DNA from: Alistipes sp. Zagget8 | GTDB lineage: Bacteria > Bacteroidota > Bacteroidia > Bacteroidales > Rikenellaceae | NCBI GenBank assembly: GCA_001941065.1 | Contig: MSHJ01000005.1 | Span: forward strand, 310,001-374,000 | DNA: 64,000 bases | Reading direction: 5' to 3' | Shown: positions 1 to 64,000 of the stretch, one piece after another | Layout of the letters: each line of letters starts with the position of its first letter | Numbering within the stretch: position 1 is the stretch's first letter | Translations under genes and position numbers: made by a program | Notes under the pieces: model-generated | The model's database searches: none | What the model saw: the letters and a program-made list of their open reading frames with translations, nothing else | Told to the model about the DNA's origin: nothing

Positions 1-576
1 ACGGCCCTGCGCGACTATCTTTATGCCGACCGCGACCGCTATCCCGCGTCGGCCATGCGGCTGGCGTTCACGTCGAACCACGACGAAAATTCGTGGAGCG
101 GTTCGGAATTCACCCGCCTGGGCGACGCCCGCGAAATTATGGCGGTCTTCACGTTCGTCGTTCCGCGGGGCCTGCCGCTGATTTATACCGGTCAGGAGAT
201 CGGCTACGACCATGCGTTCGCCTTCTTCGACCGCGATCCGATTCCGTCTTACGGCTCCAATACCTTCACGGAGTTCTACCGCCGCCTCACGGCCCTGCGG
301 CACGACAATCCGGCACTCGCTGCCGGGGAGCGGGGCGGTGAGATGGTCGAAATACGCAACAATGCCGAGGACTGCCTGATGACCTTCGTCCGCGAAACGG
401 GCGGCAACCGCGTCGTGGCGGCGATGAACCTCTCGCCCTACGCCATCCGCGCCGACTATTATACGGGCATCTACGCCGGGATGTACACCGACGCCATGAC
501 GGGCGAACCGTTCGAACTCCGGGGACACGTCGGGGAGGATATGGCGCCGTGGAGCTACCGGATTCTGACAAGCTGA
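1..576 (+). CDS. GH13 alpha-amylase family protein, C-terminal part
   Basis: The gene runs in from the left edge, so its start and most of the catalytic barrel are missing. The visible part carries the GH13 conserved region IV (TSNHDEN around codons 24-30, containing the His-Asp pair that binds substrate beside the catalytic site), then LPLIYTGQEIGY, typical of the end of the barrel. A short beta-rich C-terminal domain ending SYRILTS follows. The family hydrolyses alpha-1,4 glucans; exact specificity and location cannot be judged without the N-terminus. The stop codon directly abuts the ATG of the following GDSL hydrolase, so the two are probably co-transcribed. Confidence 0.9.
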   Translation, partial: TALRDYLYADRDRYPASAMRLAFTSNHDENSWSGSEFTRLGDAREIMAVFTFVVPRGLPLIYTGQEIGYDHAFAFFDRDPIPSYGSNTFTEFYRRLTALRHDNPALAAGERGGEMVEIRNNAEDCLMTFVRETGGNRVVAAMNLSPYAIRADYYTGIYAGMYTDAMTGEPFELRGHVGEDMAPWSYRILTS

Positions 577-1446
577 ATGAAAAAACAAACTGATCGGAAT
601 ATGCGAAAAACATTTTGTCTGCTGGCAGCTCTGCTGCTGGCGGCGGGGCCGGTGGGAGCCTCGGACGACGGGGCCGGAAATAGCAGGGAGTGCGCCGCCG
701 GAATGAACTTTATACAGAATCAGTGGTCCGGTAGGCGGGTCGCCTTTCTCGGCGATTCGATCACGGACGAGCGCCATATCGGCACGACGAAAAACTATTG
801 GCAGTATTTGGCCGAGATGCTGGACCTCGTGCCTTTCGTCTATGGGATCAACGGGCATCAGTGGTCCGACGTGCTGGGGCAGGCCCGGAAACTTTACGCC
901 GAGCGGGGCGATGCCGTAGACGCTGTCGTCGTCTTTGCCGGGACCAACGATTTCAATGCCGGCGTGCCGCTGGGCGAGTGGTACGAGGTCCGGGAATCGG
1001 AGTGCCCGATGCCGGGTCCCGCCGTGGGGATGCGGATGCGCCGTACGCTTTCGGCGGACCCCGGGACTCTCTGCGGACGGATCAATGCCGTGCTGGCCTT
1101 TCTCAAAGAGCACTATCCGACCAAGCAGGTCATCCTGCTCACGCCGCTCCACCGCGGTTATGCGCGTTTCAGCGACCGGAACATCCAGCCCGACGAATCG
1201 TATCCCAACCGGCTGGGGCTCTATGCCGACGCCTATGTCGCAAAAATACGTGAGGCCGGGAGTGTCTGGGCGGTTCCGGTGATCGATCTCAACAGCATCA
1301 GCGGTCTTTATCCCGTTGCCGATTCCCATGTCCGCTATTTCAGCGACGGGCAGACCGACCGTCTGCATCCCAACGCTGCGGGTCACGAACGTATGGCCAA
1401 AGCCCTGGCGTATCAGTTGCTGGCATTCCCGGCCTGTTTCGACTGA
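577..1446 (+). CDS. SGNH/GDSL-family hydrolase, exported
   Basis: A 289-residue GDSL lipase/esterase-like protein. Block I is GDSITDE (residues 59-65, nucleophile Ser61). The GTND motif is near 122-125, and the Asp-x-x-His pair is in DRLHPNAAGH near 261-270, so the full catalytic set is present. A hydrophobic signal peptide follows the second Met (MRKTFCLLAALLLAAG). Translation may start at 577, touching the upstream stop, or at 601; both give an exported protein. Members deacylate carbohydrates or lipids. Its position behind an amylase gene suggests a carbohydrate esterase, but this is not proven. Confidence 0.85.
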   Translation: MKKQTDRNMRKTFCLLAALLLAAGPVGASDDGAGNSRECAAGMNFIQNQWSGRRVAFLGDSITDERHIGTTKNYWQYLAEMLDLVPFVYGINGHQWSDVLGQARKLYAERGDAVDAVVVFAGTNDFNAGVPLGEWYEVRESECPMPGPAVGMRMRRTLSADPGTLCGRINAVLAFLKEHYPTKQVILLTPLHRGYARFSDRNIQPDESYPNRLGLYADAYVAKIREAGSVWAVPVIDLNSISGLYPVADSHVRYFSDGQTDRLHPNAAGHERMAKALAYQLLAFPACFD

Positions 1447-1755
1447 CACTGCCGGAAAAAGGCCGGATTCCGGCGGCGAACCTTGACAAACTGAACAAGT
1501 TTGCGGAATTTTCCGTATCTTTGCCGGGACCGAAGCAGTGCCTGCGTATGTATTTTGTCGCAAAATATTCTCCGGATAAGGACCGTCGGACGGTCCGGGG
1601 CGTACTGCGCCGTAATTCCCCCCCCCGAAAATAATCGATAGCCACCGTGCCGGCCCCGCCGCCGGCGCCCCGCGGATGATTCGTTTCATCCGCGCGTTTC
1701 CGTATGCCTTCTACCCATTCACTTTTTTTCTATAATCTCAAAAATCATTACAGAA
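1447..1755. other. Intergenic region with two hairpins
   Basis: About 310 bases without a convincing gene. It holds a perfect dyad GGACCGTC-G-GACGGTCC at 1580-1596 and a hairpin GCGGATGA-TTCGTT-TCATCCGC at 1672-1693. Neither is followed by a T tract, so they are more likely leader structures of the next gene than terminators. A TATCTTTG at 1516-1523 fits the Bacteroidetes -7 element but has no TTG at the right spacing. Confidence 0.5.
1516..1523 (+). promoter_or_regulatory. Possible -7 element (TATCTTTG)
   Basis: Matches the Bacteroidetes -7 consensus TAnnTTTG upstream of the outer-membrane protein gene at 1756. No good -33 TTG lies 19-21 bases upstream, so support is partial. If used, the transcript would have a leader of about 230 bases containing both hairpins. 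Confidence 0.35.
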
Positions 1756-2559
1756 ATGAAGAAAATTTGTATTTGCTGGCTGGCTTTGTGCGCCGTGTCT
1801 TATGGAACGTATGCGCAGGAATCGGAACGTACCGGCGGGGATTCCCGCCGGTTGGATTCCCTGCAGCAGGTCGTGAATGCGCTCTCCTCGCGTGTGGAGG
1901 ACACCGAAAGGGCCGAATTGAACCGTGCTGTCTGGAAAGACCGCGCCAAGTATTTCAACCTGGGCTACGTCCGGCAGACGCTCGCGGACAAGACCTACGG
2001 CGGGGAGCTCAAAAGCGATTTCGGCGCCTCGTTGAGCTGGGGCAAGACCTACTACCTGCATCGTAAACCGCTGTTCGGAATGTTGAAATTCGGCCTCGAC
2101 TGGTCGTGGATGGACATTAACTATGCCAAGTCCGCGGTGGAGATGTTCGACGAATCCTCCGCCGAGGATTTCTCGTCCGACGTGCATCAGGCCGAGATCG
2201 GTATGCAGTTCGGTCCTTCGGTGACGGTCAACCCCGTGCATCACCTGAAAATCGGCGGCTATTTCCGCGTCACGCCGTCCTACTCGCTCCTCTATATGGA
2301 TGAGACCGTGCACCATCATTACGTGACTTTCTGCAACGCCGGCTGCACCCTTGCGTGGAAGGTCGTGTCGCTGGGCGTCGAATGGCGCTGGGGCACGGCC
2401 AAATACGACGGATTGAAATTCGACGAGTCGGCGTTCGACGAGGACGACCTGACGGACGGCGACATCCCCTCGGCGGGCGATGTGATGGACCGGATGACGG
2501 TTCCCGACCGCAAGTTCCGGACCAGTTCCGTCCGCTTCTACCTGGGTTTCCGGTTCTGA
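1756..2559 (+). CDS. Predicted outer-membrane beta-barrel protein, unknown function
   Basis: 267 residues. A signal peptide (MKKICICWLALCAVSYGTYA, cleavage near AQE) is followed by a short coiled-coil-like stretch (LDSLQQVVNALSSRVEDTE, about 33-51). Then come alternating amphipathic strands rich in aromatic residues, ending in RFYLGFRF; a terminal Phe is typical of outer-membrane barrels inserted by the BAM machinery. The length suggests a barrel of 8-10 strands. I do not recognise a specific family or ligand. It stands alone, behind a long leader and before a strong terminator. Confidence 0.75.
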   Translation: MKKICICWLALCAVSYGTYAQESERTGGDSRRLDSLQQVVNALSSRVEDTERAELNRAVWKDRAKYFNLGYVRQTLADKTYGGELKSDFGASLSWGKTYYLHRKPLFGMLKFGLDWSWMDINYAKSAVEMFDESSAEDFSSDVHQAEIGMQFGPSVTVNPVHHLKIGGYFRVTPSYSLLYMDETVHHHYVTFCNAGCTLAWKVVSLGVEWRWGTAKYDGLKFDESAFDEDDLTDGDIPSAGDVMDRMTVPDRKFRTSSVRFYLGFRF

Positions 2560-2569
2560 GACCCGGCGC

Positions 2570-2605
2570 GGCGGCATACCTCCGGAGGTGTGCCGCCGTT
2601 TTTTT
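2570..2605 (+). terminator. Rho-independent terminator
   Basis: A 14-base stem (2570-2583 with 2584-2597, one G-T wobble, essentially no loop) is followed by seven Ts. It lies 11 bases after the outer-membrane protein stop. Confidence 0.9.
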
Positions 2606-2705
2606 CGTCGCGGCGGAAAAGTTCCCGCGAACGTACTGAATACCGCTTTTTTGCGTATCTTTGGCTTCGCCTTAAAGACTCCCGCTCGGCAAAATGCAGG
2701 TGAAC

Positions 2706-2736
2706 TTGCTTTTGCCCTCGCTTATTCGTATCTTTG
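2706..2736 (+). promoter_or_regulatory. Bacteroidetes-type promoter of TPM gene
   Basis: TTG at 2706-2708, 20 bases, then TATCTTTG at 2729-2736. This is a good match to the -33/-7 pattern and lies 10 bases before the chosen ATG. It favours the start at 2747 over any upstream Met. Confidence 0.75.
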
Positions 2737-2746
2737 CTCCGTGATT

Positions 2747-3649
2747 ATGCGAAAAATTGCAATACTTTGCCTGTTGCTCGCCTGTGCGCTGCCCGCCCTT
2801 GCGGGAACCTACCGCCCGGACGAGATTCCCAACGTTCAGCGTATGGACCGGCGGCGCTATGTCTCCGATCCCGACGGCATCCTTTCCGCAGGGGCCGTGG
2901 CGCGTATCGATTCGGTCTGCGCGTCGTTGCGCGAACGGGGACTTGCGCAGGTGGCGGTCGTCGCCGTCGACGACATTGCTGGCGGCGATACGTTTTCGTT
3001 CGCCGTCGAGCTGTTCCGCGACTGGGGTGTGGGCTCGGCCAAAAGCAATAACGGACTGGGCATCCTGCTGGTGAAGGACCTGCGTGAGATACACTTCGTC
3101 ACGGGCGGCGGCCTGGAGGGCATCCTCCCCGACGCGCTCTGCAAACGCATACAGCTCAATTATATGCTTCCGGCCTTCCGCGAGGGGGATTATAGCGCGG
3201 GCATGGTCGCAGGCGTCGAAGCCGCGGCTACGATCCTCGAAGGCGGTGAGGTGGACCTCTCCGGCGACGGTGGCGACGAACTCCCGGCCTGGATGATCTT
3301 CGTGATTGTCGTCGGCTTCATCGTGGGACCGCTGGGACTGGTGCTGGTGGTCTATTACGCCCGGCACCGCTGTCCGCAGTGTCATAAATTCACCCTGCGT
3401 CAGGACTCCCGGCAGGTGCTGAGCGTCACGCAGAACTACCGGCTGGTGGAATATACCTACGTCTGCTCGAACTGCGGTGCCGTGGTCAGGCGGCGTGCCA
3501 AAGACCTCCGCGACGACAATTTCGGCGGCGGAGCGGGCGGCGGCACGATCATCGGCGGCGGTTTCGGCCGCGGCATGGGCGGAGGCTTTGGCGGCGGCGG
3601 CTTCGGAGGAGGGTCCTTCGGCGGCGGCGGAGCCGGTTCGAAATGGTAA
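2747..3649 (+). CDS. TPM-domain membrane protein with zinc ribbon and Gly-rich tail
   Basis: 300 residues. A signal peptide (1-19) is followed by a TPM (YgcG/TPM_phosphatase) domain at about 37-170, beginning YVSDPDGILS and including NNGLGILLVK. One transmembrane helix lies at about 183-204. A four-cysteine zinc-ribbon (C209-x2-C212 and C240-x2-C243) and a long Gly/Phe-rich tail follow. The frame stays open upstream, but the start at 2747 gives a clean signal peptide just after a promoter. TPM proteins are commonly found beside LemA; here LemA follows after one intervening gene. The molecular function of this pair is not settled; a membrane or envelope stress role is often proposed. Confidence 0.88.
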   Translation: MRKIAILCLLLACALPALAGTYRPDEIPNVQRMDRRRYVSDPDGILSAGAVARIDSVCASLRERGLAQVAVVAVDDIAGGDTFSFAVELFRDWGVGSAKSNNGLGILLVKDLREIHFVTGGGLEGILPDALCKRIQLNYMLPAFREGDYSAGMVAGVEAAATILEGGEVDLSGDGGDELPAWMIFVIVVGFIVGPLGLVLVVYYARHRCPQCHKFTLRQDSRQVLSVTQNYRLVEYTYVCSNCGAVVRRRAKDLRDDNFGGGAGGGTIIGGGFGRGMGGGFGGGGFGGGSFGGGGAGSKW

Positions 3650-3727
3650 GGGCGCGTGCGACAAATAAATAAGTTCAGCCATTGGCTGCGGGTGTGCCGG
3701 TCTCGGGATTATAATTAAAGTGACTAC

Positions 3728-4519
3728 ATGAACGATTATAAGGAAATAAACAGGATAGCTTGGAATTTGATGGCAAACGTTCATGTCGATTCTGCGTTTT
3801 ATGACCACGAGGCGTTTCTGAAAGGAAAGTCATCCCTCAAACACATTGAACTGAGTCTGCTCGGAGACGTAAAGGGGAAATCGATTCTTCATTTGCAGTG
3901 CCATTTCGGGCAAGACACTGTTTCTCTGTCCCGATTGGGAGCACATGTTACGGGTGTGGACCTGTCGGACAATGCGATTGGCTTTGCTGAAAATATGGCG
4001 AAGGAGTTGTCTGTTAACACAAAGTTCGTCTGCTCCGATATTTATGATCTTCCCGATGTTTTGGATGGAAAATTCGATCTTGTTTTTACGAGTTACGGAG
4101 TGATCGGATGGTTGCCCGATATGGAACGCTGGGCCGGGGTTATCTCACACTACTTAAAACCGGGAGGTCGTTTTGTTATGGTGGAATTCCATCCTGCGGT
4201 ATGGATGTTCGGCGATGATTTTCGGTCGATAGATTACAGCTATTTCAAAACCGGTGAGATCGTTGAACGGCTGGAGGGCAGTTATGCTGATGAAAATTCC
4301 GATATTCGGTATTCCACCGTTACATGGAATCATAGCCTGAGTGAAGTTATCGGCAGCCTTATCCGGGCGGATATTCGTATAACCCGGTTTGATGAATACG
4401 ATTACTCGACCCAGAATTGCTTTAGACAGATGATCAAAAAAGACGAGGAAAAATATCAGATAAAGCATTTAAAAGACAAGCTGCCGATGATTTTCGCAAT
4501 CGAAGGAATCAAGGGCTGA
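3728..4519 (+). CDS. Class I SAM-dependent methyltransferase
   Basis: 263 residues. The Rossmann methyltransferase motif I is KSILHLQCHFGQDT (about 51-64), followed by the acidic SAM-ribose motif GVDLS (76-80) and the post-motif strand FDLVFTSYGV. The substrate cannot be told; the fold resembles small-molecule methyltransferases. The coding sequence is clearly richer in A/T than its neighbours and uses codons such as aaa, ata and gat that they avoid. That suggests acquisition from a lower-GC Bacteroidetes donor. It sits between two genes, TPM and lemA, that normally travel together. Confidence 0.85.
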   Translation: MNDYKEINRIAWNLMANVHVDSAFYDHEAFLKGKSSLKHIELSLLGDVKGKSILHLQCHFGQDTVSLSRLGAHVTGVDLSDNAIGFAENMAKELSVNTKFVCSDIYDLPDVLDGKFDLVFTSYGVIGWLPDMERWAGVISHYLKPGGRFVMVEFHPAVWMFGDDFRSIDYSYFKTGEIVERLEGSYADENSDIRYSTVTWNHSLSEVIGSLIRADIRITRFDEYDYSTQNCFRQMIKKDEEKYQIKHLKDKLPMIFAIEGIKG

Positions 4520-4593
4520 ATGAAGTATCCGGAAATTGTTGATTCCTCCGGTCGATTGACTTGGAATGATGATAATTTTAAAATAGTTTTGTT

Positions 4594-5169
4594 ATGAAAA
4601 AATGGATTTGGCTGGGCGTAGTCGCCGTGGTGGTGATCTTCTTTTATGCGACCTATAACGGTTTTGTGAACAAGGAGGAGGGGCTCAAGAGCGCTTGGTC
4701 CAACGTCGAGACGCAGTACCAGCGCCGTGCCGACCTGATTCCCAATCTGGTCAACACCGTGAAAGGCTATGCGGCCCACGAGACCCAGACCCTGAACGAA
4801 GTGACCGAGGCGCGTGCCCGGGCTACGTCGATCAACCTTTCGGCCGACGACCTGACGCCCGAGAAGCTCGCGCAGTTCCAGCAGGCGCAGGCGCAGGTGC
4901 GCTCGGCGCTGGGACGTCTGATTGCCGTTTCGGAGAGCTATCCCGACCTGAAGGCGAACCAGAATTTCCTCGAACTGCAGGCCCAGCTCGAGGGCACCGA
5001 GAACCGTATCGCCGTTGCCCGCAAGGATTTCAACACCGCGGCGCAGCAGTACAACGTTTCGGTGCGCCGTTTCCCGGCCAATTTGGTTGCTGGGATGTTC
5101 GGGTTTGAGCAGAAGCCCTATTTCGAGTCTGCCGAAGGCTCGGAAGCCGCTCCCGAGGTGACTTTCTAA
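4594..5169 (+). CDS. lemA: LemA family protein
   Basis: 191 residues, the usual LemA length. An N-terminal membrane anchor (about 4-20) precedes an all-helical domain with the family signatures WSNVETQYQRRADLIPNLVNTVKGYA (about 35-60), LKANQNFLELQAQLEGTENRIA and the closing FPANLVAGMFGFEQKPYFE. It is predicted to be an inner-membrane protein with a periplasmic helical bundle. Family function is not firmly established. The next gene starts at the base after its stop, so the two are translationally adjacent. Confidence 0.93.
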   Translation: MKKWIWLGVVAVVVIFFYATYNGFVNKEEGLKSAWSNVETQYQRRADLIPNLVNTVKGYAAHETQTLNEVTEARARATSINLSADDLTPEKLAQFQQAQAQVRSALGRLIAVSESYPDLKANQNFLELQAQLEGTENRIAVARKDFNTAAQQYNVSVRRFPANLVAGMFGFEQKPYFESAEGSEAAPEVTF

Positions 5170-6159
5170 ATGATCTCCGAACGTTCGCGCGGCTATGTGC
5201 TGGGAGCCGTGGCCGCGGCCAGTTACGGACTGAATCCGCTCTTTGCGCTGCCTTTGTACGGGGCGGGCCTGGGCCCGGATTCGGTCCTTTTTTACCGCTA
5301 TGTGCTGGCTGTGGTGATGCTGGGGGCGCTGATGCTCTTCCGGCGGCAGTCGTTCGCCCTCACGCGGCGCGATGTGGTTCCGCTGGCGGTGATGGGCGTG
5401 CTCTTTTCGGTGTCGTCGCTGCTGCTTTTCCAGAGCTACAACCTTATGGATGCCGGCATCGCCTCGACCATTCTGTTCGTCTATCCGGTGATGGTCGCCG
5501 TCATCATGGCCGTGGGTTTCCACGAACGGGTCACGGCCGCCACGGTTTTCTCGATTGCGCTGGCGTGCGCGGGCATCGCGCTGCTCTATAAAGGGGGCGA
5601 CGGGGCGACGCTCAGCCTCGCAGGCGTTGCGCTGGTCTTCCTCTCGGCGCTCTCCTATGCGATCTATATCGTCGGCATCAACCGCTCGTCGCTCAAAAAT
5701 CTTCCGACCGAAAAACTCACCTTCTACTGCCTGGTGTTCGGTTCGCTGGTCTATGTCGTGCGGCTGCGAGGGTGTACCGATTTGCAGGCCATTCCTTCGC
5801 CTGCGATGTGGGTCAACGCCGTTTCGCTGGCGCTCTTCCCGACGATTATCTCGCTGGTGACGATGGCCGGGGCCATCCGCCGCATCGGCTCCACGCCCAC
5901 GGCGATTCTCGGGGCGCTGGAACCCGTCACGGCGCTGTTCTTCGGCGTCATGGTCTTCGGCGAGCGGTTCACGCTGCGCATCGGTGTCGGTGTGGCGCTG
6001 ATCCTCGTCGCCGTGACGCTCATCATCGCGGGAAAGTCCATCCGTATCCCCACCTCCGTCACCCACCTGGCCCGCTGGATGGCCCGTCCGCGCCTGCCGC
6101 GGTGGGCCGTGCGCTGGGCCCGCCGTCTGCCGCTGCCGCGCATTCGCCGGACAAAATAA
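5170..6159 (+). CDS. EamA/DMT family transporter
   Basis: 329 residues with about ten hydrophobic segments forming two EamA repeats (roughly 5-135 and 150-290). The second repeat ends with the typical GALEPVTALFFGVMVFGERFT. It is a drug/metabolite superfamily inner-membrane permease of unknown substrate. An unusual Arg/Trp/Pro-rich basic tail of about 30 residues follows the last helix and is presumably cytoplasmic. It begins directly after lemA and is followed within 9 bases by a cupin gene. Confidence 0.9.
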   Translation: MISERSRGYVLGAVAAASYGLNPLFALPLYGAGLGPDSVLFYRYVLAVVMLGALMLFRRQSFALTRRDVVPLAVMGVLFSVSSLLLFQSYNLMDAGIASTILFVYPVMVAVIMAVGFHERVTAATVFSIALACAGIALLYKGGDGATLSLAGVALVFLSALSYAIYIVGINRSSLKNLPTEKLTFYCLVFGSLVYVVRLRGCTDLQAIPSPAMWVNAVSLALFPTIISLVTMAGAIRRIGSTPTAILGALEPVTALFFGVMVFGERFTLRIGVGVALILVAVTLIIAGKSIRIPTSVTHLARWMARPRLPRWAVRWARRLPLPRIRRTK

Positions 6160-6167
6160 TTATCCTT

Positions 6168-6482
6168 ATGAACAAAGATTTCAAAACGCCGCCGGGACAT
6201 GTGAATTTTCTCGCCAAGCGGCTTTTCGGCGCAGGCGGCACGATCGTCGACGGTGCCGTCGCTTACCTTGCACCCGGCGGGGGAGGCCCCGTGGAGATGC
6301 ACACCCATGCCACCGACCACCTGTTTATCGTCGTGAGCGGCGAGGCCCGGGTGCTTCTCGGCGACGGGGAGGTTATCGTCCGCGAGAACGAATCCTTCCT
6401 GGTGAAGGGGAACGTTCCCCATTCGGTCTGGAACAACACCGACGGCGAGACCGTGATGATAGGCATTACCGTTGCCGGATAG
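6168..6482 (+). CDS. Small single-domain cupin protein
   Basis: 104 residues. Cupin motif 1 is GPVEMHTHATDHLFIVVSGEARV, with a metal-ligand His-x-His and the downstream Glu/Gly pattern. Motif 2 is the region around FLVKGNVPHSVWNN. The start at 6168 lies 9 bases after the transporter stop; the frame is open further upstream but overlaps that gene. Single cupins bind metals and small ligands or act as simple isomerases or dioxygenases. Nothing here fixes the reaction. Probably the last gene of the lemA-eamA unit, ending opposite the receptor gene. Confidence 0.82.
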   Translation: MNKDFKTPPGHVNFLAKRLFGAGGTIVDGAVAYLAPGGGGPVEMHTHATDHLFIVVSGEARVLLGDGEVIVRENESFLVKGNVPHSVWNNTDGETVMIGITVAG

Positions 6483-6500
6483 TTCCGGCCCGCAGGACCG

Positions 6501-8861
6501 TTACAGCCGGCTCTTTTCGGCCTCCGACCCGGCTTCGACGGCCTTGCGTTTGAAGGCCTTGCCCGATTTGAAATTCCAGGTCACTCCGATGCGGTAGGAG
6601 CGGTTGCTCCATGTCTGCCGGGCGTTCACCGTGCGGACGAATCCGTCGCCGCGGGCCCCGATCACCTGTCCTTGGTCCAGCAGGTTCTGCACCGAGAACG
6701 AGGCGGTGAAGCGGTCTCCGAAACGCTTCTTGATTCCGGCCTGCAGCCGGTGGTCGGGTTCGACCCAGCAGTTGCCCAGGTCTATACGGCTCTGATAGTT
6801 GTACGAGAGGTCGATGTAGAATTTCGCCGGCAGCGTGAAGGTGGTCGAGATGCTGCCGAATGCCCAGTTGTAGAAAGTTTCGGCGCCGTGCTGCTCGACG
6901 CGCTCACCGTGGCGCATGTAGGTGAAGTTGGCGTTCAGCTGCCACCATTTCGCGGGCTGGAAAGGCAGATTGACCGAGACGTAATAGTTTTTGGTGCGGT
7001 CGTAGTTGATCCACGCCAGCTGCAGCAGGTCGGGATTCTCGGGATCGGCCCGCATCGTCTGCTGGATTTCGTCGTCGACGAGCTGCACGCCGCCTGTCAG
7101 CGTGTATTTGTGGGCCATGACCAGCGTCAGACTCACGTCGTGCCTGAATGCCGGGTCGAGCGACGGATTTCCCGTCTGGTAGGTGTAGTCCGAAATCTGC
7201 ATCCGCTGGGGGTTGAGGCTCCAGAACCGGGGCCGCTCGATGGTCCGGGCATACTGGGCGATCAGCGACCAGCCTTTCTCCCGCGAAAAGGAGTAGGAGA
7301 CGTTGGCGTTGGGGAAGAGCGAGAAATAATCCTGCCCGACGCCTTTTCCCGTCGTGTGGGTGTACTCGCCGCGCAGGCCCGCCACGAGGCTCCAGTCGCC
7401 GAGTTTCGCCGAGGCGATGGCGTAGGCCGCTGCGATGTTCTCCGTGTAATCGATCGTGAAACTCTGCCGGTCGTTGCGCAGCCATGCGTCGCCCTTGCGG
7501 TATTCGTAGAGGGCGTTGTTGTGCATGTCGTTGTAGGTGTACTTGGCACCGGCTTTCAGCGACCAGCGGGGTGAGAAATTCTTCTCGAGGGCCAGCGTCG
7601 CCGTGGTGATGTTGTAGAGACTCACGGAATTGTCGCGGTAGACCGAGTCGAGGACGCCTCCGGGAGCCGTGATGCAGCTCGTGTTGTCGTTTCGGGTGTC
7701 GTTTTCGCGGCGCGTGTAGTCGGCCAGCAGTTTGAGCGTCGAACCCAGCGTGTCGATTTTCCAGATGTAGTTGAATGTCGCCGAATAGTTGTTGCGTCGG
7801 TCGAGTTTGTCGAAATAGCTGTCCGTGCGTGTCACCGTGCCGCCGTTGCGGAAATCGGTGTAGGAGTCGTTGGGCTCCCCGTCGCGGTTGCGCCAGTATT
7901 CGAACTCCGCGCCGACGCTGTGCCGCGGGTTGATCTCGAACACCGTTCCGGCGCTGGCCCCGAAACTGCGGTTGCGGCCCTTCATCTCCGAATGGGCGTT
8001 CAGCGCCTTGTCGGCGGCATCGTAACGGGTCTGCTCGTCGGTGGTCGTCTTGTCGCCTCCGAAAGACCCCCATGCCGAGGCGTAGAAATCCGTGCGTCCC
8101 GAATGGATGTTGATGTTCGCCGAAGGATTGTATTTGTTGACTATTTCGGCCTGCGACGTGTTGAACGACACCGAACCGTCGATACCGTTTTCGCGGCGTT
8201 TCCTGAGGGTGATGCGGATCGCGCCACCCGCCGAATCGGCGTCGTAGTCGGCGCCGGTGGTGGGCACGACCTCGATTTTCTGAATCTCCTCGGCCCGGAG
8301 CGACCGCAGGTAGGTCAGCAGCTGCTCGGGCTCCATGCGCAGTTCGCGGTCGTTGATGTAGACCTTCGAACCGCTTTTGCCGTTGATCGAGATCTTCTCG
8401 CCGTCGATCCAGACGCCGGGGGCGCGTTCGAGCAGTTCGATGCCGTCCTTGCCGATGGCCGCCGGGGCGTTCGCCACGTCTACCACAAACCGGTCGGCCT
8501 CGCGGCGCACCAGCTGGGCCTTGACCACCACGCTTTCGATGTCGGTCGCCGAGGAGCGCATCACGAAATCGCCCAGGTCGTTGTCCAGCTCCACGCGCAC
8601 CGCCTTTTTGATGGGGTCGAACCCGAGAAACTGAATCTGCAGCGTGTAATTGCCCGGCGCGGCCTTGAGTTCGAAACGTCCCCGGGCGTCGGTCGTCCGG
8701 CCCGCCACCTGCTCCGAGCCTTTCAGCAACACGACCGTCGCGTATTCGACGGCATTTCCCTGTTCGTCCACCACGCGTCCCGTCGAAGGGTAGAGGCGTG
8801 CAGCCGGGAGCTGACTTACGGCCGAAGCCAGGATGACGATGAGGAGGATCAGTTTTTTCAT
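6501..8861 (-). CDS. TonB-dependent-receptor-like outer-membrane protein (OMP_b-brl family)
   Basis: 786 residues. Signal peptide (1-20), then an N-terminal carboxypeptidase-regulatory-like beta sandwich (about 25-110, starting STGRVVDEQGNAVEYATVVLLKG). A plug-like domain follows (about 120-220) with the signature SGSKVYINDREL and IQKIEVVPTTGADYDADSAGGAIRI. The C-terminal barrel ends in ITWNFKSG plus a short charged tail. It belongs to the Bacteroidetes receptor-like family that lacks obvious substrate clues. It has its own promoter with an overlapping dyad; the MerR gene behind it ends in a terminator, so the two are probably separate units. Confidence 0.88.
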   Translation of the reverse strand: MKKLILLIVILASAVSQLPAARLYPSTGRVVDEQGNAVEYATVVLLKGSEQVAGRTTDARGRFELKAAPGNYTLQIQFLGFDPIKKAVRVELDNDLGDFVMRSSATDIESVVVKAQLVRREADRFVVDVANAPAAIGKDGIELLERAPGVWIDGEKISINGKSGSKVYINDRELRMEPEQLLTYLRSLRAEEIQKIEVVPTTGADYDADSAGGAIRITLRKRRENGIDGSVSFNTSQAEIVNKYNPSANINIHSGRTDFYASAWGSFGGDKTTTDEQTRYDAADKALNAHSEMKGRNRSFGASAGTVFEINPRHSVGAEFEYWRNRDGEPNDSYTDFRNGGTVTRTDSYFDKLDRRNNYSATFNYIWKIDTLGSTLKLLADYTRRENDTRNDNTSCITAPGGVLDSVYRDNSVSLYNITTATLALEKNFSPRWSLKAGAKYTYNDMHNNALYEYRKGDAWLRNDRQSFTIDYTENIAAAYAIASAKLGDWSLVAGLRGEYTHTTGKGVGQDYFSLFPNANVSYSFSREKGWSLIAQYARTIERPRFWSLNPQRMQISDYTYQTGNPSLDPAFRHDVSLTLVMAHKYTLTGGVQLVDDEIQQTMRADPENPDLLQLAWINYDRTKNYYVSVNLPFQPAKWWQLNANFTYMRHGERVEQHGAETFYNWAFGSISTTFTLPAKFYIDLSYNYQSRIDLGNCWVEPDHRLQAGIKKRFGDRFTASFSVQNLLDQGQVIGARGDGFVRTVNARQTWSNRSYRIGVTWNFKSGKAFKRKAVEAGSEAEKSRL

Positions 8862-8892
8862 AATATTCTGCTCTGCATTTTATTTGTTGATG

Positions 8893-8924
8893 CAAAGATA
8901 TGTAATAATATTTATACTATGCAA
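8893..8924 (-). promoter_or_regulatory. Promoter of the outer-membrane receptor gene
   Basis: On the minus strand: TTGC (8924-8921), 20 bases, TATCTTTG (8900-8893). It lies about 30 bases before the ATG and fits the Bacteroidetes consensus well. Confidence 0.78.
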
Positions 8925-8933
8925 GACATAGTA
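8915..8933. promoter_or_regulatory. Dyad operator candidate over the -33 element
   Basis: A perfect inverted repeat TACTATG-CAAGA-CATAGTA sits exactly over the -33 element of the receptor promoter. The symmetry and position fit a dimeric repressor site. The regulator is not identified. Confidence 0.6.
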
Positions 8934-8985
8934 CTAAAATTTTCAGAATTTTTTTGACACTTATATATCGGGGGCCGAAGGTACG

Positions 8986-9018
8986 AAAAAAATCCCCGCA
9001 TCCGGTTAAGGTGCGGGG
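8986..9018 (-). terminator. Rho-independent terminator of the MerR gene
   Basis: The inverted repeat CCCCGCA (8994-9000) / TGCGGGG (9012-9018), read on the minus strand, is followed by a run of Ts (the A run at 8986-8992). It lies just after the MerR-family stop. Confidence 0.8.
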
Positions 9019-9035
9019 AGTGAATGTGTGCGGCG

Positions 9036-9866
9036 TCAGCGGGTCACGGGCACCTGTATTTCGGTGAGCCACTCCTCTTCCGACTCCTTGTTCCAGATTC
9101 CGTCGATCTGGCAGAACCGGGGGCTTCCGGCGGGTTTGTATCCCTGCTCCTCGATGTGGGCGAAGAGTTTGGCGAGCGCCTCGGGCAGGGCGTCGTAACT
9201 GCCGTAGTGGTTGGAGCAGGCGGCGGCGGGTACGGCTGGAACCTCCTTGAATTGAATGAGTTCCGAATCCTGCCGTTTTTCGGTCACCTGCTCGCAGTAT
9301 TCGATGTCGATGGTGCCTTCGCGGTATTCGCGGTTGTGGTCGATCGTGTAGCAGTATCCCGGTTCGGGACACTCGCACCCGAGACGGGCCATTTCGGGAC
9401 CTATGACGTTGGGACACAGGTCGAACAGTTCGTCGTAGCCGGATATGACGCGGCGGTGGCTGGCGACGATGATCGCCGGCAGCGGTCTGATGGTTATATG
9501 TTCCATTTTCTGTCGTGTTTTGAGTCTGTTTCCCAGCTCGTTCAGCCGGTTCATGCGCTCCCGGAGGCGTTTCATCTCCGAGCGGCACTCCTCGGTTCTC
9601 GCACGTATCATTTCGAGCGGCGGCTCTCCCGCGTGCTCCTCGAATATTTCGCGAACCTCCTCGAGGCTGAACCCGAGTTTCTTGAGGGAGAGGATGCGGC
9701 GCATCTGCTGCATCTGTCCCACGTCGTAGTAGCGGTACCGGGTCCATTGGTCCACGTGTTTGGGGACCAGCAGTCCGATCTGTTCGTAGTGTCGCAGCGT
9801 CTTGACCGTGACGAAGTTGAGTTTGGAAAACTCTCCGATTTTAAGTTTTATTTTCGTTGTCTTCAT
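9036..9866 (-). CDS. MerR-family regulator with GyrI-like effector domain
   Basis: 276 residues. The N-terminal MerR winged helix-turn-helix (about 9-78) contains VKTLRHYEQIGLLVP and RYRYYDVGQMQQMRRI. A dimerising coiled coil covers about 80-115. The C-terminal GyrI/BmrR-type effector-binding domain covers about 120-276 and ends IWNKESEEEWLTEIQVPV. This BmrR-like architecture senses hydrophobic or cationic small molecules. MerR proteins usually act on promoters with long spacers; its own promoter here has a 22-base spacer and could be autoregulated. Whether it controls the receptor gene downstream is not shown. Confidence 0.9.
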   Translation of the reverse strand: MKTTKIKLKIGEFSKLNFVTVKTLRHYEQIGLLVPKHVDQWTRYRYYDVGQMQQMRRILSLKKLGFSLEEVREIFEEHAGEPPLEMIRARTEECRSEMKRLRERMNRLNELGNRLKTRQKMEHITIRPLPAIIVASHRRVISGYDELFDLCPNVIGPEMARLGCECPEPGYCYTIDHNREYREGTIDIEYCEQVTEKRQDSELIQFKEVPAVPAAACSNHYGSYDALPEALAKLFAHIEEQGYKPAGSPRFCQIDGIWNKESEEEWLTEIQVPVTR

Positions 9867-9880
9867 AAACCTTGCGCAAG

Positions 9881-9890
9881 TGTTTACGGT
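9881..9890. promoter_or_regulatory. Palindrome in merR leader
   Basis: CTTGCGCAAG is a perfect 10-base palindrome between the -7 element and the MerR start. It is a candidate autoregulatory site, weakly supported because the motif is short. Confidence 0.3.
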
Positions 9891-9891
9891 G

Positions 9892-9924
9892 CAAAGATAG
9901 ACTCTTCCCCCGGGGACGGGTCAA
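9892..9924 (-). promoter_or_regulatory. Promoter of the MerR-family gene
   Basis: On the minus strand: TTG (9924-9922), 22 bases, TATCTTTG (9899-9892). The -7 element is perfect and the spacer is slightly long, which is common for MerR-controlled promoters. Confidence 0.55.
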
Positions 9925-10031
9925 ATTTTTCCGCGGATTTTTTTCGCGTCCGGGCTTTTTATATAGGGTGTAGTGGATATTTTGTTGAAAAGTCCTCCGG
10001 CGGCGGGGTAGGAATCCCGGGAAATAATTCC

Positions 10032-10039
10032 TAAATTTG
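10032..10039 (+). promoter_or_regulatory. -7 element of the plsC-parE-parC operon
   Basis: TAAATTTG fits TAnnTTTG and lies 37 bases before the plsC ATG. No clear -33 TTG is visible. Confidence 0.4.
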
Positions 10040-10076
10040 CAGATTGAATTAATATGGCTAATTGTCCCCGGACACT

Positions 10077-10799
10077 ATGTTGAGCGCCTTATACTACCTT
10101 TTTCTGGTGCTTTTGTGCACCTTTTTCATGATTTTGTCGGCCCTTGCGCTGGTGCTTTGCTATCCTTTCGACAAGGGTCGCCGCGTGGTGCACGAGCTGT
10201 CGCGCATCCTGGTGCGGACGTTCTTCTTCATTCCGCCTTTCTGGCGGCAGAAGGTCGTCGGCCGGGAGCTCATCGACCGGAAGAAGCGTTACGTCATCGT
10301 CGTGAACCACAACACGGTGATCGACATCCCGGCGCTCTACTACATTCCGCTCAATTTCCGCTGGGTGTCGAAACGCGAGGTCTTCCGTACGCCCTTCTTC
10401 GGGCAGTACCTCGTGCTGCACGGCGACATCTGCATCAACCGCGGCCGCGCCACCGAAGCGCTGGAACAGCTGGTCCGCGACGGGCGGATGTGGATTTCGC
10501 GCGGAGCCTCGGTGGCGGTCTTCCCCGAGGGCACGCGCTCGAAGGACGGTGAGATCGGGCGCTTCAAGGCCGGGGCCTTCACGCTGGCCAAAGAGGCCGG
10601 TGTGGACATCCTTCCGGTGGTGCTGACCGGCACCAAGACGCTGATAAAAAAGAACCTGGCTTTCAACTGGGGCAACCGGATCACGGTCCGGGTGCTGCCT
10701 CCCGTCCCGGCCTCGGAGGTCGCGGCGACGGAGACCCACGAACTGATGCAGACGGTCCGCGACCGGATGTGCGCAGCTTTGGCCGAGATCCGAAAATAA
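10077..10799 (+). CDS. plsC: 1-acyl-sn-glycerol-3-phosphate acyltransferase (PlsC-like)
   Basis: 240 residues from the ATG at 10077; a TTG at 10062 is possible but less likely. An N-terminal hydrophobic anchor (about 5-30) precedes the acyltransferase motifs. These are NHNTVID (77-83, the catalytic His and Asp of the HX4D box), a glycerol-phosphate-binding region around INRGRA, and FPEGTRS (149-155). The enzyme makes phosphatidic acid at the inner membrane. It is separated from parE by six bases and heads a four-gene run. Confidence 0.92.
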   Translation: MLSALYYLFLVLLCTFFMILSALALVLCYPFDKGRRVVHELSRILVRTFFFIPPFWRQKVVGRELIDRKKRYVIVVNHNTVIDIPALYYIPLNFRWVSKREVFRTPFFGQYLVLHGDICINRGRATEALEQLVRDGRMWISRGASVAVFPEGTRSKDGEIGRFKAGAFTLAKEAGVDILPVVLTGTKTLIKKNLAFNWGNRITVRVLPPVPASEVAATETHELMQTVRDRMCAALAEIRK

Positions 10800-10805
10800 C
10801 GAATT

Positions 10806-12677
10806 ATGGCAGATTTACTCAATACAAACGCAAACAGTTACGGCGACGACGCCATCGTGACGCTCTCCCCGCGGGAGCATATCCGGCTGCGTCCGGGCAT
10901 GTACGTCGGCACGGTGGGCGACGGTTCGCAGCCCGACGAGGCACTTTACGTGCTTATCAAGGAGGTCGTCGACAACTCGATCGACGAGTTCATCATGGGT
11001 GCGGGCCGGCAGATCGACATCACGATTGCCGACAAAGTGGTCACGGTGCGCGACTACGGCCGCGGCATTCCGCTCAAATCGCTCTCGGCGGCTGTCGGGC
11101 AGATGAACACGGGCGGCAAGTACGGCAGCGAGGCCTTCAAAAAAACCGTCGGCATGAACGGCGTGGGTGTCAAGGCGGTGAATATGCTTTCGAGCGAATT
11201 CACGGCCCGCTCGGTGCGCGACGGCGAGGCCCGCACGGTGACTTTCTCCAAAGGACTGGAGGTCAGCGACAAGTGGGAGAGCGGCGTGCACGAAAAGAAC
11301 GGCACGTTCATTTCATACCGCGTGGACGAGGAGATTTTCGGCGAATATGCCTATAACCTCGAATACGTCGAGCAGAAAATCCGCAATTACAGCTACCTGA
11401 ACCTGGGGCTTACGCTCAATTTCAACGGCAAGAGCTACGTGTCGAAAAACGGCCTGTTGGACCTGGTGAACGACAACCTGACCGAGGAGCCGTTGTATCC
11501 CCCGATCCACCTCACGGGCGACGACATCGAGGTGGTCATCACCCACGGCACGGGCTACGGCGAGAGCTACGACTCGTTCGTCAACGGACAGCACACCATC
11601 CACGGCGGTACGCATCAGGTGGCCCTTCGTGCGGCCATTGCCAAGACCATCAAGGAGTTCTACCACAAGGATTACGACCCTTCGGACATCCGCACGTCGA
11701 TCATGGCGGCGATTTCGATCAAGGTTTCCAATCCGGTGTTCGAGAACCAGCAGAAGACCAAGTTCGGTTCGCGAGAGATCGAGCCGGGGGTGTCGGTCAA
11801 TACGTTCGTGGGCGATTTCCTTGCGAAGCACCTCGACGACTACCTGCACAAGCACTCCGAGACGGCTCAGGTCCTGCAGAAGAAGATCGTCGAGAACGAG
11901 AAGGAGCGCAAGGCGATTTCGGGCATCCAGAAGAAGGCCCGCGAGACGGCCAAAAAAGTGAGCCTGAACAATAAGAAGCTGCGCGACTGCAAGATACACC
12001 GCACGGACAAGAACGAGCTGGCCGAGCAGTCGATGATTTTCATCACGGAGGGTAATTCGGCTTCGGGGTCGATCACCAAGAGCCGCGACGTGCGCACGCA
12101 GGCGGTCTTTTCGCTGCGCGGCAAGCCGCTGAACTGCTACGGGCTGACGAAAAAGGTGGTCTACGAGAACGAGGAGTTCAACCTGCTGCAGGCGGCGCTG
12201 AACATCGAGGAGGAGATGGAGAACCTGCGTTACAACAAGGTGGTGATTGCCACCGATGCCGATGTCGACGGCATGCACATCCGCCTCCTGATGATGACGT
12301 TTTTCCTGCAGTTCTTCCCCGAGGTGATCCGTCAGGGGCACCTGTTCGTGCTGCAGACGCCGCTGTTCCGCGTGCGCAACAAGAAGGAGACGCTCTACTG
12401 CTACTCCGAGGAGGAGCGGCTGAAGGCCGTTGCGAAATGCGGCGTCAATGCCGAGATCACGCGCTTCAAAGGTCTGGGTGAGATTTCGCCCGACGAGTTC
12501 AAGGAGTTCATCGGCGAGAACATGCGTCTGGACAAGGTCCGCATCACGAAGGACGACCCGATCCACGACCTGCTGGAGTTTTACATGGGCAAGAACACGT
12601 ATGAGCGCCAGGGCTTCATCATCGACAACCTGCGCATCGAGGAGGACATCGTCGAGCAGGACCTGAAAATCAGTTAA
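10806..12677 (+). CDS. parE: DNA topoisomerase IV subunit B
   Basis: 623 residues. The GHKL ATPase domain shows [22 protein letters not shown] and [10 protein letters not shown]. The transducer domain follows, then the TOPRIM region with [15 protein letters not shown] and the metal triad DADVDG; the family usually has EGDSA, so Asp is Asn at one position here. A short C-terminal domain ends IVEQDLKIS. The compact length (no gyrase insert) and adjacency to parC separate it from GyrB. With ParC it decatenates daughter chromosomes. It lies six bases after plsC and six before parC. Confidence 0.95.
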
Positions 12678-12683
12678 GGAATT

Positions 12684-15554
12684 ATGGCAGAGAATAAAGA
12701 TAAAGACGAGCTGATTCCCGGCGAAGCGTTCAACGAGGACGCCTCGACCCCCGAAACCGCGGACGAGGCGGCGGACGAAACGCCTGTCGCCGAAGCTCCG
12801 GCCAAGGCGGGCAAGTTCGACCGCCTGACGCAGGAGGAGGGGGGCGTGCGCAAGCTGACGGGCATGTATAAGAACTGGTTTCTGGACTACGCTTCGTACG
12901 TGATCCTCGAACGCGCCGTGCCGCACGTCGAGGACGGCCTGAAACCCGTCCAGCGGCGTATCCTCCACGCGATGAAGGTCGTGGACGACGGACGCTACAA
13001 CAAGGTCGCCAACCTCGTGGGCCAGACCATGCAGTACCACCCGCACGGCGACGCGTCGATCAAGGATGCGCTGGTGCAGCTGGGGCAGAAGGAGCTGCTG
13101 ATCGACTGCCAGGGTAACTGGGGCAACATCCTCACGGGCGACGAGGCCGCCGCAGGCCGTTATATCGAGGCTCGGCTGTCGAAATTCGCCCTCGACGTGG
13201 TCTTCAACAAGAAGACGACGGAGTGGATGCTGTCGTACGACGGCCGCAAGGAGGAGCCCGTGACGCTGCCGATCAAGTTCCCGCTGCTGCTGGCGCAGGG
13301 TTCGGACGGCATCGCCGTGGGCCTGGCTTCGAAAATCCTGCCCCACAATTTCGTGGAGCTTATCAATGCGGCCATCGCGCACCTTCAGGGCCGTGATTTC
13401 CAGTTGTATCCCGATTTCCCGACGGGCGGCATGGCCGACGTGAGCCGCTATAACGACGGTCTGCGCGGCGGTGCCGTGAAGGTCCGTGCGAAGATTTCGA
13501 AGATCGACAAGCGCACGCTGGCCATCACCGAGATTCCCTATACCACGACCACCGAGTCGATCAAGGATTCGATTATCAAGGCCAACGACAAGGGCAAAAT
13601 CAAGATCCGCAAGGTCGACGACAATACGGCCGACAAGGTCGAAATCGTCATTCAGGTCGCCCCCGACGAATCGTCGGACAAGACCATCGACGCCCTGTAC
13701 GCCTTCACCGACTGCGAGGTGTCTATCTCTCCGAACTCGTGCGTGATCTGGGACGAGAAGCCGCATTTCCTGGGCGTCTCGGAAATCCTGCGCCGCTCGG
13801 CCGAGCACACCAAGTCGCTGTTGGGTCTCGAGCTGAAAATCCGGCTCGGGGAACTGAACGAGGCCTGGCACGCCGCGTCGTTGGAGCGCATCTTCATCGA
13901 GAACAAGCTCTACCAGCTGATCGAGGGGTGCAAGAGCCGCGAGGAGGCATACGCCGCCGTCGATAAGGGACTGGAACCCTTCAAGAAACGGCTGCGCCGC
14001 GAAGTGACGCTCGAAGACGTGCAGCGCCTCACCGAGCTGAAATTTATCCGCATTTCGCGTTACGATTCGGACAAGGCCGACAACGAGATCAAACAGATCG
14101 AGGAGGACATCAAGTCGACGCAGTACGATCTGGACCACCTTACGGAATACGCCGTCGCCTACTACGAACGCATCCGCGACAAGTACGGCAAGGGCAAGGA
14201 GCGCCGCACGGAACTGCGTGAATTCGACAACATCGAAGCCACGAAGGTCGCCGTGACCAACGCCAAACTCTATGTCGACCGTACCGAGGGCTTCTTCGGT
14301 ATCGGCAAGTCGATGAAGGACGCCGAGCTGGTCTGCGACTGTTCGGACATCGACGACGTGATTGTCTTTACCCGCGACGGCCGCTATGTCATCACGAAGG
14401 TTTCGGACAAGGCTTTCTTCGATAAGAACATCTATTATATCGGGGTCTTTAAGCGCAACGACGACCGCACGATCTACAACGTCCTCTACCGCGACGGCAA
14501 GAACGGCGCGATTATGATGAAGCGCTGCGCCATCAAGGGCATCACGCGCGACAAGGAGTACGACATCACCAAGGGAACTCCCAAGAGCGAGATTCTGTAT
14601 ATGTCTGTGAATCCGAACGGTGAGGCCGAGGTGCTAAAGGTTTACTTTAAGCCTCGTCCGCGTCTGAAGAAGGTGATCGTGGACCTCGATTTCTCGACGC
14701 TCGCCATCAAGGGGCGCCAGAGCCAGGGCAACCTGTTCTCGCGCTACGGCATCCACAAGATCGTTTTGAAGGAGCGCGGCACCTCCACGCTCGGGGGGCA
14801 GGACATCTGGTTCGACGAGGATGTCCGCCGCCTGAACGCCGACGGCCGCGGCAAACCGCTGGGCGAGTTCAAGGGCGACGACAAGCTGATCGTGTGGACC
14901 TCCAAGAACCAATACTACATCACCAATTACGACCTGATGCAGCATTTCCCCGACGACACCGTCCGCGTGGCGCGTTACGAGTCCGACCGGGTTTACAGTT
15001 TGTGCTACTACGACCGCGACCAGCAGTACTACTACATGAAGCGCTTCACGGCCGAGATGTCGGACAAGATACAGGATTTCCTCGACGCCGATGCCGATTT
15101 CGTCTGCGTGACGGACCGTGCCGGCGCCAAGCTGGAGATCACCTACAAGGGGGCACACGCCTCGCGGCCCGCGGACCTGATCGATGTTGACGAATTCGTG
15201 GGTGTCAAGAGCCACCGTGCCAAGGGAAAACGCCTGACGACCTACGACGTCGCCGCACTGCGGATGATCGAACCTGAACTGCCTCCTGAGCCGGAACCTG
15301 CTGACGACGAAGAACTTGATGGCGATCAGCTGACGGAGGCTTTAGGTGATATGCCGCAAGATGCTGATAACGAGCAGAAAACTCCCGATGCGGCTGCGCC
15401 GAAGGAGAAACCGGCGGCGAAGCCCGCTCCGGAGAAGAATCCCGCCGCACAGCCCCATGCGAACACGGCGGCAGGCGGCGTGGAGTTCGAGATCGAGCGT
15501 GCGAAGGGCGATGCCGACGAGATGATCGATCCCGAACAGCTGAACCTTTTCTGA
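12684..15554 (+). CDS. parC: DNA topoisomerase IV subunit A
   Basis: 956 residues. An acidic Ala/Glu-rich N-terminal extension of about 55 residues precedes the breakage-reunion domain (YVILERAVPHVEDGLKPVQRRIL, YHPHGDASIKDAL). The active-site tyrosine is Y160 in GRYIEARLSKF. The coiled-coil tower and C-terminal beta-pinwheel region (about 530-850) follow. The last ~100 residues are a low-complexity Pro/Ala/Glu tail ending DPEQLNLF. Both extensions make it longer than E. coli ParC; the core is intact. Translation follows parE immediately. Confidence 0.95.
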   Translation: MAENKDKDELIPGEAFNEDASTPETADEAADETPVAEAPAKAGKFDRLTQEEGGVRKLTGMYKNWFLDYASYVILERAVPHVEDGLKPVQRRILHAMKVVDDGRYNKVANLVGQTMQYHPHGDASIKDALVQLGQKELLIDCQGNWGNILTGDEAAAGRYIEARLSKFALDVVFNKKTTEWMLSYDGRKEEPVTLPIKFPLLLAQGSDGIAVGLASKILPHNFVELINAAIAHLQGRDFQLYPDFPTGGMADVSRYNDGLRGGAVKVRAKISKIDKRTLAITEIPYTTTTESIKDSIIKANDKGKIKIRKVDDNTADKVEIVIQVAPDESSDKTIDALYAFTDCEVSISPNSCVIWDEKPHFLGVSEILRRSAEHTKSLLGLELKIRLGELNEAWHAASLERIFIENKLYQLIEGCKSREEAYAAVDKGLEPFKKRLRREVTLEDVQRLTELKFIRISRYDSDKADNEIKQIEEDIKSTQYDLDHLTEYAVAYYERIRDKYGKGKERRTELREFDNIEATKVAVTNAKLYVDRTEGFFGIGKSMKDAELVCDCSDIDDVIVFTRDGRYVITKVSDKAFFDKNIYYIGVFKRNDDRTIYNVLYRDGKNGAIMMKRCAIKGITRDKEYDITKGTPKSEILYMSVNPNGEAEVLKVYFKPRPRLKKVIVDLDFSTLAIKGRQSQGNLFSRYGIHKIVLKERGTSTLGGQDIWFDEDVRRLNADGRGKPLGEFKGDDKLIVWTSKNQYYITNYDLMQHFPDDTVRVARYESDRVYSLCYYDRDQQYYYMKRFTAEMSDKIQDFLDADADFVCVTDRAGAKLEITYKGAHASRPADLIDVDEFVGVKSHRAKGKRLTTYDVAALRMIEPELPPEPEPADDEELDGDQLTEALGDMPQDADNEQKTPDAAAPKEKPAAKPAPEKNPAAQPHANTAAGGVEFEIERAKGDADEMIDPEQLNLF

Positions 15555-15566
15555 CGGACTGCGGCG

Positions 15567-16094
15567 ATGAAACCTCTCTTTCTGGTCGGTTACATGGGCT
15601 GCGGCAAGAGCACCCTCGGACGCAAGTTGGCGCGGCGTCTCGGCATTCCGTATGCCGACACCGATGCGCTGGTCGAGGAACGCGAGGGGGCGTCGGTCTC
15701 CGACGTCTTCCGCTACGAGGGCGAGCAGCGGTTCCGGGAGGTCGAGCGCGAAATCCTGGACCGGGTGATCGAAGAGGGCACCGTTCCGGTGGTCTCCACG
15801 GGCGGGGGACTGCCCACGTGGAGCGACAACATGGCGCGGATGAACGAAGCAGGCTATACGATTTACCTGCGCCGCTCGGCGGAGCAGATTGCCCGCCGCC
15901 TGAGCCCTTACGGACGCCGCAAGCGGCCCCGCCTGCAAGGGTTGAACGACGAAGAACTGGTTGCTTTCATGGAACGCGACATGGCTGCCCGGGAGCCTTT
16001 CTATGCGCAGGCGACGCTGATTGTCGACTGCGACTGGCTCTCCGACGAAGAGGTGGTGGAATACATCCTCACTCGGCTAAGAGCTGTGTTTTAG
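15567..16094 (+). CDS. aroK: Shikimate kinase
   Basis: 175 residues, the normal size. The P-loop is GYMGCGKST (8-16). The shikimate-binding Asp is in DTDALVEE, the STGGGLP motif contacts shikimate, and the lid region has RRLSPYGRRKRPRL. It phosphorylates shikimate in aromatic amino acid synthesis in the cytoplasm. It lies 12 bases after parC and probably ends the plsC-parE-parC-aroK transcript. Confidence 0.95.
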   Translation: MKPLFLVGYMGCGKSTLGRKLARRLGIPYADTDALVEEREGASVSDVFRYEGEQRFREVEREILDRVIEEGTVPVVSTGGGLPTWSDNMARMNEAGYTIYLRRSAEQIARRLSPYGRRKRPRLQGLNDEELVAFMERDMAAREPFYAQATLIVDCDWLSDEEVVEYILTRLRAVF

Positions 16095-16144
16095 AAAAGG
16101 GTCGAAGCGGAAATAGAACACTGATCTGCAAAATGTTACCGCAG

Positions 16145-16170
16145 CCCCTAAATCCGGCGTCTTACGCCGG
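16145..16170. repeat. Intergenic palindromic repeat, copy A
   Basis: CCCCTAAAT followed by a seven-base stem CCGGCGT, loop CTT, ACGCCGG. Same architecture as the copies at 22181-22207, 26231-26257, 26396-26426 and 26464-26490. It lies between aroK and murI and has no T tract. Confidence 0.6.
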
Positions 16171-16204
16171 TGACATCAAAAGTGCATGAATGGAAGTGTA
16201 AAAA

Positions 16205-16990
16205 ATGGTTGCAAACTCAAATAACGCGCCGATCGGCGTTTACGATTCGGGGCTGGGCGGGCTGACCGTCTGGCGCGAAATCCGGCGTGCGCTGCCCGGC
16301 GAATCGCTCGTCTATCTGGGCGACGGCGCCAACTGCCCCTACGGCTCGCGGCCCCGGGAAGAGGTGCAGACGCTGGCCGACGCCGCCGTCGCACATCTGG
16401 TCGAACTGGGTTGCAAAATGGTCGTCGTGGCCTGCAACACCGCCACGGCCGCAGCCATCGATTTCCTGCGCGAAAAATATGCCGACCTGCCGATTGTGGG
16501 CATGGAGCCCGCCGTGAAACCCGCCTGCCTGGCGACTCGCAGCGGGGTGGTGGGGGTGCTGGCCACGGAGCGGAGCCTCGACGGCGACCTGTTCCGCCGC
16601 ACGGCCGCCAAATACGGCCGCGGTATCGAGGTGCTGACGGTCCCGGGCACGGGATTCGTGGAGCTGGTCGAAGGGGACCGGGAGGATACGCCCGAAGCCG
16701 AAGCCGCCGTGCGTGCCGCCGTGGAGCCGATGCTGGCCCGGGGTGCGGACCAGATCGTGCTGGGATGCACGCACTATCCCTTCCTGATGCCGGTGCTTGA
16801 ACGCGTCGTCGCCGGACGCGGCGTTGAGATCGTCGATCCGTCGCCCGCCGTCGCCCGCCGGGTGGCGCAGCTGCTCGACGACTGCGGCCTGCACGCTTCG
16901 GCGGACCATGCGCCCCGCTTCACGTTCCACACCTTCGCCGACGAGGAGTACCGCCGCCGCCTCGAAAAGAAGGCCCGGGAATCCCGCTGA
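16205..16990 (+). CDS. murI: Glutamate racemase
   Basis: 261 residues. The first catalytic region is GVYDSGLGGLTV with YLGDGANCPYG. The first catalytic Cys is in VVACNTATAAA and the second in LGCTHYPFL; these two thiols do the proton exchange. It supplies D-glutamate for peptidoglycan in the cytoplasm. It stands between aroK and ftsK with modest gaps on both sides. Confidence 0.95.
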   Translation: MVANSNNAPIGVYDSGLGGLTVWREIRRALPGESLVYLGDGANCPYGSRPREEVQTLADAAVAHLVELGCKMVVVACNTATAAAIDFLREKYADLPIVGMEPAVKPACLATRSGVVGVLATERSLDGDLFRRTAAKYGRGIEVLTVPGTGFVELVEGDREDTPEAEAAVRAAVEPMLARGADQIVLGCTHYPFLMPVLERVVAGRGVEIVDPSPAVARRVAQLLDDCGLHASADHAPRFTFHTFADEEYRRRLEKKARESR

Positions 16991-17077
16991 TTTTCGCATC
17001 GACGCTTTTTCGGGCTCCGGAATCCGGAATGTCGGAAAAAATTCGTACCTTCGCTTGATAAATCAAGCGTAAGAGAA

Positions 17078-19843
17078 ATGGCATCCAAAAATACGACATC
17101 CCCCAACGGACGACAGAACGTGCAGCGTTCCAACCGCGACAGCGCACGCTGGATCGCGGGCCTGCTGCTGCTGTTCGTGGGTTTGTTCACCGCCGCCGCG
17201 GTATTCTTTTCGTTCTTCAGCTGGGCGCCCGACCAGAGCGTGCTGCAAAAGTCGGTCGAGGACCGCGAACTGATAGGCGCCGAAATCGAGAACCTCTGTG
17301 GCGTCGCCGGGGCGCGGCTGGGGATGCTGTTGGTCGACCGTTCGTTCGGATTGTTCGGCATCCTGATCCCCGTGATGCTGGTGCTGATCGGCGTGCGGAT
17401 CATCCGCCAGCGGCCGCTGCTGGTGAACCATTCGATTCTCTCGCTGTTCTTCATCATGATCCTCGGGTCGCTGACCCTGGGGTTCGCCTTCGCCGACCGC
17501 TGGAGCCTCTGCTGCTCGACGGGGTGGGGCGGTGCGTTCGGCATCGAGGTCTCGACCCTGCTGCGCACGCATATCGGCGCCGTCGGAACGCTTATCCTGC
17601 TGCTGGGCGGATGGATTCTGACGGGTGTTTTCATCAACCGCAATTTCATCAACAAAGTCAACGAGGTCGGCAACGTCATGGCCGACAAGAGTGAGAAAAT
17701 CGTCGAAATCGTCAAACACAAGGTGGTCGCGCCCTTGGGCCGCGTTCCCGGGGAAGACGGGGCGATCACGGAGGAGGTTCCCGAACCGGCTCCGAAATCG
17801 GCTCCGAAGACCGCAGAGCCTGCCCCGAGAGTAGCCGAAGCTCCGGAACCCCCGGTGCGGAAAGCCGCGCCGATGCACGTCGAGCGTCCCGCGGAGGTCG
17901 TTTCGGCGGTGAAACCTACGGCCGGGGACGACGATGACAATCCCTTTGTGGAGCTGGCTCCCGACGGAACGCCCGTCGGCGGTGCCGTTCCGGAGGAGGT
18001 GCCGCCGACGCCTGCCGGGGACGAGGAGTTCACGGAGGTAGACCTCTCGCACCCCGAAGGGCGCGTGGTGATGGGGCGCGGCGGACTGATCGAACTGGCA
18101 CGTCCTGCGGTCCGCACGGCCGTGCCGAAAACTCCCGCATCCGATGGGCCGTTCACCGAGATCATCGTCGGCGACGAACCCGAAGAGCCGGCGGAGGTGC
18201 CTGCGGAGGAATCTGCTGAAGCGGCTCCGGTGTCCGGAACCCCGGCCGAAGAAGGCGTCGTGGTGACGGTCGAGTCCAACGAAGCGAAGCTGGTCGACGA
18301 AACGGCCATCCCGACGGAGAGTTACGACCCGCTGAAAGACCTCGTGAACTACCGCAAGCCGCCCGTGACGCTGTTGGAGGACTATGTGTCCGATTCGGAG
18401 GTCTCGGACGAGGAGATTTTCGAGAACAAGACCAAGATCGAGGAGACGCTCAAGAATTTCGGCATTCCGATTCAGCGCATCAAGGCCACGGTGGGCCCCA
18501 CGGTCACGTTGTATGAAATCGTGCAGGCGCAGGGCGTCAAGATCGCGAAGATACAGGGCCTCCAGAACGACATCGCCCAGAGCCTCAAGGCCGAATCGGG
18601 CATCCGCATCATCGCCCCGATTCCGGGCAAGGGAACCATCGGTATCGAGGTCCCGAACCGCAACAAGCAGATCGTCTCGATGTATTCGGCGGTCCGGTCG
18701 CTGCGTTTCCAGGAGTCGAAGGCCGAGCTGCCGGTGGTGATCGGCCGCACGATCCAGAACGAAAACTACGTCTTCGACCTGGCCAAGATGCCCCACCTGC
18801 TGGTGGCCGGAGCCACGGGGCAGGGTAAGTCCGTCGGACTGAATGCCATCATTACCTCGCTGCTCTACCGCAAGCACCCCGCGCAGCTGAAATTCGTGAT
18901 GATCGACCCCAAGATGGTCGAGTTCTCGCTCTACGCCAAGATCGAGCGTCATTTCCTGGCCAAGATGGAGTCGGAGGACGAGGCCATCGTCACCGATCCC
19001 CGCAAGGCGGTCTACACGCTCAATTCGCTCTGCACGGAGATGGACAGCCGTCTGGAGCTCTGCAAGAAGGCCGGAGCCCGCAACATCTCCGAATACAACG
19101 AGAAATTCACCGCGCGGCGGCTGAACCCGATGAACGGCCACCGCTTCATGCCCTATATCGTCGTGGTGATCGACGAGTTCGCCGACCTGATTATGACGGC
19201 CAAGGAGGTCGAGACCCCCGTGACGCGTCTGGCCCAGAAGGCCCGCGCCATCGGCATCCACCTCATCATCGCCACGCAGCGTCCGTCGGTCGATGTCATC
19301 ACGGGTAAGATCAAGGCCAACTTTCCGGCCCGTGTCGCCTTCCGCGTGATGCAGATGATCGACTCGCGGACGATTCTCGACCGTCCGGGCGCCGACCAGC
19401 TGATCGGCCGCGGCGACATGCTCATCTCGAAAGACGGCGAGCTGACGCGTATTCAGTGTGCGCTGGTCGAGACCAAGGAGGTCGAACGCATCGCCGAATA
19501 CATTTCCAAACAGCAGGGTTACACCGCGGCCTATGCGCTGCCCGACTACACGCCCGACAGCGGCGAAGGTCCGCAGATGGGCAGCGAGGAGTCCTCCTCG
19601 GCGCCCCTGAAATATGATTCGCTCTTTGCCGAAATCGCCCGCAGCGCCGTGCAGGACGGGTCGATCTCGACCTCGATGATTCAGCGCAATTACGAGGTGG
19701 GGTTCAACCGCGCCGGCCGCATCATGATGCAGCTCGAGCGGGCCGGCATCGTCGGCCGCCAGCAGGGCGCCAAGCCGCGCGACATCCTCTACCACGACCT
19801 GCCGTCGCTGGAGGCGAAATTGCAGGAACTGGGCTTGTTTTAA
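17078..19843 (+). CDS. ftsK: DNA translocase FtsK/SpoIIIE
   Basis: 921 residues. Four to five N-terminal transmembrane helices (about 20-190) anchor it at the septum. A low-complexity Pro/Glu/Ala linker spans about 220-410. The translocase motor has Walker A GATGQGKS (near 578) and Walker B YIVVVIDEFADL. The C-terminal winged-helix gamma domain (about 845-921, DGSISTSMIQRNYEVGFNRAGR) recognises orienting sequences. The function is chromosome dimer resolution and segregation at division. A lolA-like gene follows after 12 bases. Confidence 0.95.
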   Translation: MASKNTTSPNGRQNVQRSNRDSARWIAGLLLLFVGLFTAAAVFFSFFSWAPDQSVLQKSVEDRELIGAEIENLCGVAGARLGMLLVDRSFGLFGILIPVMLVLIGVRIIRQRPLLVNHSILSLFFIMILGSLTLGFAFADRWSLCCSTGWGGAFGIEVSTLLRTHIGAVGTLILLLGGWILTGVFINRNFINKVNEVGNVMADKSEKIVEIVKHKVVAPLGRVPGEDGAITEEVPEPAPKSAPKTAEPAPRVAEAPEPPVRKAAPMHVERPAEVVSAVKPTAGDDDDNPFVELAPDGTPVGGAVPEEVPPTPAGDEEFTEVDLSHPEGRVVMGRGGLIELARPAVRTAVPKTPASDGPFTEIIVGDEPEEPAEVPAEESAEAAPVSGTPAEEGVVVTVESNEAKLVDETAIPTESYDPLKDLVNYRKPPVTLLEDYVSDSEVSDEEIFENKTKIEETLKNFGIPIQRIKATVGPTVTLYEIVQAQGVKIAKIQGLQNDIAQSLKAESGIRIIAPIPGKGTIGIEVPNRNKQIVSMYSAVRSLRFQESKAELPVVIGRTIQNENYVFDLAKMPHLLVAGATGQGKSVGLNAIITSLLYRKHPAQLKFVMIDPKMVEFSLYAKIERHFLAKMESEDEAIVTDPRKAVYTLNSLCTEMDSRLELCKKAGARNISEYNEKFTARRLNPMNGHRFMPYIVVVIDEFADLIMTAKEVETPVTRLAQKARAIGIHLIIATQRPSVDVITGKIKANFPARVAFRVMQMIDSRTILDRPGADQLIGRGDMLISKDGELTRIQCALVETKEVERIAEYISKQQGYTAAYALPDYTPDSGEGPQMGSEESSSAPLKYDSLFAEIARSAVQDGSISTSMIQRNYEVGFNRAGRIMMQLERAGIVGRQQGAKPRDILYHDLPSLEAKLQELGLF

Positions 19844-19855
19844 TACGAATCGACG

Positions 19856-20458
19856 ATGAAAAGACTTTTGCTCCTCATAGCCTTCGTGGCGGGTATTCAG
19901 GCTGTTTCGGCTGCCGGACGTGCCACGGAGATACTCGAAAAACTTGCCGCGGGATTCCGCGCGATGCCCGGCTACGGCGTGAATTTCGAGGTCGTCTCGG
20001 GCGATTACAAAAACCGCGGCAGCTATGTCGTCGAGGGGCGGAACTACTACCTCGCGCTGGCCGATGCCGAGGTCTTCGCCGACAGCGTCGTCCGCTATGA
20101 GATCGACAACCGCCGCCGCGAAGTGACCGTGACGGAGGTCGACGCCGCGAGCCGCAATATCCTGAACAATCCCGTCCGGGCCTTCGATTTCCTCGGCAGC
20201 GAGTATGTCCCGACGCTGGTGTCCGAGGCCGGAGACCGCGCCGTCGTGCGGCTGACGCCCGCTGCCGGGAACGACTCTCCGGCAGGCAACGTCACCGTGA
20301 CGGTAGAGACCGCCACGATGCGCCCCCTGTCGCTCTCCTACGATTACGACGGCGAGCAGGTGCTGGTCCGGGTGCTGGACATCGCGCCGCTCACGGGCCA
20401 TGTCCGCGCGTTCGACAAGCAGACCTATGCGGGTTACGAGTTCATCGATTTCCGCTGA
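19856..20458 (+). CDS. LolA-like outer-membrane lipoprotein carrier protein
   Basis: 200 residues. The signal peptide (1-20) is followed by a LolA/LolB-type half-barrel fold: amphipathic strands starting ATEILEKLAAGFRAMPGYGVNFEV and ending MRPLSLSYDYDGEQVLVRVLDI. LolA ferries lipoproteins across the periplasm to the outer membrane. LolA often follows ftsK in Bacteroidetes and other bacteria, which supports the call despite low motif content. It ends 15 bases from the convergent FocA-type gene without a visible terminator. Confidence 0.8.
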   Translation: MKRLLLLIAFVAGIQAVSAAGRATEILEKLAAGFRAMPGYGVNFEVVSGDYKNRGSYVVEGRNYYLALADAEVFADSVVRYEIDNRRREVTVTEVDAASRNILNNPVRAFDFLGSEYVPTLVSEAGDRAVVRLTPAAGNDSPAGNVTVTVETATMRPLSLSYDYDGEQVLVRVLDIAPLTGHVRAFDKQTYAGYEFIDFR

Positions 20459-20473
20459 CGGACGATTTTCTGA

Positions 20474-21253
20474 TTATTTCCGGTTGAGATACCAGTAGAG
20501 GCTTCCCACGAAGAGGCCTCCGCCCACGATATTGCCGAGGGTGGCGGGGATCAGATTGCCGAGGAAGAGCTCCCCGCACGTTACCGGTGCGCCGAGCATC
20601 ATGCCCAGCGGGATGAAGAACATGTTGGCGATGCAGTGTTCGTAGCCGATCACCACGAAACACATGATCGGGAAGAACAGTCCCATCATCCGTCCCGGAA
20701 CGTCGTTGGCGCTCAGCCCGAGCCATACGGCCAGGCATACCAGCCAGTTGGCGCCCACGCCGCGCAGGAAAACCGTCATCCACGGCATCGAGACCTTGGC
20801 CTGCGCAATGCCGCAGGCGGCGTTCTGCCACAACTCCGACGAAAGGACGCCGGGCGTCACGACCAGAAACCAGGTGAAAAACAGCGCCCCGGCGAAATTC
20901 CCGATGTAGACGAGCGTCCAGTTGCGCAGCACCCGGCTCCAGCCGTATTGCCGTCCGAGCGCTCCCGGGACGAGTACGGCGTTGTTGCCGGTGAAAAGTT
21001 CGGCTCCGGTGAAGACGACCAGAATGAGCCCCAGCGGGAAGACTGCGCCCGACAGCAGGCGCTGGAATCCGGGGGCTTCGGCGGCTCCGGGGAATCCGAA
21101 TCCGGCCATCAGCGAGAACAGCCCGCCGACGGCGATGTACGCTCCGGCGAGAAATGCGAGGATCAGGGTTTTGGAGGCCGGATTTCGGAGTTTGTCCGCC
21201 GCGGACCGGCCGGCCAGTGCGAGAACCTCTTTGGGGGTGTTTATCGGGGTCAT
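20474..21253 (-). CDS. Formate/nitrite transporter family channel (FocA-like)
   Basis: 259 residues. Six hydrophobic helices. The family features TGNNAVLVPG and the re-entrant loop region NWLVCLAVWLGLSANDVPGRMMGLFFPIMCFV, with GYEHCIANMFFIP matching the FNT signature around a pore His. The start at 21253 begins MTPINTPKEV, about 20 bases after a perfect promoter; an upstream Met at 21301 overlaps that promoter and is unlikely. It conducts small monovalent anions such as formate across the inner membrane. Confidence 0.92.
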   Translation of the reverse strand: MTPINTPKEVLALAGRSAADKLRNPASKTLILAFLAGAYIAVGGLFSLMAGFGFPGAAEAPGFQRLLSGAVFPLGLILVVFTGAELFTGNNAVLVPGALGRQYGWSRVLRNWTLVYIGNFAGALFFTWFLVVTPGVLSSELWQNAACGIAQAKVSMPWMTVFLRGVGANWLVCLAVWLGLSANDVPGRMMGLFFPIMCFVVIGYEHCIANMFFIPLGMMLGAPVTCGELFLGNLIPATLGNIVGGGLFVGSLYWYLNRK

Positions 21254-21271
21254 ATAAATGGATCGTGGGCG

Positions 21272-21302
21272 CAAAGGTAGAAAATCCTGCGTAAATGACA
21301 AA
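21272..21302 (-). promoter_or_regulatory. Promoter of the FocA-like gene
   Basis: On the minus strand: TTTG (21302-21299), 19 bases, TACCTTTG (21279-21272). One of the best consensus matches in the window. Confidence 0.85.
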
Positions 21303-21361
21303 CTGCCGAACGTCCGGAGAAATTTCCGGCCGCCAAATCCGTCGTTTGTCGAATATTATGT

Positions 21362-21369
21362 TATCTTTG
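21362..21369 (+). promoter_or_regulatory. -7 element upstream of small membrane protein
   Basis: TATCTTTG, 49 bases before the ATG at 21419. A TTTG lies only 13 bases upstream, too close for a standard -33. Confidence 0.4.
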
Positions 21370-21418
21370 TATCGGACGCCTTGAATATATGTATTGAACC
21401 TTTTAAATTCTGTTTGTT

Positions 21419-21865
21419 ATGGATGAATTGGGCTTTACATTGACAGGCTTCATTGTCTGCTGTTTGCTGACCTATGCGGTCGGAATTATCTATGCCGTTT
21501 GCGAATGCCGGAGATGGAAGCCTGCCGGCTGGGTCGTTCCCCTCGCTGTTTTCATGCCCGTCGTTGCGCCCTTTATCTTTCCGATGGCGGCGCACGCCGT
21601 TCGTCATAGACTGCGGGCCCGGGGTGTCGATCGGCGTATCATACGGCTGAAACTCGTGCTGGCGTGGTCCGTGCCGATCTTAACGAGTATCGGTGCTAAG
21701 TTGTGTGAGTTGTTCTGCAATCGGGTAGTGCCCCGCGATTTCTCCGGGGAGCTGGCCCTCTGTTGCTGTCTTTCGTGCGGGCTCCTGTATCTGGTGCTTA
21801 TGCTCTGGATCAATGCGCAGCTCAATGCGCTTGCGGAGACGTGCCCGGCCAAAGGTGCGGAGTGA
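21419..21865 (+). CDS. Small predicted membrane protein, unknown
   Basis: 148 residues. Hydrophobic stretches at about 6-26, 37-60, 78-100 and 110-132 predict three to four helices. Several cysteines cluster in CCLLTYA, CCCLSCGLL and VCECRRW. A basic loop (RHRLRARGVDRRIIRLK) separates helices two and three. I recognise no family. It has its own -7 element and terminator, so it is probably a single-gene unit. Confidence 0.65.
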   Translation: MDELGFTLTGFIVCCLLTYAVGIIYAVCECRRWKPAGWVVPLAVFMPVVAPFIFPMAAHAVRHRLRARGVDRRIIRLKLVLAWSVPILTSIGAKLCELFCNRVVPRDFSGELALCCCLSCGLLYLVLMLWINAQLNALAETCPAKGAE

Positions 21866-21905
21866 TCGCTCAGCTTTGTCCCGGATCGTTCTGTAATCCG
21901 CTTTT

Positions 21906-21934
21906 CTCCCGGCAATTTGCCGGGAGTTTTTTTT
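21906..21934 (+). terminator. Rho-independent terminator
   Basis: Perfect ten-base stem CTCCCGGCAA / TTGCCGGGAG around a single T, followed by eight Ts. Confidence 0.92.
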
Positions 21935-22020
21935 CAGGCCGTCAGATCGCCGGAAAAGGGGCAAAAACGGCATATCTCCTGAAAAATATCGCGCGTGCGA
22001 AGCGATTTTTGCCTGCAAAG

Positions 22021-22051
22021 TTGCTCAGATCGGAAATAAATCGTATTTTTG
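22021..22051 (+). promoter_or_regulatory. Promoter of gyrA
   Basis: TTG at 22021-22023, 20 bases, TATTTTTG at 22044-22051. It would start a leader of about 235 bases before the gyrA ATG. Confidence 0.7.
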
Positions 22052-22294
22052 TATGTTAAAGATTGGTAAATTTTGATAGGGTATCGACGCACCCGGAGCC
22101 GGCGTGTGGGAACAATGTCGGATGGCAACATCCGATTCACAGTTTCGGAAACGCTGATTTTACCGCGAAGCGGTACCAAGTCCCCTCCGAGGAGGGGATT
22201 TAGGGGAGGGTCAGATTTGCAAACGCCGCCGCGAGGCGGCGACTGCGGCCGACGGATGCGTGATATCGATGCAAAAAGGTTTAAACGGTAAATA
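22052..22294 (+). promoter_or_regulatory. gyrA leader with four tandem hairpins
   Basis: Four perfect hairpins follow one another: CGGATG-GCAA-CATCCG (22119-22134), TACCGC-GAA-GCGGTA (22161-22175), TCCCCTCC-GA-GGAGGGGA (22181-22198) and CGCCGCC-GCGA-GGCGGCG (22224-22241). Two have GNRA-type loops. No T tract follows, so they are not simple terminators. No ORF of note is present. The third hairpin belongs to the dispersed palindrome family. Confidence 0.55.
22181..22207. repeat. Intergenic palindromic repeat, copy B
   Basis: Stem TCCCCTCC / GGAGGGGA with loop GA, then the motif ATTTAGGGGA. It is the reverse-complement orientation of the CCCCTAAAT-plus-palindrome family, more diverged than the other copies. 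Confidence 0.5.
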
Positions 22295-24847
22295 ATGCTA
22301 ACTGAAGAAGAAAAGAATGCCGGTTTGACGGGGCGTATCATCCCCATCAATATCGAAGAGCAGATGAAATCGGCGTACATCGACTATTCGATGTCGGTCA
22401 TCGTGTCGCGTGCGCTGCCCGATGTGCGGGACGGTATGAAACCCGTACACCGCCGAATCCTCTACGATATGAGCGCGGAGCTCAACCTCTACTCCGACAA
22501 ACCCACCCGTAAGTCGGCCCGTATCGTCGGCGACGTGCTCGGTAAGTTCCACCCCCACGGCGACTCGTCGGTCTACGACGCGATGGTCCGCCTGGCCCAG
22601 GACTGGTCGATGCGTTACCCGCTGGTCGACGGACAGGGTAATTTCGGCTCGATGGACGGCGACTCGCCGGCCGCCATGCGTTACACCGAGGCACGCATGA
22701 AGAAGATCACTGACGAGGTGATGGCCGACATCGACAAGGAGACCGTCGACTGGACGCTGAATTTCGACGACACGATTCCCGAACCTACGGTCCTTCCGAC
22801 GAAAATCCCGCTGCTGATTGTCAACGGCGCCAGCGGTATCGCCGTCGGTATGGCTACGAACATGGCTCCGCACAACCTCTCGGAGGTGGTGGACGCCTGC
22901 TGCGCCTATGTCGACAATCCCGAGATTACGGGCGAGGAGCTGCTGCAGTATGTCAAAGGTCCCGATTTCCCCACGGGCGGTATCATCTACGGCTACGAAG
23001 GGGTGAAGGAGGCGATGCTCACGGGCCGCGGACGCGTGATGATGCGTGCGAAGACCGATATCGAGCTTACGCCGAGCGGCCGCGAGTGCATCGTCATCAC
23101 GGAGATTCCCTATATGATCAACAAGGCCGAGATGATCAAGAAGATCGCCGACATGATCAACGACAAGAAGATCGAAGGCATCTCCTATATCAACGACGAG
23201 TCGGACCGCAACGGCCTGCGGATCATCATCATCCTGAAACACGACGCCGTGGCGAGCGTGGTGCTGAACACGCTGTTCAAGAACACCCCGCTGCAAACGT
23301 CGTTCGCCGTGAACAACATCGCGCTGGTCAAGGGCCGTCCCGAGATGCTGCCGATGCGCGACCTGATCAAATATTTCATCGAGCACCGTCACGACGTGGT
23401 GGTCCGCCGCACGCGCTACGACAAGCGCAAGGCCGAGGAGCGCCTGCACATCGTGCTGGGCCTGCTGATCGCACAGGACAACATCGACGAGATCGTGCAC
23501 ATCATCCGCGCCTCGCAGACGCCCGACGCCGCGAAGCAGACCCTGATCGAGCGTTTCGAATTGAGCGACATCCAGGCTTCGGCCATCATCGAGATGCGCC
23601 TCCGCGCCCTGACGGGCCTGGAGCACGGGAAGCTGACCGCCGAGCGTGACGAGCTGATGAAGCTGATCGCCCACCTGACGGAGGTGCTCGAGAACGAGTC
23701 GATGCAGATGCAGATCATCAAGGACGAGCTGCTGGACATGAAGGCGAAATACGGCGACGAGCGCCGCTCGCAGATCGTCTACGCTTCCGAGGAGTTCAAC
23801 CCCGAGGATTTCTACGCCGACGACGACATGGTCATCACCATTTCGCACATGGGTTACATCAAGCGCACGCCGCTGGCCGAATACCGCACGCAGAACCGCG
23901 GCGGCGTAGGGGCCAAGGGCAGCGCCACGCGCGACGAGGATTTCATCGAGCATATCTATGTGGCTTCGATGCACAACACGATGCTCTTCTTCACGGAGAA
24001 GGGCCGCTGCTTCTGGCTCAAGGTCTACGAGATTCCCGAAGGGGCCCGTTCGTCGAAGGGCCGCGCCATCCAGAACGTCATCCAGATCGAGCCGGACGAC
24101 AAGGTCCGCGCCTATATCAATGTCAAGAGCCTTGCCGATGCGGAGTATGTGAACAACAACTTTATCATCATGTGTACGAAGGACGGCACGATCAAGAAGA
24201 CCAAACTGGAGGCTTATTCGCGTCCGCGCCAGAACGGCGTCAACGCCATCGTCATCCGCGAGGGCGACCAGCTGATCGAGGCCAAGCTCACCAGCGGCAA
24301 TGCCGAGGTGATGATTGCGGCCCGGGAGGGCAAGGCCATCCGCTTCAACGAGTCGACGGTGCGTCCTATCGGACGTGTCGGCGCCGGTGTGCGCGGCATC
24401 TCGATCGAGGAGTCGGACGAGGTGATCGGCATGATCTGTGTGGAACCCGATTCGAAGCAGGATGTGCTGGTGCTGAGCGAGAACGGTTACGGCAAGCGTA
24501 CCGATCTGGACGAGTACCGCATCACCAACCGCGGCGGAAAGGGCGTGAAGACCATCAACATTACGGAAAAAACAGGCAAACTAATTTCGATACAGGCCGT
24601 TACCGACGAAAACGACCTGATGATTATCAACCGTTCGGGACTCACCATACGCACCGCCGTCGAGCAGATCCGCCTCGCGGGCCGCGCTACGCAGGGCGTG
24701 CGTATCATCAACCTCCGCGAGGGCGATGCCATTGCTTCGGTGATGGCCGTGCCGGCAGCCGGGGATGAGGAGGAAGTGCAGGCCGTGGAAGGTGCTGAAA
24801 ACGGGGCCGAGACGCCCGGTGCAGACGCTCCCTCTGCGGAAGAATAA
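22295..24847 (+). CDS. gyrA: DNA gyrase subunit A
   Basis: 850 residues. The breakage-reunion domain opens with [29 protein letters not shown]. The quinolone-region segment is [13 protein letters not shown], with the Ser and Asp equivalent to E. coli positions 83 and 87 unchanged. The active-site tyrosine is Y130 in [11 protein letters not shown] GyrA-box-like [10 protein letters not shown] in the C-terminal beta-pinwheel separates it from ParC. An acidic tail ends the protein. With GyrB (not in the window) it introduces negative supercoils. Confidence 0.96.
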
Positions 24848-24886
24848 TTGAAAAACATCAAAAAATCTTTAAAATTTCAGTTTACT

Positions 24887-26230
24887 ATGAAGAAAACGAT
24901 TTTGACGGCTCTCGCGGCGCTGCTCGTGGCAGTTCCCGCCGTGCAGGCCCAGAAAGTGAACAAGGAAGCGCTTCTTGCCAAGATCGAAAAGAGCGATGCC
25001 GACATCGCCAACGAGAAGAAAGCTACCAAGGCCGCCACGTGGCTCAACCGCGGCAAGGCCTTCTACGAAGTGGCCATCGAGCCCACGAAGAGCCTTTTCG
25101 TCAACATAGACGCCGCCATGCTGAAGCTGGCTGTCGGCGAACCCAAGTCGGCCGAGAAGCAGACGCTCAACGGCGTGGAGTACGACGCCTGGGTTTATCC
25201 CTATTTCACGGCCTACGTCAAGGACAACAAGGTCGCTACGTGGAAGCAGACCCGGTGGGTGATGAAGGACGCTCCCGCGAAGGCCATCGAGGCTTACAAC
25301 AAGGCTTACGAGCTGGACTCCAAGATGGCCGAGAAGGTCAAGGAGGGGCTGAAGCAGGTCAGCGATTTTTGCTCGCAGGCCGGTAACACCGGCATCGACT
25401 CGGGCGACTACGCCGAGGCTGCCAAGGCTTACGTAACGGCTTACAAGGCCCAGTCGAGCCCGGCTTACGGCGAGGCCGATCCCGCGCTGCTCTACTATGC
25501 GGGCTATCTGCTGACCGTCGACGGTGCGAACAATCCCAAGTCGTTCGTTCAGGGCGCCAAACTGCTGACCCAGGCCATCGAGAAGGGCTATGCCGACGAG
25601 GAGGGTAATATCTACTACTACCTCTTCCACTGCCTCTACGGCCAGAAGGAGGCCGACAAGGCCAATGTGATGAAGGCCAAGGACGCACTGCTGACGGGTA
25701 TTGAGAAATTCCCGAAGAACGAGCGTATCCTCGACGGTCTGATGCAGCTCTACACCTCGGAGGAGGGCGTGGGCGACCCCGCCGACCTCATTGCGCTGAT
25801 CGACAAGGCTATTCAGGACAATTCCTCGAACGTCGACCTGTGGTTCGGCCGCGGACGTATTTTCTACGCGCTGAAGGACTACGACCAGAGCATCGATTCG
25901 TTCAAGAAGGTCGTGGAGCTGAAGCCCGACATGTTCGAAGGCAACTACTACCTGGGTGTGTTCTACACGATCAAGGGCGATGCGCTGAACAAGGAGATGA
26001 ACGAGAAGCAGTACAGCAGCCAGGCCGCCTATGATGCCGACCTGAAGGGTGTCAACGACATCTATATGGCCGCTGTGCCCTGGTTCGAGAAGGCTCACCA
26101 GCTCAAGACCGACGACATCGACACGCTGGAGTTCCTCAAGTCGCTCTGCTTCCGCCTGCGCGACGAACCCGGCATCATGGAGAAATACAACACCTACAAC
26201 GACCTCTACAAAAAAGCCAAAGGCGAATAA
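24887..26230 (+). CDS. Exported TPR-repeat protein
   Basis: 447 residues from the ATG at 24887, which gives a clean signal peptide (MKKTILTALAALLVAVPAVQAQ); a TTG further upstream would spoil it. The mature protein is helical and Ala/Lys/Tyr-rich, with TPR-like units clearest near the C-terminus (VDLWFGRGRIFYALKDYDQSIDSFKKVVELKPDMFEGNYYLGVFY). It is predicted to be a periplasmic protein-interaction scaffold. It follows gyrA by 39 bases and probably shares its transcript. A palindromic repeat abuts its stop. Confidence 0.82.
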   Translation: MKKTILTALAALLVAVPAVQAQKVNKEALLAKIEKSDADIANEKKATKAATWLNRGKAFYEVAIEPTKSLFVNIDAAMLKLAVGEPKSAEKQTLNGVEYDAWVYPYFTAYVKDNKVATWKQTRWVMKDAPAKAIEAYNKAYELDSKMAEKVKEGLKQVSDFCSQAGNTGIDSGDYAEAAKAYVTAYKAQSSPAYGEADPALLYYAGYLLTVDGANNPKSFVQGAKLLTQAIEKGYADEEGNIYYYLFHCLYGQKEADKANVMKAKDALLTGIEKFPKNERILDGLMQLYTSEEGVGDPADLIALIDKAIQDNSSNVDLWFGRGRIFYALKDYDQSIDSFKKVVELKPDMFEGNYYLGVFYTIKGDALNKEMNEKQYSSQAAYDADLKGVNDIYMAAVPWFEKAHQLKTDDIDTLEFLKSLCFRLRDEPGIMEKYNTYNDLYKKAKGE

Positions 26231-26258
26231 CCGGCCTAAGAGGCCGGCTTTAGGGGGC
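26231..26258. repeat. Intergenic palindromic repeat, copy C
   Basis: CCGGCCT-AAG-AGGCCGG followed by CTTTAGGGGG; in reverse complement this reads CCCCCTAAAG plus the stem with a CTT loop. It begins at the first base after the TPR gene stop. Confidence 0.6.
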
Positions 26259-26313
26259 AACGGCAAGGTATGGTGCTTTCTACCCATGCTGCGCTCCGCC
26301 CGGTTAAAACAAG

Positions 26314-26345
26314 AAAAGCCCGACTTTTATAAGTCGGGCTTTTTC
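26314..26345. terminator. Bidirectional terminator
   Basis: Stem AAAAGCCCGACTT / AAGTCGGGCTTTT with loop TTAT (26327-26330) and T/A tracts at both ends. It can serve the TPR gene rightward and the kinase gene leftward. Confidence 0.88.
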
Positions 26346-26375
26346 GTGTAAATTCCGCGCTTGCGGGGCGCAGGT

Positions 26376-26490
26376 TGGGTTGTCAGCGCAATATGCCCCC
26401 CCCTAAATCCTGCCTTTTAGGCGGGGCGCAAAAATGGGTTGTCAGCGCAATATGCTCCCTTTGCCCCCTAAAACCCGCCTCTTAGGCGGG
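26376..26490. repeat. Tandem unit of two palindromic repeats (copies D and E)
   Basis: A 21-base segment beginning TGGGTTGTCAGCG occurs at 26376-26396 and identically at 26435-26455, a period of 59. After each comes a C-rich stretch and a family palindrome: D (26396-26426, stem CCTGCCT/AGGCGGG) and E (26464-26490, stem CCCGCCT-CTT-AGGCGGG). Copy E ends at the base beside the kinase stop codon. The remaining part of 26231-26490 holds only the terminator. Confidence 0.65.
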
Positions 26491-27537
26491 CTATCTTGCG
26501 ATGCGGCCTGAGACGGAGCCGCGGGCGAGCTGGGCGACCTCTTCGGCTGTGAATTGGTTGTAGTCGCCCGGCACGGTGTTTTTCAGTGCGCAGGCTGCGG
26601 TGCCGAAGTCGAGTGCGAACTGCATGTCCCCGGGGTGTTCGGCCATCCCGTAGATCAGGCCGCCCACGAAAGCGTCGCCCACACCGACGCAGTCCACCAC
26701 GCAGTCGATGTCGTAGACCCGCGTGGAGAGCAGCCGGCCCCCGGTGTAGAGCGTTCCGGAGATCAGGTGGTGGTTGGCGCTCAGGACGCTGCGAAGCCCG
26801 AAGACGATGCCCCGGCAGCGGGGAAAGCGTGCCGCAACCTCGGCGGAGGCCTTTTCGTATCCTGCCGCATCGGGGCGGTAGGAGGCGTCGCGGGCCTCGA
26901 AGCGGGGCAGGCGCATGTCGAGTATCTTTTCGTATTCGTCGTCCGTGCCGAAGAACACGTCGCACTGCTCCATCAGCGGGGGCAGCACCTCCTGCGGCTC
27001 CTTGCCGTATTTCCAGAGGTTTTTGCGGTAGTTGATGTCGCACGAGACCGTGAGCCCCATCTCCCGGGCGACGGCGATCGCCTCGGCACATACGGCGGCC
27101 GTGTCGGCACTCACCGCGGCCGAAATACCCGACCAATGGAACCACGCGGCGCCGCTGAAAAGCGTGTGCCAGTCGACCATCCCCGGCTGCAGGGTGTCGA
27201 AGGCCGAGTCGGCGCGGTCGTAGACGACGTGGGAGGTGCGCATGGATGCGGCCTCCTCCATATAATAGAGTCCCAGCCGCTTGCCGCCGCGGAGGATGCC
27301 GTCGGTGCCGATGCCGTAGCGGCGCAGGTCGTCGAGGCAGGCATCGGCCACGCGGTTTTCGGGCAGACGGGTCACGAACTCGCTGCGCAGGCCGTAGTTG
27401 GCCAGCGAGACGGCCACGTTGGCCTCGCTGCCGCCGTAGCTGGCGCGGAACAGGTCCGTTTGATTGAAACGCAGGTAATCGGGCGGCGTGAGCCGCAGCA
27501 TGATTTCTCCGAAAGTGACGATTTTTTGGTTGTGCAT
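26491..27537 (-). CDS. PfkB-family sugar kinase, KdgK-like
   Basis: 348 residues of the ribokinase/PfkB fold. The N-terminal signature is KIVTFGEIMLRLTPP with YGGSEANVAVSLANYG. The C-terminal catalytic motif is CVGVGDAFVGGLIYG (Asp near residue 287, anion hole GVGD). It resembles 2-dehydro-3-deoxygluconate kinase and is a paralogue of the kinase at 30381-31400 in the same region. Substrate could be KDG, KDGal or a related ketose acid. It has its own -7 element just past the terminator of the DUF4861 gene. Confidence 0.87.
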   Translation of the reverse strand: MHNQKIVTFGEIMLRLTPPDYLRFNQTDLFRASYGGSEANVAVSLANYGLRSEFVTRLPENRVADACLDDLRRYGIGTDGILRGGKRLGLYYMEEAASMRTSHVVYDRADSAFDTLQPGMVDWHTLFSGAAWFHWSGISAAVSADTAAVCAEAIAVAREMGLTVSCDINYRKNLWKYGKEPQEVLPPLMEQCDVFFGTDDEYEKILDMRLPRFEARDASYRPDAAGYEKASAEVAARFPRCRGIVFGLRSVLSANHHLISGTLYTGGRLLSTRVYDIDCVVDCVGVGDAFVGGLIYGMAEHPGDMQFALDFGTAACALKNTVPGDYNQFTAEEVAQLARGSVSGRIAR

Positions 27538-27568
27538 GGTTTTTTGAAGAAAAAGGTCGTTACGCTTC

Positions 27569-27576
27569 CAAAGATA
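27569..27576 (-). promoter_or_regulatory. -7 element of the KdgK-like kinase gene
   Basis: TATCTTTG on the minus strand, 32 bases before the ATG. No good -33; the upstream side overlaps the terminator hairpin at 27579-27608. Confidence 0.45.
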
Positions 27577-27578
27577 CG

Positions 27579-27608
27579 AAAAAGTCCGGTCATCAGACCG
27601 GACTTTTC
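27579..27608 (-). terminator. Rho-independent terminator after DUF4861 gene
   Basis: Stem GTCCGGTC / GACCGGAC with loop ATCA, flanked by A and T runs; on the minus strand it ends in five Ts. It lies 15 bases past the DUF4861 stop. Confidence 0.88.
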
Positions 27609-27623
27609 GTGAGAATTTTCAAC

Positions 27624-28745
27624 TTATTTGCGGACGGTCACCTGCAGCGGTGTCACGGCGGCGGCCTGCGCCGTGCCGATCTCTTCGACCCATTCGCCCA
27701 TGTCCTCCACGCCGCCTTGGCTCCAGCCCGAACCGGCATAGTAGGTCAGCGTCTGGCCCGGCTTCACGCTCTTGACGGCCACGGCGTGGCCCAGCGTGTC
27801 GGCCAGCATTTCGGCGTCCGGCAGGATCACGCCCAGGAAGATGTCGCCGTCGCGCACGGGGTCTTTCGAATCCGAGGCGGCCTCGACCATCCCCATCCAG
27901 CCGTCGCCGGTCATCACGCGCTTCACGTCGTGGCGCACGAAGCCCGCGGCAATCGGCATTTCGGCGAAATCACCCGTGTAGACGTTGTCCATGCGGTTGA
28001 AACGCTGGTTGGCATCGAGCGAAATGATCTTGGTGAGCGACACGGGGGTGCCGTCGACATCGAACGGCGCGTAGGTCAGCTCCACCGAGGTGCGGATCGG
28101 GCCGTTGTCGAGTGTCCGTGCCGTGGCGTAGTTGTGGTCCATGAACCAGAATTTACCGCCGGCGAAGGGTACCGAAGCTCCCGAACCGAGCGTCACGCCC
28201 ACCTTGTAGCAGTCCATGCCGTCGCCGTGGTTGGTGTGGTAGTCACCCGTGGCGTAGCGTTCGTCGATGATCAGCCGGCCGGTGCTCTTCACCCACACGT
28301 CGATGCCCGGGGTGATGAGTTTCTCGGGCGAGCTCTCCAGCGCTGGGCCGTAGAGGCGGTAGGCCACCTTGTTATTCTCCCAGGCGTAGTCGTCGTAACG
28401 CTCGGGAACCGCGCGTCCGAACGCCTCGGCAGGGTAGTTCTCCCGGGTGCCCGTGACGAGCTTGAAGCGCTTGGTCTCCATCGGGTCGGCGTCGGTCTGG
28501 AAGATCAGCGCCTGGGGTTCCGACGTGCCGCGGAACAGCACCTGCGAGGGAATCTGCTCGTTGTCGTCATTCAGGACGAGGATGTTTTCCGGGGTCACGC
28601 CTTCGAGCGCGGCCACTTCGGACCAGGCGATTTCGACGGTTTCGTCGTCGCGTTCAATCGGGGTCGTGTTGGCGACATCGACTTTCAGGGCGGGGGTGCA
28701 GGAGACCGTCAGCGCGGCTGCAATCCCAAGAATGGTGTTTTTCAT
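27624..28745 (-). CDS. DUF4861-family lipoprotein
   Basis: 373 residues. The lipoprotein signal MKNTILGIAAALTVSC fixes the start at 28745 rather than the upstream Met at 28805. The mature protein has the DUF4861 pattern: VAYRLYGPAL, GIDVWVKSTGRLIID, DYHTNHGDGMDCYKVG, and NGPIRTSVELTY. The domain is beta-rich and found next to pectin and uronate genes in gut Bacteroidetes; its biochemical role is unknown to me. A promoter with an overlapping uronate-type operator drives it, and it is divergent from uxaC, so it likely takes part in galacturonan use. Confidence 0.85.
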   Translation of the reverse strand: MKNTILGIAAALTVSCTPALKVDVANTTPIERDDETVEIAWSEVAALEGVTPENILVLNDDNEQIPSQVLFRGTSEPQALIFQTDADPMETKRFKLVTGTRENYPAEAFGRAVPERYDDYAWENNKVAYRLYGPALESSPEKLITPGIDVWVKSTGRLIIDERYATGDYHTNHGDGMDCYKVGVTLGSGASVPFAGGKFWFMDHNYATARTLDNGPIRTSVELTYAPFDVDGTPVSLTKIISLDANQRFNRMDNVYTGDFAEMPIAAGFVRHDVKRVMTGDGWMGMVEAASDSKDPVRDGDIFLGVILPDAEMLADTLGHAVAVKSVKPGQTLTYYAGSGWSQGGVEDMGEWVEEIGTAQAAAVTPLQVTVRK

Positions 28746-28781
28746 CAGGCTATGTTTAAAAATTTTTCGTTGTATTTTAGG

Positions 28782-28812
28782 CAAATTTACGATTTTTCCG
28801 TACATTGGTCAA
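28782..28812 (-). promoter_or_regulatory. Promoter of DUF4861 gene
   Basis: On the minus strand: TTG (28812-28810), 20 bases, TAAATTTG (28789-28782). The -33 TTG is part of the operator at 28804-28817. Confidence 0.75.
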
Positions 28813-28817
28813 CCAAA
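28804..28817. promoter_or_regulatory. UxuR/ExuR-like operator
   Basis: ATTGGTCAACCAAA closely matches the ATTGGTATACCAAT dyad recognised by the GntR/FadR-type hexuronate repressors UxuR and ExuR of enterobacteria. It lies over the -33 element of the DUF4861 promoter, in the divergent region with uxaC. Two TTGGCAA-like half sites follow at 28818-28824 and 28839-28845. No GntR gene is in the window. Confidence 0.6.
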
Positions 28818-28953
28818 TTGGCAAATAATCTACTTTATTTGGCAATTTTTCGTATCGGGAGTGCCGGAAAGTTCGTAATTTTACGTTGTGAAAAAGGGCG
28901 CTTTGCAGTGCCCCGCCCGAAACGAGTGAATTTAAAACGGATTATATCAGAAC

Positions 28954-30366
28954 ATGAAACAGTTTAACGACGACAACTTCCTGTTGCAGACCCCCACGGC
29001 CGAGCGCCTGTACCACGACCATGCGGCCAAAATGCCGATTATCGACTACCACTGCCACCTGATCCCCGGGTATGTCGCCGAGAACCACCGCTTCGACAAT
29101 CTGTCGAAAATCTGGCTCGAAGGCGACCACTATAAGTGGCGTGCCATGCGTACCAACGGCGTCGATGAGAAATACTGCACGGGCAAGGATACCTCCGACT
29201 GGGAAAAGTTCGAAAAATGGGCCGAAACGGTGCCCTACACGATGCGCAACCCGCTCTATCACTGGACGCACCTCGAGCTGAAGACCGCCTTCGGCGTGAC
29301 GAAGCTGCTCGGTCCTTCGACGGCCCGCGAGATTTACGACCATTGCACCGACCTGCTGCAGAAGCCCGAATACCACGCCCACGGCCTGATGCAGCATTAT
29401 CATGTCGAGGTGGTCTGCACGACGGACGATCCCGTGGATTCGCTGGAACACCACATCAAGGTCCGCGAGGACAATTTCGGCGTGAAGATGCTTCCCACGT
29501 GGCGTCCCGACAAGGCGATGGCCGTGGAGGTTCCCGCCGATTTCCGCGCCTACATCGACAAACTCGCGGAGGTTTCGGGCGTCTCGATCTCGAAATTCGC
29601 CGATGTGATCGACGCCCTGCGCGTGCGTCACAAGTTCTTCGAATCGGTGGGCTGCCGCCTTTCGGACCACGGCATCGAGGAGTTCTACGCCGAGGATTAC
29701 ACCCAGGCCGAGATCGACGCTATCTTTAATAAGGTATACGGCGGTCAGGCGCTGACCCGCGACGAGATCCTGAAATACAAGACGGCCATGATGGTCGAAT
29801 TCGCCACGATGGATTGGGAGACGGGCTGGACCCAGCAGTTCCACTACGGCACCATCCGCAACAACAACAGCCGGATGTTCCGGCAGCTGGGGGCCGACAC
29901 GGGCTTCGACTCGATCGGCGATTTCACGGTCGGCAAGAGCATGTCCAAATTCTTCGACCTGCTCGACCGCGACGACAAACTCACCAAAACCATCATTTAT
30001 AACCTCAATCCCCGCGACAACGAGCTGGTTGCCACGATGATTGGCAATTTCCAGGACGGCCGTTACGGTGCCGGGAAAATCCAGTTCGGTTCGGGCTGGT
30101 GGTTCCTCGACCAGAAGGACGGCATGGAGAAGCAGATGAACGCCCTCTCGACGCTGGGGCTGCTGAGCCGCTTCGTCGGTATGCTGACCGACTCGCGGTC
30201 GTTCCTCTCGTACCCGCGCCACGAATATTTCCGCCGCACGCTGTGCAACCTCGTGGGCAACGACATCGAGAACGGCCTGCTGCCCGCTTCGGAGATCGAT
30301 TTCATCGGCAGCGAAATCATCGAGGGCATCTGCTACAAGAACGCCAAGAATTTCTTCAAATTTTAA
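28954..30366 (+). CDS. uxaC: Glucuronate/galacturonate isomerase
   Basis: 470 residues, the normal family length. The N-terminal metal-site motif is IIDYHCHLIPGYVAEN (His-x-His). The conserved PLYHWTHLELKTAFGV, CTTDDPVDSLEHH and the C-terminal GSGWWFLDQKDGMEKQMNALSTLGLLSRFVGMLTDSRSFLSYPRHEYFRR are all typical of UxaC. It interconverts D-galacturonate with D-tagaturonate (and glucuronate with fructuronate) in the cytoplasm. First gene of the galacturonate operon; kdgK follows after 14 bases. Confidence 0.96.
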   Translation: MKQFNDDNFLLQTPTAERLYHDHAAKMPIIDYHCHLIPGYVAENHRFDNLSKIWLEGDHYKWRAMRTNGVDEKYCTGKDTSDWEKFEKWAETVPYTMRNPLYHWTHLELKTAFGVTKLLGPSTAREIYDHCTDLLQKPEYHAHGLMQHYHVEVVCTTDDPVDSLEHHIKVREDNFGVKMLPTWRPDKAMAVEVPADFRAYIDKLAEVSGVSISKFADVIDALRVRHKFFESVGCRLSDHGIEEFYAEDYTQAEIDAIFNKVYGGQALTRDEILKYKTAMMVEFATMDWETGWTQQFHYGTIRNNNSRMFRQLGADTGFDSIGDFTVGKSMSKFFDLLDRDDKLTKTIIYNLNPRDNELVATMIGNFQDGRYGAGKIQFGSGWWFLDQKDGMEKQMNALSTLGLLSRFVGMLTDSRSFLSYPRHEYFRRTLCNLVGNDIENGLLPASEIDFIGSEIIEGICYKNAKNFFKF

Positions 30367-30380
30367 CACGCAATAGAATC

Positions 30381-31400
30381 ATGAAAATCGTAACATTAGG
30401 TGAAATCATGCTGCGTCTTTCGACGCCCGGCAATACGCGTTTCGTTCAGTCCGATTCGTTCGACGTCGTTTACGGCGGCGGCGAGGCCAACGTAGCCGTT
30501 TCGTGCGCCAACTACGGCCACGAGGCTTATTTCGTCTCGAAGCTCCCGAAGCACGAGATCGGCCAGTCGGCGGTGAATGCGCTGCGCAAATACGGCGTGA
30601 AGACCGATTTCATCGCCCGCGGCGGCGACCGCGTGGGCATCTATTACCTCGAGACGGGTGCTTCGATGCGTCCTTCGAAGGTGATTTACGACCGTGCCCA
30701 TTCCTCGATTGCCGAGGCCGACGCTTCGGATTTCGATTTCGACGCCATTATGGAGGGCGCCCAGTGGTTCCACTGGTCGGGCATCACCCCCGCGATTTCG
30801 GACAAGGCCGCCGAACTGACGAAGCTGGCCTGCGAGGCCGCCAAGCGTCACGGCGTGACGGTGTCGGTGGACCTGAATTTCCGCAAGAAGCTTTGGACCA
30901 AGGAGAAGGCGCAGTCGATTATGAAGCCCCTGATGCAGTATGTCGATGTTTGCATCGGCAACGAGGAGGACGCCGAGCTGTGCCTCGGGTTCAAGCCCGA
31001 CGCCGATGTCGAGGGCGGCGAGACCAATGCCGAAGGGTACAAAGGCATTTTCCGCCAGATGGCCGAGACGTTCGGATTCAAATATGTGATTTCGACGCTG
31101 CGCGAGTCGTTCTCGGCGACGCACAATGGCTGGAAGGCGATGATTTACAACGGTAAGGAGTTCTACGAGTCGAAGCGTTACGACATCGACCCGATCATCG
31201 ACCGCGTAGGCGGTGGCGACTCGTTCTCGGGCGGCGTGATCCACGGACTGCTGACCAAACCGACGCAGGGCGAAGCCCTTGAGTTTGCGGTTGCGGCATC
31301 GGCCCTGAAGCACACGATCAACGGCGATTTCAACCTCGTATCGGCCGAAGAGGTCGAAAGCCTGGCCGGAGGCAATGCCAGCGGACGCGTGCAGCGTTAA
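30381..31400 (+). CDS. kdgK: 2-dehydro-3-deoxygluconokinase
   Basis: 339 residues. PfkB signatures: [16 protein letters not shown] with [16 protein letters not shown] at the start and [16 protein letters not shown] near 275-290, holding the catalytic Asp. The ATG at 30381 follows uxaC by 14 bases; the frame is open further upstream but overlaps uxaC. It phosphorylates 2-keto-3-deoxygluconate to KDPG. Placement between uxaC and kdgA supports the exact function. Confidence 0.93.
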
Positions 31401-31429
31401 TTAAGAATGAAAAATTAAGAATTAAAATT

Positions 31430-32098
31430 ATGGCTCGTTTCAATAAAATGCAGGTCATGGAGGCCATCGGCAAGACCGGCATGGTTCCCGTTTTTTATCA
31501 CGCTGACGCCGAGATCGCCAAGCAGGTCGTGAAAGCCTGCTACGAGGGCGGCGTGCGTGCTTTCGAATTCACCAACCGCGGTGATTTCGCCTCGGAGGTC
31601 TTTATCGAGGTCATCAAGTTCGCCGCCAAAGAGTGCCCCGAAATGGTGCTGGGCGTCGGTACGATCGTCGATGCCCCCACGGCTGCCCTCTACATCCAGT
31701 ACGGTGCAAATTTCGTCGTGGGTCCCTACCTGAACGCCGAGGTCGCCAAGGTCTGCAACCGCCATCTGGTTCCCTACACCCCCGGCTGCGGATCGGTCAC
31801 CGAGATCGGTTTCGCACAGGAGCTGGGCTGCGACCTGACGAAGGTTTTCCCTGCGGGCAACGTGGGCGGTCCTTCGTTCGTCAAGAACGTCAAGGCCCCG
31901 CTGCCGTGGTCGAACATCATGGCCACCGGAGCCGTGGAACCCACCGAGGAAAACCTCACGGCATGGTTCAAGGCCGGTGTTTTCTGTGTGGGCATGGGCT
32001 CGCAGCTCTTCCCCAAGGAGGTGATAGCCGAGAAAAACTGGAAGGCCATCTCCGAAAAATGCCGTTTCGCGCTGGACGTGATCGCCAAGGTGCGTTAG
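31430..32098 (+). CDS. kdgA: KDPG/KHG aldolase
   Basis: 222 residues. A class I aldolase with the Schiff-base lysine K138 in LTKVFPAG and the catalytic Glu in [21 protein letters not shown] and the phosphate-binding [12 protein letters not shown] are also typical. It cleaves 2-keto-3-deoxy-6-phosphogluconate into pyruvate and glyceraldehyde-3-phosphate, ending the galacturonate pathway. The 29-base gap after kdgK is A/T-rich and contains a near-repeat of TTAAGAAT. Confidence 0.95.
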
Positions 32099-32121
32099 AT
32101 GTCATTCCGTAAGTTCGGTCG

Positions 32122-32149
32122 TCCGGCGGCGGCCCCAATCGCCGCCGGA
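32122..32149. other. GC-rich hairpin between kdgA and the transporter
   Basis: Perfect ten-base stem TCCGGCGGCG / CGCCGCCGGA, loop GCCCCAAT. No T tract follows, so it is more likely an mRNA processing or stability element within the operon than a terminator. Confidence 0.5.
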
Positions 32150-32204
32150 TGCCGTTCCTGCGGCTCTCCAACCCCCGAACTCTACTTAATAAAAAACCGA
32201 ATAA

Positions 32205-33662
32205 ATGTCAAAAAATCAATCGACTCTCGCTGGGAAGATGACACAGTATCGCTGGGTCATCTGTGCGATGCTCTTCTTCGCAACGACCGTTAATTACCTC
32301 GACCGTCAGGTGCTTTCGCTGACGTGGGACGAGTTTATCAAGCCCGAATTTCATTGGAACGAGTACCACTACGGCCTTATCACCTCGATTTTCTCAATCG
32401 TCTATGCCGTCTGCATGCTCTTCGCGGGTCGTTTCATCGACTGGATGGGCACCAAGAAAGGTTATCTGTGGGCCATCGGCGTCTGGTCGGTCGGCGCCTG
32501 TATGCACGCCCTCTGCGGCGTGGCCACCGAGGCATGGGTGGGACTACCCAACGCTGCCGCGCTGCGTGCCGTCGAGGCCGGCTCGGCCATGGCTGCGACC
32601 ATCGCCATGGTCAGCATGTATTTCTTCATCGCCGCACGCTGCATCCTCGCCCTCGGTGAGGCGGGCAACTTCCCCGCGGCCATCAAGGTGACTGCCGAGT
32701 ATTTCCCCAAGAAGGACCGCGCCTATGCCACCTCGATTTTCAATGCCGGCGCTTCGATCGGTGCGCTGTTCGCCCCGCTGACCATTCCGCTGCTGGCCAA
32801 AGCATGGGGATGGGAGATGGCCTTCATCGTGATCAGCGCCCTGGGCTTCATCTGGATGGGTTTCTGGGTCTTCATGTACAAGAAACCGTCGGACCACCCG
32901 AGCGTGAATGCCGCCGAGCTGGAGTATATCGAGCAGGACCAGCACGAGCTGGTCGACGGCGAGGCTGTCGGCAAGGAGCAGGAGGGTGAGAAAATCTCCT
33001 TCTGGAAAACCCTTTCGTTCAAGCAAACCTGGGCTTTCGCCTTCGGTAAGTTCATGACCGACGGCGTGTGGTGGTTCTTCCTTTTCTGGACTCCTTCGTA
33101 CCTCAATTCGCAGTTTGGAATCAAGATGTCCGAGGGACTGGGCGTGGCGCTGATTTTCACGCTTTACGCCATCACGATGCTTTCGATCTACGGCGGCAAG
33201 CTCCCGACGATCATCATCAACAAGACGGGTCTGAATCCCTATGCGGCCCGTATGCGTGCGATGCTGATTTTCGCCTTCTTCCCGCTGCTGGTGCTGTTGG
33301 CACAGCCCCTGGGCACCATTTCGCCGTGGTTCCCGATTATCCTGATCGGTATCGGCGGCGCGGCGCACCAGTCGTGGTCGGCCAACATCTTCTCGACCGT
33401 GGGCGACATGTTCCCCAAGTCGGCGATCGCCACGGTGACGGGTATCGGCGGCATGGCCGGAGGTGTCGGTTCGATGATTCTGCAATGGTTCGCCGGATGG
33501 CTGTTCGTGCACGCCGAGGAGACCAATATGGCTTATATGGGCTTCGAAGGAAAACCCGCCGGTTATTTCATCGTTTTCTGCATCTGCGCCGTGGCTTATC
33601 TCATCGGCTGGATCGTGATGAAGGCATTGGTTCCGAAATACAAGCCGATCGTATTGGAGTAA
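32205..33662 (+). CDS. MFS hexuronate transporter (ExuT type)
   Basis: 485 residues, about 12 transmembrane helices. The start matches the anion:cation symporter family: QYRWVICAMLFFATTVNYLDRQVLSLTW, and the loop 2-3 motif is GRFIDWMGTKKGYLWAIGVWS. An insertion after helix 4 or so (GVATEAWVGLPNAAALRAVEAG) makes it longer than E. coli ExuT. It is predicted to import galacturonate or glucuronate with protons. Location between kdgA and uxaB in an otherwise complete galacturonate operon strongly supports hexuronate as substrate. Confidence 0.88.
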   Translation: MSKNQSTLAGKMTQYRWVICAMLFFATTVNYLDRQVLSLTWDEFIKPEFHWNEYHYGLITSIFSIVYAVCMLFAGRFIDWMGTKKGYLWAIGVWSVGACMHALCGVATEAWVGLPNAAALRAVEAGSAMAATIAMVSMYFFIAARCILALGEAGNFPAAIKVTAEYFPKKDRAYATSIFNAGASIGALFAPLTIPLLAKAWGWEMAFIVISALGFIWMGFWVFMYKKPSDHPSVNAAELEYIEQDQHELVDGEAVGKEQEGEKISFWKTLSFKQTWAFAFGKFMTDGVWWFFLFWTPSYLNSQFGIKMSEGLGVALIFTLYAITMLSIYGGKLPTIIINKTGLNPYAARMRAMLIFAFFPLLVLLAQPLGTISPWFPIILIGIGGAAHQSWSANIFSTVGDMFPKSAIATVTGIGGMAGGVGSMILQWFAGWLFVHAEETNMAYMGFEGKPAGYFIVFCICAVAYLIGWIVMKALVPKYKPIVLE

Positions 33663-33681
33663 TTTAAAAACCTGACATACA

Positions 33682-35139
33682 ATGATTAAGCAACTGAACA
33701 AGTCGACCGTGGAAAAGGTCGGCCGCCCCGTTCGCATCCTGCAGTTCGGCGAAGGCAATTTCCTGAGGGCCTTCGTGGACTGGCAGATCGAAATCGCCAA
33801 CGAAAAAGGCGTCATGGACGCCGGAGTGGCTGTATGCCAGCCGATTATCGATCCGGAGCACAAGGTGCTGGGGATGATCGACCTGATGCACAAACAGGAC
33901 AACATGTACCACGTCTATCTGGAGGGCATCGAGAACAAGCAGCCCAAGAAGGACGTGCGGCTGGTGAAGAGCATCATGGATTCGTTCAATCCCTATGTGG
34001 ACTATGCGACCTACGAGCGTTATTTCCTCTCCCCGGAGCTGAAAATCACCATTTCGAACACCACCGAGGCAGGCATCCGCTACGAGGAGGGCGACGACCT
34101 GACGGCCGAGCCCCCGAAATCGTACCCCGCGAAGATGACGGCGCTGCTGTACAAGCGTTTTAAGCATTTCGAAGGCGATCCGACCAAAGGTTTGTGCATT
34201 ATCTGCTGCGAGCTGATCGAGAACAACGGCTCGACGCTCCATGAATACGTCATCAAACACGCCGAGTACCACAAGCTCGGGCAGGACTTTATCGACTGGG
34301 TCGAGAAGAACTGCCATTTCTGCGACACGCTCGTGGATCGTATCGTGCCGGGATTCCCGCGGGAGCAGATCAACGAGATCAAGGCGGAGATCGGCTATGA
34401 CGACAACCTCGTGGTGAAGGCCGAGCTATACCACTTGTGGGCCATCGGCGGCCCGGGCTACAAGGAGGTGATGAAGGAGCTGCCGCTGGACAAGGCGGGC
34501 CTGCACGTCATTTTCATGCCTTCGATCAAGCAGTTCCGCGACAAGAAAGTCCGTATCCTGAACGGTTCGCACACGGGCATGGTTCCCATCGCCCTGCAGA
34601 TGGGCTGCGAGACGGTGATGGACGCCTTCAATACCCCTGCAATCGAAAAGTTCGTCAACGACATGGTTGCCGGCGAGGTGATTCCGATGATCGAGGAGGA
34701 TCAGGCGGAGCTGAAAGAGTTCGCCGCGGGGATTCTGGAGCGTTTCTACAACCCCTTTATCAAGCACCTGCTGAAATCCATCTCGCTCAATTCGCTGTCG
34801 AAATGGGAGGCGCGTAACTATCCCACGGTCAAGGACAACTGGTTCAAGGCGCAGCGTATCGCCGAACACGAGTGCTTCACCTTTGCGGCGCTGATGACCC
34901 TCTACAGTCCCAAGAGCGGTTTCGAACCCGACGATACGAAGGAGTTCGTGGAGTATATCCGTGCGAACTGGGATTCGGAGAACATTGAGGGTACCATCAC
35001 GAAGATCGTAAAAGAGAGCGGTATCTTCACCGTCGATTTCTCGGAGGTTCCGGGCTTCATCCCGACCGTTGCGGGCTATGTCCGCGACATCGAGGAGTTG
35101 GGCATGGAGGGCGCCTTGGCGAAATTTCTGAAGAAATAA
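33682..35139 (+). CDS. uxaB: Tagaturonate reductase (altronate oxidoreductase)
   Basis: 485 residues of the mannitol dehydrogenase family. The N-terminal nucleotide-binding motif is VRILQFGEGNFLRAFVDWQIE (about 17-37). Conserved core features are TISNTTEAGIRY and the catalytic-domain segment VRILNGSHTGMVPIALQMG. It reduces D-tagaturonate to D-altronate with NADH. Presence of uxaB and uxaA, with no uxuA/uxuB in the window, points to galacturonate rather than glucuronate as main substrate. Confidence 0.94.
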   Translation: MIKQLNKSTVEKVGRPVRILQFGEGNFLRAFVDWQIEIANEKGVMDAGVAVCQPIIDPEHKVLGMIDLMHKQDNMYHVYLEGIENKQPKKDVRLVKSIMDSFNPYVDYATYERYFLSPELKITISNTTEAGIRYEEGDDLTAEPPKSYPAKMTALLYKRFKHFEGDPTKGLCIICCELIENNGSTLHEYVIKHAEYHKLGQDFIDWVEKNCHFCDTLVDRIVPGFPREQINEIKAEIGYDDNLVVKAELYHLWAIGGPGYKEVMKELPLDKAGLHVIFMPSIKQFRDKKVRILNGSHTGMVPIALQMGCETVMDAFNTPAIEKFVNDMVAGEVIPMIEEDQAELKEFAAGILERFYNPFIKHLLKSISLNSLSKWEARNYPTVKDNWFKAQRIAEHECFTFAALMTLYSPKSGFEPDDTKEFVEYIRANWDSENIEGTITKIVKESGIFTVDFSEVPGFIPTVAGYVRDIEELGMEGALAKFLKK

Positions 35140-35209
35140 TTTACCTTCGGAGGGCAGGGTGCGGCGTCTTTTCGGAGGCCGGTCCTGCCCTTTTCAGCAC
35201 ACGATGATT

Positions 35210-36700
35210 ATGAAACGATTCCTGAAAATCAATGCCGCGGACAATGTCGCCGTGGCGCTGGCCGACGACCTGCACAAGGGCGAAACGGTCGATGTCGACG
35301 GCGTCGGCATCACGCTCCGCGAAGACATCGCCCGGGGGCACAAGTTCGCCCTGCGCGACATTGCCGCGGGCGAGCATGTCGTGAAATACGGCTATCCGAT
35401 CGGCCACGCCACGGAGGACGTTCCGCAGGGCGGGTGGATTCACTCCCACAACCTGAAGACCAACCTTCGCGACGACCTCGAATATGTCTACACCCCCAAG
35501 GTCTACGACGTGGAGTCTCCGCGGCGCGACGTGAAGGTGATGGGCTACCTGCGGCGGAACGACACGATGGGCATCCGCAACGAACTGTGGATCGTGCCCT
35601 CGGTAGGATGCGTAAACGGGCAGGCGCAGGCCATCGCCGAGCGCGTGAAGCGCGAATGCGACTGCTCGCACCTCGACGACGTGCGGGTCTACACCCACAA
35701 TTACGGCTGTTCGCAGCTGGGCGACGATCATGCCAACACGCAGCGGGCGCTGGCCGCGCTGGTCCGGCATCCCAATGCGGGCGCCGTGCTGGTGCTGGGG
35801 CTCGGATGCGAGAACAACCAGGTGTCAGCCTTGAAGGAGGTGATCGGTGAGTGGGACGACGAGCGGGTGAAATTCCTGATCGCCCAGGAGGTCGAGGACG
35901 AGATCGAGGCGGGATTCGAAATCTGCCGCGGGCTGGTCGAAAAGACGAAACAGGATAAGCGTCAGCCGCTTCCGCTCAGCTACCTCAAGGTGGGTCTGAA
36001 ATGCGGCGGTTCGGACGGTTTTTCGGGCATCACGGCCAATCCGCTGGTGGGGCTGTTCTCCGACTGGCTGATCGCGCAGGGCGGGACCACGGTGCTGACG
36101 GAGGTTCCCGAGATGTTCGGCGCCGAGACGATCCTGATGGACCGCGCCGCGGACCGCCGGATTTTCGACGAGACGGTCTGCCTGATCAATGATTTCAAAC
36201 ACTATTTCCGCAAATTCGACCAGCCGATCTACGAGAATCCTTCGCCGGGCAACAAGAAGGGCGGCATCACGACGCTCGAGGAGAAATCGCTGGGATGCGT
36301 GCAGAAGGGCGGGGCGCAGCCCGTCGTCGATGTGCTGAACTATGCGCAGCCTATCGTGAAACCCGGACTCAATCTGTTGCAGGCTCCGGGCAACGACCTG
36401 GTGGCCGCCTCGGCGCTGGCCCTGTCGGGCTGTCAGCTGGTGCTGTTCACCACGGGCCGCGGTACGCCGTTCGGGGCCTTCGTGCCGACGATGAAGATTT
36501 CGACCAACACCCAGCTCTCGGAGTTCAAGTCCAACTGGATCGATTTCAACGCCGGAACGCTGGTCGAGGACGAAGAGCCGCAGGTCGTGCTGGACCGCTT
36601 CATCGACAAGGTGCTGGCCACGGCCGACGGCGAACACCTCAAGCACGAGAAGACCGGCTTCAAGGAGATCGCCATCTTTAAGACGGGGGTAACGCTGTAA
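35210..36700 (+). CDS. uxaA: Altronate dehydratase
   Basis: 496 residues. The N-terminal SAF domain (about 1-90) includes DIARGHKFALRDIAAGEHVVKYGYPIG. The C-terminal dehydratase domain has NYGCSQLGDDH, LGLGCENNQ, LKCGGSDGFSGITANPLVG and TTGRGTPFGAFVPTMKISTN, all typical of UxaA. The ATG at 35210 is preferred; two Mets upstream (35159, 35204) are in frame but lack similarity. It is an iron-dependent enzyme that dehydrates D-altronate to 2-keto-3-deoxygluconate, the substrate of KdgK. Confidence 0.95.
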   Translation: MKRFLKINAADNVAVALADDLHKGETVDVDGVGITLREDIARGHKFALRDIAAGEHVVKYGYPIGHATEDVPQGGWIHSHNLKTNLRDDLEYVYTPKVYDVESPRRDVKVMGYLRRNDTMGIRNELWIVPSVGCVNGQAQAIAERVKRECDCSHLDDVRVYTHNYGCSQLGDDHANTQRALAALVRHPNAGAVLVLGLGCENNQVSALKEVIGEWDDERVKFLIAQEVEDEIEAGFEICRGLVEKTKQDKRQPLPLSYLKVGLKCGGSDGFSGITANPLVGLFSDWLIAQGGTTVLTEVPEMFGAETILMDRAADRRIFDETVCLINDFKHYFRKFDQPIYENPSPGNKKGGITTLEEKSLGCVQKGGAQPVVDVLNYAQPIVKPGLNLLQAPGNDLVAASALALSGCQLVLFTTGRGTPFGAFVPTMKISTNTQLSEFKSNWIDFNAGTLVEDEEPQVVLDRFIDKVLATADGEHLKHEKTGFKEIAIFKTGVTL

Positions 36701-36707
36701 CGACGCC

Positions 36708-37712
36708 ATGCTGCGTTTTGCGATACTGACGATCCTGCTTTGCCGAAGCCTTTGGGCCTCGGCGGAGACGGTTTATACCGTCGACTGCAACGGCCGCGGG
36801 GATTTCCGAACGATTCAGGCGTGTTTCGACGCCCTGCCTTCGAAACCCGCGGAGTGGCGCACGGTGCGGATCATGCCCGGCACCTACCGCGAGAAGGTGA
36901 CGCTCGACGTCTACAAGGACAAGGTGCGCATTCTCGCCGGGGGCACCGAGCAGGTGTGCATCGTCTGGGACGACTATTCGGGGAAAATCGTCGACGGCCG
37001 CGAACTGACCACCTACGACAGCTATACGATGTCGATTCAGGCCGACGATATTTTCATGGAGGACATCCTCGTCGAGAACGACGCCGGACGGGTGGGGCAG
37101 GCCGTGGCGCTCGAAACCCGCGGCGACCGCATCCACCTCCGGGCCTGCACGCTGATCGGCAATCAGGACACCTTCTTCACGCGGGGATATGTCTCGCGCG
37201 TCTTCGTCGAACGCTGCCACATCGAGGGAACGACGGATTTCATCTTCGGCCCTTCGATCGTCGTTTTCGACGATTGCCACATCCATTGCAAAGCCGATAG
37301 TTTCATCACCGCTGCCTCGACCACCGAGCGCAACCGCTACGGCTATGTCTTTTTCAACTGCGGCGTGACAGTGGCCGAAGGGGTGACGAAGGTCTATCTG
37401 GGGCGTCCGTGGAAATCCACGGCCCGCACCGTGTGGATTCGCTGCGAACTGCCTGCGGCGATCCGCCCCGAAGGGTGGCGCGACTGGCATGACGCGGCCC
37501 GCAAAGGCGACGTGTATTATGCCGAATGGGGCTGTACGGGTCCCGGGGCGGACCGTTCGGGGCGTGTGGCGTGGTCGCGGGCGCTGACCGGCGAGGAAAT
37601 AACGGATTACACCATTCAGCAGATCTTTGCCAAAAAGACCGGCTCCGAACAGTTCCGCGACGATTGGGAGCCGCTCGGCGGGTTTCCGTCCGAATTTCCC
37701 GTAGAGCGCTGA
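36708..37712 (+). CDS. Pectin methylesterase (CE8), exported
   Basis: 334 residues. Signal peptide at about 1-18, then a right-handed beta helix of the CE8 family. Catalytic residues are visible: D154 in GNQDTFF, D177 in GTTDFIFG and R233 in LGRPW. It removes methyl esters from homogalacturonan outside the cytoplasm. It lies seven bases after uxaA, so the esterase is co-transcribed with the cytoplasmic galacturonate pathway. No pectate lyase is present in the window. Confidence 0.94.
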   Translation: MLRFAILTILLCRSLWASAETVYTVDCNGRGDFRTIQACFDALPSKPAEWRTVRIMPGTYREKVTLDVYKDKVRILAGGTEQVCIVWDDYSGKIVDGRELTTYDSYTMSIQADDIFMEDILVENDAGRVGQAVALETRGDRIHLRACTLIGNQDTFFTRGYVSRVFVERCHIEGTTDFIFGPSIVVFDDCHIHCKADSFITAASTTERNRYGYVFFNCGVTVAEGVTKVYLGRPWKSTARTVWIRCELPAAIRPEGWRDWHDAARKGDVYYAEWGCTGPGADRSGRVAWSRALTGEEITDYTIQQIFAKKTGSEQFRDDWEPLGGFPSEFPVER

Positions 37713-37742
37713 AAGATTTCTGTCGGGCTTTATTGAAATGGG

Positions 37743-37773
37743 TTGCTTTATCGATTAATTATGCCTATATTTG
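37743..37773 (+). promoter_or_regulatory. Promoter of DUF4932 gene
   Basis: TTG at 37743-37745, 20 bases, TATATTTG at 37766-37773, 18 bases before the ATG at 37792. Confidence 0.8.
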
Positions 37774-37791
37774 TGTATAAACATTCCGGAT

Positions 37792-38862
37792 ATGGGCAAA
37801 AAACTGCTTTGGATACTGCTGTCGCTTTTTGTGGCGGGACCGGTTTATTCACAGTCTTTCGATGTTTCGGTGGACGAGCGGGTCGAACTGCTGAGCATCG
37901 CTTTTTATCTGGGCGGCAATGAGGAGTATTCGAATATCCCCGAGGCGTACAAAAAGCGGATCGATGCGCATTTCGTCCGATATGCCGATCATAAACTGAT
38001 TCGCAGACTGATTCCGGAATACCGGAAATACGGCAGCATCGGCTGGAACGCTCCCGTGTCGCTGGCCTTGCAGCTGGAAATCTCTCCGAAAGGCAAAATC
38101 ACGTGGATTCCGAACGTGCAGATGGTGAATGTCGACTCCCGGTGGGATCGAGTCAACTACCGGAAATTCTTTCATAAATTGAACGGCTTTTACCGGAAAT
38201 CGAAATTCCGGGAATTTTACGGGGAGTCCCGCGAACTGTATGCCGCAGTTGAAGAGCGGATGAAAGCGGGTCTCGGCAGCAAGGTCGAATCCGCGTGGTT
38301 CGATGCTTATTTCGGTTCCCGGACGCCGAAACGTTTCAGGGTTGTCCCCGGTTTGTGCATAGGCCTCCATAATTATGGTATCCGGACGACTTACCGCGAC
38401 CGTGACTGGCAGGATTTGTATTGTGTGGTCGGTTCCTGGCGGGCGGATGATGAGGGAATGCCCGTCTATCCCCCGGGGTATTATGACTGGCTGCTGGTAC
38501 ACGAATTCAGTCATTCATATTGCAATCCGTTGATGGAAAAATATTTGGATCAACTGATGAAATACGCTCCGGCTTACCGGAAAAAGGCCGCGGAACTGGG
38601 ATATGCCGACGAACTGGGCGGCGGTTGGGAAAATATCCTTTATGAAGCGTTGGTAAGGGCCTGTACGATTCGGTGGTTCGTGGTGAACGACGGAAAGAAG
38701 CCTCAGGAGCTGATCGACTGGGACCGAAAGCAGGGGGTGTTTTTTACGGATGAACTGAGCGAATATCTGGCCCGCTACGAAAATAACCGAGAGAAATACC
38801 CGACGCTGGCGTGTTTTATGCCCGAAATCGTGAAATTCTATGACGACTACTTTGCGAAATGA
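37792..38862 (+). CDS. DUF4932-family putative secreted metallopeptidase
   Basis: 356 residues. The signal peptide (MGKKLLWILLSLFVAGPVYSQ) favours the ATG at 37792. A zinc-peptidase-like H237-E-F-S-H241 lies in WLLVHEFSHSYCNPL. A candidate third ligand, Glu, lies in NILYEALVRACTIRW about 50 residues on. I recognise the DUF4932 family, whose members look like gluzincins; activity is not established. The gene is visibly more A/T-rich than its neighbours and has its own promoter and terminator, so it is not part of the pectin operon. Confidence 0.78.
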   Translation: MGKKLLWILLSLFVAGPVYSQSFDVSVDERVELLSIAFYLGGNEEYSNIPEAYKKRIDAHFVRYADHKLIRRLIPEYRKYGSIGWNAPVSLALQLEISPKGKITWIPNVQMVNVDSRWDRVNYRKFFHKLNGFYRKSKFREFYGESRELYAAVEERMKAGLGSKVESAWFDAYFGSRTPKRFRVVPGLCIGLHNYGIRTTYRDRDWQDLYCVVGSWRADDEGMPVYPPGYYDWLLVHEFSHSYCNPLMEKYLDQLMKYAPAYRKKAAELGYADELGGGWENILYEALVRACTIRWFVVNDGKKPQELIDWDRKQGVFFTDELSEYLARYENNREKYPTLACFMPEIVKFYDDYFAK

Positions 38863-38884
38863 ACGGCACGGTAGCGTAATGCAA

Positions 38885-38912
38885 ACGGCCCTCGGAACAG
38901 AGGGCCGTTTTT
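38885..38912 (+). terminator. Rho-independent terminator
   Basis: Stem ACGGCCCTC / GAGGGCCGT, loop GGAACA, followed by Ts on the plus strand. It ends the DUF4932 gene and lies at the tail of the convergent epimerase gene. Confidence 0.85.
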
Positions 38913-38916
38913 CAGT

Positions 38917-40116
38917 CTATTTTTTCAGGTGTCCGGCGCAGGCCATCGCTTCGAGGCACATGCGGCTGTTGTGGTAGGGGCATTTCCAGAATCCTGCCTT
39001 GTCGTCCGTGCGGTTTACGGAGCCGTCTTCGCGGATGCTCCAGAACCATTCGCCGCCGGCCGTGTCGACCAGATGGGTGCGGATGTATTCCCAGGTCTTT
39101 TCGGCCTGGGCGAGGGCTTCGCCGATGCCGTGGTACGTGTAGAGCCACATCAGCCCCACGACGCATTCGGCCTGCACCCACCAATGGCGCTCGCGGTCGA
39201 GGCTTCCGTCGGCACGGTGTTCGTAAATCAGGCTTCCGTCGGATTGGTAGCCTTCGAGCGCTGCGTCGGCGATCCGGCGGCTGTGGCGTTTCACGCGCTC
39301 TGTGAGTTCGTCCTTGCCTATGGCCTGCGCCGCTTCGAGCAGCAGCCACGAAGCCTCGATGTCGTGACCGTAGGAATAGACATTGCGGCTCGTCTCGTGC
39401 CAGTCGTTGTCGAAAAAGAGTCCCAAATGGTGCGTCACAGATGATTCTATCTTGTCCAGGAAGATGCCGACGAGGTTTTCGAGTCGTTCGCGCAGCCGGG
39501 CGTCGGGCCACACGCGGTAGAGATTCGTATAGGGTTCCAGGATGTGCAGGTGGGTGTTCATCGTTTTGGGCGTGTTGTCGTCCTTGTCGCTCAGGCGCAT
39601 ATCCTCGATGGGGCTCCAGTCGCGTGCCGCGGCCTCGATATACCCGTTGCGGGCGTTGTCGAAAGCGTGCCGCTCGATGGTTTCGAACAGCCGGACAGCC
39701 TGTTCAAGGGCTTCGTGGTCGCCCGTGGCCCGGTGGTATTCGCTCAGTCCGTAGAGGGCGAATCCGAGGGCGTAGAACTGCTTGCGGGTGTCGAGCGGCG
39801 TACCGTCCGCGGTGACCTCCCAGTAGACGCCGCCGTACTGCTCGTCGTAAAAATGTCCCAGCAGCCACTCCTTGGCCCGTGTGGCACATTCGAGGTATTC
39901 CGGGCGTCCCAGTGCGCGGTAGGCCGCCGAGAAGGTCCAGAGAATGCGGCTGTAAAGGATTGCGCCGCGCGGCGCTGCGGCGTCGAGGTTGTTTTCGCCC
40001 GTGATGCGGCCGTGAAATCCGCCCCGGCCATCCTGCATACGGTCGGTCCAGAAGGGGAGGATCACCTCCTGCAGATGCCGCTCCAGTTCGGCGGCCAGAC
40101 GATCGAGTCGTTCCAT
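38917..40116 (-). CDS. AGE-family epimerase, probable cellobiose 2-epimerase
   Basis: 399 residues of the N-acylglucosamine 2-epimerase (alpha/alpha barrel) family. Probable catalytic His residues are in MNTHLHILEPYTNLYRVW, in YGHDIEASWLLLEAA and in KCPYHNSRMCLEA, matching cellobiose 2-epimerases. In the mannan route this enzyme turns beta-1,4-mannobiose into mannosylglucose, the substrate of GH130 phosphorylase, which is encoded at 60892-62070. The ATG at 40116 lies eight bases after the transporter stop; the frame continues upstream within that gene and should be ignored. Confidence 0.88.
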   Translation of the reverse strand: MERLDRLAAELERHLQEVILPFWTDRMQDGRGGFHGRITGENNLDAAAPRGAILYSRILWTFSAAYRALGRPEYLECATRAKEWLLGHFYDEQYGGVYWEVTADGTPLDTRKQFYALGFALYGLSEYHRATGDHEALEQAVRLFETIERHAFDNARNGYIEAAARDWSPIEDMRLSDKDDNTPKTMNTHLHILEPYTNLYRVWPDARLRERLENLVGIFLDKIESSVTHHLGLFFDNDWHETSRNVYSYGHDIEASWLLLEAAQAIGKDELTERVKRHSRRIADAALEGYQSDGSLIYEHRADGSLDRERHWWVQAECVVGLMWLYTYHGIGEALAQAEKTWEYIRTHLVDTAGGEWFWSIREDGSVNRTDDKAGFWKCPYHNSRMCLEAMACAGHLKK

Positions 40117-40124
40117 ATAACGTG

Positions 40125-41510
40125 TCAGTTTTTCGCTTTGCGGCGTGCCTCCAGTTCGTCCGAGACGGTTTTCATGGTCTTTTCGTCGAGCGGGTAGAAC
40201 CAGATGAAGACGACCGAGAGGACCGTTCCCACGGCCGGGAGCCAGCTCAGCATCATGCGGATGCCGTGGATGGCCTCGGCCGACTGCACGGCGTTGGCCT
40301 GAAATCCGTAGCGGGCCAGCAGCCAGCCCGTCAGGGCACCTCCGAGCGTCCATCCGAATTTCTGCGACATCGACGACGACGAGAAAATCAGTCCCGTGGC
40401 ACGCCGTCCGGTTTTCCATTCCGAATAGTCGGCGATGTCGGCGTACATCGACCACAGCAGCGGGAAGATGCTGCCCGCGCAGATGCTGATGAGCGTTTGC
40501 AGCAGGAAGATCGCCACCAGCTGGTCGGGACGCAGCGAGTAGAACACCGCGCTGAGCAGCGTTGCGGCAAGCATGGCTCCCAGGTAAATGCGTTTCTTGC
40601 CGAATCGGTCGGCGAGGGGAGCGGCCAGCGCCACGCCGATCATGTTCGAAGCCTGTCCGACCATGAGGTAGAGCGCCGAGAGGGTGAAGAATCCGCCGAT
40701 GGCCGCGGTCTGGTCCTGCTGGACGTAGTATTTGAAATAGTAGATCGTGGCTCCGTCGCGGATCGAGTTGAAGATCAGCGCCGCGATGCCTGCGCCCAGG
40801 AGAATCCACCACGGGCGGTTGTGGAGAAACAGGTCCTTCAGATCGTTTCGCACGGACCCCTGCCTGTCGGCGACGGGCTGTACGCGTTCGCGGACTCCGC
40901 GGAAGCATAACAGCAGCAGGACGGTGCAGAGAATGCCGATGGCGGCGACGGTCAGCGCCCAGCCGCGGGCCTCGGAGTGTACGCCGCCCAGTTCCGAGAA
41001 ACTGCGTACGAGGGGTTCTACCAGCGCCAGGGCGATGAAACTGCCGGCGTAGGCAAAGAACATGCGGTAGGAGGAGAGGGCGTTGCGGTCGCGGCCGTCG
41101 GACGAGATGACGCCCAGCAGCGAGGCATAGGGTACGTTGACGGCCGAATAGACCATCATCATCGAGGTGTAGGTGACGTAGGCGTACAACAGCCGCATGG
41201 CGGGCGTCCAGGTCATCGGGGGCACGAGGAACGTCAGCACGCCCAGCACCGAGAAGGGTACGGCTCCGAAGAGAATCCACGGACGGAATTTGCCCCAGCG
41301 GCTGTGGGTGCGGTCGGCGATCATGCCGAAAATCGGGTCGTTGACCGAATCCCAGATGCGGGTGACGAGGAACATGGTGCCGACGGCCGCGGGGGCCAGT
41401 CCGAAGACGTCGGTGTAGAAATAGAGCAGGTACATCCCGAATATTTTCCAGAACATCGAGGATGCCATGTCGCCGAATCCGTAGGAAATTTTCTCTTTGA
41501 TTCCGATCAT
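40125..41510 (-). CDS. GPH-family glycoside:cation symporter (ManP-like)
   Basis: 461 residues, 12 predicted helices. The start has the GPH signature KISYGFGDMASSMFWKIFGMYLLYFYTDVFGL and the conserved RIWDSVNDPIFGMIADRTHSRWGKFRPWIL. GPH transporters take up disaccharides or glycosides with Na+ or H+. Operonic with a cellobiose 2-epimerase-like gene, as in the B. fragilis mannan cluster, it is best read as a mannobiose (manno-oligosaccharide) importer. A -7 element lies 27 bases upstream of its ATG. Confidence 0.9.
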   Translation of the reverse strand: MIGIKEKISYGFGDMASSMFWKIFGMYLLYFYTDVFGLAPAAVGTMFLVTRIWDSVNDPIFGMIADRTHSRWGKFRPWILFGAVPFSVLGVLTFLVPPMTWTPAMRLLYAYVTYTSMMMVYSAVNVPYASLLGVISSDGRDRNALSSYRMFFAYAGSFIALALVEPLVRSFSELGGVHSEARGWALTVAAIGILCTVLLLLCFRGVRERVQPVADRQGSVRNDLKDLFLHNRPWWILLGAGIAALIFNSIRDGATIYYFKYYVQQDQTAAIGGFFTLSALYLMVGQASNMIGVALAAPLADRFGKKRIYLGAMLAATLLSAVFYSLRPDQLVAIFLLQTLISICAGSIFPLLWSMYADIADYSEWKTGRRATGLIFSSSSMSQKFGWTLGGALTGWLLARYGFQANAVQSAEAIHGIRMMLSWLPAVGTVLSVVFIWFYPLDEKTMKTVSDELEARRKAKN

Positions 41511-41801
41511 GTGTTTTCAGGGAGTTTAGGTTAGTGCAAAGATACGCGATAGGGGGACGTTCGAATAATACAATGAGAACTTTTTATGATGCTTTTTTAA
41601 CATGCCGGGACGCCCCTTGCGTGCGGATTTCTCCGCAAACCGCCAATCAGGCTTGTCCGGCCCCGATTTTTGCCGGCCGGACTGATGCTATTTTAACCAT
41701 TCCTTCCATTCTGTTAGCCAATCGGGGCCCGGGGTTCGGAAATTCGGTTCTGGCATTCTATTTTTGTTCCGTAACCGATTCACATAATCCAAACCGACCT
41801 G
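41511..41801. other. Divergent intergenic region of symporter and fusion genes
   Basis: Holds a -7 element on each strand: TATCTTTG on minus at 41537-41544 and TATTTTTG on plus at 41759-41766. Two perfect hairpins lie between them: TGCGGA-TTTC-TCCGCA (41622-41637) and GTCCGGCC / GGCCGGAC (41655-41682). These could be regulator sites or a short transcript. No ORF is apparent. Confidence 0.5.
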
Positions 41802-44435
41802 ATGATGAATAAGTATCTCGTTTCGTTTCTGCTGCTCTGCACGACCGTTTCCGGCGCATTTGCCGGGGCGCCCGTGCGTCCCCGCATCCTGCCCGGAACC
41901 GCTGCGGCCACCGAGGCCGTGGTTTTTTGGGAGCTTCCCGCCGATTACAAGGCCATGAAGCACTATGTCGTCCGCGTCGACGGCCGCCGCGCCGGGACCA
42001 CCGACCACAACAACCTGCGTATCACGGGTCTGCGTCCCGCGACGAACTATCGTGTGCAGGTCGCCGCCGTCGATGCCGCGGGCCGCGAACACAAGGCCCG
42101 GACCGTCGAACTCCGGACCAACCTCGCCCCGCGCATTTTCGACGTGCGCGATTACGGGGCCAAAGGCGATGGCGAAACCCTCGACACCAAAGCCATCCAG
42201 CAGGCCATCGACGCCTGCACGCCCGGCGGCGAGGTTTACGTTCCCGCGGGCGACTACCTCACGGGGGCGCTCTTTATCTGCAAGAGCGACATCAGCCTGC
42301 ACCTGGACGAAGGAGCCACGCTGCGGGCCGTGAACAACCTCGGGCACTTCCCGATGGTGAAAAATATCTACGAAGGATGGGTGAAGGACGTTTTCGCCAG
42401 CGTCCTGAACATCGGCCGCCTCTACGGCGACCGCTACCGGAACATCCGCGTCTACGGCGGCGGCACCATCGACAACCAGGGCAGCCTGCTGGCCGACCAG
42501 CAGACCCGCACCGTGGGCCGCATGGCCCGTTCGCACGGCCTGCCCGTCATCCGCTGCGACAACGTGGCTTTCGACAACGTGACCGTCACCAACCCCTGCA
42601 CCTGGAACGTCCATCCGCTGTTGTGCGACGGGTTCACCACCTACGGATGCCGGCTCGTCTCCTCGGGCTTCGGACTGAGCAACGCCGACGGCTGGGACCC
42701 CGACTCCTCGTCGGAGTGTTACCTGCTCGAATCGGTGCTCGACGGGCAGGACGACAATATCGCCGTCAAGTCGGTGGTCTATCCCGCCGAAAACGGTGAA
42801 AAGATCCTGAAACCCGCCGAAAATATCTTCATCAGCCATTGCCGCTTCCTGCGCGGCGGGGGGCTGGTCGTCGGGGCCGAGGTTCCGGCCGGGGCCCGCA
42901 ACGTCTGGTTCACGGACTGTGTGGTGGAGGGCAGCGACCGCGGGTTCCACGTTTGCAGCCGTCCGTTCGGCACCCGCCCCGTCGAAGGCATTCATTTCCG
43001 CGACATCGAGGTGAAGAACACCGGTTGCTGGGGCATCAACGTCACGGTCTGGTACTGGGTGCCGAGTTATCTGCCCGGCGTTTACGGAGCTGACGAACTG
43101 CTCAAAGTCCGCGACGTGACTTTCGAGAACATCCGTATCGACCGCGCCGACGGCAATCCGATTCAGGTGCTGGGCGTCGCCGAACAGCCGATGGAGAACA
43201 TCCTGTTCCGTAATGTGACCGTTGCCGAGAGCCAGTACGACGTGCTGCTGCGCAATGTCCGCGGCGTGAAATTCGAGAACGTGCAGGTCGGCGAGCGCTA
43301 CTGGGTGCTGGACAACGCCGAGGGAGTCGAACGCGATGCGCTGACCTCTGCACCCAAAACGATGAACTATCCCCACCGGCTGGCCGACCCCGCCGCCACC
43401 TACCGCACGAAGGCGCTCTATGATAACCTGCACAAGGTGGCCCGCAGCGGACGCTTCCTCTTCGGGGCGCAGGATGCCACGGCGTCGGGATTCGGCTGGT
43501 GCGACGACTCGGGGCGCAGCGACATCGAGCGTATCTCGGGCAGGAAACCGGCCTTTTACAGCTGGGATTTCATGGACATCGTCGACGGGGAAGGCAACCT
43601 GAAACCCGAAGCCGAAAAGGTACGCCGCCTCACGTGCCAGGCTTTCTACGAGGGCGGGGTGATCTCCTATTGCTGGCATGCGCCGAATCCGGTCACGGGA
43701 GGCAGTTTCTACGACACCTCGGAGCGTGTCGTGGAGAAAATCCTGCCCGGAGGCTCCCACCACGCGAAATTCACGGCCATGCTCGACCGCATCGCCGCCT
43801 ACAACCGCACGCTCGTCGGTAAGAACGGCGAACAGATTCCGGTGATCTTCCGTCCGTGGCATGAATTCGACGGCGACTGGTTCTGGTGGGGCCGCAACAA
43901 CTGCACGCCCGAGGAGCTGAAGGCGCTCTACCGCTTTACGGTGACCTACCTGCGCGACACATGCGGGGTGCACAATTTCCTCTACTGCTTTTCGCCCGAC
44001 ATCAATTTCACCTCGGCGGAAGAGTACCTGCGCAGCTATCCCGGCGATGAATATGTCGATGTCGTGGCGATGGACAATTACTGGCTCTACCGCATCGAGG
44101 AGAAGAACCTCGACCATGCGCACCTGCGGCTGAAAGTGATTTCCGACTATGCGAAATCCGCGGGCAAGATCGCCGCCCTTTCCGAAACCGGGCAGGGGGC
44201 CATCGACGATCCCGAATGGTTCACCGGACGGTTGCTGAAATCGATCTACGGCTACCCGGGCGAGCCCGTCGAACTGGCTTACGTCGCCGTGTGGCGCAAC
44301 AGCACGCTGGGATTCTTCACACCCTACGAGGGGCATCCCGCGACGAAGGATTTCCTACGGTTCCTCGACGACGAACGGGTGGTCACGGCATGGCCCTACG
44401 ACTGGCTGGGAATGTATTACCACCTGACCGACTGA
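41802..44435 (+). CDS. Secreted GH28-GH26 fusion with FN3-like N-terminus
   Basis: 877 residues. Signal peptide (1-20), FN3-like domain (about 25-108), GH28-type beta helix (about 110-540) and a complete GH26 barrel (about 545-877). GH26 is intact: acid/base E688 in RPWHEFDGDWFWWG and nucleophile E795 in ALSETG, so endo-beta-mannanase activity is likely. The GH28 part opens IFDVRDYGAKGDGETLDTKAIQQAID and keeps NADGWD (N294, D296) and D317-D318 in GQDDN. The usual RGHGG reads RGGG (351-354), so the His is gone. The usual RGIRIKS reads RGFHVCS (380-386). It may be a changed-specificity enzyme or a binding module. It is divergent from the mannobiose symporter gene. Confidence 0.9.
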   Translation: MMNKYLVSFLLLCTTVSGAFAGAPVRPRILPGTAAATEAVVFWELPADYKAMKHYVVRVDGRRAGTTDHNNLRITGLRPATNYRVQVAAVDAAGREHKARTVELRTNLAPRIFDVRDYGAKGDGETLDTKAIQQAIDACTPGGEVYVPAGDYLTGALFICKSDISLHLDEGATLRAVNNLGHFPMVKNIYEGWVKDVFASVLNIGRLYGDRYRNIRVYGGGTIDNQGSLLADQQTRTVGRMARSHGLPVIRCDNVAFDNVTVTNPCTWNVHPLLCDGFTTYGCRLVSSGFGLSNADGWDPDSSSECYLLESVLDGQDDNIAVKSVVYPAENGEKILKPAENIFISHCRFLRGGGLVVGAEVPAGARNVWFTDCVVEGSDRGFHVCSRPFGTRPVEGIHFRDIEVKNTGCWGINVTVWYWVPSYLPGVYGADELLKVRDVTFENIRIDRADGNPIQVLGVAEQPMENILFRNVTVAESQYDVLLRNVRGVKFENVQVGERYWVLDNAEGVERDALTSAPKTMNYPHRLADPAATYRTKALYDNLHKVARSGRFLFGAQDATASGFGWCDDSGRSDIERISGRKPAFYSWDFMDIVDGEGNLKPEAEKVRRLTCQAFYEGGVISYCWHAPNPVTGGSFYDTSERVVEKILPGGSHHAKFTAMLDRIAAYNRTLVGKNGEQIPVIFRPWHEFDGDWFWWGRNNCTPEELKALYRFTVTYLRDTCGVHNFLYCFSPDINFTSAEEYLRSYPGDEYVDVVAMDNYWLYRIEEKNLDHAHLRLKVISDYAKSAGKIAALSETGQGAIDDPEWFTGRLLKSIYGYPGEPVELAYVAVWRNSTLGFFTPYEGHPATKDFLRFLDDERVVTAWPYDWLGMYYHLTD

Positions 44436-44459
44436 CAAAGAGCGTTGCCGAGGTCCCTA

Positions 44460-44498
44460 AAAAAGTAACAGCCCGTTTTTTCGGGCTGTTACTTTTTA
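44460..44498. terminator. Bidirectional terminator
   Basis: Stem AGTAACAGCCCG (44465-44476) / CGGGCTGTTACT (44483-44494) with A and T runs at both ends. It serves the fusion gene rightward and the fimbrial operon leftward. Confidence 0.92.
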
Positions 44499-44508
44499 TT
44501 ACGGAGTG

Positions 44509-47241
44509 CTATTTCTCGCGCACGGGACGCACGGGCAATGCTCCGGAGAGGTCGGTGGTCTGCATTTCGGCTTTATCCGTCAGGTGGAACACCTGCGCAC
44601 TCGTTGCGGTTGCCGGAACCGCCGTCCAGTAACGGGTCTCCCGGCCCATTCCCTCTCCCCGGCCGTTTCCGGACCGCTGTCCGGCCACCCGGAAAAGAAT
44701 CGTCCTGTCGTCGTCGTGCTGCGACGCCGAGCAATAGAACCGGAAATTCCGGAATCCGGACGTTTCCGACGGCCCATTTGCCGTGTTCGCGGCATCGAAC
44801 GACGCGAAGGCCCCCGAGGCGGGCACCGTATATCCGACGGGTGAAGGATCGTAAACCGTCTTCACGACCCGGTAATCGCGCACCGACGTTTCGAATCCGG
44901 TGGCTGCGGCGTTCCACAAGTGCCAATAGGAGGCGCCGCCGAACCAGCCGTATGAATCGCTGTAAAACACATACGGGTGTTGTATTGCCTCTGAGAGCTT
45001 GGTGCTTCCGTTCACGATCTCGTATCTCTCCGGATAGGTCGCCTTGTCGCTGTTGTCCGTATTTAGGGCCGGCATCGGGTCTTTGCGTCCGAACTGGAAA
45101 TAGGGCTGACTGCCGGGGGAGGCGGTTTCGTATGCCTGCTGGCGAATCGTGAATGTCTTGCCGTCCGTCTGCGGATCGTGCCCCGTTTGGGTGATGCGCA
45201 CCTGTACGTCGCGGGCCTGATAAATATCGATCAGGTCGTTGCTGTACCACCCGATGCTGACGGGCAGAAAGTCGTAGCGGGTTCCGTTGGCCGTTTCGAC
45301 CGGGACATAATCGTCGAGCCGTTGCCCGGTCACCCAGATATGCCAGCTCCAGGCAAGGGTGCTGTCGTTGTTCGCTTCGGCATACAGGGCGATTACGCAG
45401 TTGCCCTGGCGGATAGTCTCCGGATTCACTTCGAAAGTGATATACGGTACATTTTCTCCGAGAATCTTTTCCTGCGTGGGGGATATTTGAACATTCGTCA
45501 CGAGGTCGTTTTCGTCCTGCCACAGAATCGCGGCCCTGAATGTACGGTCGGACGTGATGAACGGAGATTGGATGTCTCTCGAAACGCAGTCCCAGAATGG
45601 GAGTTCCATGCCCCATTCGCCGGTTTGCTTTGCGTAGGCTTCCTGATTGTCCGCGCCGTTGCGTATCGCATTGCCGTAGATCAGCGGGAAGCAGTATGTG
45701 CCCGGCGCATTGACGACATAGCAGTTGGCCGTGTTGACCGGCGTCGTACCGCCTGCCGTGGAGAGGTCGTAATCCGTCACGGCCGCTGCCGCCCGCAGCG
45801 ACGTATTCGGGTCTGTCGTTTCGTCGACCGGTTTGGAGCTGACCGCGGCTTCGTATTTTGTCTCCTCCACGCTGCCCTCGGCCTGATCCGTGAATCCGGT
45901 CACCCATTCGGGACACCGGGAGGTCCAGGTCTTTCCGCCGTCGGTTGAGAATTCGGCCGACCATGCCAGCGGCGTCGGGGGGAGTTCCTCGGTCTGCCCG
46001 GCCTTGATGCGCTCCGCTTTGCGGTAACTCCGGATGGCATAGGCCGCCGTTCCGCCCCGGTGGGTCAGCACAATGTCGTCGGTCGGCACGTCCAGAATAT
46101 CCTCCGTCGTGATTTTCGACGACGAAAGGTTGTAGACGACCGTTTTTCCCATGGGCCATTCGGTTCCCCCGATGTCGGCCGTCATCGTTTGCAGCTCCTC
46201 CTCGCCGGGAAGCGTGTATTCGATCACGATCTGCGCACCGGCGGGCAGTGTCTGCGGCGGCAGCATGAAGACGCCGTCGGCATCGGTGAGTTCGTAACCC
46301 GGCTCGGCGTATCCCGGATTCTCCTTGTCCTCGGGGAGGTCGCCGGTCTCGGGCGCGAGTGCATCGGTGTAGGACCGGACCGCGGGGTCGAGCGTCCATA
46401 CGACCGCCGGCGTTCCGGACCCGGCGCCTGCCGCATTCACCCGGAAGGAACCTTTGTAACGGACGTTTTTGAGCGAGAGCGACCGGATATTGCGCAGTTC
46501 CATACCCGTGGCCGTCGTGCTGACGCGGAATTTGATTGCCGTGAGCACGTGTCTGAAGACGAGCGGAACCCCTGTCTTTTCGTAATCCGTGCCGGTGACT
46601 CCCGCAATCGAGGCGATCAGCAGGTCCTGCTGCTTTTGCAGGTCGGGATCGGTTTCGTAAACGAACGATCCGGCGGGGGCCGACGGTGGGGTGAGGTTGT
46701 CGGCCGGATCGGGAACGCAGGCGATGAATCCGAGTTTCTGTCCCGCATACCAGCGCCAGTAATATCGTTCCGAAGGCTCCCAGCGGCCGTTTTCCCGGAG
46801 GGCGATCTCTTCGCCGGACATCACGTCGAACGATGCGGCGTCGGTGTCCGTATAACTGTAAGCCCACATCCGGAACGACGCGGGAAAGTCGTCGGTTTCG
46901 GTCTGCATACCGCGGGTCACGGCCTGCGGTGCCGTGCCGATCCTGCCGGTCGTCGAAACGTCGAGGCAGAACGGCCGGTCGCCGCCTTGCAGTTCCGTCG
47001 TGAAGCCGTGGTCTTCCTGCGGGAGGATGCCGGCCGTGCGCGTGGACGCCCCCTGCACCGGACCGGGGCCGTCCCAGCCGTTGCGGACCGTCACCGCGAA
47101 GCCGATCGATCCGTCGCCCGGCGCCGCAGGGGCGGATTCCGGTGCGTCTTTCGTACAGGACCCGGCGAAGGCTCCCGCTGCAAACAGCATGGCGATGCGG
47201 AGTCCTATTCGTGTCATACTTTTCATATCGTTCGTTTTCAA
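44509..47241 (-). CDS. Fimbrillin-family lipoprotein, large
   Basis: 910 residues. A lipoprotein signal ending AAGAFAGSC is near residue 29; translation may begin at 47241 or at a Met 15 or 24 bases on. The N-terminal half (about 45-400) has the fimbrillin (Mfa-like) pattern with RMWAYSY, ERYYWRWYAGQKLGFIACVP, VPLVFRHVLTAIKFRV and PAGAQIVIEYTLPG. The long C-terminal half is beta-rich and likely a tip or adhesin domain. It is the last gene of the fimbrial operon, which suits a minor tip subunit. No partner chaperone is present, as is usual for type V fimbriae. Confidence 0.85.
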   Translation of the reverse strand: MKTNDMKSMTRIGLRIAMLFAAGAFAGSCTKDAPESAPAAPGDGSIGFAVTVRNGWDGPGPVQGASTRTAGILPQEDHGFTTELQGGDRPFCLDVSTTGRIGTAPQAVTRGMQTETDDFPASFRMWAYSYTDTDAASFDVMSGEEIALRENGRWEPSERYYWRWYAGQKLGFIACVPDPADNLTPPSAPAGSFVYETDPDLQKQQDLLIASIAGVTGTDYEKTGVPLVFRHVLTAIKFRVSTTATGMELRNIRSLSLKNVRYKGSFRVNAAGAGSGTPAVVWTLDPAVRSYTDALAPETGDLPEDKENPGYAEPGYELTDADGVFMLPPQTLPAGAQIVIEYTLPGEEELQTMTADIGGTEWPMGKTVVYNLSSSKITTEDILDVPTDDIVLTHRGGTAAYAIRSYRKAERIKAGQTEELPPTPLAWSAEFSTDGGKTWTSRCPEWVTGFTDQAEGSVEETKYEAAVSSKPVDETTDPNTSLRAAAAVTDYDLSTAGGTTPVNTANCYVVNAPGTYCFPLIYGNAIRNGADNQEAYAKQTGEWGMELPFWDCVSRDIQSPFITSDRTFRAAILWQDENDLVTNVQISPTQEKILGENVPYITFEVNPETIRQGNCVIALYAEANNDSTLAWSWHIWVTGQRLDDYVPVETANGTRYDFLPVSIGWYSNDLIDIYQARDVQVRITQTGHDPQTDGKTFTIRQQAYETASPGSQPYFQFGRKDPMPALNTDNSDKATYPERYEIVNGSTKLSEAIQHPYVFYSDSYGWFGGASYWHLWNAAATGFETSVRDYRVVKTVYDPSPVGYTVPASGAFASFDAANTANGPSETSGFRNFRFYCSASQHDDDRTILFRVAGQRSGNGRGEGMGRETRYWTAVPATATSAQVFHLTDKAEMQTTDLSGALPVRPVREK

Positions 47242-47389
47242 CAGTCGTTTTTGCCGGTCGGGTGTATGCCCGGGTCCGGCGGCGCTCCCTGCGGGGAGCT
47301 TATCTGCGACCGGGAGGGAGAGTCAACCCCGCCCGGCCAATGCGGGCATCCGCACGGGGCGGATGCCTCGGAACCGCGTTCGGCCGCGA
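47242..47389. other. Gap with two hairpins inside fimbrial operon
   Basis: GCTCCC-TGCG-GGGAGC (47284-47299) and GCATCCGC-ACGGG-GCGGATGC (47346-47366). No T tract follows on the minus strand. They may lower expression of the large downstream subunit or protect the upstream mRNA. Confidence 0.45.
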
Positions 47390-48739
47390 TTACAGTTCGG
47401 GAGTCTGATTGGTCGGAATCCAGTCGTCGACGGTCACCGTGAACCAGATATAGTCGCCGAGAATGTCGTCGCCGCCTTTCGGGGTTTCGGGATCGTGCTT
47501 GCCCACGCCTTCGTCGGTGAAATTCAGCGTATAGACGTAGTGGTAGCCCGGTTTCCAGTCCTGAGCGCCCTCCTTGCTGACGATGCCGACGGCCGCCTTG
47601 CCGTAACCGTCGGCGGTTGCCTCGTCGTCTTCAGCGGGGAAGATAAGCGTCCAGTTCTTGTCGGGGTCTTCCGAAATGACCTTCCGCCATACTTTCATTT
47701 TCAGGGCGAGATAGGCGCCCTTTTCCTCTCGGCCTTCGGCCCATGCCCACGAGTTGTTGTCATAATAATTGCCGGAGAAATTCTGGGGGATCAGTATCAT
47801 ATTGCCGCCCTCGCCCAGCAGTTCTACGGCATCGCCTTCCGTACCCTCTTCGACCGGTTCCAGTGCGACCGGCGTTTCCAGGACATGTTTGTAACGCTGC
47901 AAGTTTACGTTATTGCCCGTTTCGTCGCCATAGGTGAGGTTCGAGCCTTCCGGCTTGACGATCTCCCAGTGGTCGGCGGGAATAAGGGCCGGGTTCGTGG
48001 TGCCCTCCGTCACATTGCCGTCCGTGACAAAGTCGTTGTCCTTGCGGAACACGAAATTGCCTTTCGACGGTATGTTGCGCAGTTCGATCTCTTTGATCTC
48101 GATTCTCAGCTGGTCGCCGCTCTTCTTCCTGGCCTTGAACGAAACCTGTGAAAGAATGTGACGGAAATTCAGCTTCACGGGCTGTCCTGTTCCATAGGTG
48201 GCGGAATTTGCCTTGGTTCGGGCGATCACGATGTCCGTCTGGCTGGCATGCGCCGTTGCGGGTACGAATCCGCGGATTTCCTGGCCTTTCGCCAGCCCGG
48301 ACCCGTCCTCGTTCCATACCGGCTGCGATACATACTCGCCCGGCATTACGTTGTTATCCTTGTCATAGGCCGTGGCGCTGCCTCCGCCGGCGGGAAGCGT
48401 TGCGGGATACCAGGCGGCAAAGGTCAGCGTGTAGCTCGGCCACGAGTATTTTCCGGGCAGATAGAAGCCTGCGCCTTTGTTGTCATCGGCGGCATCCTTG
48501 TACTCTGCCAGCAGCCGGTTGAAATAGAAGCTGTTTTCACCGTAAGCGACGACGTAGAAGCCGCTCTCTTTCAGCTGGTCGATTTTGGTGACCGTGCCGC
48601 GCGTAGCTTTGGGAACTACGGGCGAGAACGAAATGTAACCGGTTCCTTCCGGATTGGGATTGATGCTCGTGGTCTCTACCTGCGAGCAGGCCGTCATAGC
48701 CGCTGCGGCCAGAACGGACAAGAGAGTTTTTTTCAACAT
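47390..48739 (-). CDS. Fimbrillin-family lipoprotein, probable shaft subunit
   Basis: 449 residues. Lipoprotein signal MLKKTLLSVLAAAAMTAC, then the fimbrillin layout: KATRGTVTKIDQLKESGFYVVAYG, YTLTFAAWYP, VKLNFRHILSQVSFKARK and a C-terminal strand VTVDDWIPTNQTPEL. TRGT after about 45 residues resembles the Arg-gingipain-like processing region of type V pilins, so donor-strand polymerisation is plausible. Second of two fimbrillins; the size and position suggest the main structural subunit. Confidence 0.87.
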   Translation of the reverse strand: MLKKTLLSVLAAAAMTACSQVETTSINPNPEGTGYISFSPVVPKATRGTVTKIDQLKESGFYVVAYGENSFYFNRLLAEYKDAADDNKGAGFYLPGKYSWPSYTLTFAAWYPATLPAGGGSATAYDKDNNVMPGEYVSQPVWNEDGSGLAKGQEIRGFVPATAHASQTDIVIARTKANSATYGTGQPVKLNFRHILSQVSFKARKKSGDQLRIEIKEIELRNIPSKGNFVFRKDNDFVTDGNVTEGTTNPALIPADHWEIVKPEGSNLTYGDETGNNVNLQRYKHVLETPVALEPVEEGTEGDAVELLGEGGNMILIPQNFSGNYYDNNSWAWAEGREEKGAYLALKMKVWRKVISEDPDKNWTLIFPAEDDEATADGYGKAAVGIVSKEGAQDWKPGYHYVYTLNFTDEGVGKHDPETPKGGDDILGDYIWFTVTVDDWIPTNQTPEL

Positions 48740-48784
48740 AACAAAAAATTTGATGAATGGTTCAGTTGCATATTTTGGATCGAA

Positions 48785-49744
48785 TTACATGTCTATATCG
48801 ACGTTCACTTCGCCCCAGTCGTCGACCGTGGGGTTCATGCTGCTGCTCCCGGCCGCCGGATCGAATTCGAGTCCGTCGAGACGGATGAAGACGCGGCGCG
48901 GATCGGCGGCATCATGGATCTGGGGCGTCACCGGGTCGTCCGTGTCGCCGTAGACCCGGTATTGCTGTGTGCCGCGGGTCAGGATGCCGTAGATTACGAT
49001 CTTGTGGGGGATTGCGGGGACGGGGCAATGGCCGAACGTCAGGAATTCGGCCCGCACTGTCGTGGCGTCGGTTTTCCGCACCTCGAAAGGCACGATGCAG
49101 GCGGAGCCCGACAAACGGTCCGGGGCCGGAAGCATCTCGCCCGCCATACCGGAGAGCGTGCCGCTGAGTTGGGAAACCTGGTCGAGATTTTTCACATGCA
49201 CGATCTCGACCGTATAGCGGCAGACCTTTTCGTTCGGGTAGAGCGTAATGGTCTGATCTGTTTCCCGGACGACCGTCACTCCGCGCAGGCACGCGCCGTA
49301 GACCATGTCGGGCGGCAGCACCACGGCCTGGTCCTCCGTGCCTTCGGCCCGCGGCACGTTGTTGCCGCTGCGGCCCATGGAGGCCAGCAGCGAACCGGAG
49401 GATGCGCTGACCGTGAATGCGTCCAGCCGCTTCGTATTGACGAACCGGATGTTTTCCGTGTCGCCGTTCAGGGCCAGCACGTCGTAGCGGCCCTCGGCCA
49501 GCGAGACGGCTCCGCCCGCCTTGCCGGCAAGGTGGTATTGCACCGGTTCGCCGCCCTCCTCCGGGAAGAACCATACATACATGCTCTCCGGGTCCGCATC
49601 GGGGGCTTCGCGCCAGTCGAAAACGACGCGCAGGGAGCCGGTGTGGGGGTGCTGGTAGCACAGCTCCTTGTGTTCGCAGGCCGCGAGGAGAAGCAATGCG
49701 CCGAGACCGGCGGCCATACGATATATTTTACGGATTGTTTTCAT
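48785..49744 (-). CDS. DUF5119-family lipoprotein
   Basis: 319 residues. Lipoprotein signal MKTIRKIYRMAAGLGALLLLAAC followed by EHKELCYQHPHTGSLRVVFDWREAPDA, the start typical of DUF5119. The C-terminus has DPRRVFIRLDGLEFD and VDDWGEVNVDIDM. The ATG at 49744 overlaps the upstream stop as ATGA, so translation is coupled; the longer upstream frame is inside the DUF3575 gene. The family accompanies fimbrillins, probably as anchor or accessory subunit. Confidence 0.86.
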   Translation of the reverse strand: MKTIRKIYRMAAGLGALLLLAACEHKELCYQHPHTGSLRVVFDWREAPDADPESMYVWFFPEEGGEPVQYHLAGKAGGAVSLAEGRYDVLALNGDTENIRFVNTKRLDAFTVSASSGSLLASMGRSGNNVPRAEGTEDQAVVLPPDMVYGACLRGVTVVRETDQTITLYPNEKVCRYTVEIVHVKNLDQVSQLSGTLSGMAGEMLPAPDRLSGSACIVPFEVRKTDATTVRAEFLTFGHCPVPAIPHKIVIYGILTRGTQQYRVYGDTDDPVTPQIHDAADPRRVFIRLDGLEFDPAAGSSSMNPTVDDWGEVNVDIDM

Positions 49745-51006
49745 CGCCGGCCTCCTTTCCTGTTGTTGTAGTTTCCGCGGCCGATCAGCCACACGAGCGA
49801 CACCTCGGCCTTTGTGGGTCCGAACCAGCGGAGCCGTTTCGTGGCCTGCCACACGTAGCACTCTTCGTGTGAGACGTATTCCCAGTATTCGCCTCCGAGG
49901 TAGCCCGCACCGACGGAGAAATCCAGGTTGAGCCTGCGCCCGACGGGCAGCGAGTAGCCGTATTCGATGCCTGCGCCCCAGTTGGCCTTGTCCCAGAGCG
50001 ACCCGCCGGGTTTGCCGCCTATGTAACCGCGGCCTCCCGTTTCGAAATCATAGGTGAGGAGTTGTCCGTAGATGCCGAGGTGATGTCCCTGCAGCGGTTT
50101 TTCCTGTGCGCGTTTCCCGAACCATTTGCGGACGTTCAGCTCCCCGCCGTAGGTTCGCCAGTACCAGTGTTTGCGGTCGGTTTTCCACCATGCGTACATC
50201 CAGTTGGCGCCGACGGACCAGCTGCGCCCCGCATAAAATTCGACGCCGATATTTGGCACTGCGATTGCATCGTAGAGCATATTGGTTTTGACCGCCATGT
50301 AGAACGGCTTCCGGGTTCGGGGCGTCTGTCCGGCGAAGGCGGGAGCGGGAGCGGGAACGGGCGCCGAGATTCGCATCGCGGGCTTCGGGAACGAAACACC
50401 GGCCGCTATCGGCTGCTGCCTGACAGGAGTCGTCTCGTACCGCAGGCAGAGCTGTGTGGCCCGGAGTTCAGGGAAAAGTTTCCGGTACATGTAACGGTAG
50501 GGTTCGCCCTCTTTGAAATGCGCTAGGCGGGCGGTGTTGTCGTCTTCGGCTTTTTCGCCGCCGCGGCACCGTTCGGCGATGTCGTGCAGGAGTTCCAGCG
50601 CAGCCTCCCGGCAGGGTACGTCGGGATCGTTCTCGACCAGCCGGATCAAACCGTTCCAATCGCGTCCCAGGAACGTGAACGAGAGCAGCGAGTCGGGTAT
50701 CCCGCCGTCATGCAACAGCTGGTCGAGAAGCGCCTTCGCCCGTTTTTCCGAAAGACGCCTGTTGAGCGGGACGGAGCCTTCGGGCGATGCGCCGCCTGTG
50801 ACCTCGATGCGGCGGAGACGGCCCGACGGCCCGGCATACGTCCGCAGGCTGTCGGTAATACGTTTCAGGATTTCCCGGTTCCCGTGCAGCTCGGGTTCGA
50901 GGACGGAATACCCCTGGCGGAAATAGATCCGTACCGAATCGCATTCGGATCGGGCGATAGCACAGACACCTTGTAATAAAAACAGTAGGATAATGAATTT
51001 CTTCAT
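49741..51006 (-). CDS. DUF3575 protein with OmpA-like N-terminus
   Basis: 421 residues. Signal peptide (1-19), then an OmpA-type peptidoglycan-binding-like region (about 25-110) with RIYFRQGYSVLEPE and VTGGASPEGSVPLNRRLSEKRAKALLDQL. A Pro/Ala linker spans about 205-235. The C-terminal DUF3575 beta-barrel (about 240-421) has KTNMLYDAIAVPNIGVEFYAGRSWSVGANWMYAWW. It is usually the first gene of Bacteroidetes fimbrial operons and may provide the outer-membrane base. A leader of about 380 bases precedes it. Confidence 0.88.
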   Translation of the reverse strand: MKKFIILLFLLQGVCAIARSECDSVRIYFRQGYSVLEPELHGNREILKRITDSLRTYAGPSGRLRRIEVTGGASPEGSVPLNRRLSEKRAKALLDQLLHDGGIPDSLLSFTFLGRDWNGLIRLVENDPDVPCREAALELLHDIAERCRGGEKAEDDNTARLAHFKEGEPYRYMYRKLFPELRATQLCLRYETTPVRQQPIAAGVSFPKPAMRISAPVPAPAPAFAGQTPRTRKPFYMAVKTNMLYDAIAVPNIGVEFYAGRSWSVGANWMYAWWKTDRKHWYWRTYGGELNVRKWFGKRAQEKPLQGHHLGIYGQLLTYDFETGGRGYIGGKPGGSLWDKANWGAGIEYGYSLPVGRRLNLDFSVGAGYLGGEYWEYVSHEECYVWQATKRLRWFGPTKAEVSLVWLIGRGNYNNRKGGRR

Positions 51007-51241
51007 AGGCCGTATGTTTACAACGGAATCCGTCTTTTGGCGTCCGGCGGTGAGTCGCTGACATCTCGCCGGTCGGCAATAATTCCCCCCCCCTCACGGC
51101 TCTGAAGGGAGTTATCATGTAGTTTTGTAAATAAAAAAGAAAGTGTGGAGCCGTTTTTTGCTTACCGAGTGGATGGTTGTGGAAGGACCAATAACAACGA
51201 TAAACAATAATGCCCCACACCTGAATAGATATGAGAACAGG

Positions 51242-51259
51242 AGAACATGAAAATGTTCT
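51242..51259. promoter_or_regulatory. Hairpin in fimbrial leader
   Basis: Perfect AGAACAT-GAAA-ATGTTCT with a GNRA-type loop on the plus strand, within the fimbrial leader. Candidate operator or RNA element. Confidence 0.4.
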
Positions 51260-51367
51260 GACTGCAAATATCTAAACAAGAAAATGAGTGCTGTTCGTCG
51301 TCCCGTCGTTATTGAAAAACTTCCACATTTTCCACTCAGGACAGTGCGAAAACACTTTCTGTTATGT

Positions 51368-51389
51368 ATGCCGGATAGTTGTCCGGCAT
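51368..51389. promoter_or_regulatory. Stem-loop at the fimbrial transcript 5' end
   Basis: Perfect ATGCCGGA-TAGTTG-TCCGGCAT, directly downstream (minus strand) of the -7 element, so it would form the very 5' end of the fimbrial mRNA. Confidence 0.45.
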
Positions 51390-51391
51390 GG

Positions 51392-51423
51392 CAAAATTAG
51401 AAAATAATTTTCACATTGAACAA
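51392..51423 (-). promoter_or_regulatory. Promoter of the fimbrial operon
   Basis: On the minus strand: TTG (51423-51421), 21 bases, TAATTTTG (51399-51392). It lies about 385 bases before the DUF3575 ATG. It is the best candidate in the region. Confidence 0.55.
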
Positions 51424-51671
51424 CACTCATGTAAAAAAATCGATTACAAATTTCCGGAAAACTATTTTTTTCTGCAAGAATAAATGTTATTGAATTGCAA
51501 TTTTGTCTTTTTTAATTGGGATACTGCCGGATGTTTCGAACCCTCCCATCCGAAGAGAGGAGAGTTTGGCCCTTAGGCCGATCCTCGGTATTTCGGATCG
51601 TTCGGGGCGGTTGTCGGCAGTTTGCAGGATAATGGGATAAGCACGCTTGCTTTATTCGCTGCGTCCGTGTC

Positions 51672-52574
51672 TCAGGCGATCACCTGTTTCTTGTGGTACA
51701 TCTCGCGGAATTCGCGCGGCGTGCATCCTTTCTTGCGGCGGAAGATGCGGTTGAAATTCGACATGTTGTTGTAGCCGCATTCATAGCAGATTTCGGCAAT
51801 GGTCTTGTTGGTGTCGACCAGCAGACGCGCCACCTTGCCGATGCGGATGTCGATGAGGTATTCGGTGAAGCTCTTGCCGGTATGCTGGCTGAAGAAGCGG
51901 CTGAAGGCCACTTCGCTCATGTTGGCCAGTTCGGCCACCTCGCGCAGCGTGATGTCGCGGGCGAAATTCTTTTGCAGATAGGCGTCGGCCATGCGGATGC
52001 GTCGGCTCTGGATGCTGTTTTCGGTATGCGCGAAGGCCGTGCTGGCCAGCGTGCGGGCATCGTCGGCGAGCGAGAGCTCGTAGAGCAGCGTGAGGAAGGT
52101 CGTCACCAGGTAGAATCCCTTCTGCTCGCAGGTCAGCGAGTTGAGCAGCGGCCGGACCTTGATGATCGTCGAGAGCGGGAACGTCAGTCCTTTGCTGCCG
52201 TGCTGGAGCATGGTGTGGATCGAGTGGAACTGGTTTTTGGAGAGGAGCTTTTCCGAAAGCCAGTCGTCGGAGAACTGGATCGTGATTTCGCGAATATTTC
52301 CCGGCGTGAGCCGGTGGTTCTGCCAGCCGTGCTTCAGGTTGTCGTTCGAGATGAGCACCAACTCGTAGTCGCCGATCTCCTCGATCGAGTCGCCCACGAC
52401 GCGCTGGGCCCCCGCGGCGTTCTCGATGTAGTTGATCTCGAACTCCTTGTGGGTGTGTATCGGGTAGTTGAACTCGGCCTTCTTGCGCTCGATCACGTAG
52501 ATGCAGTCCCCTTCCGACAGGGGTGTGATCTCGTGCAGTACGGGGCCTTTGCTGTTGGGTGTCATGGCATTCAT
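51672..52574 (-). CDS. AraC-family transcriptional regulator
   Basis: 300 residues. The N-terminal cupin-like sensor (about 20-110) has FNYPIHTHKEFEINYIENAAG. The C-terminal double helix-turn-helix (about 195-298) has ITLREVAELANMSEVAFSRFFSQHTGKSFTEYLIDIRIGKVARLL and TIAEICYECGYNNMSNFNRIFRRKKGCTPREFR. This sensor type often detects small sugars. It lies downstream of the mannan operon and upstream of the fimbrial leader on the same strand, so either could be its target. Start could also be the Met nine bases on. Confidence 0.9.
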   Translation of the reverse strand: MNAMTPNSKGPVLHEITPLSEGDCIYVIERKKAEFNYPIHTHKEFEINYIENAAGAQRVVGDSIEEIGDYELVLISNDNLKHGWQNHRLTPGNIREITIQFSDDWLSEKLLSKNQFHSIHTMLQHGSKGLTFPLSTIIKVRPLLNSLTCEQKGFYLVTTFLTLLYELSLADDARTLASTAFAHTENSIQSRRIRMADAYLQKNFARDITLREVAELANMSEVAFSRFFSQHTGKSFTEYLIDIRIGKVARLLVDTNKTIAEICYECGYNNMSNFNRIFRRKKGCTPREFREMYHKKQVIA

Positions 52575-52636
52575 TGTTCTCGGTCTACTAAATTACGGCT
52601 TTTTTTCGGATTTTGCAACCCGTCTGTGGGATAAAC

Positions 52637-52670
52637 GACACGGGAGCGCTGTCGAGGGCGCTCCCGTGTC
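52637..52670 (-). terminator. Strong hairpin after the mannan operon
   Basis: Perfect 13-base stem GACACGGGAGCGC / GCGCTCCCGTGTC with an eight-base loop, 22 bases past the GH5 stop. The T tract is poor (GTTTATCCC), so termination may rely on the stem or it may protect the mRNA end. Confidence 0.6.
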
Positions 52671-52691
52671 CGGTTCCGGCGGGCTGCGGGC

Positions 52692-53975
52692 TTATTCGGC
52701 CAGCAGCTTCGCGTAGCGTGCGATGACGGCGAGGGTCGAGGTGTCGGCCGCGAAGACCGAGTTCAGCCCCGGCTGCTCCTGTGCGGGGTCGCCCGTGTAG
52801 TCATCGCCCCGCTGCCAGTAAACATGGTCTGCCGCGGGCTGCGCCACGCCGCCCCAGCTCCAGAAATTGCATCCGGCGAAGGGACCTCCTGCCGCACGGT
52901 TCTCCTGGATGTAGGAGAAGACGGCTTCGTAGTAGCGGTCGCGGCCCGTGGTGGGGCTTCCGGGGGTGAAGACGAACCCGTCGCGCGGAAATCCGAACTC
53001 CTCGAGCACCACGGGTTTGCGGATGCGGCGAGCGATTTCCAGGTGTTCGTCGATATAGGTCCGGGTGTTGGCGATGGCTTGTTCGAGGCGTTCGCCGCCC
53101 AGCTCTTCGGGGGTCACCCAGCCCCAGTTCAGTGGCCAGATATGGATGGTCATGTAGTCCACGTTGGGGTCGGCGTGCAGCTGCTCGGCCAGCGCGAGGT
53201 CGCCCTCGCAGCCCGCCTTGCCTTCGCTGCCGGTCGAGACGAGGTGGTTCGCATCGAGGCTCTTGATGAGGGCCGCAATTTCGGACATCCACACCCGGAA
53301 CGGCTCCTTGTTTTCGGAGCTGAAAGCGCGGGGTTCGTTGCCGATCTGCCACGACATGATCGTCGGGTCGTCTGTGTAAGGCTGGCCCGTGTAGCGGTTG
53401 GTGCGGGTCACCATGTCGCGCACATAATCCGCGAAAAGCGCCTGCGCCTGCGGATTCCGGGCGTATTGGTTCACGTAGGCCGAGAAGGCGTTCCAGCCGT
53501 CGATGGCCGGGATCGGGGCCTTGCCGGCTCCGGCCCACTCGAGGTACTGCGAGTAGCCGCCGGACCACTCCCACGAGTTGTTGAGGTAGAGCACGGCCTT
53601 CATGCCGCGCTTGCCCATCTCGGCGAGCAGGAAATCGAGGCCGTCGAGGATCGCGTCGTTGTATTGTCCCGGGGCCTTCTGCAGTGTGGGTTCGATGCGT
53701 GAGGGCACGCCGTCGGGACCGTCGCCGCCGACCAGGATGCGGAGGTTGTCGATGCCGGTGGCGCTGAGGATGTCCAGCTCGCGCAGGAGGCGTTCGCGGT
53801 CGCCGCCTTCGGCCTGCGACCCGAGGATCGCTCCGTACCAGAAATTCGCGCCGACATAACTGTACGGCTTGCCGTCGGCCATGAAGCGGCCCTCCTCGAC
53901 CGTTACGAATCGGCTTTTCGGCGAACAGGCCGCCGCGATGGCTGCGGCCAGCAGCAGGATGAGTATGCGTTTCAT
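52692..53975 (-). CDS. GH5 (subfamily 7-like) endo-beta-mannanase, lipoprotein
   Basis: 427 residues. Lipoprotein signal MKRILILLLAAAIAAAC, then the GH5_7 start VEEGRFMADGKPYSYVGANFWYGAILG. Acid/base Glu is in MSWQIGNEPR (near 212) and nucleophile Glu in PVVLEEFGFPRDG (near 325). Aromatic subsite residues such as NNSWEWSGGYSQYLEW are typical of mannanases. It cuts beta-1,4-mannan at the cell surface or in the periplasm. Last gene of the leftward locus, four bases after the GH28-fold gene. Confidence 0.9.
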   Translation of the reverse strand: MKRILILLLAAAIAAACSPKSRFVTVEEGRFMADGKPYSYVGANFWYGAILGSQAEGGDRERLLRELDILSATGIDNLRILVGGDGPDGVPSRIEPTLQKAPGQYNDAILDGLDFLLAEMGKRGMKAVLYLNNSWEWSGGYSQYLEWAGAGKAPIPAIDGWNAFSAYVNQYARNPQAQALFADYVRDMVTRTNRYTGQPYTDDPTIMSWQIGNEPRAFSSENKEPFRVWMSEIAALIKSLDANHLVSTGSEGKAGCEGDLALAEQLHADPNVDYMTIHIWPLNWGWVTPEELGGERLEQAIANTRTYIDEHLEIARRIRKPVVLEEFGFPRDGFVFTPGSPTTGRDRYYEAVFSYIQENRAAGGPFAGCNFWSWGGVAQPAADHVYWQRGDDYTGDPAQEQPGLNSVFAADTSTLAVIARYAKLLAE

Positions 53976-53979
53976 ACGG

Positions 53980-55506
53980 TTAGCGTTTCATCTGGTTGGT
54001 GACTCCGGTGCAGTTGCGCTGAACGAGCAGTCCGTTGCCGGGAGCTGCGGGCGAGGGCACTGCGGCGATCTCCCCGAGCGTCAGTCCGCGCACGCCGTGG
54101 GCCTCGACCGGGGCTGTGAACCACGGTTTCGTGACTCCTTCGCCCCACGACATCGTGCCGTTGGTCATGCGCACGTTGCGCACATTCTCGAGGTAGACGA
54201 TCGGAGTGTCCGAGGCGAAAAACTCCTTGTCTGCGACCGTCGTGGGTCGGAAATCGAAATTGCCGCCGGCGACGGAGTCGAGTGCGCCCTGGCTGAGCCG
54301 GAAATCGAAATTGGTGAAATCGACGTTCTCGATCGTGCATTCGGGCGAAGCGTAGACGATCACCGAGTTCTCGCCGTCGCACGCGATGTTCGAGAACCGG
54401 AGGTTGCGGATGGCGCCCGGCACGCTTTCGCGTCCGCGGATGGCCGTGATCTTGATCGGCTCGCCGTTGCCCCACCAGTCGCCGGTGTGCAGGCGGGTGT
54501 GGATGTTGAAATTCGAGAAATTGACGTTTTCGAGTCCTGCGTAGTCGCGGATGCAGATACCGATGCCGCAGTTGGAGTCGAAGATGGTGATGTTCGAGAA
54601 ATTGTAGTCCGACATCACGTTCTGGTCCCAGCCGCCGATGCGGATGGCGCTCGACCGCGAGCGGAGCACGCAGTTCGTGAAATTGATGTTGCGCGAGGGG
54701 CGTGTGATGCGCTGGAAGCCCGGGTCGCCGAAATGCCAGTCGTAACCCGCCACCACCACGGCGTCGTCGCCGCACGAGATGTAGCAGTCCGAGACGTTGA
54801 CGTTGCTCGACGAGATGATGTCCAGTCCGTCGCTGTTGGGGATCACGAGGTTGTTGTCGATTTTCAGGTTGTGCACCGTGACGCGGTCGCAGTGGACGAT
54901 CAGGAAGCACCAGTAGGGCGAATCCACGCATTTGAAGTCGTGCAGTTCGACATCGGTGCAGTTGCTGAAGACGATCATCTGGTGGAAGCGGTCCTTCGGG
55001 TAGAGGGGGCCGTCGCCGATGCCTTCGGCTACCTTGCGCAGCCCCTTGCCCTGCCGCACGTAGTTGAGTGCGGGGCCTGCGATGACCTTGGCGCTGTCGG
55101 CGTGCATGAATTCCATGCCCTGCCCGAAAATGACGCCGTGGCCCGTGATCGAGACGTTCGAAGCATTCTCGGTATAGAAAACGCCCGCCAGTTCGTCGTT
55201 GTGCTTCTGATACTGCGTGAGGTCGGTCGTGGCCACGAGCCGTGCGCCGGTCTCCATGCGGAATTCGACGTTCGAACGCAGGTTGAGCGTCCCCACGAGG
55301 TAGTCGCCCTTGGGAACGTAGACCACGCCGCCGCCCTCTTCGGCGCAGCGGTCGATGGCCTGCTGTATTTTATCCGTCGTGAGACTGCGGCCGTCGTTGC
55401 GGGCGCCGAATTTCGCGACGTTGTAGATGCCGGCCGTTTCGCCGCCGCACCCTGCCAGGAAGAGTGCGGCCAGCGCGGCGCAGACGGTGATTATGCTGTT
55501 TTTCAT
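53980..55506 (-). CDS. GH28-fold (parallel beta-helix) lipoprotein
   Basis: 508 residues. Lipoprotein signal MKNSIITVCAALAALFLAGC, then the pectinase-fold opening IYNVAKFGARNDGRSLTTDKIQQAID and PKGDYLVGTL. It keeps two acidic motifs, NSDGLD (near 223-228) and CGDDAVV (near 243). The position of the usual RGHGG reads RSRSS, and the RIK region reads GIGIC. A standard polygalacturonase mechanism is therefore doubtful. In a mannan locus it may cleave or bind a different linkage. It lies between GH31 and GH5_7 genes with gaps of 18 and 4 bases. Confidence 0.82.
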   Translation of the reverse strand: MKNSIITVCAALAALFLAGCGGETAGIYNVAKFGARNDGRSLTTDKIQQAIDRCAEEGGGVVYVPKGDYLVGTLNLRSNVEFRMETGARLVATTDLTQYQKHNDELAGVFYTENASNVSITGHGVIFGQGMEFMHADSAKVIAGPALNYVRQGKGLRKVAEGIGDGPLYPKDRFHQMIVFSNCTDVELHDFKCVDSPYWCFLIVHCDRVTVHNLKIDNNLVIPNSDGLDIISSSNVNVSDCYISCGDDAVVVAGYDWHFGDPGFQRITRPSRNINFTNCVLRSRSSAIRIGGWDQNVMSDYNFSNITIFDSNCGIGICIRDYAGLENVNFSNFNIHTRLHTGDWWGNGEPIKITAIRGRESVPGAIRNLRFSNIACDGENSVIVYASPECTIENVDFTNFDFRLSQGALDSVAGGNFDFRPTTVADKEFFASDTPIVYLENVRNVRMTNGTMSWGEGVTKPWFTAPVEAHGVRGLTLGEIAAVPSPAAPGNGLLVQRNCTGVTNQMKR

Positions 55507-55524
55507 CGGGTTGTCGTCTTTTGG

Positions 55525-57792
55525 TTAGCGGATTTCGATGGTGACGGGCTGCGTCACGGCAAAGGTGCCGCAGCGGGCCGTGAGCAGGCCGTCGTTCCAG
55601 CTCCAGGTGTCGCAGGCGCGGCCGTTGACCGTGACTTGTGCGGGTTTCGGCGTACCGACGATCTCCACGTTGTAGGTGCGTTCGGCGACCGCTTCGGGAT
55701 AACTGCCGCGGGGCGCCTCGACCGTGAAGCGCTGTGTGCCGCCGGAACAGTCGTAGGTGAGCAGCGTGCGGCGGTTCAGCCCCTTCTCGTAGTCGAAATT
55801 CTCGCCCTCGTCTTCGTAGAGGTCGAACGTCGTGCGGCAGTTTCCGGCGGGGGCGTAGGCCCGCAGAGTCAGCGTCGTGAGCGGAGCGCTGACATAGTCG
55901 CCGGGTTCGGTCATCGGGATGAGCGAGCCGGCACGCACGTAGAGCGGGAAACTCTGAATGTCCGACGTGCGGGAGATTTCACGCCCGCCCGCAAGGCGCT
56001 CGTTGGTGAAATAGTCGTACCACGCGCCTTCGGGGAGCCAGAGCGAACGCTCGGTCACCCCGTGCTGTCCGTCGCCCGAAGGGCGCATGGCCGGAGCCGC
56101 GAGAAACGCTTCGCCGAAGAGGTACTGGTCGAAACGGTAGGCTTCGTCCCGGTCGGGCCAGTCGAGGTACATGCCGCGGCAGAGGGGCACACCCGTGTCG
56201 TGGGCTTCACGCATCAGCGTGTAGATGTAGGGGTTGAGCGCCGCACGCAGGCGGATCGAGCTGCGGATCGATTCCAGCACGGTCGGTCCCCACTCCCACG
56301 GCAGGCGCGAACCGCCGTCCCAGCCGTCGGGACAGGTCCTTGCGGGGTGCCAGAAGAGGTCTTTCTTGGCGTGGAAGCGCATCAGCGGCGAGAAGGCTCC
56401 GAGCTGGGCCCAGCGGGCGAACATTTCGCCGTCGGGGATGTATCCGTCCGTGCCCTGGGGCATATAGCCGCCGATGTCGTGCGACCACCATACGCCGTTG
56501 TTGCCGCCCTTGAGCGTCACCTCCACCGTGCGGCGCATCGTGGCCCACGTGGCGTAGGTGTCGCCCGAGAATCCGGCGGGGTAGCGGTGGTTGCAGAGCG
56601 TGTAGTTCTGCTGGCGGTTCAACACCAGCGGGCGTTTGCCCGTGCCTTCGGTGAGGTAGCGGTGGTAGAGCTCCGCCGAGTAGATCGAGTTGGCGCCGTC
56701 GACCCAGTGGAAATCGAACCCGTCGTCGATCATCTCGGCCAGGTAGAGGTCGTAGAACGACTTGAAATGACGCTCGTTGCGCGTGTCGTACTGCACGACG
56801 CGGATTTCGGGTTCGAACGAGGGCCCGTCGACGATCGACTGTTCGTAGTCGAGTCCCGCGCGGCGGCAGAATTCCCGCACCTTGGGGTCGTCCTTGTAGA
56901 TGCAGCCCGAGTGGTGGTTGAAGCCGGTCTTGATGTGCTGCGACTCGGCCCAGTCCTGGAATCCGCGCATGTCGGGGAAATTCTTCGTGTCGTACTTATA
57001 GCCGTACCAGTGGTCCACGTGCCAGCACATGTCGAGGATCACGGCGTCGAGCGGAATCCGCTCCTTGCGGAATCCGGCGACGATCGCCTTGTAATCCTCG
57101 TCGGTGTAATCCCTCCAGCGGCTGTAAATCAGTCCCAGCGACCATTTGGGGAACATCGGGATTTCGCCGGCGACCGAGAAGAAATCGGTGAAGGCCCGGC
57201 GGTAGTCCTTGCCGTAGCACAGCACGTAGAGCTCCTCGTAGGGCTGCCCCTCGCGGAAGAGGTTCAGCTGGTCTTGGGTGTGCTTGAGCACGGTGTATCC
57301 GCGGCGGCTCAGGATGCCGTCCTGCGGGGTGGGGCGTACGTCGTGCGACGAGGTGATGTCGTTCTGTTCGGAGTAGCATTTCTCGCCGTCGCAGTTGTCC
57401 AGCGCCCCGACCACGCCGCCGAGGTTTTGCGTATCCTCGGCGCCCAGTTCGTCGACCGACGCGATGCCTTCGACGCGGATGCCGCCCGTGGTGAGGGGCT
57501 GCGCCGGGTCGTAGACTATTGTGATTTCGCCGGTCGAGATGCGGTAGGCCGCACCCTCCCTGGTGATGTCGAACGTTACGGGAGCCGTGGGCAGCCCGGT
57601 GATGCCCAGGTCGGTGCGCACGGGTGCGAAGCGGTAATTGTCACCTTCGCGCACGGAGAACATCGTGGGCGAGAGTATTTCGATCCGCGCCTTGCGGAAC
57701 GATACGGCGTTTCCGGCGCGGCGGTATTCTTTGGCTGTGACCGCCGTCAGGGCCATCAGCAGCGCAGCTGTCAGTAAGGTTTTCAGTTTCAT
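55525..57792 (-). CDS. GH31 alpha-glycosidase, exported
   Basis: 755 residues. Signal peptide (1-20), N-terminal beta sandwich (about 25-205), and a TIM barrel (from about 210) with FPKWSLGLIYSRWRDYTDEDY and DAVILDMCWHVDHWYGYKYD. The nucleophile Asp is in DFHWVDGANS (near 367) and the acid/base Asp in YPAGFSGDTYATW (near 409). The family includes alpha-glucosidases, xylosidases and galactosidases. In this locus it probably removes an alpha-linked side sugar, for example galactose from galactomannan. Precise specificity is open. Confidence 0.9.
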   Translation of the reverse strand: MKLKTLLTAALLMALTAVTAKEYRRAGNAVSFRKARIEILSPTMFSVREGDNYRFAPVRTDLGITGLPTAPVTFDITREGAAYRISTGEITIVYDPAQPLTTGGIRVEGIASVDELGAEDTQNLGGVVGALDNCDGEKCYSEQNDITSSHDVRPTPQDGILSRRGYTVLKHTQDQLNLFREGQPYEELYVLCYGKDYRRAFTDFFSVAGEIPMFPKWSLGLIYSRWRDYTDEDYKAIVAGFRKERIPLDAVILDMCWHVDHWYGYKYDTKNFPDMRGFQDWAESQHIKTGFNHHSGCIYKDDPKVREFCRRAGLDYEQSIVDGPSFEPEIRVVQYDTRNERHFKSFYDLYLAEMIDDGFDFHWVDGANSIYSAELYHRYLTEGTGKRPLVLNRQQNYTLCNHRYPAGFSGDTYATWATMRRTVEVTLKGGNNGVWWSHDIGGYMPQGTDGYIPDGEMFARWAQLGAFSPLMRFHAKKDLFWHPARTCPDGWDGGSRLPWEWGPTVLESIRSSIRLRAALNPYIYTLMREAHDTGVPLCRGMYLDWPDRDEAYRFDQYLFGEAFLAAPAMRPSGDGQHGVTERSLWLPEGAWYDYFTNERLAGGREISRTSDIQSFPLYVRAGSLIPMTEPGDYVSAPLTTLTLRAYAPAGNCRTTFDLYEDEGENFDYEKGLNRRTLLTYDCSGGTQRFTVEAPRGSYPEAVAERTYNVEIVGTPKPAQVTVNGRACDTWSWNDGLLTARCGTFAVTQPVTIEIR

Positions 57793-57801
57793 GTTTCGGT
57801 T

Positions 57802-59781
57802 TTATCGGGTCGGGAAAATATGGATCGCAGCGCCTCCGCTGCCGGCCAGCGGGAGCGTCAGACTGTCGCCTTTGCGCAGGCTGACGGTGCGTTTTTCGAG
57901 CCGGTTGGGGTCGTCGGCGGTTTCGTCGGTGTCGGTGTATATCTCGGCCGTGTAGGCGCCGTCGCCGAGGAAATCCGCACGGAACTCCACCTCGCGGGGC
58001 GTCGAGTTGTTGATGGCGCCCACCCACCAGTCGGCGCCCTTGCGGCGTGCCACGCAGGCGTATTCCATCACCGAAGCGGCCGGCACGACCGTCTCGTCCC
58101 ACGTCGTCGGCACCTCGCGGATGAATTCGAATCCGGGCTGCCCCTCATACGCCGGCGGAGTGTCGCAGACCATGCCGAGGTAGCTTTCCAGCACGACATA
58201 CATGCCCAGCATGTGGCAGCGGGTGTTCGTGACCCACGGATTGGAGTAGCGGATTTGCAGTTTCTCTTTCGGCACGGCGCGGAAGCCTCCGAGGTGGTAG
58301 TCCGTGGCTCCGGCCAGCAGGCGTGTGAAGGGAATGGCGATGTCGAGGTCAGCGCCCATGTCCAGCGACCACTTGTAGCACTCGTAGTTGCGCGTGCCCT
58401 CGCGGGTGAACTCGTTGGGATAGGTGCGGTTGAGTCCCGAGGGTTTCGACGAACCGTGGAACTGCACGAAGATCTTGTGGGCGGCGGATTTGGCTAAAAT
58501 CTCTTCCTGGATACGAATCATTTCCTGGTCGTCGCGGTCCATGAAATCGACCATCATGCCCTTGACTCCCCATTCCTCGAAGCGGGCCAGCGCCTCGTCC
58601 AGCTGGGCGTAGAGTATCTTCCAGTTGACCCAGAGGTGGATGCCCACGCCCTGTTCCGCGGCGTATTTGCAGATGTAGGGCATGTCGAGCGTCCGGAGCG
58701 GCTTCATGATGTCGGCTTCGGAGCTCGGGAATTCGAAACTCATGTTCGGGTCGTAGTACCACGGCTGTTCGGCATAGCCGTAAATCGAGTGGAAATCGAG
58801 TCCGGAGCGTGCCGCGAAATCGATGTAGTATTTGTTCGTCGGGAAATTGTTGCCCGCGAGGAACGTGGTGTCGGGGGTGACACAACCGTTCCACCACGTG
58901 AAGGTGGTCTTTCCGGGGCGTATCCACGTCGTGTCGGCCACGGCGCACGGGTCGTTGAGGTTCGTGAGCAGGTTCGAGGCGATGAGGCGTCCGGCGTCGG
59001 GGCCGATCATCATCACGCGCCACGGCGAACGGTGGGGCAGCGACGCACGCACCTTTTCGCGCTGCTGTCCCGGCAGGGGCGAGAGCTTTCCGCGCAGCGA
59101 TCCCTGCTCTTTGGAAAGGTAGAGGCCTGCGTAGTCGCGGACGGCGGCTTCGGTGACGGCCATCACCGTCCCGTCGGGGTAAGTGAACAGCGTCGGCATC
59201 TCCATCAGCTTGCCTTCGTCGAGGTGTTCGTAGTCGGTCTGCGTGTAGAATCCCTCGTGCGAGGTGGTGTACGACCTCAGGTACATCGTCAGCGCCTTGG
59301 GATTGCCTGCCAGGTCGAAGGTCGTCAGCTCGTCGTGCATCACATAGGAGTTCCAGCCCTCCTGCTCGGGGAAGACGTAGCGGAAGGCCGCGCCGTCGTT
59401 GAACGTCCGCACGACGAGATCGATCCGGCGGTGGGGCGCAGCCTCTTCCGTCAGCGGGATCACCGCTTCGGTGTAGGGCTCCTCGACGTGCGAGGACTTG
59501 CCTGTGATAAGGTCGTAGCGCTCCACGCCGCTGCGGCGTTCGATGCGTCCGGTGCGGAGTCCGCGGCCGAATTCGCCGCTGTCGAAGACGAAGCCTATGC
59601 GGCCTCCGTCGACAAGCTGCGTTTTGCCGTAGAATACGTCGTATTCAGGCAGCGATTTCCGGTCCACGCGGACCGTCATGCGAATCTGCCCGTCGGGCGA
59701 TTTCACGCTTATGGTTTTCTGTGCGTAACCCGCGCCGCCCAGAAGCAGCGCTGCGGCTATGGTGAGAATTCGTTTCATCAT
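57802..59781 (-). CDS. GH97 glycosidase, probable alpha-galactosidase type
   Basis: 659 residues. Signal peptide (MMKRILTIAAALLLGGAGYAQ), N-terminal GH97 beta sandwich (about 25-280), catalytic barrel (about 290-550) and C-terminal sheet. VKGMMVDFMDRDDQ (near 412) fits the retaining group of GH97, in which an Asp is nucleophile, as in BtGal97a, rather than the inverting SusB group. An alpha-galactosidase suits galactomannan debranching. The ATG at 59781 overlaps the upstream GH26 stop as ATGA, so translation is coupled. Confidence 0.9.
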   Translation of the reverse strand: MMKRILTIAAALLLGGAGYAQKTISVKSPDGQIRMTVRVDRKSLPEYDVFYGKTQLVDGGRIGFVFDSGEFGRGLRTGRIERRSGVERYDLITGKSSHVEEPYTEAVIPLTEEAAPHRRIDLVVRTFNDGAAFRYVFPEQEGWNSYVMHDELTTFDLAGNPKALTMYLRSYTTSHEGFYTQTDYEHLDEGKLMEMPTLFTYPDGTVMAVTEAAVRDYAGLYLSKEQGSLRGKLSPLPGQQREKVRASLPHRSPWRVMMIGPDAGRLIASNLLTNLNDPCAVADTTWIRPGKTTFTWWNGCVTPDTTFLAGNNFPTNKYYIDFAARSGLDFHSIYGYAEQPWYYDPNMSFEFPSSEADIMKPLRTLDMPYICKYAAEQGVGIHLWVNWKILYAQLDEALARFEEWGVKGMMVDFMDRDDQEMIRIQEEILAKSAAHKIFVQFHGSSKPSGLNRTYPNEFTREGTRNYECYKWSLDMGADLDIAIPFTRLLAGATDYHLGGFRAVPKEKLQIRYSNPWVTNTRCHMLGMYVVLESYLGMVCDTPPAYEGQPGFEFIREVPTTWDETVVPAASVMEYACVARRKGADWWVGAINNSTPREVEFRADFLGDGAYTAEIYTDTDETADDPNRLEKRTVSLRKGDSLTLPLAGSGGAAIHIFPTR

Positions 59782-60884
59782 CGTATGTCTTGGTTCATCA
59801 GAATTCGGTCGTCGGCAATGAAGGCCTTGAAATCGCCTTCGGCCGCATGGCCTTTGTAGGGGAGGTAGAAATGGCCGGGTTTGTCGGGTTCCCAGGCATT
59901 GCGCCAGAAGAGTATCCACGCCATGCCCGAAGGTTCGATGACCGGAGCCACGACGCGGGTGAAATAATCCGTCACGGGAATCCCTTCCATGCCGGTCTCG
60001 GCCATCACGGGCAGTTTGCCCGAGCGTGCGGCGTAGTCGGCGACGATTTGCAGGTTGCGCTGCATATTGGCCATGTAGTGCTCCGTGGCGGCCGCATCCG
60101 AGCCGAAATGGTAGAGGTCGAAGCCGACCACGTCCACCCATTCGTCGCCGGGATAGCGCTCGAGATAACCGGCTTCGTCCTCGACGTCGGTCGGGGAGTA
60201 GCCGTAGAGGACGTTGTGTACGCCGCGCGTGTCGCGCAGATGGCCGACGGTCATCCGCCACAATGCCTTGTATTCGTCGGGCGTTGCGAAATCGGCGCCC
60301 CACCAGAACCATGAACGGGTCTGCTCGTGGTAGAGACGCAACACGACGGGAATCGCCCCGCCCTGTGCATCTTTCAGCGACAGGAGGAAATCCGCCACGC
60401 GGTCCAGTTGCGCGAGGTATTCGTCGTGATGCGATCCGCCCGGCAGGATGGATGCGACCACGTCGTTGCGCGAGCAGTCCCACGTCGAACCGCCGGTAAG
60501 GATGTTGTCGCCGTGCCAGCTGATGGTCGAGATGCCTCCGCGGGCCGCCGTTGCGGCGATTCCCCGGCGGATGTCGTCGAAATAGACCGAGTCGAGGCTG
60601 TACGGTGCGCCCAGTTCGACGTGGCCGATCTCCCAGCCGACGACTGCGGGGTAGTCGCTCGTCATGTCGTAAACGTCCGAAAATCCCGGTTCGTAACGCT
60701 GGTGTCCGTAGGCCAGGGCGTCCTGCTGTCCGAGCATGACGCCCCGGTCACGGAGTTCGAAAAGACGTTCGTAAAGGGCGCAGGCGGCTTTGTTCGCCTG
60801 CGGGTCCGAAGGACGGTGTTCCGGCCCGGAGCAGGCCGCAGTCAGCAGGGCGGTGCCCGCTGCGAGGGTCAGAAGATGTTTCAT
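59778..60884 (-). CDS. GH26 endo-beta-mannanase, lipoprotein
   Basis: 368 residues. Lipoprotein signal MKHLLTLAAGTALLTAAC, then a single GH26 barrel. Features are MLGQQDALAYGH, VVGWEIGHVELG, acid/base Glu in RLYHEQTRSWFWWG (near 187) and nucleophile Glu in PVMAETGMEG (near 295). It cuts mannan, often releasing mannobiose, which suits the phosphorylase gene upstream and the separate symporter/epimerase pair. It is a paralogue of the GH26 half of the fusion at 41802-44435. It follows the GH130 gene by seven bases. Confidence 0.92.
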   Translation of the reverse strand: MKHLLTLAAGTALLTAACSGPEHRPSDPQANKAACALYERLFELRDRGVMLGQQDALAYGHQRYEPGFSDVYDMTSDYPAVVGWEIGHVELGAPYSLDSVYFDDIRRGIAATAARGGISTISWHGDNILTGGSTWDCSRNDVVASILPGGSHHDEYLAQLDRVADFLLSLKDAQGGAIPVVLRLYHEQTRSWFWWGADFATPDEYKALWRMTVGHLRDTRGVHNVLYGYSPTDVEDEAGYLERYPGDEWVDVVGFDLYHFGSDAAATEHYMANMQRNLQIVADYAARSGKLPVMAETGMEGIPVTDYFTRVVAPVIEPSGMAWILFWRNAWEPDKPGHFYLPYKGHAAEGDFKAFIADDRILMNQDIR

Positions 60885-60891
60885 CGATGAT

Positions 60892-62070
60892 TTAGCGTTG
60901 TTTGAAAGGTTCGTTGCTGTCGATCAGCTTGCAGAGCGTTTCGACCGAGGCGGCGCTGCGGAAGCCGTCGGGCACCGTGTTGAAGCAATAGTCCAGCAGC
61001 CGGTCGACGGACGATACGGCTACGTGCATGCGGGTGTCGCACGAGGCGTAGTAGATCAGCACACGGCCGTCGGGATCGGCGATCCAGCCGTTGCTGAAGA
61101 GCACGTTCGAGACGTCGCCCACGCGCTCTCCGCTCAACGGGGCCATGAAATATCCGGCCGGTTCGGCGATGACCCGCGTGGGGTCGTCGAGCGCCGTGAC
61201 GTAGAGGTAGAGCACATAGCGCAGACCTGCGGCGCACATCCTCACGCCGTGGGCCAGGTGCAGCCATCCGCGCGGCGTGCGGATCGGGTGGGGGCCTTCG
61301 CCGTTCTTCATCTCCTTGACGGTGTGATAGTGGCGGCCGTTGATGATCTTCTGCTCGCCGACCTCGGCGCGGGTGATGTCGTCGATGAGCGCCCAGCCGA
61401 TGCCGCCACCGTTGCCGGCGTCGATGAAGCTGTCCTGCGGACGGGTGTAGAGCGCGTATTTACCGTCGACGAACTCCGGGTGGAGCACCACGTTGCGCTG
61501 CTGTCCGGGGCTTTTCAGGTCGGGGAGGCGTTCCCAGTGTTCGAGGTCCTTCGTGCGGGCGATGCCTGCGGAGGCGACCGCTGCCGAGAGGTCGTCCGGG
61601 GCCGTGAGGTCCTTGCGTTCGGTGCAGAAGATGCCGTAAATCCACCCGTCCTCGTGGGCCGTCAGGCGCATGTCGTAGACGTTCGTGTCGGGATCGCCGG
61701 TTTCGGGCATCCGGACCGGATATTTCCGGAACCTGAAATTGTCGATGCCGTTGGGGCTCTCGGCGATGGCGAAGAACGATTTGCGGTCGTTGCCTTCGAC
61801 GCGCACCGCCAGCACGTATTTGCCGTCGTGGAACATGGCCCCGGCGTTGAACGTGCCGTTGATGCCGAAACGTTCCATGCAGTAGGGGTTGCGTTCGGGC
61901 GAGAGGTCGTAGCGCCACTCCAGCGGCGTGTGGTCACGCGTCAGCACCGGAAATCTGTACCGTTCGTAAATCCCGTTTCCGGGCAGCAGAGGTTCGTTTT
62001 CACGCTCCAGAAGCCGGTCGTGCTCCTCGCGCAGGGCGTGTAAACGGTTGTCGAATAAAGTGTTCGTCAT
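60892..62070 (-). CDS. GH130 4-O-beta-mannosyl-glucose phosphorylase
   Basis: 392 residues, no signal peptide, so cytoplasmic. GH130 subfamily 1 features are [38 protein letters not shown], the catalytic Asp in YDMRLT (near 131), [22 protein letters not shown] and [19 protein letters not shown]. It phosphorolyses mannosylglucose to mannose-1-phosphate and glucose. Together with the epimerase (38917) and the symporter (40125) it completes the pathway described for Bacteroides fragilis. A terminator separates it from the upstream binding-protein gene. Confidence 0.93.
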
Positions 62071-62101
62071 GTCGTATGGAATGAATGTGTCAGGGTATCG
62101 G

Positions 62102-62140
62102 AAAAACCGGGGCGCAGGCGTTCGCGGCGCTGCGCCCCGG
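62102..62140 (-). terminator. Terminator inside the mannan locus
   Basis: Stem CCGGGGCGCAG (62107-62117) / CTGCGCCCCGG (62130-62140); on the minus strand it is followed by five Ts (62106-62102). It lies six bases past the glycan-binding protein stop and before the GH130 gene. Confidence 0.82.
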
Positions 62141-62145
62141 CTTCG

Positions 62146-63396
62146 CTATTTGGTTTCGATCTTCTTCACGAAACGGATGTTCCAGAGGTAGAACTCCATG
62201 TCGCCGGCGGTCTCGCGCTGTGCGGCGATCTTGAAATTGTTGTACTGGTCCGTATTGTTGTAAGGATCCGTTGCAATCTTGAGGCAGGTTTTCTGGCCGT
62301 TTTCCTCGAGCGGCGGGAAGAGGTCTGTCACCTCCAGCTGCACGGTCTGCCATTCGCCCATCGTGTTGAGCGCCACGCCGTTGTTCGAACTTGCGGGGTC
62401 CCACATATAGAACTTGCCGGCATCCTCGCTCTCGGCGGCACCCAACCGGATGTAGCGGGCCAGAGGCGTACCCGACGGGTTGTTGATCTCCATCTTCACA
62501 CACCATTTTTCGGGATTGGCCAGCAGGTCGGCGGCCGAGCTGTCGAGCCAGAAATGGGTGATCATGTAGTTTTCATAACCCCACGTGCCGGGGAAATTCT
62601 TTTTGATCCAGGTCACCCACTTGAACAGCGGCTGATAGTAGAACTCCTCGGGAGAGATGTCGTTCATCGACGTGATACCCGTGGCCCACCATCCGTTCAC
62701 CCAGGTGCGCTCGTCGTTGGTGAGGATCGGAATGCCCGGTTCGCGGAAGGGAATCTCGACGGGCGTCGTCAGTTCGGGGGTCTCGATGGTCAGGTACGAG
62801 GCCCTGTCGGTGGGCGTTCCGGCCGGAATTGCGACGCCGAACGACGTGGCGTTGCAGCCGATCATCTTGACAGGCTGTCCGTTGAAGGTCAGCTTGGCGT
62901 TGATCGAGTCGATCAGGTAGAGGTCGAAATCGCTGCCCACGACCTGCACCGTGTCGCGGTCGGCGGCGAAATCGTTCTTGAAGCCGTTGATGACCAGTTC
63001 GGGCAGCGTCACGTTCAGCGCGGCCGATACCTCGCCGCGTTTGGTGACGATGCGCAGCGTGTTGTTCACCTCTCCGGGGAGTTTGCGCGGCACGACCAGT
63101 TCGAGGCGGTGGCGTTTGGCGTAAACCTGCGTCAGGTCGAGTGAGAGGTCGTTGATCGTCACCGATTCGAGGTCGGTGAGGTTGTCGCCGAAGATGGTGA
63201 TCGACTGGTTGAGCGCCGCCGTCGTGATGACGGTCGACGTGTCGGCCGATGCGGCGATCTTGCGGATCGACGGGGCGCCGGTCGAGACGTTGTCCGGGTC
63301 CCAGCCTTCGTCGATGTTGACCACGTCGCTGCACGAGATTGCCGCACAGGCGGCCAGCACGGCGGCAGTCGTATAGGTTAACCACGTAAGTTTCAT
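62146..63396 (-). CDS. Surface glycan-binding lipoprotein (IPT/TIG plus C-terminal binding domain)
   Basis: 416 residues. Lipoprotein signal ending AACAAISC near residue 22. Two or more IPT/TIG-like Ig domains follow (about 35-215: ITTAALNQSITIFGDNLTDLESVTIND, VTLPELVINGFKNDF). The C-terminal sandwich (about 220-416) has WATGITSMNDISPEEFYYQPLFKW and FYLWNIRFVKKIETK, like SGBP proteins of Bacteroidetes. It is expected on the outer membrane, feeding the SusCD pair. Encoded directly after susD. Confidence 0.87.
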   Translation of the reverse strand: MKLTWLTYTTAAVLAACAAISCSDVVNIDEGWDPDNVSTGAPSIRKIAASADTSTVITTAALNQSITIFGDNLTDLESVTINDLSLDLTQVYAKRHRLELVVPRKLPGEVNNTLRIVTKRGEVSAALNVTLPELVINGFKNDFAADRDTVQVVGSDFDLYLIDSINAKLTFNGQPVKMIGCNATSFGVAIPAGTPTDRASYLTIETPELTTPVEIPFREPGIPILTNDERTWVNGWWATGITSMNDISPEEFYYQPLFKWVTWIKKNFPGTWGYENYMITHFWLDSSAADLLANPEKWCVKMEINNPSGTPLARYIRLGAAESEDAGKFYMWDPASSNNGVALNTMGEWQTVQLEVTDLFPPLEENGQKTCLKIATDPYNNTDQYNNFKIAAQRETAGDMEFYLWNIRFVKKIETK

Positions 63397-63427
63397 AATA
63401 TGTCGGTTTTAAATCGGTTTAAGGTTA

Positions 63428-64000
63428 TTAGTTCCAGCCCGGATTGTTCTCGGTGATCGAGGCGTTGGTGTCCATTTCGCTCGAAGGGATCGGGAAGAGG
63501 GTGTGTTTCGACTGACGGGTCTTGTAGGTGCCGATCTCGTCGTTGCCGCCGATGGCGCTCATCACCTCGACGTAGACGCCCCAGCGGATCAGGTCCCAGC
63601 GGCGGTCGCCTTCGCAGAAGAGTTCGAGGGCACGCTCCTCGAGCACGCTCGAACGGAAATCCACGATGTTCGAAACGTTGTCTTGTCCCGTGAGTTCGCG
63701 CGATGTGGCGTTGCTGCGGGTGCGCACCGAGTTCAGGGCCGCGAGAGCCTTGCCGTCGGCGGTGCCGTTGACCTCGGCGTATGCCTCGGCATAGATCAGT
63801 ACGATGTCGGCGTAGCGGAGCAGCGGCCAGAAGGCGTCGCCCTGTGTGACGGTGCGGTCCGAGCGGTCGAGGTACTTGGTCGGGTAGGCCAGGTAGTAGG
63901 TGTCGAACTGCGGGCAGGCATACGTCAGGCCGTCGTCGAAGGGAGGTTCCTTGTCATCCACTTTTTTATTCCACTCCTGGTTGTTGGGGTAGTACTGGGC
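63428..64000 (-). CDS. SusD/RagB-family nutrient-binding protein, C-terminal part
   Basis: The gene runs off the right edge; 190 C-terminal codons are present and the frame is open to base 64000 (AQYYPNNQEWNKK at the edge). Typical SusD features are FWPLLRYADIVLIYAEAYAEVNG, ALAALNSVRTRS, LEERALELFCEGDRRWDLIRWG and ITENNPGWN at the end. It forms the lid of the SusC transporter at the cell surface. The susC gene should lie just outside the window. Predicted ligand is a mannan oligosaccharide. Confidence 0.92.
   Translation of the reverse strand, partial: AQYYPNNQEWNKKVDDKEPPFDDGLTYACPQFDTYYLAYPTKYLDRSDRTVTQGDAFWPLLRYADIVLIYAEAYAEVNGTADGKALAALNSVRTRSNATSRELTGQDNVSNIVDFRSSVLEERALELFCEGDRRWDLIRWGVYVEVMSAIGGNDEIGTYKTRQSKHTLFPIPSSEMDTNASITENNPGWN

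Follow-up and report, generated by a model that had tools for sequence, protein, structure and literature searches.

A conserved fn3-GH28-GH26 fusion protein with an altered GH28 active site at a Bacteroidota beta-mannan locus

We identified a gene of Alistipes sp. Zagget8 whose single product joins a GH28 beta-helix to a GH26 mannanase, in a 64,000-nucleotide stretch of contig MSHJ01000005.1 (positions 310,001 to 374,000; hereafter the window). The architecture is real and conserved, and it lies in a locus of known kind. Its GH28 module keeps the catalytic acids of the family and lacks two motifs expected of a polygalacturonase; judging from the sequence, it probably remains enzymatically active on a changed target. 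Our preferred account, in which we have even confidence, is that the fusion is a two-enzyme protein, the GH28 half being a putative active alpha-glycosidase retargeted to trim the side chains of beta-mannan oligosaccharides for the adjoining GH26. The gene and its modules are as follows.

41802..44435, + strand: fn3-GH28-GH26 fusion gene, 877 aa, with a signal peptide in which no obvious lipobox is seen by eye
41871..42122, + strand: fn3 domain, about residues 24-107 (PF00041, 29.7 bits)
42132..43322, + strand: GH28 right-handed beta-helix, about residues 111-507
43380..44390, + strand: GH26 module, residues 527-863, with E688 and E795 intact

From the N- to the C-terminus, one chain carries the signal peptide, the fn3 domain, the GH28 beta-helix and the GH26 mannanase with both glutamates present. 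This agrees with an earlier note on this DNA, which had claimed GH28 and an intact GH26 in one polypeptide: the frame, the coordinates, E688 and E795 all check out. Four Pfam families match the fusion, each above its cut-off (fn3, PF12708, PF00295 for GH28 and PF02156 for GH26). The GH28 assignment combines a PF00295 score of 83.8 bits, against a gathering score of 22.9, with the right-handed beta-helix; the GH26 half has the TIM barrel and the acid/base and nucleophile glutamates of a beta-mannanase. In an AlphaFold2 model of the fusion (pLDDT 92.2, pTM 0.88), the GH28 fold was intact. The locus and the similarity to CjMan26C and BoMan26A suggest that the GH26 half releases mannobiose. An open frame of 882 aa also runs antisense over the fusion gene (41688-44336, - strand), as happens over several other window genes, and is put down to base composition.

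A search of a protein collection (7993 candidates scored) gave 104 matches at E <= 1e-10, of which 36 carry both GH28 and GH26, with identity as low as 47%. Residue counts given here refer to 36 fusion rows including P0001, with P0002 (99% identical, hence regarded as the same gene) and P0018 (a likely assembly chimera with a PDZ protein) left out. A quick tree of the GH28 half (67 rows) placed every fusion inside one 41-row set with an SH-aLRT of 100, within which the unfused P0039 and P0040 also fall; the contigs of P0039 and of the fusion P0036 are equally long. Both E688 and E795 of GH26 are kept in 36/36 fusion rows. Over the 36 rows, mean pairwise identity reached 0.586 in the GH28 half and 0.627 in the GH26 half, and the two were correlated (r 0.888). 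The scan of genome contigs covered 84,980 species, and the best 80 of at least 545 related stretches were kept as loci. Two of these were opened, in Bacteroides faecalis KCTC 15687 (L038) and Candidatus Cryptobacteroides avicola (L039), and both hold fusions, at 64-65% identity; the other 78, at 37% identity or less, are known from the listing alone. When 101 genomes (the own genome and 100 relatives) were searched with the whole protein, both halves were spanned, among the matches listed, in the own genome only, and the next-best match among those listed covered GH26 alone (E 6.9e-102). The viral contigs searched held no match to the fusion, and a library of open-licence PMC papers yielded none that names GH28-GH26.

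The residues that distinguish the GH28 half are the following.

42681..42689, + strand: N294-A295-D296, retained catalytic-site motif (N294 in 35/36 and D296 in 36/36 fusion rows)
42750..42755, + strand: D317-D318, retained catalytic aspartates (D317 in 35/36 and D318 in 36/36 fusion rows)
42852..42863, + strand: R351-G352-G353-G354, with Gly353 at the canonical GHG His position (Gly in 36/36 fusion rows)
42939..42959, + strand: R380-G-F-H383-V-C385-S, with His/Cys at the canonical Arg-x-Lys position (alignment)
43029..43058, + strand: conserved aromatic segment WGINVTVWYW, residues 410-419 (W417 in 36/36 rows, W410 in 35/36)

Both catalytic motifs of GH28, Asn-x-Asp and Asp-Asp, are present (N294, D296, D317, D318), and all four residues occur in 35/36 fusion rows, bearing out the retention of the acidic pairs that had been claimed. 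The fusion is not filed as a polygalacturonase because Gly353 replaces the His of Gly-His-Gly in every row. Arg-x-Lys is missing too, its place being taken by His383-x-Cys385. Across the 36 rows, position 383 is His in 23, Gln in eight, Met in three, Leu in one and Ser in one, with Arg in none; at position 385, 26 rows have Cys, eight Lys, one His and one Ala, which leaves 28/36 rows with both Arg and Lys gone. Immediately before the aspartate pair, position 316 is Gln in 28 rows and His in eight, and in the alignment of fusions the eight His316 rows are the same eight that retain Lys385, a coincidence that may reflect a single event on the tree. The change from RGHGG to RGGG at 351-354 is real, but the His had been described as seemingly deleted, and this part was wrong: the nearest GHG-bearing matches, P0041-P0045, align with the fusion without a gap there (FLRGGGLVVGAE versus FKRGHGISIGSE in P0041), so the His was substituted by Gly353. 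The reading of RGIRIKS as RGFHVCS at 380-386 was correct in residues and numbering. Relative to P0041-P0045, W410 sits in a seven-residue insert, and W417 lies in aligned columns.

Similar losses occur beyond the fusions. Among the 67 non-fusion matches (P0039-P0105, a set that includes P0039 and P0040 from inside the fusion clade and in which P0087, with THG, and the ambiguous P0098 are counted as having His), the His is missing from 28, of which 19 are without the Lys as well. One fusion, P0009, is the sole exception for N294, D317 and W410 among the 36 rows: it carries N294D, D317G and W410R, yet it keeps both GH26 glutamates, which indicates that GH28 function can be given up. P0009 represents a natural pseudoenzyme lineage, with a degenerating GH28 site beside an intact GH26 site, and offers a useful comparison.

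The changed positions suggest that the leaving-group site may have been rebuilt for a sugar other than galacturonate, a wording we keep conditional because subsite assignments differ. In the Stereum purpureum structure, Arg and Lys reportedly bind the carboxylate of the sugar on the leaving-group side. By its EC definition, rhamnogalacturonase has galacturonate at -1 and rhamnose at +1. In PMC8952511, rhamnose is placed at -1 for exo-rhamnogalacturonases, and subsites -1 and +1 include Arg256 and Lys258. That source also reports that a His mutant of Aspergillus niger endopolygalacturonase II, whose residue before the aspartate pair is Gln200, is almost without activity, and also that the absence of the His from rhamnogalacturonases, which are active GH28 enzymes, suggests that it has no direct catalytic part; in endo-rhamnogalacturonase, Gly220 stands at the His position, and Lys196, just before the first catalytic Asp, may play its role (PMC8952511). 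R256N and K258N dramatically reduced polygalacturonase catalysis (PMC10059216). The fusions show the endo-rhamnogalacturonase combination: the His position holds Gly, and the residue preceding the aspartate pair is polar or basic. Gln316 (His in the earlier-branching rows) may replace the lost His as proposed for Lys196. An endo-rhamnogalacturonase of the 1RMG type is like the fusion in having Gly at the His223 position and a different residue ahead of the first catalytic Asp (PMC8952511), and unlike it in its pectic substrate, in having Lys rather than Gln or His before the Asp, and in carrying no mannan module. The site had been called disabled or altered; altered is the word that holds, with the His, Arg and Lys positions changed, whereas disabled is unsupported as the main reading, rhamnogalacturonases also being without the His (PMC8952511).

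The mannan genes of the window genome, including two that lie past the window end, are listed here.

38917..40116, - strand: cellobiose/mannobiose 2-epimerase-like (NF041848, 359 bits against an equivalog cut-off of 800; the family also occurs in L038 and L039)
40125..41510, - strand: GPH-type sugar symporter, divergent from the fusion (TIGR00792, 412.9 bits; also adjoins the fusion in L038 and L039)
51672..52574, - strand: AraC-type regulator of the mannan locus (family search)
52692..53975, - strand: GH5 exo-beta-mannosidase-like (1uuq_A, Man5A, E 9e-104; 4lyp_A, exo-beta-1,4-mannosidase), with its own Pfam match absent at 0.001
53980..55506, - strand: second GH28 of the locus, without the GHG His and Arg-x-Lys (alignment)
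55525..57792, - strand: GH31 protein, its counterpart not among the ORFs listed in L126 (B. faecalis) or L127 (Ca. Cryptobacteroides)
57802..59769, - strand: GH97 protein (PF10566, 279.6 bits)
59778..60884, - strand: standalone GH26, 40% identical to the GH26 half of the fusion
60892..62070, - strand: GH130 phosphorylase (PF04041, 63 bits)
62146..63396, - strand: surface glycan-binding protein (SGBP_B_XBD; family search)
L118:1178-4381: SusC, past the window end, where the mannan locus continues
G000:C5:378808-380322 (L118:4808-6322): third GH28-type gene, just outside the window, divergent from SusC

The third GH28 is 58% identical to the one at 53980-55506 and is also without the His and Arg-x-Lys. 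The fusion occurs together with mannan genes in three genomes (window, B. faecalis and Ca. C. avicola), and the GH26, GH130, 2-epimerase, transporter and SusC of a Bacteroidota beta-mannan utilisation locus were all found in the window genome and in B. faecalis. There, a single stretch holds AraC, GH5-like, GH28, GH97, GH26, GH130, glycan-binding protein, SusD, SusC, GH28, epimerase, symporter and fusion genes; the calls for AraC, the first GH28, the glycan-binding protein and SusD come from their translations, and L126:10171-11451 is called GH5 from its resemblance to the window gene, its Pfam matches being weak GH2/GH42. The same genes are split over two contigs in Ca. C. avicola, where SusC was not seen; GH130 was identified by search, the epimerase and symporter by Pfam, and the rest (most of L127) from translations. 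All nine GH28 proteins examined in the three loci, three in each, keep N-x-D and D-D and are without the His and Arg-x-Lys. Motif loss alone is no marker of mannan loci, since four GH28 genes elsewhere in the window genome vary too: one has His, Arg and Lys, one Lys only, one His only (GHA) and one none. In the congener G013, a protein related to the second GH28, with 64% identity, is encoded beside GH5, epimerase, symporter and GH26 genes, and no fusion was found there. A mannan-type locus of another congener (G053, L129), with GH130-, symporter- and epimerase-like ORFs, has no GH28 among the listed ORFs of the stretch; loci of this type therefore do not always include GH28.

Other genes lie among these. 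Between the fusion and the mannan locus are lipoprotein-like genes at 44509-47241, 47390-48739 and 48785-49861 (- strand), in the same stretch as an outer-membrane-like gene at 49741-51006; by eye, 44509-51006 looks like a fimbrillin (Mfa-type) cluster. A DUF4932 protein at 37792-38862, between a pectinesterase and the 2-epimerase, shows a metalloprotease-like HExxH motif (HEFSH) by eye.

The arrangement of the locus suggests how the two halves might work together. The fusion would be periplasmic, because it has a signal peptide (by eye) without a lipobox, while the GH5-like protein, the GH28 at 53980 and the standalone GH26 start like lipoproteins (by eye). Oligosaccharides imported by the SusC system would reach the GH28 half, which would remove an alpha-linked sugar attached, on the leaving-group side, to a residue other than galacturonate, clearing a side group so that the fused GH26 could proceed and release mannobiose. 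The symporter would then import mannobiose, the 2-epimerase would convert it to mannosyl-glucose, and GH130 would phosphorolyse this, as in characterised Bacteroides loci, for which PMC13276840 describes periplasmic GH26 action yielding mannobiose, import, epimerisation and GH130 phosphorolysis. Eudicot beta-galactoglucomannan is a natural candidate substrate because of its alpha-galactosyl-type side chains, described as alpha-galactosyl and beta-Gal-(1,2)-alpha-Gal in PMC11662442 and PMC10735049. A narrower version, which we think doubtful, is that the GH28 fold serves as an inverting alpha-galactosidase that frees alpha-(1,6)-Gal or beta-Gal-(1,2)-alpha-Gal from mannosyl residues before the GH26 cut, the two other GH28 proteins of the locus belonging to the same non-pectic group. 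Among the fusions, P0024 speaks for mannan trimming, its chain carrying a third, C-terminal module 55% identical to the exo-mannosidase-like GH5 protein at 52692-53975. The conserved W410 and W417, the mannan genes common to three genomes, the matching losses in their nine GH28 proteins and the G013 locus were counted on the same side. Against it, the GH26 half is the less similar of the two in only 94 of 630 row pairs, P0009 has given up its GH28 site, the GH97 of the locus (and here also GH31) could already remove alpha-galactose, loss of the His and Lys is not special to mannan loci, as the 28 of 67 non-fusion rows without the His indicate, and the L129 locus lists no GH28 ORF.

The GH28 half might instead still be pectic, a rhamnogalacturonase- or galacturonidase-like enzyme that takes galacturonate off a neutral neighbour, in which case the fusion would open pectin-mannan contacts in the wall. 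Rhamnogalacturonases likewise have no His at this position, which Gly occupies in the endo-enzyme (PMC8952511); the NCBIfam models that score best, though all far below cut-off, are those of polygalacturonase PglA, galacturonidase BT4155 and rhamnogalacturonidase BT4153; and a galacturonate operon (UxaC, kinase, KDPG aldolase, transporter, Mannitol_dh-family reductase and altronate dehydratase) and a pectinesterase lie upstream in the window. We nevertheless find this reading unlikely, since Arg and Lys are both gone in most rows whereas five solved relatives among the matches listed keep the Lys of Arg-x-Lys, and since the neighbours shared by the three fusions are mannan genes and further GH28s. 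The galacturonate operon was not seen in the ORF list of about 40 kb around the B. faecalis fusion, nor in those covering 18 kb around the Ca. C. avicola fusion and 16 kb of a second contig, so the pectin link looks local to the window genome, and a pectic reading drawn from the flanking operon was set aside. The fusion had been placed between a galacturonate operon and a mannan locus, of which the mannan side is shared by three genomes and the operon was not seen in the stretches listed for the other two.

A second possibility, again an improbable one in our view, is that the GH28 half no longer catalyses anything and persists as a pseudoenzyme, serving the GH26 catalyst as a carbohydrate-binding platform. 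It has lost three canonical positions whose mutation strongly lowers polygalacturonase activity (PMC8952511 and PMC10059216), a point that equally counts against active mannan trimming; the conserved aromatics could bind glycan; and P0009 tolerates the loss of D317. A binding platform would have no need of the four catalytic-site residues kept in 35/36 rows, however, which weakens the dead-domain reading, and GH28 rhamnogalacturonases manage without the His (PMC8952511). That the GH28 half is almost as conserved as the GH26 half was counted for an active enzyme. Of the two options raised in the earlier note, a new specificity is thus the better, with catalytic residues kept and the fold intact, and a binding role is unsupported as the main reading. 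An artefact, with the His removed by a read error or two genes joined in assembly, is extremely improbable: nothing favours it for the window gene, the likely chimera being the database row P0018, and it is ruled out by the 36/104 matches that are GH28-GH26 chains and by the recurrence of the same residues in B. faecalis KCTC 15687. The read-level error that had been allowed for as a source of the changed motifs is excluded by Gly353 in all fusion rows.

Among the closest known systems, Yersinia enterocolitica exopolygalacturonase YeGH28 (2uve/2uvf) keeps GHG and Arg-x-Lys, has a long insert absent from the profile and has no GH26, and the solved GH26 chains of CjMan26C, Muricauda GH26C and BoMan26A, of 344-374 residues, have no GH28 module. 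The beta-mannan loci of B. ovatus, B. fragilis and B. cellulosilyticus resemble the window locus in their GH26s, GH130, epimerase, sugar transporter and SusC/D (PMC13276840); the term GH28 does not occur in the main text of that source, whereas the window locus has three GH28-type proteins, one of them fused to GH26.

GH28 is usually taken to mean pectin degradation. Here, three GH28-type proteins in a conserved mannan locus have lost the galacturonate-recognising residues and kept the catalytic acids, and the physical linkage of GH28 to GH26 makes the question of substrate directly testable. If the GH28 half does act on mannan side chains, GH28 would not be purely pectic, the substrate calls for such loci would have to change, and the fusion would be a ready-made debranching-plus-cutting enzyme for complex plant mannans.
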